Shown: positions 1 through 44,466 of the stretch, in pieces
Layout: the number at the start of each line of letters is the position of its first letter
Numbering within the stretch: the first letter of the stretch is position 1
Virus record (IMG/VR): IMGVR_UViG_3300027736_000079
Coordinates: 1-44,466 of that record
Strand: one strand, 5' to 3'
Source: a virus
Length of the DNA stretch: 44,466 bases
Translations under genes and position numbers: made by a program
The notes under the pieces: generated by a model
Told to the model about the DNA's origin: nothing
Database searches by the model: none
What the model saw: only the letters and a program-made list of their open reading frames with translations

Positions 1-245
1 TGCAGGCGAAAGAAAAACTCGACGCCATCGGCGCAGCCGTGCGAGCCGGTGTCATTACGCCCTCGCAAGAAGTCGAAAGCTCCATCCGCTCCATGCTGGC
101 CTTGCCAGAAATGAATGAGGAAGTCCTCAGCGAATGGAACAAAAACCCAATCCGCTCACCGATCACGCTCACCAACGCGCTTGCCGATCCGGTCGAGCCG
201 ACACCGCCACCACTCCCCGAAGATTTAACACCCATCGAACCATGA
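1..245 (+). CDS. Phage A portal protein, C-terminal fragment
   Basis: Only the last 80 codons are in the window; the frame starts at base 3 and ends with TGA at 243-245. The sequence is the same as the end of the complete lambda-type portal gene at 35,111-36,865, with one E-to-Q difference near the proline-rich tail (VEPTPPPLPEDL against VQPTPPPLPEDL). The portal is the dodecameric ring through which DNA enters the head. Its stop overlaps the start of the protease gene (ATGA), so the two are translationally coupled. The truncation is a window edge, not a mutation. Confidence 0.93.
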   Translation, partial: QAKEKLDAIGAAVRAGVITPSQEVESSIRSMLALPEMNEEVLSEWNKNPIRSPITLTNALADPVEPTPPPLPEDLTPIEP

Positions 246-1345
246 ACACACCCACCTCCACTCCAAAATTTTATGCAATGGAATCCACCGGCAACAATGA
301 AACCACGATCACTCTTTATGACGAGATCGGTGCTTTTGGCGCAGGCTCAAAGCAATTCCTCGGAGACCTTGGCAAGCTCTCCGGTCAACACATCCACCTC
401 CGTATCAATTCGCCCGGGGGTTCCGTGGTTGAGGGCACCGCGATTTACAACGCTCTCCGCCGGCACAAAGGAGGGGTGACCGTCCACATCGACGCGCTCG
501 CCGCCAGCATGGCCTCCGTCATCGCCATGGCCGGCGCTCCGGTCTACATCGCCGACAACGCCCTGATGATGATCCATAACCCTTGGACCGTCAGCATGGG
601 AGGAAGCGAAGACCTCCGCAAAGAAGCCGACCTCCTCGACATGCTCAAGGTCAATCTGCGCAACGCCTACGTCCGCAAGACCGGCATGAGCGAAACCGAT
701 ATTTCCGCCATGATGGACGCCGAGACATGGCTCGACGCAGTGGACGCCGTCGCCCTCGGATTTGCCGACGCCATTGAGGAAGGGGTCGCAGCAGCCGCAA
801 CAGCTACCCCCGAAAATCTCCGCGCTCGGTTTGACACCTTCGCTAAAGCAAAACCTATGGACAACATCGAAACACCCGCCGCTCCAGAAGTAGAGGCAAC
901 CGTCGTGAGCGAATCCGCTCCAGTTGAGCAGCCAGCTATCGAACCCGCTCCCGCCGTGGAAGCCGAACCCGTAGCGCAAGAAGTCATCGCCCCTGCTATT
1001 GAGGAAGTCGTCGAAGCTCCCGCAGCCGAAGAGCCGCAAGCCAAGGCATCCATCGCCGATTCGATCCTTGCAAAATACAACGAGCTTTCCGCAAAGCTCG
1101 ACAGCGCACTCGCCGAATCCCTCGCTTACAAAGCGAAGTTCGACATCGCAAGCCAAGACCTCGCCCGCCTCGAGCGCAGCCTCGGCCTCTCCGCAGCCCG
1201 TCAAGTCCCCGTTGTCACGCCAACAGAAAACGCCGCGAACATTTACGACCAGTGGAAAAACGCCACCGGCGCAGAGAAGACCCGCATTTTCCGAGCCAAC
1301 CGCAAGGCGCTCGAAATCGCATCTAAAAATTTGACACCGCAATAA
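242..1345 (+). CDS. Phage A prohead protease/scaffold fusion, ClpP/S49-like
   Basis: This 367-residue protein should cleave head proteins during capsid maturation. Residues 1 to about 200 form a ClpP-like serine protease: the nucleophile is probably Ser89 in AASMAS, the histidine is His112 in MMIHNPW, and a region DAETWLDAVDA follows, as in phage ClpP-type prohead proteases. From about residue 205 the protein becomes acidic and Pro/Ala/Glu-rich, then helical with a coiled coil, like the scaffold part of lambda C/Nu3. The ATG at 242 overlaps the portal stop; an in-frame ATG further upstream at 134 would lie deep in portal coding sequence and is not favoured. The coiled coil differs strongly from copy B (36,862) although both flanks match. 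Confidence 0.9.
   Translation: MNTPTSTPKFYAMESTGNNETTITLYDEIGAFGAGSKQFLGDLGKLSGQHIHLRINSPGGSVVEGTAIYNALRRHKGGVTVHIDALAASMASVIAMAGAPVYIADNALMMIHNPWTVSMGGSEDLRKEADLLDMLKVNLRNAYVRKTGMSETDISAMMDAETWLDAVDAVALGFADAIEEGVAAAATATPENLRARFDTFAKAKPMDNIETPAAPEVEATVVSESAPVEQPAIEPAPAVEAEPVAQEVIAPAIEEVVEAPAAEEPQAKASIADSILAKYNELSAKLDSALAESLAYKAKFDIASQDLARLERSLGLSAARQVPVVTPTENAANIYDQWKNATGAEKTRIFRANRKALEIASKNLTPQ
857..1345 (+). CDS. Possible internally started scaffold protein (Nu3-like), phage A
   Basis: An in-frame ATG at 857 (MDNIETPAAP) sits exactly where the protease domain ends and the acidic, coiled-coil scaffold region begins. It would give a separate 162-residue scaffold, as lambda Nu3 is made from inside gene C. 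TTGACA lies at 831-836, 20 nt before this ATG, and the same arrangement is kept in copy B. There is no Shine-Dalgarno sequence. That the region acts as a scaffold is inferred from composition and position; separate initiation is a hypothesis. Confidence 0.35.
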   Translation: MDNIETPAAPEVEATVVSESAPVEQPAIEPAPAVEAEPVAQEVIAPAIEEVVEAPAAEEPQAKASIADSILAKYNELSAKLDSALAESLAYKAKFDIASQDLARLERSLGLSAARQVPVVTPTENAANIYDQWKNATGAEKTRIFRANRKALEIASKNLTPQ

Positions 1346-1388
1346 TTCACGAAAACCCGAATCCAACCCACCAACTCAAAATAACATC

Positions 1389-2294
1389 ATGGCCACTACC
1401 ATCAGCTCCGAACTCAAACTGAATGTCGTTCTCGACAGCGCTCTCATGGCGCTTCGTGAAGCACTTCTCCCACTCAACTCTTTCTCGACTGTCTACAACA
1501 GCGTTCCGCTGCAAGGCACCGACAAGATCGCCGTTCCATTCTTCCCTCTCGCCACAGACGCGACGAGCGACTTCAACGGAACGTATGCGTTCTCCGATTC
1601 CAACGCGATCAACAGCCGCGAGATCACGGTGAACAAGCGCAAATACCAAGCGCTCTCCTTCACATCGAGCGAACTCGCTCGCCAGCCTTATTTCAACCCC
1701 GAGCAACTCGGATTCTTGAAAGGCCGCAAGCTCGCCGAAGACATCCTTCGTGACGTCCTCGGAGTCGTGACGCTCGCCAACTACGGCGCAGCGATCCACA
1801 CCGGCGCAGCTTCCAGCTTCGACAGCGACGATTTGATCACGATGAAGACCGTGCTCGACCAATCCAAATGGGCGAAGTCCAGCCGCGTCATGATCCTCGA
1901 CAACGCTTATGAAGGCGCTCTTCTCAAAGACGCTTCGATCAAAAACGCAGCCGCAGTCGGCAGCGCATCCGCCATCCAAAACGGACGCCTCCCACAGATC
2001 GCTGGCTTTGACGTTATCGGCACCAACCTCATCCCCGGCAACTCGCAGAACCTCGTCGGAATGGTTGCACTTCCCGAGGCAATCTTGGTTGCTTTCTCGC
2101 CAGTGGCCCCATCGCCCGGCGTTCGCAACAACCTCACAGCCTACGAAGTGGCAGTCGATCCAGAGACCGGCCTCACCATCGAGTATCGCTCATGGGGCGA
2201 TCCCGACACGGACACAGAGAAATCCGTCATCGAGGTCAACTACGGCTTCGCACTCGGCCACGCCGCCGCCCTCAAGCGCATCGTTTCCGCTTAA
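1389..2294 (+). CDS. Phage A major capsid protein
   Basis: This 301-residue protein is the probable main shell subunit. It follows the protease/scaffold gene directly, as expected for an HK97-fold capsid protein in lambda-type order, and no separate decoration gene lies between them. No cleavage site or crosslink residue can be assigned by eye. The leader (1346-1388) is 43 nt, A- and C-rich, has no Shine-Dalgarno sequence and is the same in copy B. Only two residues differ from copy B (Met/Ile in SALxALREAL and Val/Ile in ILRDxLGVV), so the two phages should build nearly identical heads. Confidence 0.85.
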   Translation: MATTISSELKLNVVLDSALMALREALLPLNSFSTVYNSVPLQGTDKIAVPFFPLATDATSDFNGTYAFSDSNAINSREITVNKRKYQALSFTSSELARQPYFNPEQLGFLKGRKLAEDILRDVLGVVTLANYGAAIHTGAASSFDSDDLITMKTVLDQSKWAKSSRVMILDNAYEGALLKDASIKNAAAVGSASAIQNGRLPQIAGFDVIGTNLIPGNSQNLVGMVALPEAILVAFSPVAPSPGVRNNLTAYEVAVDPETGLTIEYRSWGDPDTDTEKSVIEVNYGFALGHAAALKRIVSA

Positions 2295-2299
2295 TCCTC

Positions 2300-2533
2300 A
2301 TGCGCCTTGGAATCACACTCGCACGCAACGGCGACACTTGGCAGGTCAAGCACCTGCCGAGCGTCCCGCTCGCCGAGCAACTCACCGACTTCAAAGCCAA
2401 GCAAGTCGCCGGTGAGTTCAGCGCAGACGAAACCATCATCGTATCACTCAACGAAACTCTGAAGCGCCACGCCTCAAAGCACAGCGCCGTTGTTGAAGTC
2501 GAAATGGAAGACTCGCCCAAGAAAAAGAAGTAA
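2300..2533 (+). CDS. Small conserved protein after the capsid gene, phage A
   Basis: This is a 77-residue protein with no recognised family. It begins LGITLARNGDTW and ends in an acidic stretch followed by four lysines. It is almost identical to the gene at 38,941. It starts five bases after the capsid stop and is followed by a strong terminator, so it closes the capsid transcription unit. A head-associated or head-assembly role is inferred from position only. Confidence 0.8.
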   Translation: MRLGITLARNGDTWQVKHLPSVPLAEQLTDFKAKQVAGEFSADETIIVSLNETLKRHASKHSAVVEVEMEDSPKKKK

Positions 2534-2562
2534 TTCCTCGCGCCTCACAGCGCAACCCGCAA

Positions 2563-2602
2563 AGCCCGGCTGGACCTTTCACCAGCCGGGCTTTTCTTTT
2601 TG
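2563..2602 (+). terminator. Rho-independent terminator after capsid operon, phage A
   Basis: An 11-bp perfect stem (AGCCCGGCTGG at 2563-2573 with CCAGCCGGGCT at 2582-2592) has an 8-base loop and is followed by TTTTCTTTTT. The same structure occurs at 39,209. Sequence similarity between the two phages ends just past this point. Confidence 0.93.
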
Positions 2603-2618
2603 ACACGTCACGTCGGGT
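2600..2618 (+). promoter_or_regulatory. TTGACA-N13 element before head-tail gene, phage A
   Basis: TTGACA (2600-2605) is followed by 13 bases ending GGGT and then the ATG at 2619. It directly follows the terminator T-run. No -10 box is visible at a normal distance, so it is not an obvious sigma-70 promoter. The same spacing occurs before 30,797, 34,820, 35,111 and 39,265. Confidence 0.5.
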
Positions 2619-2942
2619 ATGTCGCCCGCATCCCGCAACGCCCTCGCTCTTCGCTCCGCAGCCGCGAGCAATGCGCTCCACGGCATCGTCGTTAAGTTTC
2701 GCGGGCAGGACATCCGCGTTTGTTTGGCGGCCACAGTCATCGGCCTCGATCTCGACACCGGCGGCCTCAAGCAGGGCGGCGAGTTTAAGTGCCGATTCTT
2801 GGTTTCGGATCTCCCGCTCCCTCCTCGCCGTGGCGAGCTGGTCTTGCACAACGGCCGCACCTACCTCATCAACGAAATCACGCAGCAAACTATCTTTACC
2901 GGCGAGCATGTGGTCACGCTCACGCCCGGCTCCGCGCAATGA
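2619..2942 (+). CDS. Head-tail connector/adaptor protein, phage A
   Basis: This 107-residue protein lies between the capsid genes and the tail genes, where siphoviruses encode head completion proteins. It is clearly related to 39,265-39,588; they share the pattern GLDLxTGGLxQGGEFxCRFL and PPRRGE. The predicted beta-rich form fits head-closure or adaptor proteins such as lambda FII, but the exact slot is not proven. Its TGA overlaps the next ATG. It is the first gene past the block that is near-identical in both phages. Confidence 0.65.
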   Translation: MSPASRNALALRSAAASNALHGIVVKFRGQDIRVCLAATVIGLDLDTGGLKQGGEFKCRFLVSDLPLPPRRGELVLHNGRTYLINEITQQTIFTGEHVVTLTPGSAQ

Positions 2943-3337
2943 CACTCGACACACAAAACGCCATCGTCGCCTATCTCCGCGCGCTCCCTGTTATGGAGGG
3001 CCTCACGATCCACGCGAGCACTGACGACAAAGAGATCCCCGGCGACCAGCCCGTGGTCGTCGTCTCATGCGACAACGCCGAGAGCCCTGTCGCCAAGCTC
3101 TACCGCGCCACGGTCCAGATCACCCTCTCGACGCCCGTGATTATGGAGGACGCTCTGGAAACTCACCGCACTCTCACCTCGGCCCTCCGCACGGCCGCGA
3201 ATCTCTCGGCCGTCGCCACGTTCTTTCCGCCGACTCTCGTTTTCAGCGGCCGTCACCTTAACACCTGGCACGAATCCCGCGAAGACGGTCGCCTCGTCAC
3301 TACCGCCGAACTGGTGGTGGGCGTGCGCGAAATTTGA
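2939..3337 (+). CDS. Tail completion/terminator-like protein, phage A
   Basis: The product has 132 residues and starts at the ATG that overlaps the previous stop. It is homologous to 39,585-39,989, sharing EIPGDQPVxVV and a final VxEI. Proteins of this size between the head adaptor and the tail tube are usually the tail terminator or minor tail protein (lambda gpU or HK97 gp10 type), which joins the tail to the head. The function is by position and size. Its stop TGA lies within a TTGACA motif. Confidence 0.6.
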   Translation: MTLDTQNAIVAYLRALPVMEGLTIHASTDDKEIPGDQPVVVVSCDNAESPVAKLYRATVQITLSTPVIMEDALETHRTLTSALRTAANLSAVATFFPPTLVFSGRHLNTWHESREDGRLVTTAELVVGVREI

Positions 3338-3354
3338 CAACCCCTTTTTATCAA

Positions 3355-3603
3355 ATGCCCGATCTTCTTTTTCGTCCACTTGCCGACCTTGCCGAAGCCG
3401 AAAAGGAAAACCTCGAGCTCTACAATTTGACAATCCCACCCAATCAAATGCCCGAACTTGAATCCAAACTCCGAGCCCTCCTTGACGAGGCAAATGCCGC
3501 AGGCGCATTCGCCAGCGTCGGTAGCGCGCCAGTCGAAGACGGCACAAAACTGGAATTCTACTTCACCCTTCGCGTTTCAGCGAAACAACCTACCAAAGAA
3601 TAA
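3355..3603 (+). CDS. Hypothetical protein, phage A only
   Basis: This 82-residue protein has no counterpart at the same place in phage B and no recognised family. Two starts are possible: ATG at 3355 (MPDLLF) or ATG at 3448 (MPELES). Both are preceded by a copy of the same short stretch, TTTGACAAYCCC then ATCAAATGCCCGA, with 15 nt between TTGACA and ATG. A small tandem duplication therefore duplicated the start region. The second start would give a 51-residue protein. Its place before the tail-tube genes suggests a tail role. Confidence 0.5.
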   Translation: MPDLLFRPLADLAEAEKENLELYNLTIPPNQMPELESKLRALLDEANAAGAFASVGSAPVEDGTKLEFYFTLRVSAKQPTKE

Positions 3604-3605
3604 TT

Positions 3606-3914
3606 ATGGCTTTTGCATCCATCGATCTTTTCGGAGTGACTGACCCCGCCTCCGGCTATTTACAAGAAACGACCAAGACCGAGACCGCCGAAATCGCCTC
3701 CGTGCGAGACACGACCGGGGTCACCAAGGTCGCCGTGCTCAAGGGCGTTCTGACCACGGAGGTCGTGCTTAAAGGCAAAGGCACCTACACTCCCGCCGTC
3801 ACAGCCAATCTGAATGTCACCGGCACGGCTGTCATCACTTCCGCTAAAGTTTCCGAGTCGGCCGAAGACTTCCCAGACTACGAGATCACCTACCAACAAT
3901 TTGCCTCCAACTAA
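3606..3914 (+). CDS. Small beta-rich tail protein, possible tail tube, phage A
   Basis: A 102-residue Thr/Val-rich protein that lacks charged helical segments and looks all-beta. It is the first of two similar small genes; phage B has a matching pair at 40,018 and 40,341. Tail tube subunits normally lie here, upstream of the chaperone and tape measure genes, but they are usually 130-200 residues, so these may be short tube proteins or a tube protein plus partner. Confidence 0.5.
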   Translation: MAFASIDLFGVTDPASGYLQETTKTETAEIASVRDTTGVTKVAVLKGVLTTEVVLKGKGTYTPAVTANLNVTGTAVITSAKVSESAEDFPDYEITYQQFASN

Positions 3915-3916
3915 TT

Positions 3917-4237
3917 ATGGCCGCTCCAACCGCAATCGGACTTACACTCATTTCAACGGCTTCCGCGCAAAGCGTGGAAGTCACTTCCCAGGGCGAAGTG
4001 GCTATGCTTGTCGGCCATGACGGCAAATTTTCTAAAGCCGCCGTCTACGATCCGAAATTCACTTTCACCGTTTCGGGCAAAGGCGCGGTCTGCCCCGTAG
4101 CAATCAACGCGACCGGCACTGGCAAACCCACCGGCGTTACGGGCAAGGTGATCATCAACTCTATCAAAAACCAGACGAATAACGACGATTGGGAAAGCTG
4201 GGAATACTCCGGCGAAGCCTACCCGTCCGCCACCTAA
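3917..4237 (+). CDS. Second small beta-rich tail protein, phage A
   Basis: This 106-residue protein starts two bases after the previous stop and has the same general make-up: a Gly-rich turn followed by alternating hydrophobic strands (KFTFTVSGKG, KVIINSIKN). It is the second member of the pair seen in both phages. A stem-loop, GCAGAC-cggcc-GTCTGC at 4258-4274, follows the gene. It lacks a T-run, unlike the true terminator at the matching place in phage B. A tail-tube or tail-completion role is likely by position. Confidence 0.5.
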   Translation: MAAPTAIGLTLISTASAQSVEVTSQGEVAMLVGHDGKFSKAAVYDPKFTFTVSGKGAVCPVAINATGTGKPTGVTGKVIINSIKNQTNNDDWESWEYSGEAYPSAT

Positions 4238-4288
4238 CCGCGCCACCGCGCCCGCTCGCAGACCGGCCGTCTGCCCACCGATCTCATT

Positions 4289-4792
4289 ATGTTAAAATCA
4301 GGCGACAGCTACCACTACCTCACCGAGGTCTCCCTCGGCGAGACCACCAAAGACGGCCGGATCCGTTTCGGAAATAACCCTCTCAACGCGCCGAATACCC
4401 GGCTCATCGCGGACGCTCTCACCAGTGGCTTTCGATTAGTCGAAGGCAGCGGATTCCGCGACACGGTTGAGCAGACCGAAAGAGGCCCTCTCCGCAAAGT
4501 CGAGTGGTATATCGACGGGTCCACCAAAGGGCTTTTCGTGACCGCCGAAGGCCGCGAGGAAATAGACTTCGCCGAATTTCAGACGCGCTACAACTCGGAG
4601 CAATGGTGCCTCGAGCACTCGCACCACCCGATCGCCTTCATGCGGTGGAGCGCCCGCCACCTCTCAGAACTCCGCGACAAGATCCGCGAGCTCACTCCCG
4701 CAGCCGTCCTTCGTCGCGGCAACCGCACCGTCACCGTCACCGCCAATCTTCCCCAAGACAAAAAAGACAAACTCCTCTCCTACCTCAAATGA
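4289..4792 (+). CDS. Hypothetical tail-region protein, phage A
   Basis: This 167-residue protein matches no family that can be recognised by eye. It is mixed alpha/beta, with a basic C-terminal segment (LRRGNRTVTVTANL) and a final lysine-rich helix. It corresponds in place to the 130-residue protein of phage B at 40,769, and both sit immediately before the tail chaperone gene. Its stop overlaps the chaperone start by ATGA. Confidence 0.6.
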   Translation: MLKSGDSYHYLTEVSLGETTKDGRIRFGNNPLNAPNTRLIADALTSGFRLVEGSGFRDTVEQTERGPLRKVEWYIDGSTKGLFVTAEGREEIDFAEFQTRYNSEQWCLEHSHHPIAFMRWSARHLSELRDKIRELTPAAVLRRGNRTVTVTANLPQDKKDKLLSYLK

Positions 4793-5187
4793 AATCCGAC
4801 CGATCCAAAAACCTCCTGACTCCCGCTCCGCAGATCAGCGGGCTGACACTTCGCCCCCTTACCTCTGGCACCTACGCGCTTTTGAATCGCGTCGGCAATA
4901 TCTTTGTTACGCCTGCCAACCCCGACCAAAAACCCGACCACATTTGGGCAGCCCTTGAATGGATTTTCATCCACTCCGCACCACCGCAGGACGTCCTTCG
5001 AGTCGCCCACGACTCACCCGAGGCGTTTAAATCCGCTGTCTTTGCATACAGTGAATCTGTGGCCGTCTCCGCCGTGCCGAAGCTCATTGTGGAAATCGAG
5101 CGCTCGCTGACTGCCGTCCACGAGCAGACCGTCGATGTTGTCCCGCGCCATGATAGCGACGACAAGGATGCGCCCCCAAACTCCTAG
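4789..5187 (+). CDS. Tail assembly chaperone, short (gpG-like) form, phage A
   Basis: A 132-residue protein placed just upstream of the tape measure region, as are lambda gpG and its analogues, which coat the tape measure protein during tail assembly. The C-terminus is acidic (DDKDAPPNS). Seven bases before the stop lies the canonical -1 slippery heptamer CCCAAAC, in the correct phase (C CCA AAC, 5175-5181). A small stem, AGCCA-GCC-TGGCT at 5188-5200, follows. Frameshifting would extend the protein to 5408. Confidence 0.75.
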   Translation: MKSDRSKNLLTPAPQISGLTLRPLTSGTYALLNRVGNIFVTPANPDQKPDHIWAALEWIFIHSAPPQDVLRVAHDSPEAFKSAVFAYSESVAVSAVPKLIVEIERSLTAVHEQTVDVVPRHDSDDKDAPPNS

Positions 5188-5408
5188 AGCCAGCCTGGCT
5201 TGCCTCGCGCATCTTTATGATCGCCGAGAAGACAGGTTGGCGCGAAGACTTCATTCTCTGGGAACTCCCGCTGCACCGAGCATTGGCCTACCAGCACTGC
5301 GCCCTCTGGAGCGGCGGTGCGTGGACCGTCGAGCCACAGGCCACACCCGAGGCCCAACTCTACTCCAGTTTGACTTCCTTCCCCATTATTGACGACGAGG
5401 ACGAATAA
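4789..5408 (+). CDS. Tail assembly chaperone, -1 frameshift (gpGT-like) form, phage A
   Basis: Slippage at CCCAAAC (5175-5181) would join bases 4789-5181 to 5181-5408 and give a 206-residue product. The extension begins LLEPAWLASRIF and contains EKTGWREDFIL, the kind of Trp/His-containing helical domain found in GT extensions, which recruits tail tube subunits to the tape measure. The -1 frame is open through the overlap. An ATG at 5217 could start a free 63-residue protein, but phage B has the same arrangement with no such start, which favours frameshifting. Confidence 0.75.
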
Positions 5409-5409
5409 A

Positions 5410-6189
5410 ATGGCCGCACCAAGAATAAAAGTGGACGAGACAAAACTCCGCCGAAAGATGCAACAATACGAGCGCATCGTCGGCAAGGAGGTGCGGCAAC
5501 TTGTTCACAATGCAGGACGCCTCTGCGCTGTAGAGTGCGCCCGCTATACATTCCCGTCAGGCCTTGGAAGCCCGGCAAAAAAGCAGGGCGAAAAGAAAAT
5601 CACAAAAAACCTTCGGGGCATCTTCACACTTGTGAATCCAAAATGGTGGAAAGAGGTTGCAAGCGGTGCGGCATTTAGCAGCGGAGGCGCAGCCATTCAC
5701 TCGAAATCTGGCGTTGTATGGGCAACGGAAAACCAAGAGACCATTTCCAACCTCGCCTCCGCTAAGACTTGGCACAAATCCAAACGCGGCTCGGACGGGC
5801 AAGCCAAAAAACTTGGCCTGCTTGACCGCGCCATTATCAAACAAGCGGTCTATCACAAAATTATCCGCGATACCGAAAAGAAAGTCGGCCTTGTGAAAGC
5901 TGGGTGGGCACTTGCCGCTGCGGCCTGCAAAGCGGATGTCCGCGAGCCTCTGCGTGGCATTCCTGCATGGGTCCGCCGAAACACGATCCGAGCCAAAGGA
6001 GCTATCGACGACCGCAAAGCCTCGGGGCTTGGATGGAAACTAAAAATCAAAAACCAAGTTGACTATGCCCGGCAGGCCCTCGCGCCCAGCAACGAAAGCT
6101 TTGCCGTCAATCTTGCCCGCCGAAAATTCTTTTCTATGTTGAACCACCAGATCCGCTATGTAAAAGCCAAGGAGGCCGGTCTCCGGTAA
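5410..6189 (+). CDS. Hypothetical tail protein upstream of tape measure, phage A
   Basis: A 259-residue basic protein, helical, with many lysines and arginines and the segment GIPAWVRRNTIR. It lies between the chaperone extension and the tape measure gene, in the same slot as the 205-residue protein of phage B at 41,792. Both begin with a helical N-terminus and end with an ARRKFF- or GREKFF-type segment, which hints at distant homology. The start at 5410 is one base after the frameshift-product stop. No function can be named. Confidence 0.6.
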   Translation: MAAPRIKVDETKLRRKMQQYERIVGKEVRQLVHNAGRLCAVECARYTFPSGLGSPAKKQGEKKITKNLRGIFTLVNPKWWKEVASGAAFSSGGAAIHSKSGVVWATENQETISNLASAKTWHKSKRGSDGQAKKLGLLDRAIIKQAVYHKIIRDTEKKVGLVKAGWALAAAACKADVREPLRGIPAWVRRNTIRAKGAIDDRKASGLGWKLKIKNQVDYARQALAPSNESFAVNLARRKFFSMLNHQIRYVKAKEAGLR

Positions 6190-6193
6190 CGCC

Positions 6194-8614
6194 ATGGCAG
6201 ACGTCACAGTCACACTCGGCGCACGCGACGCAGGCCTCCAAGCCGCGATGAACCGCGCCCAAGGGGCCGCCCGAAATTTCATGTCCACATTTTCAAATGT
6301 GGCCGCGCCTCTAGCCGCGCTCGGCGCTCTTGCCGGGGCATTTGCTGCCGTCAAAGGCACGCTCGACATGGGAGGGAGACTCTCCGACATCAGCTCGCAA
6401 ACCGGAATAGCCGTCGGAGACCTAGTCGTCCTCGAGCAAGCCTTTAAAAATTCTGGCCTCTCTGCCGAGCAAGTCGGCCCATCGATCAACAAACTCCAGC
6501 GCGCCATAGTCGAAGCCGGCCAAGGAAGCACCGGAGCTTCTGACACTTTTGCCAAGCTCGGCCTCTCTCTGGCCCAACTAGAGAGTCAGTCGCCTAGCGA
6601 ACAATTTAAATCAGTCGCCACTGCCATTCAAGGCCTTCAGAGCCCGGCCGCTCGCACTGCCGCAGCCATGGAGATTTTCGGTAAAAGCGGCGGAAAAATG
6701 CTCACGCTTTTTGCAGATTCCAACGCTTTCGCGCAAGCCGCCACCCAAGTCGGGGGGCTGGCCGGGGTGATGGATGCCAGCGCTGGCCAATTTGATACCC
6801 TTTCCGATTCGCTCGGAGCCGCCTCGTTAAAAGGTCAGCAACTTTCCGCAGGCTTTACCGCCGCGCTTGCCCCCGCATTAGAAGGCATCGCCTCAGCTCT
6901 CGACCAGACAGACCTCACTAGCCTGGGCCAAAGCCTCGGCACCATGGCCGTAGCTGCAATCAATCTTGCGACCACTCTTTCCACCATGATCCCGGCAATC
7001 ATCGGGGTCACTGTAGCTTTTGCCGCATTTAGATCCGGGGTGGATGCAAAGGTGATCTCCGCGATCGCTCGTATCGGACCCGTGAGCTCCGCCGCATTTG
7101 CTCAAATGCGAATCAGCATGGCAAGCGCCTCCATCAACTTTACCACGATGGGAGCCGCAGGCCGTGCCGCATTTGTTTCTATCGCCGTAGCTGCCCGAGG
7201 AGCCGCTCTTGCTATCAAAGGCGCTCTTATCTCTACCGGCATTGGCATCATCATTGCCGGGATTGCGTTTGCTATTGAAGCCCTCATGGGCCACCTCGCC
7301 GCCTCGAAGGCCGCCATCGAAAATCTTAACTCCTCAATGCAAGACAGCATCTCGGCAGCCCGCGCTCTGTCAGAGGAAATGGACAAAATCTCCACAGAGG
7401 CCGAAAAAGTATCTTTCGGCAAACGGCTAGAAGAGGAAATCGAGCGCACGCGAAAAAAGATCGCCGAACTCCAGAACGACAAGAATCTCGGCGATAAAGA
7501 CAAAAATATGGGCATCTCTGGCCTGCAAAGCCAGATTGATTCCCTCGAGGCCCTCCGCACTGCCGCTGGGAACATCACCCCCGAAGTCCTCGCTGGCCGA
7601 CAAGCAGAAAAAGACCGCGCCGCCGCCCTGGCCGAAAGCGAACGCCAAGCCGCGTCGCTTAACGCTGAACTCGGCAAGGGCAAAGAGGCTCTGGATAAGA
7701 AAATCTCCGACTCCGCATTCAACGACCTCGGCGCGCAAGCGCAGAAGGATACCACCCTCTCCGGAGTCGGTCTCGGATCTACGGCCTCCGTTGATGCCGA
7801 GGTCGAAGCTCTGGCCGCCAAGCGCGAATCCACTTTCCTCACAGGGGAGGAAGCCAAGCGCATGGAAGCTCTCCTCGAAGCCCGTTCCAAATTGGTGGAC
7901 ATCGAAAAAGCCATTAACAGCGAGCGCGGCAAGGGCAAAGAGGCTCTGGATAAGAAAATCTCCGACTCCGCATTCAACGACCTCGACGCGCAAGCGCAGA
8001 AGGATACCACCCTCTCCGGAGTCGGTCTCGGATCTACGGCCTCCGTTGATGCCGAGGTCGAAGCTCTGGCCGCCAAGCGCGAATCCACTTTTCTCACCGA
8101 CGAGGAAGCCAAGCGCATGGAAGCTCTCCTCGAAGCCCGTTCCAAATTGGTGGACATCGAAAAAGCCATTAACAGCGAGCGCGAAAAGGCGTCCGAGCAG
8201 GCCGCCGCCAACGTCGAGCTACAAAAAACTCTTCAACTCGAACTTGCCATCGCCGAAGCCCGCGCCAGCAAGGACACGCAGGAGGAAGCCAAGCTTCAAT
8301 TTGTTAAAGATTACCAATCTGCCCTTGAGCGCGCCCGGCAAGCGGGCATCGAAGGCAACGCCGCCTTTGATTTTGCCAATCGCTCTGCCAACGCCGGAGC
8401 CGCTGTACGTCAAGAAGACGGTAGCCCGTCAGGGCAAAACACTCAATCCACCAACCAACCCCTCTTCGCCAGCTCCCTCGCCAAGATCGGCGGCGGGGGC
8501 GGCATCGCCGGGGGACCCAACGCCCTGCTGGACGAAAACCGCCGCCAGACGAATTACCTCCGCCAAATATCCCTGCGCCTCAGCACCCTCAACACCAGCC
8601 CACTCCTCACCTAA
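6194..8614 (+). CDS. Tape measure protein, phage A
   Basis: At 806 residues this is the longest protein of the module and it has tape measure features. There is an Ala/Gly-rich N-terminal helical region, a hydrophobic stretch near residues 335-370 (ALISTGIGIIIAGIAFAIEA), then long charged helices. It sets tail length and enters the cell wall during DNA ejection. Residues 494-578 and 579-663 are two tandem copies of an 85-residue unit, about 98% identical in DNA. The predicted tail is therefore about 12-13 nm longer than without the duplication, using the usual 1.5 angstrom per residue. It is not visibly related to tape measure B at 42,406. Confidence 0.9.
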   Translation: MADVTVTLGARDAGLQAAMNRAQGAARNFMSTFSNVAAPLAALGALAGAFAAVKGTLDMGGRLSDISSQTGIAVGDLVVLEQAFKNSGLSAEQVGPSINKLQRAIVEAGQGSTGASDTFAKLGLSLAQLESQSPSEQFKSVATAIQGLQSPAARTAAAMEIFGKSGGKMLTLFADSNAFAQAATQVGGLAGVMDASAGQFDTLSDSLGAASLKGQQLSAGFTAALAPALEGIASALDQTDLTSLGQSLGTMAVAAINLATTLSTMIPAIIGVTVAFAAFRSGVDAKVISAIARIGPVSSAAFAQMRISMASASINFTTMGAAGRAAFVSIAVAARGAALAIKGALISTGIGIIIAGIAFAIEALMGHLAASKAAIENLNSSMQDSISAARALSEEMDKISTEAEKVSFGKRLEEEIERTRKKIAELQNDKNLGDKDKNMGISGLQSQIDSLEALRTAAGNITPEVLAGRQAEKDRAAALAESERQAASLNAELGKGKEALDKKISDSAFNDLGAQAQKDTTLSGVGLGSTASVDAEVEALAAKRESTFLTGEEAKRMEALLEARSKLVDIEKAINSERGKGKEALDKKISDSAFNDLDAQAQKDTTLSGVGLGSTASVDAEVEALAAKRESTFLTDEEAKRMEALLEARSKLVDIEKAINSEREKASEQAAANVELQKTLQLELAIAEARASKDTQEEAKLQFVKDYQSALERARQAGIEGNAAFDFANRSANAGAAVRQEDGSPSGQNTQSTNQPLFASSLAKIGGGGGIAGGPNALLDENRRQTNYLRQISLRLSTLNTSPLLT
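7673..8182 (+). repeat. 255-bp tandem in-frame duplication in tape measure gene
   Basis: Unit 1 is 7673-7927 and unit 2 is 7928-8182. Both start GGCAAGGGCAAAGAGG and end AACAGCGAGCGC. By reading I count about five mismatches, three of them clustered at the ACAGGGGAG/ACCGACGAG site. The unit is a multiple of three, so the reading frame is kept. The very high identity indicates a recent event. Confidence 0.95.
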
Positions 8615-8616
8615 TT

Positions 8617-9264
8617 ATGGCAGTCCAAACACGCCGCGAAAAAACCGTAAACAACCGCAACCGTGGCGTTACTACCGTCACGATGGAAGAGTTAGGCGCC
8701 ACGTCCGAGAACGCTATTTCCGCCCCGTCGGGCACCACGATCCGCAATGTCCGCCGCTCGATCGCGGACGGCCGCGCCGTCCTGACCTACGACGAGGTCG
8801 ATGCCACCGTCGGCGATGCTTACACCGTCTCCGGCACCGCCAGCCAGGAGCCACTTGCCACGCATCCTTATTTTCAAAAAGACGGAAAATGGGAAGTCAG
8901 CGAAGCCGAGTGGAAAAAATGGGACAAGTGGCAGAAAGAAGGCACAGACATATCCTCTCTCACGCTTACCTCCGAAGGAGGCGTAGGCTTCCAGAGTTTT
9001 ATCTATCTTTACCTGCGTGGGTTCACGGACTACCTCCAACCCCGCGTTTCCATCCGCGTCACTGACGCAAATACCACCGAACCGGACCTCGACGATCTGG
9101 GCAAAATCGCTACACCACCCAAAGCGCCCACTCTTGCCGGGGGCGCCAACTGGCTAATGACAGGCTGCGACGGCAGCGAAGACGCGGATGGCAACTGGGA
9201 AGTCACGCGAGAATTTATGAGCTCCGGTCCAGGCGGGTGGAATACCTACATCTACGGTCCCTAA
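8617..9264 (+). CDS. Distal tail protein, hypothetical
   Basis: This 215-residue protein starts directly after the tape measure gene, where distal tail or tail-tip proteins lie. It contains a Trp/Lys-rich segment (EAEWKKWDKWQKEG) and is otherwise mixed alpha/beta. No family is recognised. The last base of its TAA is the first base of the next ATG, so the two genes are coupled. Its homologue in phage B would lie beyond the window. Confidence 0.6.
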   Translation: MAVQTRREKTVNNRNRGVTTVTMEELGATSENAISAPSGTTIRNVRRSIADGRAVLTYDEVDATVGDAYTVSGTASQEPLATHPYFQKDGKWEVSEAEWKKWDKWQKEGTDISSLTLTSEGGVGFQSFIYLYLRGFTDYLQPRVSIRVTDANTTEPDLDDLGKIATPPKAPTLAGGANWLMTGCDGSEDADGNWEVTREFMSSGPGGWNTYIYGP

Positions 9265-9956
9265 TGCAATACCCGACGTTTCAAAAAAAGGTCGCCCTTT
9301 CCGCTGCGGATCTGAACCTTGCGATGGATGCGCTCAAGCGCGCCCGAGTGCTGCCAGGCGTCGGCATAAAATTGACCGAGACCCTCAATGGTACGGTGGT
9401 CTCCCTCAAGCCCCTTCGCACAGCCGGAGGAGGAGGATCAGCTCCCGAGCATTGTGCTTTTAGCATTAGCACGGCAGGGGTAGGCACCCCAGACCCCCAC
9501 ACAAAACTCTACCCCTCCTATGAAGCGCAAATCGTGCCCGGCACTGTTAATGGCGTCTTGCCTCTGAACTGGTGGGACGCAACGGCGAAAGCGCCGACAA
9601 AATTCGTTTACCCGCCCGATGCCCTCCGCAATGTCTATGTCAACGTGCAGACAACGGCTGACGGCATCGCCTCCTGCGAGCTGAAAGTCGATGCGGCCAC
9701 ACCTCCCAAGAGCGATGCCGTACAAGGTGCAAACCCCGTGGAATTCAATGTTTTTCTCGGAGTGCTCTACAACGAGTCCGTTTTTACAATTGCCAAAGGC
9801 CTGATCTCCGCACGCCCCGTCACGCTCAGCACTGTGCTTGCATCCGATGGGAATCTCCTAGCCACGAATATTTGGGTCTACCACGCCACAGGATGTTGCG
9901 GGACTAACTCGGACGACCAAACGTCTAGCGGGATTATGGTCAACGCGAATAGCTAA
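9264..9956 (+). CDS. Tail-tip or fibre-associated protein, hypothetical
   Basis: A 230-residue protein beginning MQYPTFQKKV. An N-terminal helical segment (LSAADLNLAMDALKRARVLPG) leads through a glycine linker (AGGGGSAP) into a beta-rich body with a CC pair near the end. The linker and two-part build fit a virion adaptor that holds a fibre. It is coupled to the gene before it by TAATG; a longer reading from an upstream ATG at 9237 would overlap the previous gene and is not favoured. No family is recognised. Confidence 0.55.
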   Translation: MQYPTFQKKVALSAADLNLAMDALKRARVLPGVGIKLTETLNGTVVSLKPLRTAGGGGSAPEHCAFSISTAGVGTPDPHTKLYPSYEAQIVPGTVNGVLPLNWWDATAKAPTKFVYPPDALRNVYVNVQTTADGIASCELKVDAATPPKSDAVQGANPVEFNVFLGVLYNESVFTIAKGLISARPVTLSTVLASDGNLLATNIWVYHATGCCGTNSDDQTSSGIMVNANS

Positions 9957-9957
9957 A

Positions 9958-11985
9958 ATGTTATCTTACGTCATACAAGGGCCCAACCCCATGCTCGAAT
10001 CGTATGCCTCGCAAGGTTACAATATTGGCGCGGCCTCCCACAACGATGTCGCTGAATCTGGTGCAACAATTGGGGACAATAAAACTAACTTAAAATCTAA
10101 CAGTGCCTCTGTCACTCATGTCGTAGGCACTACGGCAGGCGTGGCACCCAACACTTTTGATACGACGACTACGCAGTCCTTCTCCTACACAGTTGGCGCG
10201 AACGGTTACGACACAACATCGGTAGTATTTCGAGGCAGGGCGGGCATGAGTACCTATACAGGGAGTCGAGACGTGTATGATCGCGTCGGGACGACGACAG
10301 GCATTACGCTCTCCACGGGGGCGTATACTGGTACGAACTCTACAGTGCTCACTTTCGCAACAACATCGACGGAACAACGCTCCGATCACACTTTCACCTA
10401 TGAACAGGTTCCTCATAACGCACCCACTTCGATACAGTTTATCTCTAGATTCGAGGTCGTAGCAAATACCGCCACGGTCGTCCCGACGGGGCGCAATTTT
10501 GCCTTTGCGAATTTCAATTCTGTTGTAAGGGAGGCGGTTCAGATTTTAACAAACCTCGCCACGGGAGTCTCTACTACCGACTGGCGGGCGTGGTGTAGCA
10601 AAGTTACCACCGATGCGACATTTCAAGACACATATTATTTCACCTCGAATATGCCGACGGTCACGGGCAGCTTTACTTCAGTTCGAGCTTACCTCACTAC
10701 GGCACCTTGGATCTACCAGCAAAGGGTGGAGCGGACAATTACGCGCAGTCGGGAGTTTAACTATGATTTCGAGATGTATTCCACGACCGAGGATTCGTTG
10801 GGCAACATTAAGTATGAGTGGTGGAGGGCCTACCCTAACTCATCCACGCAAACCGAAGTGAGCGGAGCTGGCGGTAATTATCTTTATAATACGGCATTAA
10901 TCTTGGAAATAACCTCAACTCAATATGTGAGGCTCCACGAGACGGTTACGGAAGCAAATGCGAACGGAAATCTCGGAGGGCCAGTCTATCGGACGGCTAC
11001 GAAGTGGTATACTAAATCAACAAGGGATCTTTTTGGGCAATCTATCGACGCTGGCATTGGGACTACCACCGAGCTTATTCCTATAGGGGGAGGCTGTCGT
11101 TTTGTAACGGGTTCTAACTCTTCCGCAACATTTGTACTTTTTTCAGAAAACGAACTAGTAAAATACAAACCTGAATTTATCACGATGGGGTTTGGCTACA
11201 CGGAGTGGGCACGCAGTTTTGATGGCTACGCCCCCGCTGGAGCTGGCACGAGGTCCAGCGAATACGGCGAGCTGACCTCCCACGCGGGAGTATTGGATCT
11301 CTGGCCGTTTGAGCGATGGGACACATGGTGGGAATCAGAAAAGGAGAGCTACTATTTGAAACCGGGGGTGGCTATGGTCGCGCCCGGCGTCATCGCTTTG
11401 CCCCCTTGGTGCGGGGTCTCGTCTATGATCGACGGAGTGGGTTCAGTTTCCGCACTCGTTGACGGAGAAAATATATCCTATACCACGGCATCTTCCACGG
11501 AAAGCAGTTCTGGAACGGTCACTTTTGTTTCCATCGAAAGTTCCAGTTTCACTTACAAAATCCAAAAAATGGGCGTGCCTGTCACTTATTACCAAGGCAA
11601 TGAGGGTCGCTTAAGTCCGAACAATCTGGGCTTGGGGGACAATATGGTTTTTTACAACTCGGAAGACATCGTGGAAACATCGCGATTTTACGAACTCACG
11701 GGCACGGAGATTTTAAAGAATTATTTTGCCCTCAATGAAAGTTTCTTCAAAAAAGGCATGATAGAAAACGCATCGGGGTGGTCTAACAATCCTTGGTACC
11801 TCTTCCCTCGGGTAGTTCAAGCCCCAGCAAAGAACATGATTTACCCTGAGACCATTGCTCTGTGGGGGTGCTTCGATACAGCTACAGGGTCTACTCCAGC
11901 CACCACAATCTACCCCGAATATACCACTTTTCTAAAATCAGACTATTCGCGATTCCGACCTATCGTCCTCGCCTCCCTCGCATGA
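9958..11985 (+). CDS. Large tail protein of unusual base composition
   Basis: The 675-residue product is rich in Thr, Ser, Tyr and Gly with few charged residues, typical of beta-structured receptor-binding or tail-surface proteins. No family is recognised. The gene is visibly richer in A and T than its neighbours and uses codons such as ATA and TTA that they avoid, which suggests separate acquisition. It sits between the tail-tip genes and a glycosyltransferase and ends in an ATGA overlap with the latter. A host-recognition role is inferred from position and composition. Confidence 0.6.
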   Translation: MLSYVIQGPNPMLESYASQGYNIGAASHNDVAESGATIGDNKTNLKSNSASVTHVVGTTAGVAPNTFDTTTTQSFSYTVGANGYDTTSVVFRGRAGMSTYTGSRDVYDRVGTTTGITLSTGAYTGTNSTVLTFATTSTEQRSDHTFTYEQVPHNAPTSIQFISRFEVVANTATVVPTGRNFAFANFNSVVREAVQILTNLATGVSTTDWRAWCSKVTTDATFQDTYYFTSNMPTVTGSFTSVRAYLTTAPWIYQQRVERTITRSREFNYDFEMYSTTEDSLGNIKYEWWRAYPNSSTQTEVSGAGGNYLYNTALILEITSTQYVRLHETVTEANANGNLGGPVYRTATKWYTKSTRDLFGQSIDAGIGTTTELIPIGGGCRFVTGSNSSATFVLFSENELVKYKPEFITMGFGYTEWARSFDGYAPAGAGTRSSEYGELTSHAGVLDLWPFERWDTWWESEKESYYLKPGVAMVAPGVIALPPWCGVSSMIDGVGSVSALVDGENISYTTASSTESSSGTVTFVSIESSSFTYKIQKMGVPVTYYQGNEGRLSPNNLGLGDNMVFYNSEDIVETSRFYELTGTEILKNYFALNESFFKKGMIENASGWSNNPWYLFPRVVQAPAKNMIYPETIALWGCFDTATGSTPATTIYPEYTTFLKSDYSRFRPIVLASLA

Positions 11986-13046
11986 TCGCCATCACCGTCT
12001 CCGGCACAAAAAGCTACCTCCACGCATGGCCTCAATGCGTCCGCGCCATCGCAGCCGCCGCCGCGCACCACGAAGAGGCCCACTTTATATTTGCAACTGA
12101 CGAGAGCGACGAGGCCAAGGAGGCCGCCCACCTCGCCAAGCAGGAACTCCCTGACGGATGGAAAGTCAGCGTCCTCGCCATGCCCATGAAAGACGACTCC
12201 AGCGCGTCCTATAAGGAGGAGGCTCAAATGCGGATCGCCGCTCTCCAAGGAGCTGGATTCGCATTTGCCAGAAAGATCCGCGCCTCCCGGTGCCTCGTGG
12301 TCGAAAGCGACACCATCCTGCCCGCCGCCTCCCTGCGCGTGCTGGAGTGGACCCTCGATATGCCAACGGCAGACGGCTCCCCGCACTACGACATCGCCGC
12401 CGCCACCTACCCGAATGGCCTTTTCCTTGGCGGATTCGGATCGCCGCAACACCAGATCGCCGAGGATTTCCTACCAACCGAGCGCCTCCTCAAGCCCCGC
12501 CTCAAGCTGTGCTTGGAAAAATGCGAAGCCCGATTAAAAACAATCAAGCCGCCGACCAATGCCGAGGAAGCTCAAGCCGCCCAAAAGCTCGGAGAAAAGG
12601 AAAGCAAGCGCCTCGGCAGGCTCCGAGAGCGAGTGAAACACTCGCCGCCAGACGGCAACATATGGGAAGTCACCGCAAAACATGGCTGGCGACGTCGCGG
12701 ATGGATGGATTTTGCCTACCCGGGCATTGGATACGGAGCCATCGTGCCCTCAGATTGGTGTGGGCTCGGCTGCACGCTGCTCTCAAAACGCGCCTTGGCT
12801 CACGCCGACTTCACAGGCTATGAAGGCCGAGGCACCCAAGATCTCTACCTCTGCTGGTCGCGCTGGCACCCAGCGGGGTTAAAAATCGCCTGCGTCCCTC
12901 ACATTGCCTGCGACCACATAAAGCGCAAACCCGCCGACGCTCCCGCGTCCGCCCCCGAGATCCTCCACCACCGAGCGTATCACGAAACAGAAGGCGAATG
13001 CAGGGGCCATCTCCGCGTCCGCACCCAGCCATTTGTGCCTGTCTGA
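11982..13046 (+). CDS. Glycosyltransferase-like protein (GT-A fold) in tail module
   Basis: This 354-residue protein resembles GT-A glycosyltransferases. An N-terminal beta-alpha region (MIAITVSGTKSYLHAW) precedes VVESDTILP with Asp110 in the DxD-like position, then WCGLGCTLLSKRAL (260-272), GRGTQDLYLCW near 283-292, and IACVPHIACDH at 302-312, matching the usual acidic and histidine motifs after the acceptor region. A charged helical insertion covers about 165-220. It starts within an ATGA overlap. It may glycosylate tail fibres or the host receptor; the donor and acceptor cannot be read from sequence. Confidence 0.65.
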   Translation: MIAITVSGTKSYLHAWPQCVRAIAAAAAHHEEAHFIFATDESDEAKEAAHLAKQELPDGWKVSVLAMPMKDDSSASYKEEAQMRIAALQGAGFAFARKIRASRCLVVESDTILPAASLRVLEWTLDMPTADGSPHYDIAAATYPNGLFLGGFGSPQHQIAEDFLPTERLLKPRLKLCLEKCEARLKTIKPPTNAEEAQAAQKLGEKESKRLGRLRERVKHSPPDGNIWEVTAKHGWRRRGWMDFAYPGIGYGAIVPSDWCGLGCTLLSKRALAHADFTGYEGRGTQDLYLCWSRWHPAGLKIACVPHIACDHIKRKPADAPASAPEILHHRAYHETEGECRGHLRVRTQPFVPV

Positions 13047-13107
13047 TCCTTTGCTGGAGTGACTCGGAGAGCCTCCCGATTTGACAGCCCGCCGCTCCTT
13101 AAGCGGC

Positions 13108-14304
13108 ATGAAACTATATCTCGACATTAAAGCCAGGCGATTCGTTAAAAGCGCCGCCAGCAATGTCGCCCTCCAGACGCTCGTCCTCAAGCGCCGAGAT
13201 TCAGTCCCCCTCGAGGTCGTCTTCGTGGAGAATGGCGTGGCCGTCTCTCCCGCCGCTGGCACCGCAACCACGGTCGCCCTCAAGTCCTCATTCGCCGCCG
13301 CGAATTTCCTCGCGCTCGCGTCCCCTGGCCAAACCATCCTCGACCTCAACACCGTGCCCCTCGAGGCCGCATTCGCATCCTCGCCCGCCGTAGTCACCGC
13401 CCTCCTCGAGGTCCGATGGACCGCCACCGGCGAAGCTCTCCGCACCGCCACTCTTCCCGTGGAAGTGCAAAACTCCGTGATCCTTGGCACCGAGGCTACA
13501 CCCATCGCCCTGCCCGACGGCAAGGCCACCCAAGCTCAAGCCGAAGCCGGCACAGACAACTCCGCCTGGATGACCCCGCTGCGGACCGCGCAGGCCATTC
13601 TTCGCCTCGCCGCCACTTCGTGGAGCTCGATCACCGGCAAGCCGACCGACTTTCCAGCCTCTCCGCACACCCACCCCGCCGCACAGATCACCGACTTTGC
13701 CGCCGCCGTGGTCGCTGTATCGCCCCCCGTCGCCTGGTCAAACTTGACAGGCAAGCCAGCCACATTCCCTGCCACCGCGCACACGCACGCCGCCACGGAC
13801 ATCACCGGCCTATCCGCTTTTATCGTCGCATCGGCCCCCGGCCTTCAGATCAACACCACCGTCCGAGTCGGCAACGGCACCAGCGTCACATTTCCGATTG
13901 ACGGCCTCGTCAGCTCCGACCCCGAGCATGTCCTTGTCGCCCTCAATGGCGTCACCCAGACCCCCGTCACCGACTACACGGTCAGCGAAGCCAGCGGCAC
14001 GATCACCTTTGACGCCGCTCCCGCAGTCGGCACACAGATCGCCGCCACCGCCCTCGGCCTCCGCAGCGTCCAGCCGCCCATCGATCCCACCCTCTACCTT
14101 TTCGCCTTCGCCACCAGCACGGACGGACTCACCGCATACAGCGGACGCCTCCTAAACGCCAACCGCCCCGCCTTGCCAGCCCTGCCAGAGACCGCGCCAG
14201 CGTGGACCGTCCGCCGCTCCACGACAGACGCCGCCGGGCGCGTCCTCGCAGTCGCCACCGCCACCGGATCGTGGCTCAACCGGGAGACTCTCGCTTACGC
14301 ATGA
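13108..14304 (+). CDS. Tail fibre protein with HTH-type repeats
   Basis: A 398-residue fibre-like protein. Two copies of a 38-residue module (WSSITGKPTDFPASPHTHPA at 172 and WSNLTGKPATFPATAHTHAA at 210) carry the HTH histidine motif known from trimeric phage fibres that bind metal ions along the axis. The last 50 residues are related to those of the 15,551 gene (TTDAAGRVLAVATATGSW). The ATG at 13,108 follows a short hairpin (GCCGCT-CCTTA-AGCGGC) and a TTGACA at 13,081; a TTG start at 13,081 is less likely. Confidence 0.75.
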   Translation: MKLYLDIKARRFVKSAASNVALQTLVLKRRDSVPLEVVFVENGVAVSPAAGTATTVALKSSFAAANFLALASPGQTILDLNTVPLEAAFASSPAVVTALLEVRWTATGEALRTATLPVEVQNSVILGTEATPIALPDGKATQAQAEAGTDNSAWMTPLRTAQAILRLAATSWSSITGKPTDFPASPHTHPAAQITDFAAAVVAVSPPVAWSNLTGKPATFPATAHTHAATDITGLSAFIVASAPGLQINTTVRVGNGTSVTFPIDGLVSSDPEHVLVALNGVTQTPVTDYTVSEASGTITFDAAPAVGTQIAATALGLRSVQPPIDPTLYLFAFATSTDGLTAYSGRLLNANRPALPALPETAPAWTVRRSTTDAAGRVLAVATATGSWLNRETLAYA

Positions 14305-14528
14305 CAACAATTACCGAGAGCAACCTCACGCAGACACTCGACCTCTCGAGCTTCGACCTCACCCTGCCAGGCATCGTCGTCGAATACCCAACCCGCTCCA
14401 ATTTCCCGAGCGTCGGCAAATCAGACCGCCTCTACATGGCCCTCGACGAAGGCATGCCTTACCGGTGGTCGCCCACCGCATCCGCCTACGCCCTAATCAT
14501 CCCGATCATCGATTGCGGCAGTTTTTGA
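14301..14528 (+). CDS. Small fibre-associated protein
   Basis: This is a 75-residue protein starting in an ATGA overlap with the fibre gene. It contains FPSVGKSDRLYMALDEG and MPYRWSP, a pattern seen in small phage structural proteins that accompany fibres, and ends in a hydrophobic tail. It may be a fibre cap or connector. Its TGA is inside TTGACA (14,525). The following 54 bases are an A/C-rich leader for the next gene. Confidence 0.55.
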   Translation: MTTITESNLTQTLDLSSFDLTLPGIVVEYPTRSNFPSVGKSDRLYMALDEGMPYRWSPTASAYALIIPIIDCGSF

Positions 14529-14582
14529 CAATCTCCCTACCCACGAACACCCAACCAAAACCAACAAACACCCTAATTAGCC

Positions 14583-15476
14583 ATGCCTAATCCTATCATC
14601 AAAATCAAACGCGGCTCCGGCAGTCCGGTCTCGCTTCAAGTCGGGGAAGTAGCCTTCGACAGCACAAACAAGTCACTTTTTATCGGCACAGCCGAAGGCG
14701 TTTTGCCAATCGGTGGCGAGCACATCTTCTCCAAGAAAACCTTCGTCAATGACGCAGTAGCAGCAGAAGCAGCGCTTCGCAGCTCAGGCGACTCGACACT
14801 CACCTCCTCGCTGAATTCGGAAATTTCACGGGCACAAAGTGCCGAAGGCGTCATCGCCGCGAACCTCGCAACTGAGATCAGCGACCGCGCCGCCGCGATC
14901 AGCGCAGAAGCCTCCGCTCGTAGCTCCGCTGACACAACCCTCGACGGAAAGATCACGACGGAAAAAGGCCGTATCGACGCGATCCTGAGCGCAGCAGGCG
15001 CGAACAGCGACACATTCGCCGAAATCGTCAGCTTGATCAATAGCGTGGATGCCACGAACGATTCCGCATTTGCTGGATACGTCTCGAGCAACAACGCAGC
15101 CCTCGCTTCCGAAGTTTCGAGCCGTGAAGCCGGTGATGCAACGCTGACCACCGCGCTTGGCGTGACCAACACAGCGGCCACAGCATTGGCCGGTAGAGTC
15201 ACAGCAGCAGAGGCCGACATCAACTCGGAAGAGACTGCCAGAGCAGCAGCCGACACGACTCTTCAGTCAAATATCACGGCCGAGGCCAGTTCGAGAGCCA
15301 GCGGAGACTCGACACTTCAGTCAAATATCACAAGCGAGGCCAGCACGAGAGCGAGCGCTGACACCAGCCTACAGACGAACATCACAAGTGAGGCAACAGC
15401 CCGCGCCAGTGCAGACGACGCACTCGACGCACGCATCGACGCCCTCGAGGCCAGCATCGACGGCGGCACCTACTAA
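14583..15476 (+). CDS. Tail fibre shaft protein, coiled-coil repeats
   Basis: The 297-residue product begins with a fibre N-terminal motif (LQVGEVAFDSTNKSLFIG), then has a long Ala/Ser/Glu-rich helical shaft. Near the C-terminus three 18-residue repeats of the form ASADTTLQSNITSEASTR, with nearly matching DNA, end in DALDARIDALEAS. This is typical of a trimeric coiled-coil fibre. The leader is A/C-rich with no Shine-Dalgarno sequence. Repeats of this kind are common sites of length change by recombination. Confidence 0.75.
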   Translation: MPNPIIKIKRGSGSPVSLQVGEVAFDSTNKSLFIGTAEGVLPIGGEHIFSKKTFVNDAVAAEAALRSSGDSTLTSSLNSEISRAQSAEGVIAANLATEISDRAAAISAEASARSSADTTLDGKITTEKGRIDAILSAAGANSDTFAEIVSLINSVDATNDSAFAGYVSSNNAALASEVSSREAGDATLTTALGVTNTAATALAGRVTAAEADINSEETARAAADTTLQSNITAEASSRASGDSTLQSNITSEASTRASADTSLQTNITSEATARASADDALDARIDALEASIDGGTY

Positions 15477-15489
15477 ACCAACCAACCCC

Positions 15490-15535
15490 GGCGGGGCGCT
15501 CCATAGCGCCTCGCCACGCGGGGGTCTCCACCGCG
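15490..15535 (+). other. Two consecutive stem-loops between fibre genes
   Basis: An 11-bp stem with one G-U pair (GGCGGGGCGCT at 15,490-15,500, loop CCAT, AGCGCCTCGCC at 15,505-15,515) is followed by a 5-bp stem (CGCGG at 15,517 and CCGCG ending 15,535). No T-run follows, so it is not a normal terminator. It may be an RNA processing or stability element within the fibre operon. Confidence 0.5.
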
Positions 15536-15550
15536 AAATAAAACTGCCCT

Positions 15551-15916
15551 ATGGCCACACAAATCATCCCGAAAAAATCCTCCGTCCTTGGCAAGATCCC
15601 ACTCACTGGCGATCTCGCCGTCGGAGAACTAGTGCAAAACCTCGCCGATCATTGCCTCTACTCAAAAGACGCAAGCGGTAATGTCTTCCGCATCGGCACT
15701 CGTCCGGTGCCCGATAAAGTCGAAGTATTCGACATCATCGGAGCCAACCTTTTCTACGGCAAACTCGCCTACGCCGACTTCCCAAACAGCGGCAGCATCT
15801 ACGACTCGGCCCTCTGGGACGTCTCCCGCACCACCACCGACGCCGCCGGCAACGTCACCGCCGAAGCCAGCGCCACCGGAGCGTGGTCGAACAAAACCAA
15901 TCTCCAATTTTCCTAA
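15551..15916 (+). CDS. Short fibre protein
   Basis: A 121-residue protein with a fibre N-terminal motif (LAVGELVQNLADHCLYSKDA), related in form to that of the 14,583 gene. Its C-terminal module is shared with the 13,108 gene (SRTTTDAAGNVTAEASATG). It thus looks like two fibre end-modules joined without a shaft. It may be a fibre tip or an alternative short fibre. No Shine-Dalgarno sequence is seen. Confidence 0.6.
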   Translation: MATQIIPKKSSVLGKIPLTGDLAVGELVQNLADHCLYSKDASGNVFRIGTRPVPDKVEVFDIIGANLFYGKLAYADFPNSGSIYDSALWDVSRTTTDAAGNVTAEASATGAWSNKTNLQFS

Positions 15917-15936
15917 CCTAAAAAAATCCAAACACC

Positions 15937-16218
15937 ATGAACGCTACAAACCCACTCCAAATCGACGGCAAAACCTACGACCGCTACGCCATGACGTTGG
16001 CCGTCTCTGGACGCTACGCAGCTCCAGACCAACCGGACGCCTCGGTTGTCCTCACCCTCACGCCCATCCGTTTTGAGGGTGACAATTGCATTGCCGCGCA
16101 GGATCACGGCCGCACTATTTTATTTGGTTCACTGGTCTCGGCGGACGATGCCGAGCGCCTCGCTGTCAGCGAGGTGCAAGCCGCACTCCAAAAATTTATC
16201 AACCTGAAAGGACTCTAA
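15937..16218 (+). CDS. Hypothetical small protein in fibre cluster
   Basis: The product has 93 residues with strand-rich first and middle parts (LAVSGRYAAP, VVLTLTPIRF) and a helical C-terminus (SEVQAALQKFINL). No family is recognised. It sits between a short fibre gene and a large beta-helix protein, four bases before the next start, and has an A-rich leader. A structural or fibre-chaperone role is possible from position only. Confidence 0.55.
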   Translation: MNATNPLQIDGKTYDRYAMTLAVSGRYAAPDQPDASVVLTLTPIRFEGDNCIAAQDHGRTILFGSLVSADDAERLAVSEVQAALQKFINLKGL

Positions 16219-16222
16219 TTTT

Positions 16223-18595
16223 ATGGCCGTCATAAAAGCAGCCGCAAGCGGGAACTGGAGCGCGACAGGGACTTGGACAGGCGGCGTAGTGCCAACGCTC
16301 AACGATACGGTCTACGCCAATAGCTTCACGGTCGCACTCGACCAATCCATCGACCTTACAGGCTCGACCGTGGACACAAGCGGATCGTTTATCCCAGGCC
16401 AAATTTACATGGTCGTATCTCTGGGCACGACGAACTTTGCATTGACGGCAAACTGCATTGCACCTGGCACAAATGCAGGAACCCCGGTTGCGATCACCTC
16501 GGCAGTCGGTCAGATTTTTCAAGCGGTCAACGCTGGAACTGCGACCACCGGAACCGCTCGCAGAATGGGTGCGTTGTTGAACTACGTGAATACGCCGCTC
16601 ACGATTGCGACAGGCGGGAGCTTCACGCTGGCGGCAAATTACAACATCACCGGTGCATACATACAGGCAGGCTCCGCGAACTGCTTGACGGTCTCCGCCG
16701 CCGCAAGCTCAACGCTCGCAGGATGCCGTGCGACAGGATCGGCATTTACTCTCTCAACTCGCGCAATCGCATTTTCATCCAGTGGCACGCTTACGCTTAA
16801 CGGAATCGTCGCCATCGGCGGCAGGGTTACAGGGACAACGGCTGCGGACGGAGCGCACGCTATCGAATCCACTTCAGCGGCAGGCACGATTGCATTTACA
16901 AATGCCAGCACGCTCACAGGTGGAAGCGGCGGCTTCGCATTTGGTATCAATAATAACAGCACAGGAGTGGTCACCGTCACATCTGGTACGTTAACAGGAG
17001 GGGCTGCATTTTCTTACAGCCTAAACAACAACAGCACAGGCACGGTCACCATAACCTCCAGCTCTGTGACTGGTGGAAGCGTCACCAACGGAATCTGTCT
17101 CAATAACGCCAGCACAGGTACGATCACCATCACCTCCAGCACGATCATGGGTGGAACCACCCAAGCCACAGGCATTACCAACGCGAGCACAGGAACGATC
17201 ACCGTTACATCAAGCACGGTTACAGGTGGGAGCAGCACCAACGCATTCGGACTCAACAACGCCAGCACAGGCACAATCACCGCCACCTCGACCACGCTAA
17301 CAGGCGGGAGCGGCACAACCGCCGCAGGACTCAACAATGCCAGCACAGGAACTATTGTCTCGACAGGCGACATCACCGCGACCAACTCGGCAAATGGATT
17401 GGTATCGTCAAGCACAGCCGCCAGCGTCAAGGTGAGCGGCTCGCTCATAAGCAGCGCAAACGGCACAGCCGCCGTCTACGCCATCAAATTCTTAATCGAT
17501 CCCACGCCGACAACTGCAACGGTGCGATTTGCAAAAAACGGATCGTCGACCTACAGTGACTTTTTTACCGCCGACAACTCGCTCGGACAAGCGTCCGTCG
17601 CCGATGTCCGCAGCGGCACGGTTTACGCCAGCGGAAATCTGACAGGCACATGTGCAGTCCCAGCCGCAGGGTCAGTTAGTCTGGGAGTCCCCGTAGGGGA
17701 CGGCACCGGCACAGCAGTCCTAACCGCCGCCGCGATCCGCACCGAGTTATCCGTGGAGCTGGCCCGAATCGACGCCGCCGTATCCAGCCGCCTCGCGCCA
17801 AGCGGGACGCTGGCAACCGTCACGACATTGACCAACGCGCCGACCGTCCCGACCGCCGCCGCCATCGCCACACAAGTTCGCACGGAGCTTGCCACCGAAC
17901 TTGCGCGAGTGGACGTAGCGACAAGCACGCGCCTCGCTACCAGCGCCTACACGGCTCCGAGCGCAGCGCCAACGGCAGCGCAGAATGCTTCCGCAGTTCG
18001 CACAGAACTAGGGACCGAACTGTCACGCATAGACGCAACGACCTCCAGCCGCCTCGCAAGCTCGGCATACAGCGCCGCACCGACAACCGCGCAGATCGCC
18101 ACAGCGGTCGAAGGATCGCTCTTGAACGAAGCAGACGGGCAAGCCGTCCTTAACGCAATCGTCGGCGCAATCGGCAACACCAACCTCAGCGAAGTCTCCC
18201 TCGTCGCCGCAGTCCGTGCCGACCTCGAGCGCGTCGGCGGAAAAATCGACTCCATCCCGACAACCGCCGCACCGACAGCAGCCGCAAACGCGACCGCAGT
18301 GTGGAGCGCAGCCACCAAACAAATCACAGGCGGCACCGTGGACACATTGACCAACGCGCCGACCGTCCCGACCGCCGCCGCCATCGCCACACAAGTTCGC
18401 ACGGAGCTTGCCACCGAACTTGCGCGAGTGGACGTAGCGACAAGCACACGCCTCGCGTCCTCGGGCTACACAGCGCCAAGCAATTCGGACATCACGGCCA
18501 TCAAAGCCAAGACCGATTTGTTGAACACGGACCGCCTTGCAAACGTGGCCACGACGGCCATCGTCGGCAACCTCATCGCCCAGGCTAATTCCTAA
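16223..18595 (+). CDS. Large beta-solenoid tail spike-like protein
   Basis: A 790-residue Thr/Ser/Gly/Asn-rich protein. It opens with a tail-surface motif (SGNWSATGTWTGG). From about residue 243 it has six repeats of 25 or 26 residues built on NNASTGTITITSS and TGG turns, as expected for a right-handed beta-helix. The C-terminal third is helical and Ala-rich, and contains two near-identical copies of a segment with TNAPTVPTAAAIATQVR (DNA about 17,825-17,937 and 18,344-18,456). A receptor-binding or depolymerising spike is likely, but no catalytic residues can be assigned. Confidence 0.7.
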   Translation: MAVIKAAASGNWSATGTWTGGVVPTLNDTVYANSFTVALDQSIDLTGSTVDTSGSFIPGQIYMVVSLGTTNFALTANCIAPGTNAGTPVAITSAVGQIFQAVNAGTATTGTARRMGALLNYVNTPLTIATGGSFTLAANYNITGAYIQAGSANCLTVSAAASSTLAGCRATGSAFTLSTRAIAFSSSGTLTLNGIVAIGGRVTGTTAADGAHAIESTSAAGTIAFTNASTLTGGSGGFAFGINNNSTGVVTVTSGTLTGGAAFSYSLNNNSTGTVTITSSSVTGGSVTNGICLNNASTGTITITSSTIMGGTTQATGITNASTGTITVTSSTVTGGSSTNAFGLNNASTGTITATSTTLTGGSGTTAAGLNNASTGTIVSTGDITATNSANGLVSSSTAASVKVSGSLISSANGTAAVYAIKFLIDPTPTTATVRFAKNGSSTYSDFFTADNSLGQASVADVRSGTVYASGNLTGTCAVPAAGSVSLGVPVGDGTGTAVLTAAAIRTELSVELARIDAAVSSRLAPSGTLATVTTLTNAPTVPTAAAIATQVRTELATELARVDVATSTRLATSAYTAPSAAPTAAQNASAVRTELGTELSRIDATTSSRLASSAYSAAPTTAQIATAVEGSLLNEADGQAVLNAIVGAIGNTNLSEVSLVAAVRADLERVGGKIDSIPTTAAPTAAANATAVWSAATKQITGGTVDTLTNAPTVPTAAAIATQVRTELATELARVDVATSTRLASSGYTAPSNSDITAIKAKTDLLNTDRLANVATTAIVGNLIAQANS

Positions 18596-18871
18596 ATGCA
18601 AAAGGAAATCCTCGAGCTAACGAACTACGCCAGCGGTCAATCCGACCGCTGGCTCTTCGTCTGCCTCCTCGTCATCGGCCTCGCCGCCGTCTTCACCCTA
18701 TTCCGGTACTTCACCGGACGCCTCGACGTCCTCCAGACCCGAATGGACAAACAGACAGCGGAGTTTGTGGAGCACTTGAAAACAGCCAACTCCGAAATGC
18801 TATCCGTCATCGCCAGCGCCAGATCCGTCATCGAGCGCGTGGAGCGCAAACTTGACACGCGGCCCCAATAG
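18596..18871 (+). CDS. Membrane-anchored coiled-coil lysis protein, possible i-spanin
   Basis: The 91-residue product has one membrane segment near residues 18-40 (WLFVCLLVIGLAAVFTLF), then an amphipathic coiled coil to the C-terminus. The start directly follows the previous stop (TAAATG). In a cassette with a holin, a lipoprotein and a peptidase, this is the form expected of an inner-membrane spanin subunit (Rz type). A holin-accessory function is the alternative. Confidence 0.5.
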   Translation: MQKEILELTNYASGQSDRWLFVCLLVIGLAAVFTLFRYFTGRLDVLQTRMDKQTAEFVEHLKTANSEMLSVIASARSVIERVERKLDTRPQ

Positions 18872-18873
18872 TT

Positions 18874-19047
18874 ATGTTCATCCTAGTTAAAATCATTGAT
18901 TCGCTGTCACAGAACTCAACCTGGCGTGGTTTAATTTTGCTGGCCACTGCGGCAGGCGTGAACCTCGAGCCTGAGCTGCAAAACCAAATTGTTGCCGCAG
19001 GCCTTGGCCTTGTCGGCGTCATCAACATTCTCCGCAAAGGAAAATGA
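18874..19047 (+). CDS. Holin
   Basis: This 57-residue protein starts with ATG at 18,874, two bases after the previous stop. Two hydrophobic segments, around TWRGLILLATAAGVNL and QIVAAGLGLVGVINIL, are separated by a short polar turn with PEL, and the end is basic (RKGK). This pattern matches small phage holins with the STWRG...TAAGV motif. Holins form membrane holes that release the endolysin. The stop overlaps the next ATG (ATGA). Confidence 0.75.
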   Translation: MFILVKIIDSLSQNSTWRGLILLATAAGVNLEPELQNQIVAAGLGLVGVINILRKGK

Positions 19048-19292
19048 ACGCCCGCCGGATCGCGCTGTTGATGGTCCTCCTGTCATTTGTATTCCTCGGC
19101 ATGGCATTCCTGACCAGTTGCGTCAACGTGCCCATCCCGCCATTCGGTGAGCGCGTGGGCGAGCTCGGAAACCTCCAACTCGCACTCTCGGCAAAATACA
19201 TTCCTAACACGCCGCCAGAATCCCCAGGCGAAACCAGCCATGCATTCGCGTGGTCAAAATACGGCGAAGCCAAATTACTAAAAGACAAATGA
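19044..19292 (+). CDS. Lipoprotein, probable outer-membrane spanin (Rz1-like)
   Basis: An 82-residue protein with a basic start (MNARR), a hydrophobic signal (LLMVLLSFVFLGMAFL) and the lipobox LTSC with Cys26 as the lipidated residue. The mature part is short and proline-containing (VPIPPFGE), as in o-spanins. It is coupled to both neighbours by ATGA overlaps inside the lysis cassette. It would act with an inner-membrane partner to fuse or disrupt the outer membrane, implying a Gram-negative host. Confidence 0.7.
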   Translation: MNARRIALLMVLLSFVFLGMAFLTSCVNVPIPPFGERVGELGNLQLALSAKYIPNTPPESPGETSHAFAWSKYGEAKLLKDK

Positions 19293-19768
19293 GCCTCGAC
19301 GAACGCAGCGAGCGCAACCTTTCCACCCTCCACCCGGATCTCTACGCCCGCGCCGCCTCCTTTATCCTTGCGGCCAAAAAGCTCGCCGCCCCGCTCAACC
19401 TCGACGTCAAATGCATCTGTGGCCTACGCACATGGGCCGAGCAGGACGCCCTCTACGCCAAAGGCCGCACCACGCCGGGCCCTAGGGTCAGCAACGCCGC
19501 CGGTGGCGCCTCCATGCATAACTACTCGCTGGCCCTCGATATCGCCGTATTTTCCAAAGACGGCAATACCTACCACGGCGACCACACATTCTACCGCGAA
19601 CTCGGACCCCTCGGCGAATCCCTTGGCTTCGAGTGGGGCGGTCGCTGGAAATTCTGCGACGAGCCCCACTACCAACTCCGACCGAAGTGGGCGACCGGCA
19701 TGACCGAGCGCGACATGCTCGCCACCCTCCGCTCCCGCGTCTCCAAAAAAATCGACGTTCTGGCGTAG
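19289..19768 (+). CDS. Endolysin, M15 peptidase (L-Ala-D-Glu/D-Ala-D-Ala type)
   Basis: This 159-residue protein has zinc peptidase family M15 motifs: SMHNYSLALDI (His77 and Asp84) and EWGGRWKFCDEPHYQL (Glu115, Asp124, His127). It would cut peptide stems of the cell wall. There is no signal peptide, so export depends on the holin. It is the last gene of phage A; the first integrase arm-type repeat begins within about 15 bases of its stop. Confidence 0.88.
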   Translation: MSLDERSERNLSTLHPDLYARAASFILAAKKLAAPLNLDVKCICGLRTWAEQDALYAKGRTTPGPRVSNAAGGASMHNYSLALDIAVFSKDGNTYHGDHTFYRELGPLGESLGFEWGGRWKFCDEPHYQLRPKWATGMTERDMLATLRSRVSKKIDVLA

Positions 19769-19781
19769 AAACGGGCACCAA

Positions 19782-19790
19782 CGGGTAACA
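19782..19790 (+). repeat. Arm-type repeat CGGGTAACA, left of the att core
   Basis: One exact copy of CGGGTAACA lies about 40 bases left of the tRNA-derived core, with a weaker copy CGGGCACCA directly before it (19,772-19,780). Three further exact copies lie right of the core. Repeats on both sides of the core are the normal layout of integrase arm sites. Confidence 0.55.
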
Positions 19791-19828
19791 GCTTTACAAG
19801 TTCATGATTCACAACGCCTCAAAATAGA

Positions 19829-19882
19829 CTTAAAATCCCTTATTCCGAAAGGGGTGTGCGGGTTCGAGTCCCGCCGCCGGCA
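19829..19882 (+). other. Attachment site: 3' half of tRNA-Leu(UAA)
   Basis: The sequence runs from the anticodon loop (CTTAAAA, anticodon TAA) through a variable arm and the T arm (GCGGG-TTCGAGT-CCCGC, 19,858-19,874) to the acceptor strand CGCCGGC and discriminator A at 19,882. The 5' half is missing: the bases before it (AAAATAGA) do not pair with TCCCT to complete the anticodon stem. This is the mark of an integrase core that duplicates a tRNA 3' end. The orientation, with the tRNA end facing int, fits an att junction between two prophages or the attP of a free phage. Confidence 0.8.
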
Positions 19883-19990
19883 CTGGCTGAGATTGCTTCT
19901 TTAGCCCTATTCATGCGGTTCTGCGGGGTTTTGTTGTCCCCACATCGCGCAACTTCTAGGCACTTGTCAAAGCGTTTTATCTTGAGAAAA

Positions 19991-20020
19991 CGGGTAACAC
20001 GGGTAACAGTTCGGGTAACA
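19991..20020 (+). repeat. Three CGGGTAACA repeats before integrase
   Basis: Exact copies lie at 19,991-19,999, 20,000-20,008 and 20,012-20,020, ending one base before the integrase ATG. They are probably arm-type integrase sites. Because they cover the translation start region, integrase binding could also limit its own expression. Confidence 0.6.
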
Positions 20021-20021
20021 C

Positions 20022-21047
20022 ATGAAACCCCGCTACTTTGTTACGCCGCACACATCTCGACCCGGCACTTGGAAGCTCGAAATACCAGCCTCTGTTTCTG
20101 GTCGTCGAATAAAAAGATTTTTTAAAACGGAGGCAGAGGCATGGGCTCAGGGGCCTGCGCTTTTGGAGGCCCTGCAAAAAACAGGCACAGACGGCCTCCG
20201 GGACAAAGATCAGGGAGGGCTTTCTATGCGCGGCGCAATCCGTGATTACATTGCAACGAAATCCAAATCTTCGCAGGACCACAAAGACAAGATCGAGCGG
20301 GTGTGCGCTCGATTGCTGGAGGAGTTTGGAGGATCGGTGGCGAATGTGACGCCGCTGAAGGCTGGCCGATGGTTTGATGCCATCGAGGGATCACCGACTA
20401 CACGGGCGGGCTGGCACCGCTACGCCAGCGGATTTTTCGCCTGGTGCGTGGATATGGAATTGATCGACAGAAACCCTTTGCGGCGGATCAAGCCGCCAAA
20501 AGCGGAGCCGAAGCGATCGCTGGTCACAGCGTCCGAAATGGTGACGATTCTGGCCGAGGAAATGAGCGACGAGCTCAGAGCGTGGTTTCTCCTCGGTGGC
20601 TTTGCGGGGCTGAGGTCTATCGAGGTGCGGCGGATGCGTTGGGAAGACGTGGACGCGGCAAGAGGAGAGATCGAAATCCGTCGCGAGGTCTCCAAACAAT
20701 CCACGGGCCTCCCCGAGCGAATCGTGGATTTCACGGAGCCGCTGACGAAGCGGGCGGCTTTCTTTCTGGATGACAAAAAAAAGGGGCTGATCTTGCCTCC
20801 GGCATCACTCCGCATTTACCAAGAGCGGCAGGGGCTCATTGTGAGGCTCCACGAATTAGGAAAACTCCCATGGTCAAAATTCCCTGAGAACGCTTTGCGG
20901 CACTCCTACGCAACCTATCATTTGGGGCGCTGTCAGGATGCCGGAAAGACGGCGCACCAGCTGGGACACTCATCCACGGCGATGGTTAAACGGGTCTATG
21001 CCGTGCCTTCGAGGCGGGCGGATTGGCGGGCGTGGTGGGCTGTTTAA
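20022..21047 (+). CDS. int: Tyrosine recombinase integrase, phage B
   Basis: A 341-residue site-specific recombinase. The N-terminal part (to about 65) would bind arm sites, the region 70-155 is a core-binding helical domain, and the rest is catalytic: Arg198 in GLRSIEV, Lys225, Arg293 in NALRHSYATYH, His316 in LGHSS and nucleophile Tyr326 in VKRVYAVP. The usual first His of the HxxR motif is Asn290, a known variation. The gene lies right beside the tRNA-derived att site, as expected. No Shine-Dalgarno sequence precedes the ATG. Confidence 0.92.
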   Translation: MKPRYFVTPHTSRPGTWKLEIPASVSGRRIKRFFKTEAEAWAQGPALLEALQKTGTDGLRDKDQGGLSMRGAIRDYIATKSKSSQDHKDKIERVCARLLEEFGGSVANVTPLKAGRWFDAIEGSPTTRAGWHRYASGFFAWCVDMELIDRNPLRRIKPPKAEPKRSLVTASEMVTILAEEMSDELRAWFLLGGFAGLRSIEVRRMRWEDVDAARGEIEIRREVSKQSTGLPERIVDFTEPLTKRAAFFLDDKKKGLILPPASLRIYQERQGLIVRLHELGKLPWSKFPENALRHSYATYHLGRCQDAGKTAHQLGHSSTAMVKRVYAVPSRRADWRAWWAV

Positions 21048-21125
21048 AAAATCAGCCCCCCTCTTTGTCTGGGTAAGTCTCTTGATGCAAAAAGTCTTCG
21101 CTTGTGGTTAGGTCGATTATATTGC

Positions 21126-21425
21126 CTAGCCAGCCTTCCGGGAGGTCTTCTTCTTGCGAGTTTCTTGCCCAGTATCTGAACTCTCGGAGGCTGGACTGAT
21201 CACCGCACCAACAACCGTTTGGGCTTTTCCCTCTTCGAGATCTTTAAATAGTAACCGCCAAGCTTGGCGGATACATGTTCTGATAGCTTGTGACGGAGTC
21301 ATATCTGACCCACGAACTTTCATTTCATAAGCTATAATGCGAGCAATAATATCTCGGCACTCAGGGTCTAAAGCGACCCCGGGCTTTGATACTTTTTCCG
21401 CATCTGTTTTTTTCGGACGACCCAT
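21126..21425 (-). CDS. DNA-binding regulator candidate, only minus-strand gene
   Basis: This 99-residue basic protein starts MGRPKKTDAEK, an AT-hook-like arm, and has a helical middle with SQAIRTCIRQAW. It ends in a basic tail (TRKKKTSRKAG). It is transcribed against the rest and faces a control region with repeated GTGCACC sites, so it may be the phage repressor or another lysogeny regulator. A GTG start at 21,443 would add six residues; the ATG before GRPKK is preferred. No exact family can be named. Confidence 0.6.
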   Translation of the reverse strand: MGRPKKTDAEKVSKPGVALDPECRDIIARIIAYEMKVRGSDMTPSQAIRTCIRQAWRLLFKDLEEGKAQTVVGAVISPASESSDTGQETRKKKTSRKAG

Positions 21426-21447
21426 GATTTTGAAACTAAACACAGAA

Positions 21448-21607
21448 GGTGCACCAGTGCAACCGATATTTTTTCAGTGCATTTGAAAATAAATATGACC
21501 CGGCAACGCTAGTGTTCATGCGGATGTCAATAAAAAACTTCATGGCAGGAAAACACCCCATTGACTTTTTTTATTGATATTAGTGCACCAATACAAAAAA
21601 GTGCACC
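21448..21607. promoter_or_regulatory. Divergent control region with AGTGCA/GTGCACC operators
   Basis: Between the two divergent regulators, GTGCACC occurs at 21,449-21,455 (inside the palindrome GGTGCACC), 21,583-21,589 and 21,601-21,607, and AGTGCA also at 21,456 and 21,476. The sites form two groups, one near each gene start, with spacings of 18-20 bp within a group. This is the layout of a repressor-controlled switch. A TTGACT box lies at 21,561; no convincing -10 box could be placed. Confidence 0.55.
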
Positions 21608-21609
21608 GC

Positions 21610-21771
21610 ATGACAGCAGCAAACAGAAAACAAGGCGCGTGCTTCCCAGCCGAACTCTGGGAGGAAATCAAACGCAAGGCAGACACTGACAATATCACGC
21701 CAAGCAAAGTGATCGTCCAAGCCGTGCGTGAAATGGTGGAACGTAAAAACAAAAGGAGGGCCTCGAAATGA
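21610..21771 (+). CDS. Ribbon-helix-helix (CopG/Arc-type) regulator
   Basis: The 53-residue product matches the small RHH plan: a strand region (GACFPAELWEEIKRKAD) followed by two helices with TPSKVIVQAVREMVERK. The start is the ATG directly after the last GTGCACC operator. It probably binds those sites. Its stop overlaps the next ATG, so it is the first gene of the rightward early operon. Confidence 0.7.
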   Translation: MTAANRKQGACFPAELWEEIKRKADTDNITPSKVIVQAVREMVERKNKRRASK

Positions 21772-21971
21772 AAGGAACGCTCTCAGTCAAGCAAGCCGCC
21801 GAGGTGACCGGCGCGCACCCCGAGACAATCCTGCGCCACATTCGGCGAGGTACATTTTCCGCCTGCAAGCCACTTTCAAACCGAGGTGGTTGGATGATCT
21901 TTGAAGCGCCTTTTCGCCAGTGGATCTCCGACCAGATCGGCGCGACCTCAAACAGGAGACCCTCGAAATGA
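21768..21971 (+). CDS. HTH protein, excisionase/MerR-like DNA binding
   Basis: A 67-residue protein with LSVKQAAEVTGAHPETILRH followed by IRRGTF and a Trp-containing strand (GGWMIFEAPF), the winged helix-turn-helix form of phage excisionases and small HTH_17 regulators. Near the integrase this would suit an excisionase (directionality factor), though a transcription role is equally possible. It is coupled on both sides by 4-base overlaps. Confidence 0.65.
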   Translation: MKGTLSVKQAAEVTGAHPETILRHIRRGTFSACKPLSNRGGWMIFEAPFRQWISDQIGATSNRRPSK

Positions 21972-22087
21972 TCGACCTTAACGACCCCGCCGCCGTCTGC
22001 CGCTCCCTCGGCTATTTCCTTGATTTCCTCGTCATGTTTGTGCCGCCGGTGGCGCTCGCATTTACAGCCTGGAGGATCGCCCGATGA
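21968..22087 (+). CDS. Small membrane protein, 39 residues
   Basis: ATG at 21,968 overlaps the previous stop and the TGA at 22,085-22,087 overlaps the next start, so it fits the operon precisely. The peptide has an acidic start (MIDLNDPAAV) and one membrane segment with VMFVPPVALAFTAW, ending in basic residues. The function is unknown. Confidence 0.55.
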   Translation: MIDLNDPAAVCRSLGYFLDFLVMFVPPVALAFTAWRIAR

Positions 22088-22281
22088 GCGTCACGATTAC
22101 TTGGAATCCGGCAGCGACTCCACCGGACGCAGATCAGACCGTTCTCATGCACCACGGAGACGGCCAAGTCGAAACCGGATTCATTGACGAGAGCGGATGG
22201 CGATTCTGCTGCGGAGCATCGGTCAATGTTCCCGTCATGCACTGGGCCGAGTTTCCACTCCCGCCGGAGGACGGACTATGA
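22084..22281 (+). CDS. DUF551-like small protein
   Basis: A 65-residue protein with TWNPAATPPDADQTVLM at the start, a central Gly/Trp strand (ESGWRF) and VMHWAEFPLPPEDG at the end. This is the layout of DUF551 proteins, which are common in phage early regions and end in a HWxPLPxPP-type motif. The function of the family is not known. Overlaps with both neighbours confirm the start. Confidence 0.65.
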   Translation: MSVTITWNPAATPPDADQTVLMHHGDGQVETGFIDESGWRFCCGASVNVPVMHWAEFPLPPEDGL

Positions 22282-22574
22282 GCGAACCAGACGACCACGC
22301 TTCCGACTATGAGGCGGAACGACACGATGCCAGATGCCAAATGCGGGACGTAGACCAAGGCGTCTGCACGCAAAACTGGAGCGAGATCGAGGCCAACCGC
22401 GACCGCGCCGAAGCCCTGCCTGAGACCGACTGGACCACCGAGACACCGGAGACCGAGGCCGCCGTCAAGGCGTCCGGATCCACCTTCGGCATCCCGCTCC
22501 GCGAGACCAGCCGGCGCCTGGAGCGCCAGCGTGATGCTCTTTACGCGCTCCTCAACCGGAGGGCCGGACAATGA
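22278..22574 (+). CDS. Hypothetical acidic early protein
   Basis: This 98-residue protein starts at the ATG overlapping the previous stop. It is very acidic in the first two thirds (MSEPDDHASDYEAERHD) and ends in a basic amphipathic helix (RRLERQRDALYALLNRR). No family is recognised. It belongs to the run of small coupled early genes upstream of the recombination genes. Confidence 0.55.
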   Translation: MSEPDDHASDYEAERHDARCQMRDVDQGVCTQNWSEIEANRDRAEALPETDWTTETPETEAAVKASGSTFGIPLRETSRRLERQRDALYALLNRRAGQ

Positions 22575-22741
22575 GCGACACGACCGGAATCATCGGCGCC
22601 GGCTTAATCCTCATGTCACTCTACACCACCTTCCAACTCGGCATTGAGTGCGAGCGCGAGCGAATCCGCCGCGAACGCCGCCGCCGCTTTGATGAAGACC
22701 AGGACAACCACGACTCGGCCAACCACGACGACTTTGACTGA
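22571..22741 (+). CDS. Small membrane protein with charged tail, 56 residues
   Basis: The ATG overlaps the previous TGA. One N-terminal hydrophobic segment (IIGAGLILMSLYTTFQLGI) is followed by a strongly charged part (ERERIRRERRRRF, then Asp/Asn/His-rich). The form fits an inner-membrane anchor with a cytoplasmic tail. The function is unknown. Confidence 0.5.
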   Translation: MSDTTGIIGAGLILMSLYTTFQLGIECERERIRRERRRRFDEDQDNHDSANHDDFD

Positions 22742-22823
22742 GGTCTTCGTCACCTACCTTTCCTCGGCATTGTTGTTCGGAGCTTACATCGCGTGGCTCA
22801 TGTCCGACGAGCACCAAGACTGA
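22692..22823 (+). CDS. Possible small membrane protein overlapping in another frame
   Basis: This 43-residue frame starts at 22,692, inside the preceding gene, and continues 82 bases past it. The Thr/Arg-rich start (MKTRTTTTRPTTTTL) is shaped by the overlap, but the rest forms a clear membrane helix (FVTYLSSALLFGAYIAWLM) ending in acidic residues. It has no own leader. The long overlap makes it less certain than its neighbours. Confidence 0.4.
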   Translation: MKTRTTTTRPTTTTLTEVFVTYLSSALLFGAYIAWLMSDEHQD

Positions 22824-22846
22824 TTTTCCCACCCAAAACAAAAAGT

Positions 22847-22876
22847 GGCCCCGCCGGACGGCAATCCAACGGGGCC
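22847..22876 (+). other. Stem-loop before the recombination genes
   Basis: GGCCCCG at 22,847-22,853 pairs with CGGGGCC at 22,870-22,876, with a small inner CCG-GA-CGG. No T-run follows. It lies between the small early genes and the annealing protein gene and could be an attenuator or RNA processing site. The rest of 22,824-22,911 is an A-rich leader. Confidence 0.4.
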
Positions 22877-22911
22877 GTAGTTAAACCCTCGAAAAAAGGA
22901 AAAACCAAAAA

Positions 22912-23760
22912 ATGAGTAACGAAATAGCGGTGATCCCGCAAGTGAAACCCTCCGCGCTGGCCGTCATGGCCGGACGCATCAACGTCGAGCCATCAAAGCT
23001 CCACAGCACCCTAAAAAACACCGTCTTTAAAGGCGCGACCGATGATGAGCTCCTCGCCCTTGTCGTGACGGCGAACACCTACGAACTCAATCCGCTCCTA
23101 AAAGAGCTCTACGCATTCCCAAAAAAGGGCGGTGGTATCGCTCCAATGGTCGGAGTTGATGGTTGGATCAAGATCGCCAACCGCCAACCGAACTTTGACG
23201 GAATGGACGTCGAGGTCTATGGCGACGGCAAGACGCCGACTCACGCGACCGGCACCATCTACCTCAAGGACCGCTCGCACCCTGTCCGCGTGACCGAGTA
23301 TTTTGAGGAGTGCAAGCGTGGCACCGAGCCGTGGAATCAAATGCCGCGCCGCATGCTTCGCAATAAGGCGATCATTCAATCCATCCGCCTTGCCTTTGGC
23401 GTGAGCGGCATTCATGACGAGGACGAAGCCAGAGACATTGGCGGTCGCCAGGCGCAAGCGCAAACCTACGAAAAGCCTGTCTTCAAGCGCGTGATCGACC
23501 CCGAGGACAACATCCCCATGCTGCCAGATCCTCGCCTACTGGACGCCGTGCCAGCATTCACGCCCGACACGCCACAGAAGCATTTGCAATCCGCCATTGC
23601 CGACGCTGGCGTGCTCGAGGGCGCATTTATTAAACAGCTCAAGGCCATCGCGCCGGCGCTGATCGGTAAGGCCAAGCTCATAACGGAACTCTCGGACGAA
23701 GCCGCTGAAAAGGCGCTCGCCGAGATCCACAGCATCCTCGCCGAGGAGGTCGCCGAATGA
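22912..23760 (+). CDS. Single-strand annealing protein, lambda Bet/RecT type
   Basis: The 282-residue product contains the conserved features of phage annealing proteins: NPLLKELYAFPKKGGGIAPM, VGVDGWIKIANRQPNFDG, then PWNQMPRRMLRNKAIIQSI and RLAFGVSGIHDEDEARD. It promotes pairing of complementary single strands in phage recombination. The C-terminal third is variable and helical. It is coupled by ATGA to the nuclease gene, the usual two-component system. Confidence 0.9.
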   Translation: MSNEIAVIPQVKPSALAVMAGRINVEPSKLHSTLKNTVFKGATDDELLALVVTANTYELNPLLKELYAFPKKGGGIAPMVGVDGWIKIANRQPNFDGMDVEVYGDGKTPTHATGTIYLKDRSHPVRVTEYFEECKRGTEPWNQMPRRMLRNKAIIQSIRLAFGVSGIHDEDEARDIGGRQAQAQTYEKPVFKRVIDPEDNIPMLPDPRLLDAVPAFTPDTPQKHLQSAIADAGVLEGAFIKQLKAIAPALIGKAKLITELSDEAAEKALAEIHSILAEEVAE

Positions 23761-24569
23761 GCGCCTTTATCGATGCGCAGGAGGGCGTTTATTTTGACCT
23801 CGACGAGCAGACGTATCGCGCTGCCACGGGGATCAACATCAGCGCGCTCAAGAATATCAACCGCAGCCCGGCGCACTACCTAGCCAAGCTCACGGAGGTG
23901 AGGCCCGAGCCCACCCCCGCGCTGGTATTCGGAACGCTCCTACACCGCGCCGCCCTCGAGCCTCACAAGCTCGGCGGCAGCTTCGCGGTAAAGCCCGAGG
24001 GAATGAGCTTCGTTAGCAAGGAAGGCAAAGCATGGCGAGACGCGCAGACGCTCCCGATTATCACCGAGGAGCAGAACGTCGCCCTTGCCGGTGCCGCCGC
24101 ATCCGTGGCAGCACACCCAGCCGCCGCCGCGATCCTAGCCGACGCCAAGCGCGAGGTGAGCGTTTTCCGTCACATCACTCGCAGCAACCCCGAAGGCCTC
24201 CTCCTCAAGGGCCGGCTGGATATTGTGGCGACCGACTCCCACGGTTCGACCACGATTGCGGACATCAAGACGACGGAAGACGCCTCCCCCGAGGCGTTTT
24301 CCAAGACCATCGCTCAATATGGCTACGCACAGCAAGCCGCCCACTACCTCGACCTCCTCGGAGCCACCCACTTCGTATTTATAGCGGTGGAAAAAACGGC
24401 ACCCTACGCCGTGGGCGTCTATTGCCTCGACCCTGCCAGCGTTGCCATGGGTCGCGAGCGCAACCTCCGCAACCTCGATCTCCTCGAGTCCTGCCAATCC
24501 TCCGGTCACTGGCCGGCCTACTCCTCCGAAATCGAAACCATCAGCCTGCCCGCCTGGGCTTCAAAGTAA
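23757..24569 (+). CDS. RecE-like PD-(D/E)XK exonuclease
   Basis: A 270-residue protein resembling the C-terminal nuclease of exonuclease VIII. It has INISALKNINRSPAHYLAKL and PALVFGTLLHRAALEP near the N-terminus, then the catalytic region GRLDIVATDSHGS and IADIKTTEDASPE with the Asp and Asp-x-Lys residues, followed by YGYAQQAAHYLDLLG. It would resect double-stranded DNA to make substrate for the annealing protein just upstream. Confidence 0.85.
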   Translation: MSAFIDAQEGVYFDLDEQTYRAATGINISALKNINRSPAHYLAKLTEVRPEPTPALVFGTLLHRAALEPHKLGGSFAVKPEGMSFVSKEGKAWRDAQTLPIITEEQNVALAGAAASVAAHPAAAAILADAKREVSVFRHITRSNPEGLLLKGRLDIVATDSHGSTTIADIKTTEDASPEAFSKTIAQYGYAQQAAHYLDLLGATHFVFIAVEKTAPYAVGVYCLDPASVAMGRERNLRNLDLLESCQSSGHWPAYSSEIETISLPAWASK

Positions 24570-24571
24570 TC

Positions 24572-24856
24572 ATGATCAAAGCCAACATCAACGTCACAAA
24601 AATAGATAAAAAATACCTCCACAAAGGAGAAAAGGGAATCTACCTCGGCCTCACCTTCATGGACAACAGAGACGGAACCGACCAATACGGCAACGATGGG
24701 TTCATCGTGCAAGACATCCCACAAGCCGCCCGCGAATCCGGCGAACGTGGGGAAATCGTCGGTAACTGGAAGACGCTCAAGCCAAAAGCCCAAGCGCCTG
24801 CACCCCAACCAAAGCCCAAACAACTCGACGAAGACGGAGACGAAATCCCGTTTTAA
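24572..24856 (+). CDS. SSB-like single-strand DNA-binding protein
   Basis: A 94-residue protein starting two bases after the nuclease stop. The N-terminal part is strand-rich (IKANINVTKI, KGIYLGLTFMD), a proline/lysine linker follows (KPKAQAPAPQPKPK), and the C-terminus is DEDGDEIPF, the acidic Pro-Phe tip by which SSB proteins bind partners. It is shorter than bacterial SSB. A role with the recombination pair or the replication genes is likely. Confidence 0.65.
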   Translation: MIKANINVTKIDKKYLHKGEKGIYLGLTFMDNRDGTDQYGNDGFIVQDIPQAARESGERGEIVGNWKTLKPKAQAPAPQPKPKQLDEDGDEIPF

Positions 24857-24862
24857 TATCTT

Positions 24863-25762
24863 ATGAAAGAACTAAAAACACATTGGGTCGCGGATATGTA
24901 TCCGCTAAACGAAACGGATGTTTCGGCATTGGCTGAAGACATCAAAACAAACGGGCAGATCGCTCCAATCAAGATGCTAAAAGATGGTCGCATCATTGAT
25001 GGCCGCAATCGCTGGATGGCTTGCCAAAAGGCAGGAGTTGAACCGCTGATTGATGTCATCAATCCAGATGGGGAAGAAGTCACAGACGAGAGGCTTTTTG
25101 CATTGGCGACATCATGCAACTCGATGCGAAGAGACCTGACGACAAGCGAACGCGCCGTTGCTTCGGCGGTCGCTTGGAAGAGGCTTTACCCGGAGGGTGC
25201 GCCTGGCAAAGGTGCAAGAAATGACATTCAACCTAAGTCCAAAAATGGACTTACGTTTGAGGACTTCGCCAGCCAATCCTTCAAGGTTGGAAAGAGCTAC
25301 GCCAAGCAAGCACTTGCTATTGCCAATTATTCGCCAGAGCTTCTTGAAGCAGCAAAAGAATCCTTGGACGGAGCTTACAAGACATACCAATCCGAAAAGC
25401 TCAAGCGCGAAGATGACAAAAGAAACAGACAACTTCTTGTTGATCATCCAGACCTAAAAGAACGTGTCGCAAACGGCAATCTATCCGCTGAAGAAGCGAT
25501 CACAATTGCAAGAAAGCGGGACTCAGAAAAGCTTCAAGCTGAGGAATCAAAGAAACAGGAAAAGGCCTTAGTCGCTCAAGGATTCCACAGAACCATCGAC
25601 CTTTTTCATGGCTTGGCCAACTGGGAGCCCGAGCGGCTTCTGGAAGTCATAGAAGACGAGGAGTCAAGCAGCCTTGCCTCCCGAACAAACCAAGAGGAGG
25701 AGGCCATCCTTCTCGCAATTAACATGCTGACATCAATACACAAAGCAAAATACGCAAAATGA
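24863..25762 (+). CDS. ParB-like protein, phage early region
   Basis: This 299-residue protein begins with a ParB N-terminal domain: LAEDIKTNGQIAPIKM, DGRIIDGRNRWMAC. A helical middle section follows, with an HTH-like stretch around TFEDFASQSFKVGKSYAKQA, and then a charged coiled coil. In phages such proteins act in regulation or DNA binding rather than in partition; no parS or ParA is visible. The gene is richer in A and T than its neighbours, together with the next one, suggesting recent acquisition of the pair. Confidence 0.7.
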   Translation: MKELKTHWVADMYPLNETDVSALAEDIKTNGQIAPIKMLKDGRIIDGRNRWMACQKAGVEPLIDVINPDGEEVTDERLFALATSCNSMRRDLTTSERAVASAVAWKRLYPEGAPGKGARNDIQPKSKNGLTFEDFASQSFKVGKSYAKQALAIANYSPELLEAAKESLDGAYKTYQSEKLKREDDKRNRQLLVDHPDLKERVANGNLSAEEAITIARKRDSEKLQAEESKKQEKALVAQGFHRTIDLFHGLANWEPERLLEVIEDEESSSLASRTNQEEEAILLAINMLTSIHKAKYAK

Positions 25763-26313
25763 GAAACCTACAAGAGGAAATCACTGACACGACCACGGAA
25801 GAAATTATTCTTCCGGGCAAACTTCAAGACAAGATCAGGAAAATTGTCTCTGAAGACAACGAGAAACAAAAAGGGGCATTTGACCCTGAAGATCAATGTG
25901 AACGCTTAGGTTCAGAGCATTTCTATGACATTGTTAAACATCCAGAGTTTAGCGTCATAGCCGTGCAAAAGATGATCAGGCAAGTATCTGGTCAGATTGC
26001 AAGAAGCGGTGTCGCTGCATTATTAGAATCCTTTGATTTTGAAAATGGGAAGTTCTGTCTCCTTATGGAGAAGAGCTTGACATTTAAAATTCAAAATAAA
26101 TCTGGAGTGGATCAGTATGTGCCGATTGCAGTTGCAACGCCAACACACTTTGAGGAATGCGCTCAAAGGATCATGAAATCAGCAGAAGCGAAATACTTAC
26201 AAGCTGAAAGGGTCAGTAATCTCTTTGCACACATTCGGATGCGGATGAGAGATGCACAAGTTGATTTCTTTGGCAAGCTTGCATTAAACGGTGAGATCAA
26301 ATTTTCGATCTAA
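25759..26313 (+). CDS. Hypothetical protein coupled to ParB-like gene
   Basis: A 184-residue protein with no recognised family. It starts in an ATGA overlap with the ParB-like gene and shares its lower GC content, so the two probably came in together. It has an acidic N-terminus, a central strand region (GKFCLLMEKSLTFKIQNK) and a helical C-terminus. It also overlaps the following HNH gene by 23 bases. Confidence 0.6.
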   Translation: MRNLQEEITDTTTEEIILPGKLQDKIRKIVSEDNEKQKGAFDPEDQCERLGSEHFYDIVKHPEFSVIAVQKMIRQVSGQIARSGVAALLESFDFENGKFCLLMEKSLTFKIQNKSGVDQYVPIAVATPTHFEECAQRIMKSAEAKYLQAERVSNLFAHIRMRMRDAQVDFFGKLALNGEIKFSI

Positions 26314-26614
26314 CCAAGCTCGGGAGTCCGTGGGATGGCGTGATCTTCGATCCGCCGCCCACGAACGCTCCGGCGGTAGGTGTGAGTTCTGCGGGCGGCC
26401 GCTTGGCTTCAGCCAGTATTTCGAGCTTCACCACCGCTGGTATCCCGCAGTTGACACCCTTCAAAATCTAATGGTCGTTCATCAATCCTGCCACAAAACC
26501 ATTCACTTTGGTGGCAAAATAAAAGCTGAAAAAGGCTCTCTTGCATCACAAGGAGACTCAGGCCGTAAAAACACAGAATCTTGGCAATGCTACCTGACAT
26601 CACCCTCCGCCTGA
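26291..26614 (+). CDS. HNH endonuclease-like protein
   Basis: This 107-residue protein has a zinc pair CEFC near residue 32, then YFELHHRWYP and NLMVVHQSCHKTIHFGGK, which form the His-Asn-His fold with a second Cys/His zinc pair. The length suits a free-standing phage HNH nuclease. It lies in the replication region, not beside the terminase, so a homing or DNA-processing role fits better than packaging. No intron is seen. Confidence 0.7.
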   Translation: MRSNFRSNQARESVGWRDLRSAAHERSGGRCEFCGRPLGFSQYFELHHRWYPAVDTLQNLMVVHQSCHKTIHFGGKIKAEKGSLASQGDSGRKNTESWQCYLTSPSA

Positions 26615-26784
26615 GCATCTGCGCGAACGATTGCCCGATAGGGCCGCGCCTCGAGCGTGGCGTGCCGTTGCCTCCCTACCGGCACACCTACGCCCTCGAT
26701 GAGCAACCCCAGGCGGAGGCGGATCTCGAAATCGTCCGCGATTACGTCCAGCGGAACCATTTAACGAACAAAAAGAAGAAATGA
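26587..26784 (+). CDS. Hypothetical small protein upstream of replication initiator
   Basis: The ATG at 26,587 gives 65 residues beginning MLPDITLRLS and ending in the basic run NKKKK. It overlaps the HNH gene end by 28 bases and is coupled to the next gene (ATGA). It contains the segment AEADLEIVRDYVQRNHL, a helix of charged and hydrophobic residues. The family is unknown. Confidence 0.45.
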   Translation: MLPDITLRLSICANDCPIGPRLERGVPLPPYRHTYALDEQPQAEADLEIVRDYVQRNHLTNKKKK

Positions 26785-27146
26785 TCTTATCACCCGACTT
26801 TCCAGACCACTACAAAACCAAGATCCTGCTCAAGATGGCAGGCCACGCCGGCGTCTTTTCCCTCATCAAACTCTGGGCCCAATGCCAATTCAGGCGCACA
26901 GAACGGATCGAGAAGCCAACCGAGATCGTGGCCGCGATAGCCGATTGGGAAGGGGACGCGGATCACCTCGAAACGGCGCTCATCGAAAGCGGATTCGCCA
27001 GGCGTGATGGGGACACCTTCATCCTCCATCAATGGGAGGACCAAAACAAGAAACTTTTCACCAGCTACGCCAACGGGAAAAAGGGCGGAAAGCCCAAAAG
27101 CGAGTCACCTAAAGCGTTGAAAAAGCCAGCCGCTTTAAAACTCTAA
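26781..27146 (+). CDS. Replication initiator-like protein (short)
   Basis: The 121-residue product resembles the N-terminal winged-helix part of phage replication organiser proteins: GHAGVFSLIKLWAQCQ, then ALIESGFARRDGDTFILHQW, and a basic Gly/Lys tail (YANGKKGGKPKSES). Such proteins bind origin repeats and load the helicase. The gene ends five bases before six iterons and is followed by the DnaB-like helicase. Compared with lambda O (about 300 residues) it is short and lacks an obvious helicase-binding domain. Confidence 0.55.
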   Translation: MILSPDFPDHYKTKILLKMAGHAGVFSLIKLWAQCQFRRTERIEKPTEIVAAIADWEGDADHLETALIESGFARRDGDTFILHQWEDQNKKLFTSYANGKKGGKPKSESPKALKKPAALKL

Positions 27147-27150
27147 AATA

Positions 27151-27216
27151 CCTAACGCTAACCTAACGCTAACCTAACCCTAACCTAAATGGAACCTAAA
27201 GCTAACCTAAAGCAAA
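27151..27216 (+). repeat. Six tandem 11-bp iterons
   Basis: Perfectly phased 11-base units begin at 27,151, 27,162, 27,173, 27,184, 27,195 and 27,206: CCTAACGCTAA twice, CCTAACCCTAA, CCTAAATGGAA, CCTAAAGCTAA and CCTAAAGCAAA. All begin CCTAA. The spacing of about one helical turn puts all sites on one face of the DNA, as for initiator-binding iterons. Confidence 0.9.
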
Positions 27217-27317
27217 CCCAGCACGCCCTAGATAGATAGATAGAATATCTATTCTATCGAATAGATAGCTGCGCTCTGGCTGACGCCAGCGCAGCTCAGA
27301 CGGAAACCACCAAAAAC
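27217..27317 (+). other. Putative replication origin: AT-rich palindrome and hairpin
   Basis: After the iterons come GATA repeats and the inverted repeat GATAGAATA-TC-TATTCTATC (27,239-27,258). These lie in a strongly AT-rich stretch that could unwind easily. A hairpin AGCTGCGCT-(CT)-GGC-TGAC-GCC-AGCGCAGCT at 27,267-27,296 follows. With iterons on one side and the helicase start at 27,318 on the other, this is the best origin candidate in the window. No T-run follows, so a terminator is unlikely. Confidence 0.65.
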
Positions 27318-28583
27318 ATGAACCTCCGAAAAACCGATTTTTACTCTGCCACGACCCATACGCAGAACGTCCCGCAAAACCTCTCCGCCGAGCAATCCGC
27401 AATCTCGATCATCCTCCAAGCCGACGACCTCCTAGACATGGCAAAGTGGGACCAAGACCTTTTCCTCCAATCTGCCCACCGCACGATCCTCAAAGCGATC
27501 AAGGAAACCCGCGCCGCCGGGCGACAAGTAAACCTCTTCACGATCCAAGCCAAGCTCGAGGAAACCGGAAAGCTCGAAGATATCGGCGGTGCCTCCGCCC
27601 TTTTCATCATCAAAGAGCATTACCCATGTGCTGACAGGGAAAGCGCTCTGGACTTCCGCAAGGATCTCATCAAGGCCCGACGCTACCGCCGAGCCATGCA
27701 GAAACTCCATGAGACTAAGGCCGACATCAGCCTTATGACGGCGGACCTATCCGACCTCGCCGCAACTCTCACCTATGACGATGACCCCGAAAGCCAAGAA
27801 ATCACAATCAAGACGCAATGCGAAAACCTTATCACCTCACTCGAAAGCCTCACGCCGCCGGAACGCATTAAATCAAACATCCAAGAGCTTGACTATCTTC
27901 TCAATGGCGGGTTTGAACTTGGCACCGTGGCCGTTGCCGCCAGCGAAACCTCTGGAGGAAAGAGCATTTTCCTACTGCAAGCCGCCCTCAACGGAGCCAT
28001 CGATCATCAGCCAGGCATTATCTTCAGCCTTGAAATGACGGCCAGCTCGGTCATCTCCCGCATGGCAGCGTGCAAGTCCGGCCACCGCGTCGTGAGTGCC
28101 TATGACCACCCCACCGCGGAACAAATGCAGGGAATGGCCATCGGCATCCGAACCATCGCCCGACTCCCGATCACGGTACACGACCAGATCACGACCATCG
28201 ATGACATCGAGGTCGCCTGTCACCAAGGAGCCAAGGCCGGCATGAAATGGATCGTTGTGGACTACATCCAACTCTGCACGGTCGGCGAATCATCCAAGGC
28301 CGAAACCCGCGAGCAACAGGTGAGCGAAGTCGTCCGCCGCCTCAAAATTCTCGCCCTCAAGCACAATATCGTCGTTTTTACCGCCTCACAAATGAATGAC
28401 GGTGGCGAGCTGCGCGAGTCCCGCGCCGTTGGACACCATGCCGACTATGTGCTCCACATCGATCATTCCGACAAGGCCGCGCCGGTCATCCGAGTCATCA
28501 AGAACCGCAACGGAGAACGCCACGTCTTCGCCCCTGTGAAAATGCGCGGTGACATCTCCCGATTTGAAGGGCGCACGAAATGA
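27318..28583 (+). CDS. DnaB-like replicative helicase
   Basis: A 421-residue protein with the DnaB plan: an N-terminal helical domain (LSAEQSAISIIL to about 150), a linker, then a RecA-type core with GFELGTVAVAA, Walker A SETSGGKS (209-216), SLEMTASSVISRM, Walker B WIVVDYIQL (311-319), TASQMNDGG and a HADYVLHI segment. The Walker A motif is unusual because a Ser stands where Ala or Gly normally starts the loop. It would unwind DNA at the phage fork after loading by the upstream initiator. Confidence 0.85.
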   Translation: MNLRKTDFYSATTHTQNVPQNLSAEQSAISIILQADDLLDMAKWDQDLFLQSAHRTILKAIKETRAAGRQVNLFTIQAKLEETGKLEDIGGASALFIIKEHYPCADRESALDFRKDLIKARRYRRAMQKLHETKADISLMTADLSDLAATLTYDDDPESQEITIKTQCENLITSLESLTPPERIKSNIQELDYLLNGGFELGTVAVAASETSGGKSIFLLQAALNGAIDHQPGIIFSLEMTASSVISRMAACKSGHRVVSAYDHPTAEQMQGMAIGIRTIARLPITVHDQITTIDDIEVACHQGAKAGMKWIVVDYIQLCTVGESSKAETREQQVSEVVRRLKILALKHNIVVFTASQMNDGGELRESRAVGHHADYVLHIDHSDKAAPVIRVIKNRNGERHVFAPVKMRGDISRFEGRTK

Positions 28584-28870
28584 CAAGCGCCCCGATCCCT
28601 CACCATTGGCAGTCGCTTCAGATAGCCAACGGCCTCGACACCACGGAAGTCAACCCGCTCGAGCTTGGCCGGCCATTCCGTTTCACCGACGCGCAACGCG
28701 CCGCCATTCAACCCTACCTCGAAGCAGCCGGGCAGGGTGGGGCCGTTCTTATCATAGCCAGCCACTCACCGCATGACAACTGGCTGCACGCCGAGCCTGT
28801 CGCCCTCACCCAAGCCCACCGCAAATCCATCACCGCATCACTCACCAGAATCAAAAACAAAACCTTATGA
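28580..28870 (+). CDS. Hypothetical protein between helicase and resolvase
   Basis: The 96-residue product starts in an ATGA overlap with the helicase and ends in one with the resolvase. It has GRPFRFTDAQRAAIQPYL, a hydrophobic strand with Gly turn (GQGGAVLIIASHSP), and a basic C-terminal helix. The family is unknown. A replication accessory role is inferred from the tight coupling. Confidence 0.55.
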   Translation: MTSAPIPHHWQSLQIANGLDTTEVNPLELGRPFRFTDAQRAAIQPYLEAAGQGGAVLIIASHSPHDNWLHAEPVALTQAHRKSITASLTRIKNKTL

Positions 28871-29298
28871 AACTCTACATCGGCATCGACCCCGGACAAA
28901 ACGGCGGCATCGCCTTTATCCCAACCACCGGACCCGCCTGGGCACACAAGATGCCTGAGACCGACCGCGACATCCTAGACCTCCTGCGGGACAGCGTTTG
29001 CATGGCCGAACCCGTCGCCGCCCTCGAGCTCGTCCACTCAAGCCCACAAATGGGCGTCAAGAGCGCATTCACCTTCGGCCACGGATACGGAGGCCTCGAA
29101 ATGGCCCTTGTAGCCCTTGCGATTCCATTCCGCCACATCCGCCCTCAAGCGTGGCAAAAAGCCCTAGGGTGCCTCACCAAGGGCGACAAGAACGTCAGCA
29201 AGCGCCGAGCACAAGAGTTATTCCCAAAGATCAAAGTCACCCACGCCATCGCCGACGCCCTCCTCATCGCCGAGTTCAACCGCCTCACCCACCAATGA
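28867..29298 (+). CDS. RuvC-like Holliday junction resolvase
   Basis: This 143-residue protein has the RuvC fold signature: IGIDPGQNGG (Asp8), AALELVHSS (Glu54), SKRRAQELFP, and THAIADALLIA with His126 and Asp130 as the distal acidic pair. It would resolve branched DNA before packaging. The length is close to phage RuvC-type resolvases. Overlaps with both neighbours place it in the replication operon. Confidence 0.85.
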   Translation: MKLYIGIDPGQNGGIAFIPTTGPAWAHKMPETDRDILDLLRDSVCMAEPVAALELVHSSPQMGVKSAFTFGHGYGGLEMALVALAIPFRHIRPQAWQKALGCLTKGDKNVSKRRAQELFPKIKVTHAIADALLIAEFNRLTHQ

Positions 29299-29675
29299 GG
29301 ACTAAACGCTACAAGCCTGGCAAGTGGGAAGAAATTGCCCAACCTCAAGACCTCGCCGCCGAACCGGTAGAGCAGACACCCGAGGAGAAAGAGCGCCTTC
29401 TATTGCACTTCTACCGCAAACTCCTCAACGCGATGATCTGGCAGGCCGTGGACGATGTGAGCAATGAAAGCGAATACGCGCAATACAGCAACGCCAGAGA
29501 CGCGGACATGAACATCACCACCGCCGCGCACTTTCTCCGATCTACCTTCTTTCCGAAACTTTGCGAGGCAATGCCGATCAAACTACCCGCGCAAGCCATC
29601 ATCAATGAAGCATTTAAACCACGCAAAAACAATTTGACCGACAGAAAAAATCCCGCAACCTCATCAAATCCATGA
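29295..29675 (+). CDS. Hypothetical early/late-boundary protein
   Basis: A 126-residue helical protein with EEKERLLLHFYRKLLNAMIW and a basic, Asn-rich C-terminus (KPRKNNLTDRKNP). No family is recognised. The ATG lies inside the resolvase stop and its own stop overlaps the next start. Confidence 0.55.
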   Translation: MRTKRYKPGKWEEIAQPQDLAAEPVEQTPEEKERLLLHFYRKLLNAMIWQAVDDVSNESEYAQYSNARDADMNITTAAHFLRSTFFPKLCEAMPIKLPAQAIINEAFKPRKNNLTDRKNPATSSNP

Positions 29676-30274
29676 ACAACCCACCACCCGGATCTTATTG
29701 CACGGACATGGCCGCCGAAATCGATACGCCGCAAGAAACCCTGGCCGATGAGCTGGGCATTCCACTCAAGGCCGCCGGCCTAGTCATGGCTCACGTCGAT
29801 ACCGAGGTCCGCAAGAGCCAAGCCCTCATTCTCGCCAGGGTAATTGGATTGTTACTCAAAGCCTCGAACCTTCCGGCCATGGCGCACGCCATCGCATTCG
29901 CCTCCGGTCTCGACCAACTCAACGGTGCCAAATCCCAAGCCGAGGTGGCAAGAGAGCTAGGCGTAACGAGGGCGCTACTGAGCCACTACACGCTAGGAGT
30001 CCGTGATGTCCTCAGCGGAAAGGACAGTGCATTCGAGTGCACAAAGTTCCGCAAGAGCCAAGCCAGCCGAGAGACATTCCGCGCAAAGGCAACCGACCCA
30101 TTTACTGCCGCGAAAGCGGCGGCAATCGCAAAGAGAAAAAAACAAGATGCCTGCCTAAACAATCTTTTAGACGTGGCAAATGGGAAAAGAGGAACCACAG
30201 AAGTTAGCCAAAGATTAGCACTAAACATTCAATCCGAAATTAACACCAAACTAACAAAAAAATGCAACTCATAG
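29672..30274 (+). CDS. HTH protein, possible late regulator
   Basis: This 200-residue protein has a long helical N-terminal half and, around residues 90-112, a helix-turn-helix SQAEVARELGVTRALLSHYT followed by basic segments (KFRKSQASRETFRAK). The HTH resembles the DNA-binding region of sigma-factor-like or phage late regulators. It lies just before the packaging genes, where such control would be expected. It overlaps the next gene by 13 bases. Confidence 0.55.
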   Translation: MNNPPPGSYCTDMAAEIDTPQETLADELGIPLKAAGLVMAHVDTEVRKSQALILARVIGLLLKASNLPAMAHAIAFASGLDQLNGAKSQAEVARELGVTRALLSHYTLGVRDVLSGKDSAFECTKFRKSQASRETFRAKATDPFTAAKAAAIAKRKKQDACLNNLLDVANGKRGTTEVSQRLALNIQSEINTKLTKKCNS

Positions 30275-30693
30275 ACGCTACCATGTTCACGCTCCACGCG
30301 CTGAACCTACCCGCAACCCTCACCCCAGCCGAGTGGACCGACATCCACCGCGACATCCTAACGTGCAAGAAGGCCGCATCCAAGTGGCTTACGCAATCAC
30401 GCGACTACGGCACCTCACGATGGGGCATAGAGTTTACAGCCGACACCGAGGCGCAGCTCGAGCTAGACCTCGGCCTCGCCCTACCCGAAGCCAAGCCCGC
30501 CCTCAACCCTGCCGACAAGACCAAGGCCATCGTGACCATCGAAGGTTTGAGCCAATCATTCATCCTATGGCAGCGAAAGATGTCGGACGAGATCCAAGGT
30601 TGGGACAAGGACAGGCTCAACCGCGCCCTCGAACTCCTCGAGCCAATGGAGCGCGAGGCCAAGCGCGTCCGCGAACTCCTCGCCAGTGCATAG
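30262..30693 (+). CDS. Hypothetical protein upstream of terminase
   Basis: A 143-residue protein with LTPAEWTDIHRDIL near the start and a helical end (NRALELLEPMEREAKRVREL). No family is recognised. Its TAG begins a run of nine G residues (30,693-30,701). It is the last gene before the terminase leader. Confidence 0.55.
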   Translation: MQLIDATMFTLHALNLPATLTPAEWTDIHRDILTCKKAASKWLTQSRDYGTSRWGIEFTADTEAQLELDLGLALPEAKPALNPADKTKAIVTIEGLSQSFILWQRKMSDEIQGWDKDRLNRALELLEPMEREAKRVRELLASA

Positions 30694-30796
30694 GGGGGGG
30701 GTTAAGGAATCTTTTTAAGTATGTGGATTCTAGCAGTTTGACCAGACGCTCGGTGTTTTTGAGAGTGTTGCATAGTTTTGACACGTTGCATAGGGC
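30694..30796 (+). promoter_or_regulatory. Leader of small terminase gene with repeats; possible cos/pac or promoter region
   Basis: This 103-base gap is one of the longest untranslated stretches in the late region. It starts with part of a G9 run, is T-rich after that, and holds TTGCATAG at 30,768-30,775 and 30,786-30,793, with a third TGCATAG at 30,687. TTGACA at 30,778-30,783 is 13 nt before the GTG start. Packaging sites often lie beside terS, so the repeats may be terminase-binding sites. Confidence 0.45.
30778..30796 (+). promoter_or_regulatory. TTGACA-N13 element before terS
   Basis: TTGACA at 30,778-30,783 is followed by 13 bases ending GGGC and then the GTG start at 30,797. The conserved spacing supports GTG as the true start. 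No -10 box is evident. Confidence 0.5.
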
Positions 30797-31468
30797 GTGG
30801 GCGTCACGGAACTAAGCAACATTTTGGGAATCGACAAGTCGGTGGTCTCGCGCCTCGTCAAGAAAGGGATGCCGACCAACTCGGTGGACGCCGCCCAGGC
30901 GTGGAGGGAGACCAACGCCCCGCCCCGCGCCAAGCGTGGCCAACGAGGCGAGACCCCGCCGGCTCCGAAACTACCGAAGGTCGCCGAACCTCCGAGAGTC
31001 TCAAAGGTCGCCGAACCTCTGCCAGTTCCTCCCCCGCCGGTTGACGCCGTGCCCCCTCCTCGCCATAGCGACCCCGAGCCCGAGGACGAAGACAACACGC
31101 CCCGCCAATCCCTCCGCCGCGCCCGGCTCGCTGAGAAAGTGGGCTACAACGAACTCGTCGTTTGCAAGCGCAACGGCGGAAGCATCGAAGATATCCGAAA
31201 AGCCAACGCCGTCTACATCGCCAGCCGCAACAACCGCCACAAAGCCGAGCGCGACTTCAAGGAATGGCAACGCGACGAAGGCACCCTCTTATTTTTCGAC
31301 GAAGCTCGGGACATTACGGGACGTCCGCACATCGCCGTGCGCCAAACCCTCGAGGTCGCGGCCAAGACACTTGCCCCCAGGCTTCACGGCCAACCTCAAA
31401 AATCCATCGAAAAAACCATCGGCGATTGGATCGACAAGCTCACCGCCCTCATCCGCCAATCAATATGA
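30797..31468 (+). CDS. terS: Terminase small subunit
   Basis: A 223-residue protein starting at GTG 30,797. The N-terminal helix-turn-helix (GVTELSNILGIDKSVVSRLV) is the DNA-recognition domain of Nu1-type small terminases. A long proline-rich linker (PAPKLPKVAEPPRV) leads to a helical oligomerisation and large-subunit-binding region. It would recognise the packaging site. Unusually it is separated from terL by two genes, although all are joined by 4-base overlaps. Confidence 0.75.
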   Translation: MGVTELSNILGIDKSVVSRLVKKGMPTNSVDAAQAWRETNAPPRAKRGQRGETPPAPKLPKVAEPPRVSKVAEPLPVPPPPVDAVPPPRHSDPEPEDEDNTPRQSLRRARLAEKVGYNELVVCKRNGGSIEDIRKANAVYIASRNNRHKAERDFKEWQRDEGTLLFFDEARDITGRPHIAVRQTLEVAAKTLAPRLHGQPQKSIEKTIGDWIDKLTALIRQSI

Positions 31469-31980
31469 CCATCGAACACCTCAAAACCTCCGACCTCATC
31501 CCGTATGCCAGAAATGCGAAAAAGCACGACGCTGCTCAAATTTCTAAGTTGTGCGGAAGTATAAAAGAGTTCGGCTTCACCAACCCCGTCCTCATCGATC
31601 GCGACAACGGCATCATAGCCGGCCACGGTCGCGTGCTCGCCGCTCAATCCCTCGCCCTCGAGTCCGTCCCCTGCATCCGCCTCGGCCACCTCTCCGACAC
31701 GCAGCGCCGAGCCTACATCCTCGCCGACAACCGACTCGCGGAGATCGGCGGTGGGTGGGACGAGGAAATGCTGAAGCTCGAGCTGGCGGATCTTCGTGAG
31801 CTTGATGTTGATTTCGACTGCCTCGGCTTCGATGCTGACATGATCGAGCAAAAGCTAAATCCGCCTGAGCCGGAAGAAAATTACCCTGACTCATCTTCAA
31901 AAGAAATTGACGTGGACGGAATGCAAATGGAATGCGCCTGTCCAAAATGTGGATTTGAATTTGATCCAAAGAAGCCATGA
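31465..31980 (+). CDS. ParB/sulfiredoxin-fold protein with C-terminal zinc ribbon
   Basis: The 171-residue product has a ParB N-terminal fold: LIPYARNAKKHDAAQISKL, GFTNPVLID, GIIAGHGRVLAAQSL, YILADNRLAE. This is the version often found beside phage DNA methyltransferases. It ends with CACPKCGFEFDP, a short zinc-binding motif. The pairing with the following methyltransferase suggests a role in choosing or modifying DNA sites. It sits between terS and terL with ATGA overlaps on both sides. Confidence 0.75.
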   Translation: MTIEHLKTSDLIPYARNAKKHDAAQISKLCGSIKEFGFTNPVLIDRDNGIIAGHGRVLAAQSLALESVPCIRLGHLSDTQRRAYILADNRLAEIGGGWDEEMLKLELADLRELDVDFDCLGFDADMIEQKLNPPEPEENYPDSSSKEIDVDGMQMECACPKCGFEFDPKKP

Positions 31981-33026
31981 AGAAACCAGAATGCGCATGG
32001 ATGCTTGCTGACCTGAAGGCAGTTCCGCAGAACGGAATCAAAGTCATGTCGACTTTTGCTTGCGGTGGCGGAAGCTCAATGGGCTACAAGCGCGCCGGTT
32101 GCCAGATCGTCGCCGCCAATGACATCGACCCGGAAATGGCGTGGCACTACAAGAAGAACCTAAACCCGCCAAACTACTTCCTATGTCCGATCCGCGACTT
32201 GCTCACGGCAGACTTGCCGCCCGAGCTTTTCGCCTTAGACATCCTCGACGGATCGCCGCCGTGCTCGACGTTCAGCATGGCAGGAAGCCGTGAAGAAGGC
32301 TGGGGCAAAGATAAACACTTTCGCGAGGGACAGGCAAAGCAAGTATTGTCTGACCTATTCTTCGACTATCTTGACCTAGTCGAGCGGCTCAAGCCGCGCG
32401 TGGCTATCGCCGAAAACGTCAAGGGCATGATTCTTGGCAATGCCAAAGGCTACACAAAGATGGTGATGGCACGGTTTAAAGAGATCGGATACCGGCCACA
32501 ACTTTTCCTTTTGAACGGGGCGGATTGCGGAGTCCCGCAGCGAAGGGAAAGGGTTTTCTTTGTGGCGATCCGTGACGACATCAAAACACCGCCACTGAAG
32601 CTCGCGCCAAAGCATCGGTGGATTTCAGCTGGTGAGGCGATCGCGGATTTGCGAAATCTAACAGATTCGGAACTGGGTGATAATTTGCTTAGATCAAACA
32701 CAGACAAAACATGGTGGCCATTAACAAAGCCAGGAGAAGATTATGCCGAAGCCGTTCGACGCGCCGGACAAAAAGAAAAACTTTGGAATCACAAAAAACT
32801 TTCTGGGGCTGAACCATCAAGAGGACTTACGGCAACAGATATGTTCAAGCATTGGGATGAGTGCCGAACCCTCACCTTCCGCGAATGGAAACGCCTCGGC
32901 AGCTTTCCTGACGACTACCACGCCAAGACCGACAAGATCGGAAAATACATGATCGGCATGAGCGTCCCGCCAAAGATGACAGAGCAAGTCGCCCGCGCCG
33001 TGATTGATCAGTGGCTCACATCATGA
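31977..33026 (+). CDS. C5-cytosine DNA methyltransferase
   Basis: A complete 349-residue cytosine methyltransferase with the ordered motifs: STFACGGGSSMGYKRAG (motif I), DGSPPCSTFS with catalytic Cys96 (IV), AIAENVKG (VI, Glu146), CGVPQRRERVFF (VIII), a variable target-recognition part around 215-300, and a final motif near YMIGMSVPP. No restriction enzyme lies nearby, so it is an orphan that may protect phage DNA. The target sequence cannot be read. Parts of the gene are less GC-rich than terL. Confidence 0.9.
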   Translation: MKKPECAWMLADLKAVPQNGIKVMSTFACGGGSSMGYKRAGCQIVAANDIDPEMAWHYKKNLNPPNYFLCPIRDLLTADLPPELFALDILDGSPPCSTFSMAGSREEGWGKDKHFREGQAKQVLSDLFFDYLDLVERLKPRVAIAENVKGMILGNAKGYTKMVMARFKEIGYRPQLFLLNGADCGVPQRRERVFFVAIRDDIKTPPLKLAPKHRWISAGEAIADLRNLTDSELGDNLLRSNTDKTWWPLTKPGEDYAEAVRRAGQKEKLWNHKKLSGAEPSRGLTATDMFKHWDECRTLTFREWKRLGSFPDDYHAKTDKIGKYMIGMSVPPKMTEQVARAVIDQWLTS

Positions 33027-34726
33027 CCCCCGCCGCCGAAGCCCTGCGCGAACACCTCCGCTCGATCTACGCGCCGATTGATCGGCGGTCGGTGGTGGAT
33101 TGGTGCGAAGACGAGGTGATCTTGTCAGAAAGGCAAACCCAAATGCCGGGCGCGTTTTCTTGCAACATGACGCCATACCTCCGCGAGCCGCTCGAGTGCT
33201 TCGGCGATGTGGACGTCTCCGACCTTGTGCTGGTCTTTGGAACGCAGACCGGCAAGACCACGATGGTGCAGGCCGGCACGGCATGGCGGATCGTCAACAA
33301 GCCGCAGCCCGTCGTTTGGGTCATGCCCACCGAAGGCCTCGCCCGATCCTTCAGCGAGACTCGCTGGCTTCCGCTATTTGAGGACAGCGCCACCCTCCGC
33401 GATCAGATCCCATCGGACCGCCACAAATTTAAAAACCTCGAGCAGCATTTCAGCCGGTGCTCGCTCGTCTTCGTCGGTTCGAACTCCCCCGCGAATCTTG
33501 CCAGCCGTCCCGCCGGCCTCCTGCTCATGGATGAAGTTGACAAGTTCGCCAGGGAAACCGACTCCGAAACCTCCGCCCTTTTCCTAGCCGAGAACCGCAC
33601 AAAGTCCTTCGTCGGTGCGCTCAGAGTCAAGACCTCCACACCCACCACGCCCGACGGCGCGATCTGGCAGGAATATCTGAAAGGCACACAGGAAAAATAC
33701 ATGCTCGCTTGTCCCCATTGCTCCGAGCGCATCGAGCTCCTCTGGGAGCAAGTGAAGTGGGACTCCACCGCCAAGGAAGAAGGCAAATGGAACATGGCCC
33801 GCGTAGAGGAGTCCGCGCATTACCTCTGCCAGCGGTGCAACGCAAAAATCAACGACGGCCAGAAAATGGAAATGCTCGCCGAGGGTAAATGGCAATCCAC
33901 CAACCCCGCCGCCCAGCGTGGATTCCGCAGCTTCCACCTAAACTCCCTCTACGCCCCGTGGCGCTCCTGCACATTTGGCGCTCTCGCCATCAAGTTCCTC
34001 CGCGACAAGGGAACCATCAACGGCCTTCAAGATTTCACCAACTCCACGATGGCCATGCCGTGGGAGCAAATCGAAACCAGCATCGGCGAGACCAACATTC
34101 TCGCCCTTCGCGGAGACTATCAACGCGGGACATGCCCCATCGAGCCCTCGCATGTCGTCACTTGCGCTGACGTTGGCCAGGACAAACAACACTGGGTCAC
34201 GGTCGCCTTCGATGCCGTCGGCGCTTCTTACGTCCTGGACTACGGAACCACCCTCGCCATCGAGGATCTCCTCGAAGACTCACCGCGCCGCAGCTACCGC
34301 ACGCCATCCGGTGCCGATGTCTCCCCCGAGTGCGGGCTGATGGATTCGGGATTTGCCACCTTCCGAGTTTACACCGCCTGCCAAGCCTCCGGCGGATTCT
34401 GGCACGCAGGAAAGGGTTCCGGTGCCACATTCGGCAGCAAGATTTCCCGCACCGTCCTTCCCGACTTCCCCGGCGTTGTCCTCTATACCTACGTTGACCA
34501 CGCCATCAAGACCGAGCTATTCAGCGACCGCATCCGCAACGCTCACCCGCCGCTCAAGTTGCCGGCCGATTCCACCAACGATTTATTCCGCGGCCTCGGA
34601 GGCCAGCGCCTCGTCCCGCGAAAGACCGCGAGCGGGACCGAGTTGATCTGGAAATCAGTCGCCCAAGATCACTACATGGACGCTTTGAAACTCTGCCACA
34701 TTGCATGGCATGTTTTAAAAAACTGA
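33023..34726 (+). CDS. terL: Terminase large subunit, lambda gpA type
   Basis: This 567-residue packaging motor has an ATPase domain with GTQTGKTT (73-80) and Walker B GLLLMDEVDKF (165-175), and two zinc-like pairs CPHC (230-233) and CQRC (269-272), as in the GpA family. A C-terminal nuclease domain begins near HVVTCADVGQD. It cuts concatemeric DNA and drives it into the head. It is coupled by ATGA to the methyltransferase and followed by a terminator. Confidence 0.93.
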   Translation: MTPAAEALREHLRSIYAPIDRRSVVDWCEDEVILSERQTQMPGAFSCNMTPYLREPLECFGDVDVSDLVLVFGTQTGKTTMVQAGTAWRIVNKPQPVVWVMPTEGLARSFSETRWLPLFEDSATLRDQIPSDRHKFKNLEQHFSRCSLVFVGSNSPANLASRPAGLLLMDEVDKFARETDSETSALFLAENRTKSFVGALRVKTSTPTTPDGAIWQEYLKGTQEKYMLACPHCSERIELLWEQVKWDSTAKEEGKWNMARVEESAHYLCQRCNAKINDGQKMEMLAEGKWQSTNPAAQRGFRSFHLNSLYAPWRSCTFGALAIKFLRDKGTINGLQDFTNSTMAMPWEQIETSIGETNILALRGDYQRGTCPIEPSHVVTCADVGQDKQHWVTVAFDAVGASYVLDYGTTLAIEDLLEDSPRRSYRTPSGADVSPECGLMDSGFATFRVYTACQASGGFWHAGKGSGATFGSKISRTVLPDFPGVVLYTYVDHAIKTELFSDRIRNAHPPLKLPADSTNDLFRGLGGQRLVPRKTASGTELIWKSVAQDHYMDALKLCHIAWHVLKN

Positions 34727-34754
34727 TTTTTGACTCGCCCGCAAAGCCAACAAC

Positions 34755-34802
34755 ACCCGCCACGCCTCTCCACGAAGCGCACCACGGCGGGTTTTTGTTT
34801 TT
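34755..34802 (+). terminator. Rho-independent terminator after terL
   Basis: ACCCGCC at 34,755-34,761 pairs with GGCGGGT at 34,786-34,792 across a 24-base loop and is followed by TTTTGTTTTT. The run leads directly into TTGACA, as at the capsid terminator. The long loop makes it weaker than the others. Confidence 0.7.
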
Positions 34803-34819
34803 GACACCCCGCCGAGGTC
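34801..34819 (+). promoter_or_regulatory. TTGACA-N13 element before gpW-position gene
   Basis: TTGACA (34,801-34,806) plus 13 bases ending GGTC leads to the ATG at 34,820. It follows a terminator T-run directly, the same context as at 2,600 and 39,246. Confidence 0.5.
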
Positions 34820-35095
34820 ATGTCCGACCTCGACAAAATGACAGGCGTTAAGGCCTTCCTCCGCCGCACCAAAACCACGGTGGAGATTGAAGCCCTCGCG
34901 CTTGCAACCTTTGCCAGCGCAACAGAGGAGGTTGTCATCACCTCGCTTTCGACAGACGGCACAGGCACATCCGGGGCGATCTCATTTCCCAAGTGGCTGC
35001 TACTCCAAGCAGTCGAAGAGATCCTCAACGAAGGCCCGACTGGCAGGCAGCTATTTGATATCGCAGACCGTAGCCGATACGGCACCTGCGTTTGA
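34820..35095 (+). CDS. Small head protein in gpW position
   Basis: A 91-residue protein between terL and the portal, where lambda encodes gpW, the head-tail joining protein. It has a helical N-terminus (VKAFLRRTKTTVEIEALALA), a Ser/Thr/Gly-rich middle and a second helix (LLLQAVEEILNEGPTG). The similarity to gpW is by position and size only. Its TGA lies in the TTGACA element of the portal gene. Confidence 0.55.
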   Translation: MSDLDKMTGVKAFLRRTKTTVEIEALALATFASATEEVVITSLSTDGTGTSGAISFPKWLLLQAVEEILNEGPTGRQLFDIADRSRYGTCV

Positions 35096-35110
35096 CAAGC
35101 CCGCTGGGGC
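35092..35110 (+). promoter_or_regulatory. TTGACA-N13 element before portal gene
   Basis: TTGACA (35,092-35,097), containing the stop of the previous gene, is followed by 13 bases ending GGGC and the GTG at 35,111. The spacing matches the other four elements and supports the GTG start. Confidence 0.5.
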
Positions 35111-36865
35111 GTGTCGATAAATCAAAGCGAAATCAAAGTATCAAAGCGGGGTGGCTTACGCCCAGGGGCCGGACGCCCACGCAAGCCAGAAGCCAAGGCC
35201 GCCGCGTTTGAAGCCGCTCAACCCTCGCTGAATCGCGGCTACATCTGGATGCCGACCACCGACCCCAAGCGCGAGCTCACGCCCACCTCGCGCATGGAGA
35301 TCCTGCGACTCGCTCGCTGGCTTTACAATAACGCGCCACAAGCCACCTACATTGTCGAGCATCTCGCCCAGCGTGCTATCGGCACAGGCATTGTCGTCCA
35401 GCCTAAAACCTCGAATCTCGCGTGGAACAAAAAGGTCGATCAGTATTTTGAAGATCGCAACTGCGCTGAGGCGTGGGCATTTGATGCCGGCGCACAGGTG
35501 AATTTCTACACCGCGCAATCTCTCATACTCCGACAAGTCGCCATCGATGGTGATTTTTTCGCCCAATTTCTCACGACAAAACAGAACGCATCCCGCGTCC
35601 GCTTTATCGGTGGCGAGGCCGTCGGCGGCATCAACTCATTTGGCAACACAGACGAGTTCACGCATGACGGCGTGCGCCTCGACCCATTCGGTGCGCCCTC
35701 CGCTTATATCATCGACGGTCAAGACATCCTCGCCGATCAAGTCCTACACTTCCGCCACATCCGCCGGCACGGTCAACCCCGTGGCGTTTCATGGCTGCAT
35801 TCCGCATGCGCCAACCTCCGCGATATTTCCGAAATCAACGGATTCGTCAAGGGAGCCTACAAGGCCGGATCTCAAATCGGCTACATGGTCACCTCCTCCG
35901 AGGTCGCCAAGATCGGACTCGGTTCAGGTTTTAAATCTACCAGCAACGAAGTCGGCGACCTTTCCACAAGCGACCTCCCGAACGGCATCCTCTTGCCCCG
36001 CCTCAAGCCAGGCGAAAAGCTCGAAGCCTTTAAAAACGACATCCCCGGCCAGACCTATGAAGCCGTAATGCGTGCGCTCCGCTCAGATGTCGCCTTCGCC
36101 ATCGGCCTCCCACCCGAAGCCATGCTGGTCAATGTCGGACTCGGAGGCACCGAGCAACGCGCCGTTCTCGAAGTCACGCAGAATTTCCTAGAGCGCCTGC
36201 AACAAATGGTCATCGATCAGTTTTGCCGCCCTTACTACAAGTATTGGCTCTGGCATGAGATCCAAGCCGGTCGATTGGATTACCCTGGTGATGATTGGTG
36301 GCGTCACGAATGGCTCGCCCCACGCAAGATCACGGTGGACTCAGGCCGCGACGCCCGCGCCTACAGCGAACAACTCGACAAGGGCCACATCTCACCGACT
36401 CGCTTTTACAACATGCAAGGCCTCCGCGCCGAAGAGGAAGAGGAAGACGTCATCCAGACCTTCCTTCGCCGCAAAGCCAAATGCGAATCCCTCGGGCTCA
36501 ACATCTCCGAAGTATTTCCGAACTCCGTCAGCCGAGGCATAGCGGCCCAACAACCCGCCGCGCCAGATCAAGGCGGTTCCGAAGATCAACCACAAACCCA
36601 AGAAGGCGAAATTTTCGACATGCAGGCGAAAGAAAAACTCGACGCCATCGGCGCAGCCGTGCGAGCCGGTGTCATTACGCCCTCGCAAGAAGTCGAAAGC
36701 TCCATCCGCTCCATGCTGGCCTTGCCAGAAATGAATGAGGAAGTCCTAAGCGAATGGAACAAAAACCCAATCCGCTCACCGATCACGCTCACCAACGCGC
36801 TTGCCGATCCGGTCCAGCCGACACCGCCACCACTCCCCGAAGATTTAACACCCATCGAACCATGA
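35111..36865 (+). CDS. Portal protein, lambda gpB family, phage B
   Basis: The 584-residue product starts at GTG 35,111. It has the lambda-type portal plan: TSRMEILRLARWLYNNAPQA in the N-terminal wing, IVEHLAQRAIGTGI, VAIDGDFFAQFL, then QPRGVSWLHSACANLRDISE and GQTYEAVMRALRSD in the stem and crown region. The first 30 residues carry GGLRPGAGRPRKPE, an AT-hook-like arm that is unusual for a portal. The C-terminus is a helical and Pro-rich tail identical to the fragment at window start. Confidence 0.88.
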   Translation: MSINQSEIKVSKRGGLRPGAGRPRKPEAKAAAFEAAQPSLNRGYIWMPTTDPKRELTPTSRMEILRLARWLYNNAPQATYIVEHLAQRAIGTGIVVQPKTSNLAWNKKVDQYFEDRNCAEAWAFDAGAQVNFYTAQSLILRQVAIDGDFFAQFLTTKQNASRVRFIGGEAVGGINSFGNTDEFTHDGVRLDPFGAPSAYIIDGQDILADQVLHFRHIRRHGQPRGVSWLHSACANLRDISEINGFVKGAYKAGSQIGYMVTSSEVAKIGLGSGFKSTSNEVGDLSTSDLPNGILLPRLKPGEKLEAFKNDIPGQTYEAVMRALRSDVAFAIGLPPEAMLVNVGLGGTEQRAVLEVTQNFLERLQQMVIDQFCRPYYKYWLWHEIQAGRLDYPGDDWWRHEWLAPRKITVDSGRDARAYSEQLDKGHISPTRFYNMQGLRAEEEEEDVIQTFLRRKAKCESLGLNISEVFPNSVSRGIAAQQPAAPDQGGSEDQPQTQEGEIFDMQAKEKLDAIGAAVRAGVITPSQEVESSIRSMLALPEMNEEVLSEWNKNPIRSPITLTNALADPVQPTPPPLPEDLTPIEP

Positions 36866-37986
36866 CCACACCCAACTCCACTCCGAAATTTTATGCAATG
36901 GAATCCACCGGCAACAACGAAACCACGGTCACTCTTTACGACGAAATCGGTGCTTTTGGCGCAGGCTCAAAACAATTCCTCGGAGACCTTAGTAAGCTCT
37001 CCGGTCAGCACATCCACCTCCGCATCAACTCGCCCGGTGGGTCCGTGGTTGAGGGAACGGCCATTTACAATGCGCTCCGCAGGCATCAAGGCGGGGTGAC
37101 CGTTCACATCGACGCGCTCGCCGCCTCGATGGCCTCCGTCATCGCCATGGCCGGCGCTCCGGTCTACATAGCCGACAACGCCCTGATGATGATCCATAAC
37201 CCTTGGACCGTCAGCATGGGAGGAAGCGAAGACCTTCGCAAAGAAGCCGACCTCCTTGACATGCTCAAAGTCAATCTGCGCAACGCCTACGTCCGCAAGA
37301 CCGGCATGAGCGAAACCGATATTTCCGCCATGATGGACGCCGAGACATGGCTCGACGCAGTGGACGCCGTCGCCCTCGGATTTGCCGACGCCATCGAAGA
37401 AGGAGTCGCAGCAGCTGCAACAGCCACCCCCGAAAATCTCCGCGCTCGTTTTGACACCTTCGCGAAGGGAAAACCTATGGACAACATCGAACCAACCGCC
37501 GCCCCAGAAGTAGAGGCAACCGTCGTGAGCGAATCCGCTCCAGTTGAGCAACCAGCTACCGAACCCGCTCCCGCCGTGGAAGCCGAACCCGTAGCACAAG
37601 AAGTCATCACCCCCGCTATCGAGGAAATCGGCGAAACTCCCGCCGTCGAAGAGCCACAAGCCAAGATTACCGGCGCAGACAGCATCCTTGCAAAATACAA
37701 CGCCGTTATCACCGAGCGTGACGAAGCCGTTGCATCCCTCAAAGAAGCCAGCGCAAAAATCGAGATCTTGCACAATGTGATCAACACAGAACGCGAAGCC
37801 CTTGCCCGCCTTGAGCGTAGCCTCGGCCTATCCGCAGCCCGCGAAATCCCAGCTGTCACGCCAACAGAAAACGCCGCAAACATCTACGACCAGTGGAAAA
37901 ACGCCACCGGCGCAGAGAAGACCCGCATCTTCCGAGCCAACCGCAAGGCGCTCGAAATCGCATCCAAAAATTTGACACCGCAATAA
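36862..37986 (+). CDS. Phage B prohead protease/scaffold fusion, ClpP/S49-like
   Basis: A 374-residue counterpart of the gene at 242, with the same catalytic motifs (AASMAS, MMIHNPW, DAETWLDAVDA). It is seven residues longer because the coiled coil (TERDEAVASLKEASAKIEIL) replaces an unrelated stretch in copy A, while both flanks (DSILAKYN and ARLERSLGLSAAR) match. This is a local module exchange inside one gene. The ATG overlaps the portal stop. Confidence 0.9.
   Translation: MTTPNSTPKFYAMESTGNNETTVTLYDEIGAFGAGSKQFLGDLSKLSGQHIHLRINSPGGSVVEGTAIYNALRRHQGGVTVHIDALAASMASVIAMAGAPVYIADNALMMIHNPWTVSMGGSEDLRKEADLLDMLKVNLRNAYVRKTGMSETDISAMMDAETWLDAVDAVALGFADAIEEGVAAAATATPENLRARFDTFAKGKPMDNIEPTAAPEVEATVVSESAPVEQPATEPAPAVEAEPVAQEVITPAIEEIGETPAVEEPQAKITGADSILAKYNAVITERDEAVASLKEASAKIEILHNVINTEREALARLERSLGLSAAREIPAVTPTENAANIYDQWKNATGAEKTRIFRANRKALEIASKNLTPQ
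37477..37986 (+). CDS. Possible internally started scaffold protein, phage B
   Basis: The ATG at 37,477 (MDNIEPTAAP) would give a 169-residue scaffold. TTGACA at 37,451-37,456 lies 20 nt before it, exactly as in copy A, although surrounding bases differ. It is listed on the lambda Nu3 analogy; the start is not proven. Confidence 0.35.
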   Translation: MDNIEPTAAPEVEATVVSESAPVEQPATEPAPAVEAEPVAQEVITPAIEEIGETPAVEEPQAKITGADSILAKYNAVITERDEAVASLKEASAKIEILHNVINTEREALARLERSLGLSAAREIPAVTPTENAANIYDQWKNATGAEKTRIFRANRKALEIASKNLTPQ

Positions 37987-38029
37987 TTCACGAAAACCCG
38001 AATCCAACCCACCAACTCAAAATAACATC

Positions 38030-38935
38030 ATGGCCACTACCATCAGCTCCGAACTTAAACTGAATGTCGTTCTCGACAGCGCTCTCATCGCGCTTCGTGA
38101 AGCACTTCTCCCACTCAACTCTTTCTCGACTGTCTACAACAGCGTACCGCTGCAAGGCACCGACAAGATCGCCGTTCCCTTCTTCCCTCTCGCCACAGAC
38201 GCGACGAGCGACTTCAACGGAACGTATGCGTTCTCCGATTCAAACGCGATCAACAGCCGCGAGATCACGGTGAACAAGCGCAAGTATCAAGCGCTCTCCT
38301 TCACATCGAGCGAACTCGCTCGCCAGCCTTACTTCAACCCCGAGCAACTCGGATTCTTGAAAGGCCGCAAGCTCGCCGAAGACATTCTCCGCGACATCCT
38401 CGGAGTCGTGACGCTCGCCAACTACGGCGCAGCGATCCACACCGGCGCAGCTTCCAGCTTCGACAGCGACGATTTGATCACCATGAAGACCGTGCTCGAC
38501 CAATCCAAATGGGCGAAATCCAGCCGCGTCATGATCCTCGACAACGCTTATGAAGGCGCTCTTCTCAAAGACGCATCGATCAAAAACGCAGCCGCAGTCG
38601 GCAGCGCATCCGCAATCCAAAACGGACGCCTCCCACAGATCGCTGGCTTTGACGTTATCGGCACCAACCTTATCCCCGGCAACTCGCAGAACCTTGTCGG
38701 AATGGTTGCTCTTCCAGAAGCAATATTGGTTGCCTTCTCGCCAGTGGCCCCATCGCCCGGCGTTCGCAACAATCTCACAGCATACGAAGTGGCAGTCGAT
38801 CCAGAGACCGGCCTTACCATCGAGTACCGTAGCTGGGGCGATCCTGACACCGACACCGAGAAATCAGTTATCGAGGTCAACTACGGCTTCGCACTCGGCC
38901 ACGCCGCCGCCCTCAAGCGCATCGTTTCAGCTTAA
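38030..38935 (+). CDS. Phage B major capsid protein
   Basis: This 301-residue protein differs from copy A at two residues only, both Ile in place of Met or Val. Silent changes are scattered along the gene, so the copies are not an assembly echo of one sequence. The 43-base leader is unchanged. The role is main capsid subunit, as for copy A. Confidence 0.85.
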   Translation: MATTISSELKLNVVLDSALIALREALLPLNSFSTVYNSVPLQGTDKIAVPFFPLATDATSDFNGTYAFSDSNAINSREITVNKRKYQALSFTSSELARQPYFNPEQLGFLKGRKLAEDILRDILGVVTLANYGAAIHTGAASSFDSDDLITMKTVLDQSKWAKSSRVMILDNAYEGALLKDASIKNAAAVGSASAIQNGRLPQIAGFDVIGTNLIPGNSQNLVGMVALPEAILVAFSPVAPSPGVRNNLTAYEVAVDPETGLTIEYRSWGDPDTDTEKSVIEVNYGFALGHAAALKRIVSA

Positions 38936-38940
38936 TCTTC

Positions 38941-39177
38941 ATGCGCCTTGGAATCACACTCGCACGCAACGGCGACACTTGGCAGGTCAAGCACCTGCCC
39001 AGCGTCCCGCTCGCCGAGCAACTCACCGACTTCAAAGCCAAGCAAGTAGCCGGTGAGTTCAGCGCAGACGAAACCATCATCGTATCACTCAACGAAACTC
39101 TGAAGCGCCACGCCTCAAAGCACAGCGCCGTTGTTGAAGTCGAAGGCATGGAAGAGTCGCCCAAGAAGAAGAAGTAA
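38941..39177 (+). CDS. Small conserved protein after the capsid gene, phage B
   Basis: The 78-residue product is one residue longer than copy A (an extra Gly in VEVEGMEESPKKKK). Position, leader and following terminator are the same. The function is unknown. Confidence 0.8.
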   Translation: MRLGITLARNGDTWQVKHLPSVPLAEQLTDFKAKQVAGEFSADETIIVSLNETLKRHASKHSAVVEVEGMEESPKKKK

Positions 39178-39208
39178 TTCCTCGCGCCTCACAGCGCCCA
39201 ACCCGCAA

Positions 39209-39247
39209 AGCCCGGCTGGAGCCTTTCCCAGCCGGGCTTTTCTTTTT
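39209..39247 (+). terminator. Rho-independent terminator after capsid operon, phage B
   Basis: AGCCCGGCTGG (39,209-39,219) pairs with CCAGCCGGGCT (39,228-39,238) and is followed by TTTCTTTTT. The stem is identical to copy A and only the loop differs. Confidence 0.93.
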
Positions 39248-39264
39248 GACACCTCGCCACGGGT
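39246..39264 (+). promoter_or_regulatory. TTGACA-N13 element before head-tail gene, phage B
   Basis: TTGACA (39,246-39,251), 13 bases ending GGGT, then ATG at 39,265. The 13 bases differ from phage A at several places but the spacing and final GGGT are kept. Confidence 0.5.
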
Positions 39265-39588
39265 ATGTCGCCCGACGCGATCCGCACCTTCACTCTCACC
39301 GCCGCCGCGCTGCGCAATTCCGCCCTTGGCCACACGGCCACCTTCCGCAGCCAGCCCCTTCGCGTCGTTCTCTCGCCCATCGCCATCGGCCTCGATCTCG
39401 AGACGGGCGGACTTCGCCAGGGCGGGGAATTCACTTGCCGATTTTTGGCAACATCCCTGAGCACCCCGCCGCGCCGTGGCGAGCAGATCCTTGTCGGTGG
39501 CAAGGCCTACACGATCCAGACCCTCAAAGAGGTCATCACCACCCCAGGCGAATACGTCGCCATGATCTCCCCCGGCTCCTCCTTATGA
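39265..39588 (+). CDS. Head-tail connector/adaptor protein, phage B
   Basis: A 107-residue homologue of 2619-2942, the same length but with well under half of its residues identical. It keeps GLDLETGGLRQGGEFTCRFL and PPRRGE. The abrupt change from near-identity upstream to distant homology here marks the mosaic boundary. Its stop overlaps the next start. Confidence 0.65.
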   Translation: MSPDAIRTFTLTAAALRNSALGHTATFRSQPLRVVLSPIAIGLDLETGGLRQGGEFTCRFLATSLSTPPRRGEQILVGGKAYTIQTLKEVITTPGEYVAMISPGSSL

Positions 39589-39989
39589 ACGCAGCCCTTG
39601 AACTCGCCATCCGCGATTGGCTCCTCGCCGATCCCGACCTTGCCGACATCGTGATCCTCACCGGACAGAGCGCTGAGATCATCCCCGGCGATCAGCCCGT
39701 GATCGTCGTTGGCCTCGACTCCAACACGGTCCTCGTTGCCAACATATCAAAAGCCATTGTCTCGCTGGTATTGGCCACACCCTGCGAACTGGAAGGCGGC
39801 CTCGACGCCCACCAAGCTCTCACCTCCCGGCTGCATTCGCTCGCCGTCCCACCGAACGACCTCGCCGATTATTTCCCCGCCACCTTGCGCCTGGCTGGAT
39901 CTGTTTTGACGTCGATCAACAACTCCATTTCGGAAGGCCGGTGGCTTTGCACGTTGCAAATCTCGCTCGGCCTCGTCGCCGAAATTTGA
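39585..39989 (+). CDS. Tail completion/terminator-like protein, phage B
   Basis: A 134-residue homologue of 2939-3337, sharing EIIPGDQPVIVV and the end VAEI. The ATG overlaps the previous TGA. The TGA falls inside TTGACA at 39,985. Phage B has no equivalent of the small 3355 gene and continues with the tube-like pair after a 28-base A-rich leader. Confidence 0.6.
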   Translation: MNAALELAIRDWLLADPDLADIVILTGQSAEIIPGDQPVIVVGLDSNTVLVANISKAIVSLVLATPCELEGGLDAHQALTSRLHSLAVPPNDLADYFPATLRLAGSVLTSINNSISEGRWLCTLQISLGLVAEI

Positions 39990-40017
39990 CACCCGCAAAT
40001 TAACGAAACCCACCACC

Positions 40018-40335
40018 ATGCCATCTACCACTCAAACTTTTGGAATCACCGGCATCTCGAGCGCCAGCTTGCTCGTCAAGTCGATGGAGCACACCAAGTC
40101 AGCGCAAAAAACGGAACTCCAAGGGCCGACCGGTGAGACCGTCGCCGTTGGCTATTATGGCTTCAAAGAAGAGCTTTCCATCTCCGCCGTAGGCGATCTC
40201 ACAGCAGCGCAAAGCGTAGGCGCCACATTGGCTCTCACTGGGGCTCCTGCTGGCACTTGGAAGATCGATTCCATCTCCACCAGTCGCTCGCTCGAGGGCT
40301 TTGCCGAAATCCAAATCTCTGCCTCCAACTCCTAA
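40018..40335 (+). CDS. Small beta-rich tail protein, possible tail tube, phage B
   Basis: The product has 105 residues with alternating strands and the end SISTSRSLEGFAEIQISAS. That ending resembles the ending of the next gene (VVVSKSSDGFAKVKIAAT), so the two are probably paralogues. It occupies the slot of 3606-3914 in phage A. A tail-tube role is likely but not proven. Confidence 0.5.
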   Translation: MPSTTQTFGITGISSASLLVKSMEHTKSAQKTELQGPTGETVAVGYYGFKEELSISAVGDLTAAQSVGATLALTGAPAGTWKIDSISTSRSLEGFAEIQISASNS

Positions 40336-40340
40336 TCATT

Positions 40341-40700
40341 ATGGCCGCAAAATTTTTCTCAACGCAAACGACCGAATTCGGAATGTCCGACGAAGCCGGG
40401 CTGATGGTTCAGTCGTTCTCCTACGACGTGTCGTCCGACAAAGCCGAGGTCATGGACATCTCCGGCGACATCGTCCAAACGCACCGTTTCAACAAAAAAG
40501 CCTCGATTTCCATCGAGGGCCTTGCGTCCTCATCGTCCGTAGAGGTCGGCGACGAGATGGCCTCCATTGCCAATACCGCGATGGGCCAACTCGGAGGCAC
40601 GATCCTCGTTGATTCTGTGGTCGTTTCCAAAAGCTCCGACGGCTTCGCCAAGGTCAAAATTGCCGCGACGCAATACGACCTCACGCTCACCGAGCAATAA
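40341..40700 (+). CDS. Second small beta-rich tail protein, phage B
   Basis: This 119-residue protein starts at ATG 40,341, five bases after the previous stop. It has EVMDISGDIVQTHRFNKKAS and ISIEGLASSSSVEVGD followed by strand-rich sequence. It corresponds to 3917-4237 of phage A and is followed by a terminator, so most tail-tube transcripts would end here. Confidence 0.5.
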   Translation: MAAKFFSTQTTEFGMSDEAGLMVQSFSYDVSSDKAEVMDISGDIVQTHRFNKKASISIEGLASSSSVEVGDEMASIANTAMGQLGGTILVDSVVVSKSSDGFAKVKIAATQYDLTLTEQ

Positions 40701-40715
40701 AATACCCACGCCGCT

Positions 40716-40748
40716 GGCTCCCCGGCTAACCGGGAGCCGCCCTTTTTT
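40716..40748 (+). terminator. Rho-independent terminator after tail-tube genes, phage B
   Basis: GGCTCCCCGG (40,716-40,725) pairs with CCGGGAGCC (40,730-40,738) with one bulged C and a CTAA loop, followed after GCCC by TTTTTT. The corresponding place in phage A has only a stem without T-run. Confidence 0.85.
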
Positions 40749-40768
40749 GAGAAATAGAACCCGAAATA

Positions 40769-41161
40769 ATGAACCGCTCCTACACGTCCACCGGTAACCT
40801 CAAAGCCGCATCGGCACTCGCCACGCTCGGATTTGACTTCCACGAATCCACTCCCTGCGTCCGCATCGCCCGCGAAGATGGCAAGGAATCCAGCGCCTAC
40901 TGGGTCGCCGAAGATGGCCCCCGAGGCATGCGCGCCAGTAAGGTCATCCACTGGATGACCAAAGGCCACGCCGAGCTCGAGGAGTCCGACGCCGAGCACC
41001 CCGTCAATTACATCCGCGCCGGATTTATTAACCGCGAGCGTCTCATCGATCTTCACCACGACACGACTCGAACGATTGAGATCCGCCGCAACGGCAAAAT
41101 CCTTCTTCTCTCCGAAAACGCCACGCAGGAAACGCGGCAAAAATTCGCCAAGTTTTTCTAA
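40769..41161 (+). CDS. Hypothetical tail-region protein, phage B
   Basis: A 130-residue protein with a leader lacking Shine-Dalgarno bases. It has LATLGFDFHESTPCVRIARE, ASKVIHWMTKGHAELEES and a basic strand region (EIRRNGKILLLSEN). No family is recognised. It lies before the chaperone gene like 4289-4792 of phage A, but sequence similarity is not evident. Confidence 0.55.
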   Translation: MNRSYTSTGNLKAASALATLGFDFHESTPCVRIAREDGKESSAYWVAEDGPRGMRASKVIHWMTKGHAELEESDAEHPVNYIRAGFINRERLIDLHHDTTRTIEIRRNGKILLLSENATQETRQKFAKFF

Positions 41162-41178
41162 AAACCAAAACCAAAAAA

Positions 41179-41577
41179 ATGAAAACAAAACAAAAACCCA
41201 ACGACAACGATTTTGCAAAAGACGACGACGCACTCCGCCTCCAAGGCATGCGCCCCGGGTCCACCAAAGTCGGCGACCTCAAGCTCCGCCGCTTTGTGCC
41301 AGGCACCATCGACATCGTCCAGAGCAACAGCACGGGCAAAAAGGGCAACTTCTGGTCGGTCGCCGCTTTCGGCTACGTTCACACCGTCCCGCTCGACGAA
41401 GTGCTCGAGATCGCAGACAACCCCGACGCCTTCTCCCGCGCCGTTCGCAAATGGCATATTGAGAATTTTGAAACCCTCGAATCTCAAGCCGCGCTCACCG
41501 AGGCCGTGAAGCTCGAGTTCGAGCGCATCAACGCATCGGAGTCCACCTCAGCCACGGGCAACTCGTCGGGAAACTAA
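41179..41577 (+). CDS. Tail assembly chaperone, short (gpG-like) form, phage B
   Basis: This 132-residue protein, the same length as its phage A counterpart, has an A-rich leader (AACCAAAAAAATG). It contains LKLRRFVPGTIDIVQ and a helical C-terminal half ending SATGNSSGN. The slippery heptamer GGGAAAC (G GGA AAC, 41,568-41,574) lies directly before the TAA stop. Confidence 0.75.
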   Translation: MKTKQKPNDNDFAKDDDALRLQGMRPGSTKVGDLKLRRFVPGTIDIVQSNSTGKKGNFWSVAAFGYVHTVPLDEVLEIADNPDAFSRAVRKWHIENFETLESQAALTEAVKLEFERINASESTSATGNSSGN

Positions 41578-41795
41578 ACAGCCCCAACTGGCTCGCCTCT
41601 TATGTTTACCAAGTCGCGAAACTTACTGGTTGGGGCCATCACGCCATTTTATTCGAGGTCCCATTCACGGCAGGACTGCAACTCCTGCACGCAGACGCCA
41701 CCGCGCAGGGAGCACCCAAAGCCTGGAAGCGCAATAACACCGCAGCCGCTTTTGACTTGGCCAGCGATATAGAAGCTGTCTTTGCAAAACTATGA
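41179..41795 (+). CDS. Tail assembly chaperone, -1 frameshift (gpGT-like) form, phage B
   Basis: Slippage at GGGAAAC would join 41,179-41,574 to 41,574-41,795, giving 205 residues. The extension reads LNSPNWLASYVYQVAKLTGW, then GHHAILFEVPF and ends DIEAVFAKL. Much of it, from the slip to past 41,750, has no ATG start of its own in this frame, so translation by frameshift is the simplest reading. WLAS...LTGW matches WLAS...KTGW in the phage A extension. Its TGA overlaps the next ATG. Confidence 0.78.
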
Positions 41796-42409
41796 GCCAA
41801 TCCCTTTCCATGTCAGTCGCCAACCTCGGCCTTATGCGAGCCTTCGATGAGATCGCAAAGGCCGCCGGCGTGACTTACAAGGAAGTGGTTCGCAGCGAAG
41901 CAGCCAAGATCCTCGAAGCCGCCTCTAGGAACACCCTAGCTGCACAAGTGCAACTCATAGAAAAAAACGTCAATGCGGCACCACGGCGGAAGCTTAATGG
42001 CAAGCTCTACAAGATGTCTTGGAAGCTGCCCGATGCCGTGTGGGCAATGGCGCAAGCTCAGATCTCCGCCTCCATCAAGCGCCGCAAAGCCTCTCGGGGC
42101 CTTGCCAAGAAAAGCTGGATACAAGTTGCACAAAGCATCGGCCTCTCAGTGAGCGCACCACGCTACGTCGAAGCCGCCACTACTAAAAACGGCGACTATC
42201 CGGGCGACGGCAAAGCCACAGAGGAATCCAACGGCTCGGACTTCGCCATCGTCCTCCGCAACTCTCGCACCTACTCGCCCTCGGTCTTCGATGCCATCCG
42301 CAAGGCCATGAATGGACGCGAGAAATTCTTCCGCAAAAACATGGAACTCGGCGTCTTTAAGAGCATCGAAACCATCGCCGCAAAATACCCCGGCCTTTAC
42401 ACAAAATGA
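41792..42409 (+). CDS. Hypothetical tail protein upstream of tape measure, phage B
   Basis: A 205-residue basic, helical protein (SIKRRKASRGLAKKSW) between the chaperone extension and the tape measure. The ATG at 41,792 overlaps the stop of the frameshift product but not that of the short form, which itself supports the frameshift. It may be distantly related to 5410-6189. The function is unknown. Confidence 0.6.
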   Translation: MSQSLSMSVANLGLMRAFDEIAKAAGVTYKEVVRSEAAKILEAASRNTLAAQVQLIEKNVNAAPRRKLNGKLYKMSWKLPDAVWAMAQAQISASIKRRKASRGLAKKSWIQVAQSIGLSVSAPRYVEAATTKNGDYPGDGKATEESNGSDFAIVLRNSRTYSPSVFDAIRKAMNGREKFFRKNMELGVFKSIETIAAKYPGLYTK

Positions 42410-44466
42410 GCGAAACCCTCGAAGTCAAAATAGGCGCATCCGACGCCGGATTAGAAGCCACCCTCAAGACCGTCCAATCGGAATTGGCAAGGCTGGACAC
42501 CAAGATCAAAGGCGGCGACCTCTCATTCAAAGAGCTCGACCAGACGATGCGGAAGATCGCTCAGACCGAAGGCCTCGAGAAGAAACTAAAATCCATGGGC
42601 ACCGACGCCGCCGGCACCTCGCCGAAGATCGACGCCCTCGGTGGCGACCTCAAGGCCATGGGAGCCAAAGCCGAAGACGCAGGCGAGAAAGGCCACATGA
42701 GCCTCGGCAAGATCGGCCTCGCCGCAGGCGTCGCCGGTGCCGCCGTTAAGGTTGGCATGATGGCAGTCGAAGCCGCGTTTGCCGCAGCGAATGGAGTCAT
42801 CAACGCATTCGGTTCAGCGATCACGAAAGCCGCCGATTTTCAACAACTGGAAACGAGTTTCAATGTGCTGATTGGAAATACGACGCTCGCAAAAACATTT
42901 TTGGAAGACCTCACATCCTTCGCGGCATCAACTCCGTTCACGATCCCAGGCCTTGCGGACGCGTCAAAGACTCTCCTTTCATTTGGCGTCATGTCATCAG
43001 AAGTCCTCCCAATCGTGTCCATGCTCGGTGACGTTGCTCAAGGCAACGAAGAAAAACTAAAATCCCTAGCCTTGGCATTTGGAAAAGTCGAATCACAGGG
43101 CAAACTCACAGGCGAAGAACTGAACCAGATGATCGACTCTGGCTTCAATCCGCTAGATACCATTTCGCAAAAAACAGGCAAGAGCATGGGCGAGCTCCGA
43201 AAAGAAATGGAGCAGGGAGGCATTACATCGCAGATGGTGCGCGATGCCTTTACAGATGTCACTTCCGAAGGTGGCAAATTCTTTGAAATGACGAAAAATC
43301 AGGGCCTGACATTCAACGGTGTCATGTCCACCATGCAGGATGCCGTAGATGACCTCTACCGGCGCTTTGGTAAGCCAGTAATTGAGGCTCTGACTCCGAT
43401 CATTCAAAAATGGTCTGAGCGAATAGCCGAGATCGCACCACTCTTTTCAGAAATTGGCGCAGCCGTCGCAAATACAATCACCTTTTTCTCGGACCTTGTG
43501 GACAAGGTTCTGAATGTCGATTCCGCCGTCAGCAATTTAAGCAGCAGCATCTCGGCCATCTCCGGTGGAGAATATGCCGCCGGCATCGAAAACCTTTTTC
43601 TCTCCATGAAAGTGTGGGCCATGGAAACAGGGAATGAGATTTACAAGTATTTAGGAGCAGCATTTACAACGGCAGCAGATTTTTTAGTAACTACACTCGG
43701 GCCATCTAGCGCAGGGTTCGCCCTACTTGAAACGGGATTTAGCATTCTTGCCGGCAAAGTAAAAGTAGAGCTTTTAGCTGGTATTGCTTCCGCGATGGAA
43801 GGAATGGGGCCGTTGTTTGCAAATGGAGCCAAAACTGCAAAATATCAAATGGAGACAGCTGCTAACTCTGTCAAGATGTTGACATTTGGACTTGGAGCAC
43901 AAGTTGAGCTTGTGCAAGAGCAGATGACCGAAGCAGGCGCAGCATTGCCAAAATCATTTTCTGAAAATTACAAAGATGTACCTCCGCTTTTTGATGACAT
44001 CAAATCAACTCAAGATCAGATCGACGCGAACAATGCAAAGATCGCGGCTTCTACAAAAACAATTGTATTGACTGACGAGGAGGCCGTTGCAGAAGCCAAG
44101 GCCTATTTTGACCAGTGGAAAAAAAGCAATGACCTTAAAGAGCAAGCCATCGCTCGCGCACTTGAAGAAAAGAAAATAAAATCCGAAGCTCTCCAGTTTG
44201 AGCTCGATCTCGCCACAGCAAAAGCGACAGGCAACCAAGCCGAGATCAAAGCCCTCGAAGAGCGCAAGGTATGGCTCGATGCTTGGCAAAAAGCAGTAAA
44301 GGAAGGAATGGGAGACGAGCAAGCCAACGCCTTCGCAGACGCCATGCTCCGCACCAAGCAGATCACCGACAGCATTTCGGGCAAAGACATCATCATCACC
44401 GTCACCACTACGGTCGAAGACAAGCGCTGGAAGACACTTCTCGCCGAGATCAATAGTGCCACGGCC
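42406..44466 (+). CDS. Tape measure protein, phage B (N-terminal part)
   Basis: The frame is open from ATG 42,406 to the window end (687 codons) and continues beyond. A coiled-coil start (EATLKTVQSELARLDTKIKG) and hydrophobic segment (IGLAAGVAGAAVKVGMMAV) lead into a conserved tape measure domain: FNVLIGNTTLAKTFLEDL, FAASTPFTIPGL, SLALAFGKVESQGKLTGEEL and QMIDSGFNPL. The second half is less GC-rich than the rest of the tail genes. It shows no clear relation to tape measure A, so the two tails probably differ in length. Confidence 0.9.
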   Translation, partial: MSETLEVKIGASDAGLEATLKTVQSELARLDTKIKGGDLSFKELDQTMRKIAQTEGLEKKLKSMGTDAAGTSPKIDALGGDLKAMGAKAEDAGEKGHMSLGKIGLAAGVAGAAVKVGMMAVEAAFAAANGVINAFGSAITKAADFQQLETSFNVLIGNTTLAKTFLEDLTSFAASTPFTIPGLADASKTLLSFGVMSSEVLPIVSMLGDVAQGNEEKLKSLALAFGKVESQGKLTGEELNQMIDSGFNPLDTISQKTGKSMGELRKEMEQGGITSQMVRDAFTDVTSEGGKFFEMTKNQGLTFNGVMSTMQDAVDDLYRRFGKPVIEALTPIIQKWSERIAEIAPLFSEIGAAVANTITFFSDLVDKVLNVDSAVSNLSSSISAISGGEYAAGIENLFLSMKVWAMETGNEIYKYLGAAFTTAADFLVTTLGPSSAGFALLETGFSILAGKVKVELLAGIASAMEGMGPLFANGAKTAKYQMETAANSVKMLTFGLGAQVELVQEQMTEAGAALPKSFSENYKDVPPLFDDIKSTQDQIDANNAKIAASTKTIVLTDEEAVAEAKAYFDQWKKSNDLKEQAIARALEEKKIKSEALQFELDLATAKATGNQAEIKALEERKVWLDAWQKAVKEGMGDEQANAFADAMLRTKQITDSISGKDIIITVTTTVEDKRWKTLLAEINSATA

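Follow-up and report, generated by a model that had tools for sequence, protein, structure and literature searches.

A putative iteron-type replication origin outside a shortened initiator gene in an environmental phage genome

The DNA analysed here (the window) is the whole of IMG/VR record IMGVR_UViG_3300027736_000079, 44,466 nucleotides in length, in which a search for end repeats found none. Its replication module contains a short initiator-like open reading frame (ORF) followed along the same strand by an array of iterons, an AT-rich GATA element, a bulged hairpin and the gene of a DnaB-like helicase (Table 1), and it raises the question of whether replication starts in this intergenic stretch and how a helicase could be loaded there by so small a protein. 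An initial annotation, made from the sequence alone, had proposed a phage origin between an initiator-like and a helicase gene, and both flanking genes turned out as claimed, the upstream product matching PHROG 9474 ('replication initiation protein', E 5e-6) and the downstream one Pfam DnaB_C. As single-stranded DNA the locus has a folding energy of -19.5 kcal/mol (z = -5.4 against shuffles). The cumulative GC skew, proposed as a check, shows no extreme at 27.2 kb and is uninformative here. The reading developed below, which we regard as very probably correct, is that positions 27150–27296 form an iteron-type origin with initiator-bound iterons, melting of the GATA element and loading of DnaB, in a family derived from phages that carry their iterons inside the initiator gene.

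Table 1. Features of the putative origin and its flanking genes (positions in the window)
Feature	Position	Strand	Remarks
Initiator, 121 aa	26781–27146	+	Predicted winged-helix domain and KKGGKPK basic tail; without the C-terminal domain of full-length homologues
Six tandem 11-bp iterons	27150–27216	+	Consensus AACCYAAnnnn as in relatives; start 3 nt past the stop codon
Degenerate seventh unit, ACCCAGCACGC	27216–27226	+	In register
AT-rich GATA element, candidate unwinding element	27229–27268		25% GC; three arms, pairing into either of two alternative hairpins
Hairpin H0, ATAGATA[GAA]TATCTAT	27236–27252		Watson-Crick pairing kept despite sequence change
Hairpin H1, TATCTATTC[TATC]GAATAGATA	27246–27267		Covariation; loop TANC on the top strand, GNTA on the bottom strand
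Hairpin H2, AGCTGCG(CT)CTGGC[TGAC]GCCAG CGCAGCT	27267–27296		7 bp, 2-nt 5' bulge CT, 5 bp, loop TGAC
DnaB-like replicative helicase	27318–28583	+	Pfam DnaB_C E 4e-29, DnaB_N E 5e-12; PHROG 19 E 3e-54; directly downstream of the putative origin

Tandem Repeats Finder delimited the array at 27150–27218 (period 11, 6.3 copies, 84% matches), and a repeat search gave a start-to-start spacing of 11 throughout. The best 11-bp periodicity score over 66 bp was 46, whereas 200 order-1 Markov versions of the whole window averaged 27.7 and did not exceed 32, and period 11 scored highest among the eleven periods tested. The units read, in order, CCTAACGCTAA (twice), CCTAACCCTAA, CCTAAATGGAA, CCTAAAGCTAA and CCTAAAGCAAA, followed by the degenerate CCCAGCACGCC; a single isolated unit, CCTAAAGCG, is found within the initiator gene at 27108. 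The six adjacent units described in the initial annotation are thus confirmed, almost exactly where it had placed them, as are the GATA-rich palindrome behind them, which resolves into overlapping palindromes and contrasts in GC content with the window as a whole (57%), and the 12-bp bulged hairpin. The 11-bp spacing also stands, while the alignment of all sites on one face of the helix holds only approximately, as units of 11 bp on a helix of 10.5 bp per turn drift by about 17 degrees each. The stop codon of the initiator gene (27144–27146) precedes the array, and the iterons are therefore not inside the gene as in the ori/O/P arrangement of lambda. The telomere-like appearance of CCCTAA within the units is a coincidence, the relatives having AACCCAAnnnn instead.

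Viral contigs contain 73 relatives of the window initiator, and a profile search adds further ones. Among 71 distinct environmental cases with readable sequence downstream of the initiator, DnaB was detected within 500 nt in 61, and 60 of these 61 have four or more 11-bp units in register; in the one remaining case (L068) the units are degenerate, with the 11-bp spacing retained. Across the relatives the spacing is 11 bp in 208 of 221 intervals, the consensus is AACCCAAnnnn with four variable positions, and the order is stop codon, iterons, three-arm palindrome and GC-rich hairpin, then DnaB. A lack of iterons in relatives that keep both flanking genes, which the initial annotation had named as evidence against an origin, is thus not what the relatives show, and this recurrence of the layout supports its interpretation. 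No match to the window initiator was seen in cultured phages and no prophage relative was found in a bacterial genome collection; the lone match in a bacterial genome (L096, 59% over 27 aa) is a chance peptide inside a long ORF resembling NAD-glutamate dehydrogenase.

The PHROG 9474 match of the initiator concerns its N-terminal part only and covers positions 55–110 of the 288 in the profile, so that it is not full-length and indicates kinship through the N-domain only. The AF2 model (mean pLDDT 77, core above 90) predicts a winged helix whose nearest solved structures include the N-terminal domain of RepA from staphylococcal plasmids (4pql), the part of that protein that binds iterons. The resemblance is modest: the comparison gave a VIA Z of 6.9, a modest value below 8, with an rmsd of 2.5 over 76 aa, and other winged helices score alike. 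Every Foldseek match of the model had E above 0.01, and a profile sequence search of the PDB returned weak chance matches only.

A closer relationship is provided by three phage proteins (L186, L191 and L200) with 39–43% identity to the window initiator (E about 1e-22 to 1e-26), the alignment extending from initiator residue 1 through KGGRPK and beyond in L200 and L191, and over residues 28–106 of the compared ORF in L186. All three carry the iterons inside the gene, immediately past the KGGRPK codons, and in L186 the in-frame sequence AACCCAACGATAACCCAAACGAAACCC is the iteron sequence of the extragenic relatives. The C-terminal parts of L186 and L200 match 'replication initiation' and 'O-like' PHROGs (E 2e-21 to 1e-31), and DnaB lies directly 3' of both genes. 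Set against these homologues, the window family lacks the C-terminal domain and has its stop codon before the iterons, which places the predicted origin outside the coding sequence. The simplest history would be that the C-terminal domain was lost and a stop codon set ahead of the iterons, a direction of change that we infer, and the suggestion that the initiator might be of a cut-down type gains support from these full-length forms.

The same code was found well beyond this family. A scan for four tandem AACCYAAnnnn units gave, among the distinct matches listed, 58 in the extragenic family, 33 within ORFs and 10 in neither class; a second scan, with a different base at the variable position, added 52 in-ORF loci and 17 distinct matches in neither class, and in both scans some of the matches in neither class are low-complexity repeats. 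The 11-bp code AACCnAAnnnn thus lies inside at least about 80 other phage ORFs, many of them recognisable initiators. The motif encoded just before the array is typically NGxKGGRPKK, with GG in 26 of 33 cases from the first scan (among the matches listed) and GGxP in 40 of 52 from the second. Most of ten sampled in-ORF proteins match initiator, primosomal or DnaD-like PHROGs (labelled primosomal protein, replication initiation protein and DnaD-like loader), and their N-domains belong to several families, including DUF6291, DUF1376 and Lin1244_N. Two cultured phages, Riemerella phage GRNRAP2 and Nitratiruptor phage NrS-3, carry such in-gene iterons in genes annotated 'hypothetical protein'. The 11-bp iterons are absent from the Acinetobacter and Pseudomonas initiators L295, L296 and L298, which share their C-terminal domain with L179. 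In L298 (Acinetobacter phage Ab105-2phideltaCI404ad) the primosomal-protein gene (CDS 1015–1791) has a strong 18-bp period (score 48), probably located at the TEIGTGTEIGTG coding stretch, and this is perhaps another in-gene array of different length. Past the in-gene iterons of L180, L265, L272, L294, L297, L320 and others, AT-rich GATAAN/GTAAATGATAAT repeats encode DKDKDK or NVNDNVN; they may be the coding counterpart of the window GATA element, an unwinding tract disguised as protein repeats.

Inspection of the region between the iterons and the helicase gene showed that three inverted repeats (H0, H1 and H2) are kept by compensatory change. For H0, 196 of 200 cells in 25 representatives are Watson-Crick pairs and 3 are G-T, values biased upward by the choice of the longest stem for H0 and H1 in this count, while the sequence shifts among relatives from GATAGATA to GATAGAGTA to CAGACAGAT. 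H1, which was missed in L054 and L120 in that count owing to too narrow a search range, was recounted with the stem anchored on the loop: in 13 family members 97.3% of the cells are paired and six of the nine pairs changed on both sides. The H1 covariation score is 0.517, compared with 0.171 for shuffled alignments (none of 500 shuffles reached it) and far lower values when the stem was slid, and rises to 0.853 (against 0.238) with in-gene examples added. As MAFFT misaligns the hairpin region across subfamilies, stems were hand-anchored on the loop or bulge; in 12 sequences so treated H2 has 144 Watson-Crick pairs, one G-T and one mismatch, and all 12 carry the 2-nt bulge on the 5' side (CT in 11, AT in one), whereas some other family members fit a shifted register or have no bulge (L060). 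H0 and H1 have one arm in common and cannot both form on one strand.

A C-G pair mostly closes the loop of H1. Among DNA tetraloops, d(cGNNAg) stands out for its exceptional stability. PMC5815330 describes a related family of stable d(GNA) triloops closed by a CG pair. Hairpins with C[TANC]G, one of which the window has, also occur 70–149 nt downstream of in-gene iterons in L174, L183, L186, L200 and L260, phages with other initiators. Of the strong hairpins with a 4-nt loop in a first set, 5 of the 11 situated no more than 250 nt from the iterons are of this type, compared with none of 27 elsewhere on those contigs, and a second scan gave 2 of 10 near iterons and none of 54 elsewhere (p 0.02); the pooled p of 6e-6 is slightly optimistic, L186 and L200 being related. 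The C[TANC]G hairpin is thus a recurrent, though not universal, element.

Three known arrangements help to interpret this layout. In oriLambda, iterons and an AT-rich tract lie in the middle of gene O (PMC7466680). The window shares with it the tandem iterons beside an AT-rich tract in a replication module, and the C-terminal domain of the window initiator's full-length relatives matches O-like PHROGs; it differs in its 11-bp units outside the gene, the covarying hairpins, the 121-aa initiator without a C-terminal domain, and DnaB itself downstream instead of a P-type loader. In plasmid pSK41, the N-terminal 120 residues of Rep bind Rep boxes in the middle of rep, the linker that the origin encodes is dispensable, and contact with primase is made through the C-terminal domain (PMC5703833). 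The likeness to this RepA_N-type origin (structures 4pql, 5kbj and 4pt7) lies in a winged-helix, repeat-binding N-terminal domain of about 120 aa, predicted in the case of the window, and in the repeats inside the gene of the full-length phage homologues; the window initiator, however, has no RepA_N Pfam match (up to E 1) and no DnaD-like DnaG-binding C-terminal domain, and its repeats are extragenic. The third arrangement is that of the in-gene AACCnAAnnnn phage initiators, with the same 11-bp code after NGxKGGRPK, then an AT-rich tract and in some a downstream C[TANC]G hairpin, but there the iterons are translated, the proteins are mostly of about 160–310 aa with a C-terminal part, and no GATA three-arm element or bulged hairpin was noticed. 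The best reading of the window locus is a trimmed, extragenic variant of a lambda/pSK41-like theta origin, initiator binding and origin activity being deduced from these parallels.

By analogy with pSK41 and lambda, the predicted winged-helix initiator would bind the tandem iterons, the nucleoprotein array would melt the adjoining GATA element, and the DnaB-like helicase, the product of the next gene, would be loaded on the exposed strand. In the presumed ancestors the iterons would have been within a longer initiator gene, between a DNA-binding domain ending in KGGRPK and an O-like C-terminal domain. H0, H1 and H2 are probably DNA hairpins that arise once the region is unwound and could hold the strands apart or recruit helicase or primase. 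The record contains no match to IstB/DnaC-like loaders, lambda P, PHROG 345, PHROG 5810, PF06992 or PF01695, no O-like C-domain and no DnaB_2/DnaD-type domain, the initiator ending at residue 121; helicase loading may rest on the host, the basic tail of the initiator, a self-loading DnaB, or the hairpins. The last option can be extended to the idea that folded DNA stands in for the initiator domain that was lost: after melting of the GATA tract, the hairpins on the separated strands (with their conserved TANC top-strand or C-GNTA-G bottom-strand loop and conserved 2-nt bulge) would recruit or orient the phage DnaB or primase, so that a bare 121-aa DNA-binding protein suffices. In this proposal, which we consider doubtful, the C[TANC]G hairpin would date back to early forms of this origin type, given that phages with unrelated initiators also have it behind their in-gene iterons.

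The same elements could instead serve regulation, with the small winged helix-turn-helix protein on the repeats controlling helicase expression and the hairpins acting in the dnaB mRNA leader. They do lie within a leader of 109–193 nt between both genes in nearly all relatives, and two alternative hairpins with a common arm recall an attenuator. A consensus scan, however, found no sigma-70-like promoter or intrinsic terminator in the leader, Rfam gave no credible match for the region, and the homologues have the same iterons within coding sequence. G-U pairs are almost missing among the many compensated pairs, which points to DNA rather than RNA as the folding molecule, without being proof. 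We consider regulation improbable as the explanation of the locus.

Plasmid centromeres can also be iteron arrays, and a ParB-like protein (PHROG 4715, E 3e-15) is encoded upstream at 24863–25762, which might have the array as its partition site; but no ParA-like protein was present among the part of the ORFs scanned, and in distant phages the array follows the DNA-binding domain of the initiator within the initiator gene, which makes a centromere-like site very improbable. Least credible of all is that the repeats are relics of a coding low-complexity linker (KTQTKPNPT) with no function of their own as DNA. Such linkers are indeed what the repeats are translated into in most other phages, but a period of 11 is no codon multiple, and in the window family the units are untranslated and nevertheless in register in nearly all distinct relatives, with the four spacer positions varying. 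With a period not divisible by 3 and with units that persist outside coding sequence, the array is kept as DNA, in line with the origin reading.

Iteron origins in phage replication modules are an already known kind. The present one differs in an 11-bp code common to initiators of several families, in its extragenic placement behind a C-terminally trimmed initiator and in the strongly covarying hairpins; no description of these features, the code in phage initiators among them, was found in the open PMC papers searched, whose coverage is incomplete. With AACCnAAnnnn every 11 bp after KGGRPK-encoding DNA as a guide, candidate origins can be located by sequence in phages with initiators annotated as 'hypothetical', many of them environmental and some cultured. 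The window family offers a natural separation of origin and coding sequence, in which iterons, AT-rich element and hairpins could be mutated without altering the protein, and poses the question of how an initiator that lacks the usual C-terminal domain loads a helicase.

Some other features of the record were noted. Stretches 1–2802 and 36621–39448 are 91% identical, and after the second one the order protease, capsid ... tape measure recurs with diverged genes, the two tape measures sharing about 30% identity along a short portion. The record holds slightly more than a single genome, the size of which is about 36.6 kb; it joins two related phages in the manner of a tandem lysogen or of a chimeric assembly. 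A tyrosine recombinase at 20022–21047 (Phage_integrase, E 3e-8) makes a temperate lifestyle probable. A 255-bp tandem duplication (7659–8189, 98% matches) lies within a tape-measure-like ORF and 78-bp repeats (17024–17349, 4.2 copies, 72%) within a long ORF of the tail region, and a C-5 cytosine DNA methyltransferase (31977–33026, E 4e-49) adjoins the terminase.

Follow-up and report, generated by a model that had tools for sequence, protein, structure and literature searches.

The window analysed here (the whole 44,466-nt stretch of viral DNA) holds 14 copies of the word TTTGACA on the + strand, all of them by late genes, and a single copy on the - strand. The word is one T longer than the TTGACA singled out in the preliminary description of this DNA, and copies of TTGACA without the extra T mostly fall within coding sequence or belong to the early region. 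The + strand copies begin at the first coordinate of each box line below; two intrinsic terminators and one HTH protein are listed with them.

830 to 857, + strand: TTTGACA-N13-A, start proposed at 850 with leader AAAACCT; nested scaffold start at the in-frame ATG 857 of the ClpP-type head protease gene (134-1345)
1330 to 1389, + strand: TTTGACA-N14-GAAAACCC, start proposed at 1351, then a G-poor leader to the ATG of the major capsid gene (1389)
2561 to 2594, + strand: intrinsic terminator with a stem of 13 bp, its end lying in the T tract of box 2599
2599 to 2619, + strand: TTTGACA-N13-ATG, 107-aa gene after the capsid gene
3333 to 3355, + strand: TTTGACA-N13-AA-ATG, 82-aa ORF
3426 to 3448, + strand: TTTGACA-N13-AA-ATG, 51-aa ORF
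13080 to 13108, + strand: TTTGACA-N21-ATG, tail/fibre gene (13108-14304), leader ...AGCGGC
14524 to 14583, + strand: TTTGACA-N14-GAACACCC, proposed start 14545, leader to ATG 14583 (297-aa gene)
29672 to 30274, + strand: HTH protein, encoded directly ahead of terS and the late genes
30777 to 30797, + strand: TTTGACA-N13-GTG of the small terminase gene (30797-31468; phrog_57 terminase small subunit), proposed as its late promoter and leaderless start
34800 to 34820, + strand: TTTGACA-N13-ATG, 91-aa gene between large terminase and portal
35091 to 35111, + strand: TTTGACA-N13-GTG, before the portal gene (35111-36865)
37450 to 37477, + strand: second nested scaffold start, ATG 37477 in the protease gene 36754-37986
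37971 to 38030, + strand: proposed promoter and leader of the major capsid gene, second copy, with the ATG at 38030
39207 to 39240, + strand: intrinsic terminator with a stem of 13 bp, its end lying in the T tract of box 39245
39245 to 39265, + strand: paralogue of the 2599 site, in the duplicated region
39985 to 40018, + strand: TTTGACA-N13-GAAACCC, proposed start 40005, leader to ATG 40018 (105-aa gene)

The two listed hairpins are the longest-stemmed + strand terminators, that at 2561-2594 having the longest + strand stem in a scan of 1-19500 and that at 39207-39240 the longest in a scan of 30000-44466, and both adjoin TTTGACA boxes. At the 34800 site, a terminator-like GC-rich inverted repeat with a T tract extends into the box itself, while the 35091 box overlaps the TGA stop of the preceding gene.

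The preliminary description had claimed five sites at which TTGACA stands exactly 13 nt before an ATG or GTG start, and we confirmed all five, with boxes at 2600, 30778, 34801, 35092 and 39246 serving starts at 2619, 30797, 34820, 35111 and 39265. These five occurrences of TTGACA-N13-RTG compare with 0.41 expected in shuffles (largest 3); an order-3 Markov model predicts 0.20 for the + strand, and none of its 300 runs gave more than 2. The fixed spacing is unlikely by chance, as had been proposed, with the qualification that one site of the five repeats another: positions 1-2802 duplicate 36621-39448 at 91% identity, so that sites 2600 and 39246 are not independent. Two looser sites reported 20 nt before 857 and 37,477 are also present, but prove to be in-frame internal starts in the ClpP-type head protease. 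Absent from that description were both major-capsid sites (1330 and 37971) and the site at 14524, each with an ATG 52 nt on.

In related viruses, a large group of uncultured Verrucomicrobia viruses in which the box accompanies most head, packaging and tail genes, TTTGACA is the most enriched 7-mer upstream of ORFs (81 seen vs. 6.2 expected), and across about 180 related viral contigs we counted 395 distinct copies on the coding strand vs. 11 on the other, although the relatives share ancestry and the sites counted are therefore not all independent events. Enrichment in relatives, on which the earlier claim had been staked, is thus very strong, and the claim stands. Spacing from box to start codon is N13 at 146 distinct sites in relatives and N14 at 45 (191 together), over many gene families, such as that of the 91-aa gene, in which 51 of 52 distinct sites are at N13. 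Smaller groups of sites have the start codon at N15-23 and at N41-54, so while N13 is indeed the commonest spacing, it is not the exact rule first described.

The word is also under selection inside the protease coding sequence: TTT GAC A is retained at the codon level in 27 of 27 protease orthologues, and the Phe codon two positions further on is TTC in 21 and TTT in 6. That the pattern arose by chance, or was inherited with one duplicated region, gains something from the two copied sites among the five, but is scarcely credible given the many unrelated gene families and several phage lineages that carry the box, its coding-strand excess and this synonymous conservation. A recombination linker, one of the options initially offered, is likewise unsupported, as the word is strand-specific, lies directly before gene starts and has differing flanks.

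The N13 stretches are C/G-rich, with GGC at -3 to -1, and hold no Shine-Dalgarno sequence (purine-rich, AGGAG-like, 5-10 nt before the start). All sites in the window contain TTGACA, the exact -35 consensus of sigma-70 promoters, and the boxes might accordingly be read as -35 elements of ordinary promoters with a -10 too weak to be recognised. This is very improbable: no TATAAT-like -10 hexamer lies at 16-18 bp from the box and no second box is conserved either, the positions past the box are C/G-rich and uninformative, and the expected start would fall inside genes, beyond the start codon. The earlier observation that no -10 fits was right, and no sigma-70-like promoter uses any of the TTTGACA boxes.

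What stays at a fixed distance from the box is not the start codon but a pyrimidine-purine (YR) step 13-14 nt downstream, giving the layout TTTGACA-N12-YR in this window. At sites where the purine of the step does not open a start codon, a G-poor leader (GAAACCC/GTAACCC) begins with it; of 41 distinct leadered sites, 33 have G[AT]A at N13/N14, compared with a mean of 1.3 and a maximum of 7 in shuffles. Capsid orthologues, for instance, keep TTTGACA-N14-GAAACCC with the ATG at N41-53, and 53 of 74 major capsid loci have a TTTGACA box. In scaffold-gene orthologues the ATG lies at N14, N20 or N23 with the purine constant at N13/14, a natural experiment in which start codons shift and the step does not, and which counts for a promoter. 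The family of the 107-aa gene behaves similarly, with start codons at N13, N15 or N16 and a pyrimidine followed by A retained at N13 in the N15 and N16 variants. When averaged by family with no weighting for leader type, the YR frequency shows only a moderate peak at N13/14 (0.42 + 0.36), and a few scaffold sites have G in place of the pyrimidine directly before the purine.

These shifting start codons bear directly on another option in the preliminary description, a translation start signal, in which UUUGACA would take the place of a Shine-Dalgarno sequence and guide the ribosome to a start codon lying 13-15 nt further on. Such a signal would account for the 191 distinct sites at N13 or N14 and for the box that marks an internal start in the protease gene. 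We nevertheless regard it as decidedly unlikely, since the start codon moves (N14, N20 or N23 in scaffold genes, N41-54 in capsid genes) while the step stays put, terminators adjoin the box, and a comparison with the rRNA by eye showed nothing convincing, the box having no evident complementarity to the 16S 3' end.

A step at N13-14 would also suit an RNA-processing site. A sequence-specific endonuclease might cut a long late transcript 13-14 nt after UUUGACA, leaving leaderless or otherwise defined 5' ends; the distance to the step, being independent of the start codon, would suit such cleavage, and a hairpin before the box would shield the 3' end of the preceding RNA. Strong intrinsic terminators directly upstream of the boxes would, however, demand antitermination first, we found no nuclease candidate, and the N13 stretch has no supported paired RNA structure, making cleavage an unlikely explanation. 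On this last point, a hairpin between the halves of the stretch (GCC...GGC) was considered and rejected: in a swap test, shuffles reached the observed stem length in 183 of 1000 cases for N13 and 28 of 1000 for N14, and Watson-Crick-only values were not significant.

We favour, at a probability of roughly 0.7 and on the strength of sequence patterns, a phage late promoter that starts at the YR step and from which the N13 genes would be leaderless. The data thus point to the first description's option of a late promoter of an unusual factor. TTTGACA would be the recognition element, at about -20 to -14, read by a phage or phage-recruited factor, and transcription would begin at the purine of the step, 13-14 nt past the last base of the box. 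For terS, the post-terL gene, portal, the 107-aa gene and many scaffold genes, that purine would itself open the start codon, yielding leaderless mRNAs, with the major capsid gene and some others probably receiving the G-poor leader instead. A separate box for every block would allow strong terminators directly upstream, and also a shorter scaffold protein made from inside the protease gene.

The motif occurs in several distant phage and prophage lineages. Collection-wide, TTTTGACA-N10-GGCRTGNC has at least 124 matches in viral contigs, and 96 of those listed have an ORF of at least 60 aa; a control with the same letters at a spacing 3 nt longer gave 71 matches, 6 with such an ORF. In a second prophage lineage, present in 12 relatives of a Verrucomicrobia MAG, TTGACA-N13/14 stands at most protease and scaffold gene starts. 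As a general host signal the motif was rejected: the largest host-chromosome sample (pieces of G027) held 1 copy vs. 1.3 expected, with no enrichment, and an excess in G001 came mainly from a second prophage. An initial genome-wide count, with the reversed pattern as control, could not decide the matter owing to a difference in base composition.

The HTH protein at 29672-30274 is a weak candidate for the late regulator. Its homologues are absent or undetected in the most distant lineages, iterated HMM matches in other lineages may be generic HTH or small-terminase proteins, and its AlphaFold model (mean pLDDT 49.6) is too poor to use.

A broader proposal, which we hold to be evenly balanced, is that an undescribed promoter class is common to several unrelated Verrucomicrobiota phage lineages, combining a single TTTGACA/TTGACA box at about -20 to -14, a G+C-rich -13 to -1 and a YR start, with most late structural proteins, including portal and nested scaffold, made from leaderless mRNAs and with a transcription factor carried or recruited by the phage. 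Few Verrucomicrobia phages have been cultured, and our search of the open-access literature turned up neither a promoter nor a start signal published for these phages, and nothing directly relevant on TTGACA start motifs or leaderless late promoters. If the late-promoter reading is right, late-gene start points across a large uncultured virus group would become readable from sequence alone, gene-start calls (nested scaffold genes included) would be corrected, and leaderless translation would be heavily used for virion proteins. The transcription machinery would contact DNA at -20 to -14 with no -10, unlike known sigma factors and phage polymerases. The motif also serves as a marker of such phages and prophages in metagenomes.

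To our knowledge, a box at -20 to -14 with a C/G-rich -13 to -1 and no -10 fits no known RNA polymerase, which counts against the promoter reading, and none of the known promoters compared has this layout. Sigma-70 promoters share the hexamer as their -35 element, but there is no -10 here and the proposed start lies 13-14 nt rather than about 29 nt downstream. T4-type late promoters resemble these sites in having one box and in giving many late genes each their own promoter, although the T4 box (TATAAATA) is at -10 and A+T only. In lambda C/Nu3, a head protease gene likewise contains an in-frame internal scaffold start, whereas the internal start here has its own TTTGACA element.

Jumbo phage AR9 has late promoters (AACA-6N-T[A/G]) used by a non-virion RNA polymerase (PMC5312081): in both systems one short box precedes a pyrimidine-purine start by a fixed distance, and late promoters are many and dispersed, some within ORFs. 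The box differs, however, as does the distance to the start (6-7 nt in AR9, 13 nt here), and TTTGACA-N12-YR does not match the AACA-6N-TR motif of AR9/phiKZ type. AR9 also encodes its own multisubunit RNA polymerase, whereas none is among the annotated proteins of the window and the window proteins scanned, several of which matched nothing, gave no match to one. Finally, the Start-Associated Sequences (SAS) of Cluster K mycobacteriophages (GGGATAGGAGCCC; PMC3203893) are similarly short asymmetric repeats that closely precede many phage start codons and share one orientation. SAS have a Shine-Dalgarno core, lie 3-7 bp from the ATG and mark non-structural genes (PMC3203893); no 13-bp GGGATAGGAGCCC-like repeat is present 3-7 bp before the start codon at TTTGACA sites, and TTTGACA, with no Shine-Dalgarno core, stands 13-54 nt before the start and is a mark of late structural genes.

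The window, a 44-kb virus record, encodes a GpA-type large terminase, a lambda-type portal, a ClpP-type head protease and a major capsid protein together with integrase, RecT, exonuclease VIII, resolvase and endolysin genes, and the virus is therefore a tailed and probably temperate phage. The features referred to here are the following.

1-2802 and 36621-39448: head region in two copies, 91% identity
830 and 37450: boxes within the protease gene
857 and 37477: in-frame internal ATG of the protease gene (the one at 37477 gives a C-terminal product of 169 aa)
2561-2594 and 39207-39240, + strand: terminator-like hairpins, 13-bp stems
7659-8168: tandem duplication of 255 bp (96%) in the tape-measure gene
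13087-13107: GCCGCT...AGCGGC-ATG preceding the tail/fibre gene start
29672-30274: helix-turn-helix (HTH) protein
30767-30775 and 30785-30793: direct repeat GTTGCATAG, two copies 18 bp apart, flanking TTTTGACAC of the putative terS (small terminase) promoter
31162-33026: ParB-like protein and C5-cytosine methylase, between small and large terminase genes
42406-44466 (compared with 6194-8614): right end, entering a second, different tape-measure gene

The doubled head region and the right end represent either two strains merged in assembly or a genuine duplicated head-tail module.

All five of the TTGACA-N13-RTG sites (13 nt between box and start codon) claimed in the preliminary description are present, compared with 0.41 expected in shuffles (maximum 3) and 0.20 under an order-3 Markov model of the + strand (maximum 2 in 300); two of the five (2600 and 39246) fall in the duplicated stretch. 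The full word, TTTGACA, occurs 14 times on the + strand, always at packaging, head or tail genes, and once on the - strand. At the tail/fibre gene, AGCGGC directly precedes the ATG in many relatives despite spacing that varies from N19 to N22. The direct repeat at terS, both copies of which read GTTCAATA in locus L049 so that the two halves vary together, is possibly an operator or a terminase (cos/pac) site.

A terminase search returned 134 viral contigs and one genome contig, from a Verrucomicrobia MAG; the closest cultured phage, from an Akkermansia host (36% over the terminase), does not carry the signal. Among relatives, the coding strand carries nearly all copies of TTGACA (distinct contexts: 292 vs. 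32) and of TTTGACA (395 vs. 11); the latter word also came first in a prior-free ranking of 7-mers upstream of ORFs (81 seen vs. 6.2 expected). A sub-group whose capsid gene lacks TTTGACA has TTGACAC/ATTGACA as top 7-mer; in L173 and about 19 similar loci, CAAACTTTGAAACC replaces the word upstream of the capsid gene, with ATTGACA at other genes. Box-to-start distances at 381 distinct sites peak at N13 (146) and N14 (45), a peak slightly favoured by our start assignment, which preferred N13/14 where several starts were possible, and also visible in unfiltered counts.

Some late genes have the box with no start codon at N13, most clearly the major capsid gene, where TTTGACA-N14-GAAACCC is constant and the ATG lies 41-53 nt away. 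Leadered sites, 41 distinct ones in 11 families, show G[AT]A at N13 or N14 in 33 cases (shuffles: mean 1.3, maximum 7). The internal protease ATG represents a nested scaffold gene, like lambda Nu3, and its orthologues start at N14 (...GGGC|ATG), N20 (...AAGC|AAAATCT-ATG) or N23 (...AGGC|ATCAAGCTCT-ATG), with a purine remaining at N13/14 throughout; N15 and N16 variants of the 107-aa gene that follows the capsid gene likewise retain Y|A at N13. Judged from these capsid, leadered, scaffold and 107-aa variants, the constant feature is a pyrimidine|purine (Y|R) step 13-14 nt past the box rather than the start codon, which often supplies the step's purine. Because bacterial transcription usually starts at a Y|R step, this purine would be the transcription start (+1), and the N13 genes would then produce leaderless mRNAs.

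The two terminator-like hairpins, the longest + strand stems in the late regions scanned, directly abut the T of the box, and an inverted repeat with a T tract upstream of 34800, as read from the sequence, resembles these two hairpins. With a terminator abutting the box, a translation element at that place would require a read-through transcript, while a promoter right behind a terminator makes sense. We found no -10 at the boxes, in agreement with the earlier claim that none fits. In 45 dereplicated, box-aligned N13/14 sites, upstream information consists of an extra T only, N1-N7 are C/G-rich and GGC precedes the start codon; a search for a covarying hairpin found none.

The protease-internal boxes lie in the frame ...R-F-D-x-F-A..., where all 27 distinct orthologous sequences, picked by a regular expression constraining amino acids only, have TTT GAC A for Phe-Asp and the base that follows. 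The Phe two residues downstream is TTC in 21 and TTT in 6, and nearby Arg, Leu and Ala codons vary. This codon pattern shows selection on the box inside a coding frame, since its nucleotides are conserved and not the amino acids alone.

Host chromosome pieces of genome G027 show no enrichment of the box (1 vs. 1.3 expected). The MAG contig bearing the window's relative runs on into a second, different phage whose late genes lack the motif; in this MAG, a further prophage bears TTGACA-N13/14/15 at its structural genes. On contig C79 of this MAG (G001; loci L083, L241 and L242), possibly chimeric, the second, unrelated phage directly follows the relative at about 38-57 kb. When all contigs in IMG/VR were scanned for TTTTGACA-N10-GGCRTGNC, at least 124 matches emerged; of 124 analysed among the matches listed, 96 begin ORFs of at least 60 aa, compared with 6 of 71 for identical letters at a spacing 3 nt longer, and many lie in phages with genes unrelated to the window's (L318, L281, L341, L307, L313). 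A protease/scaffold lineage present in 12 genomes related to the MAG carries TTGACA-N13/14 at most protease starts and, some 800 nt further along, at the nested start. The signal is absent from a Rhizobium phage that has a distant protein in common. Taken together, the G027, MAG prophage, IMG/VR and Rhizobium phage results show that the signal tracks certain phages in or near Verrucomicrobiota; it crosses lineages without being universal there.

The window proteins scanned, several of which have no match of any kind, yielded no RNA polymerase or sigma family. The HTH protein, conserved in close relatives, lies directly upstream of terS, where a late regulator is classically encoded, and is by position a weak candidate for that role; a search for it in distant carriers of the signal did not find it, and its structure model was of too poor quality for comparison.

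From its sequence context, we infer that the TTTGACA element is probably a phage late promoter whose geometry fits no reader known to us. In function it comes closest to the late promoter of AR9, AACA-6N-T[A/G] (PMC5312081), and in position it most resembles the start-associated sequence of Cluster K (PMC3203893), but it differs from both in sequence, spacing and gene class.
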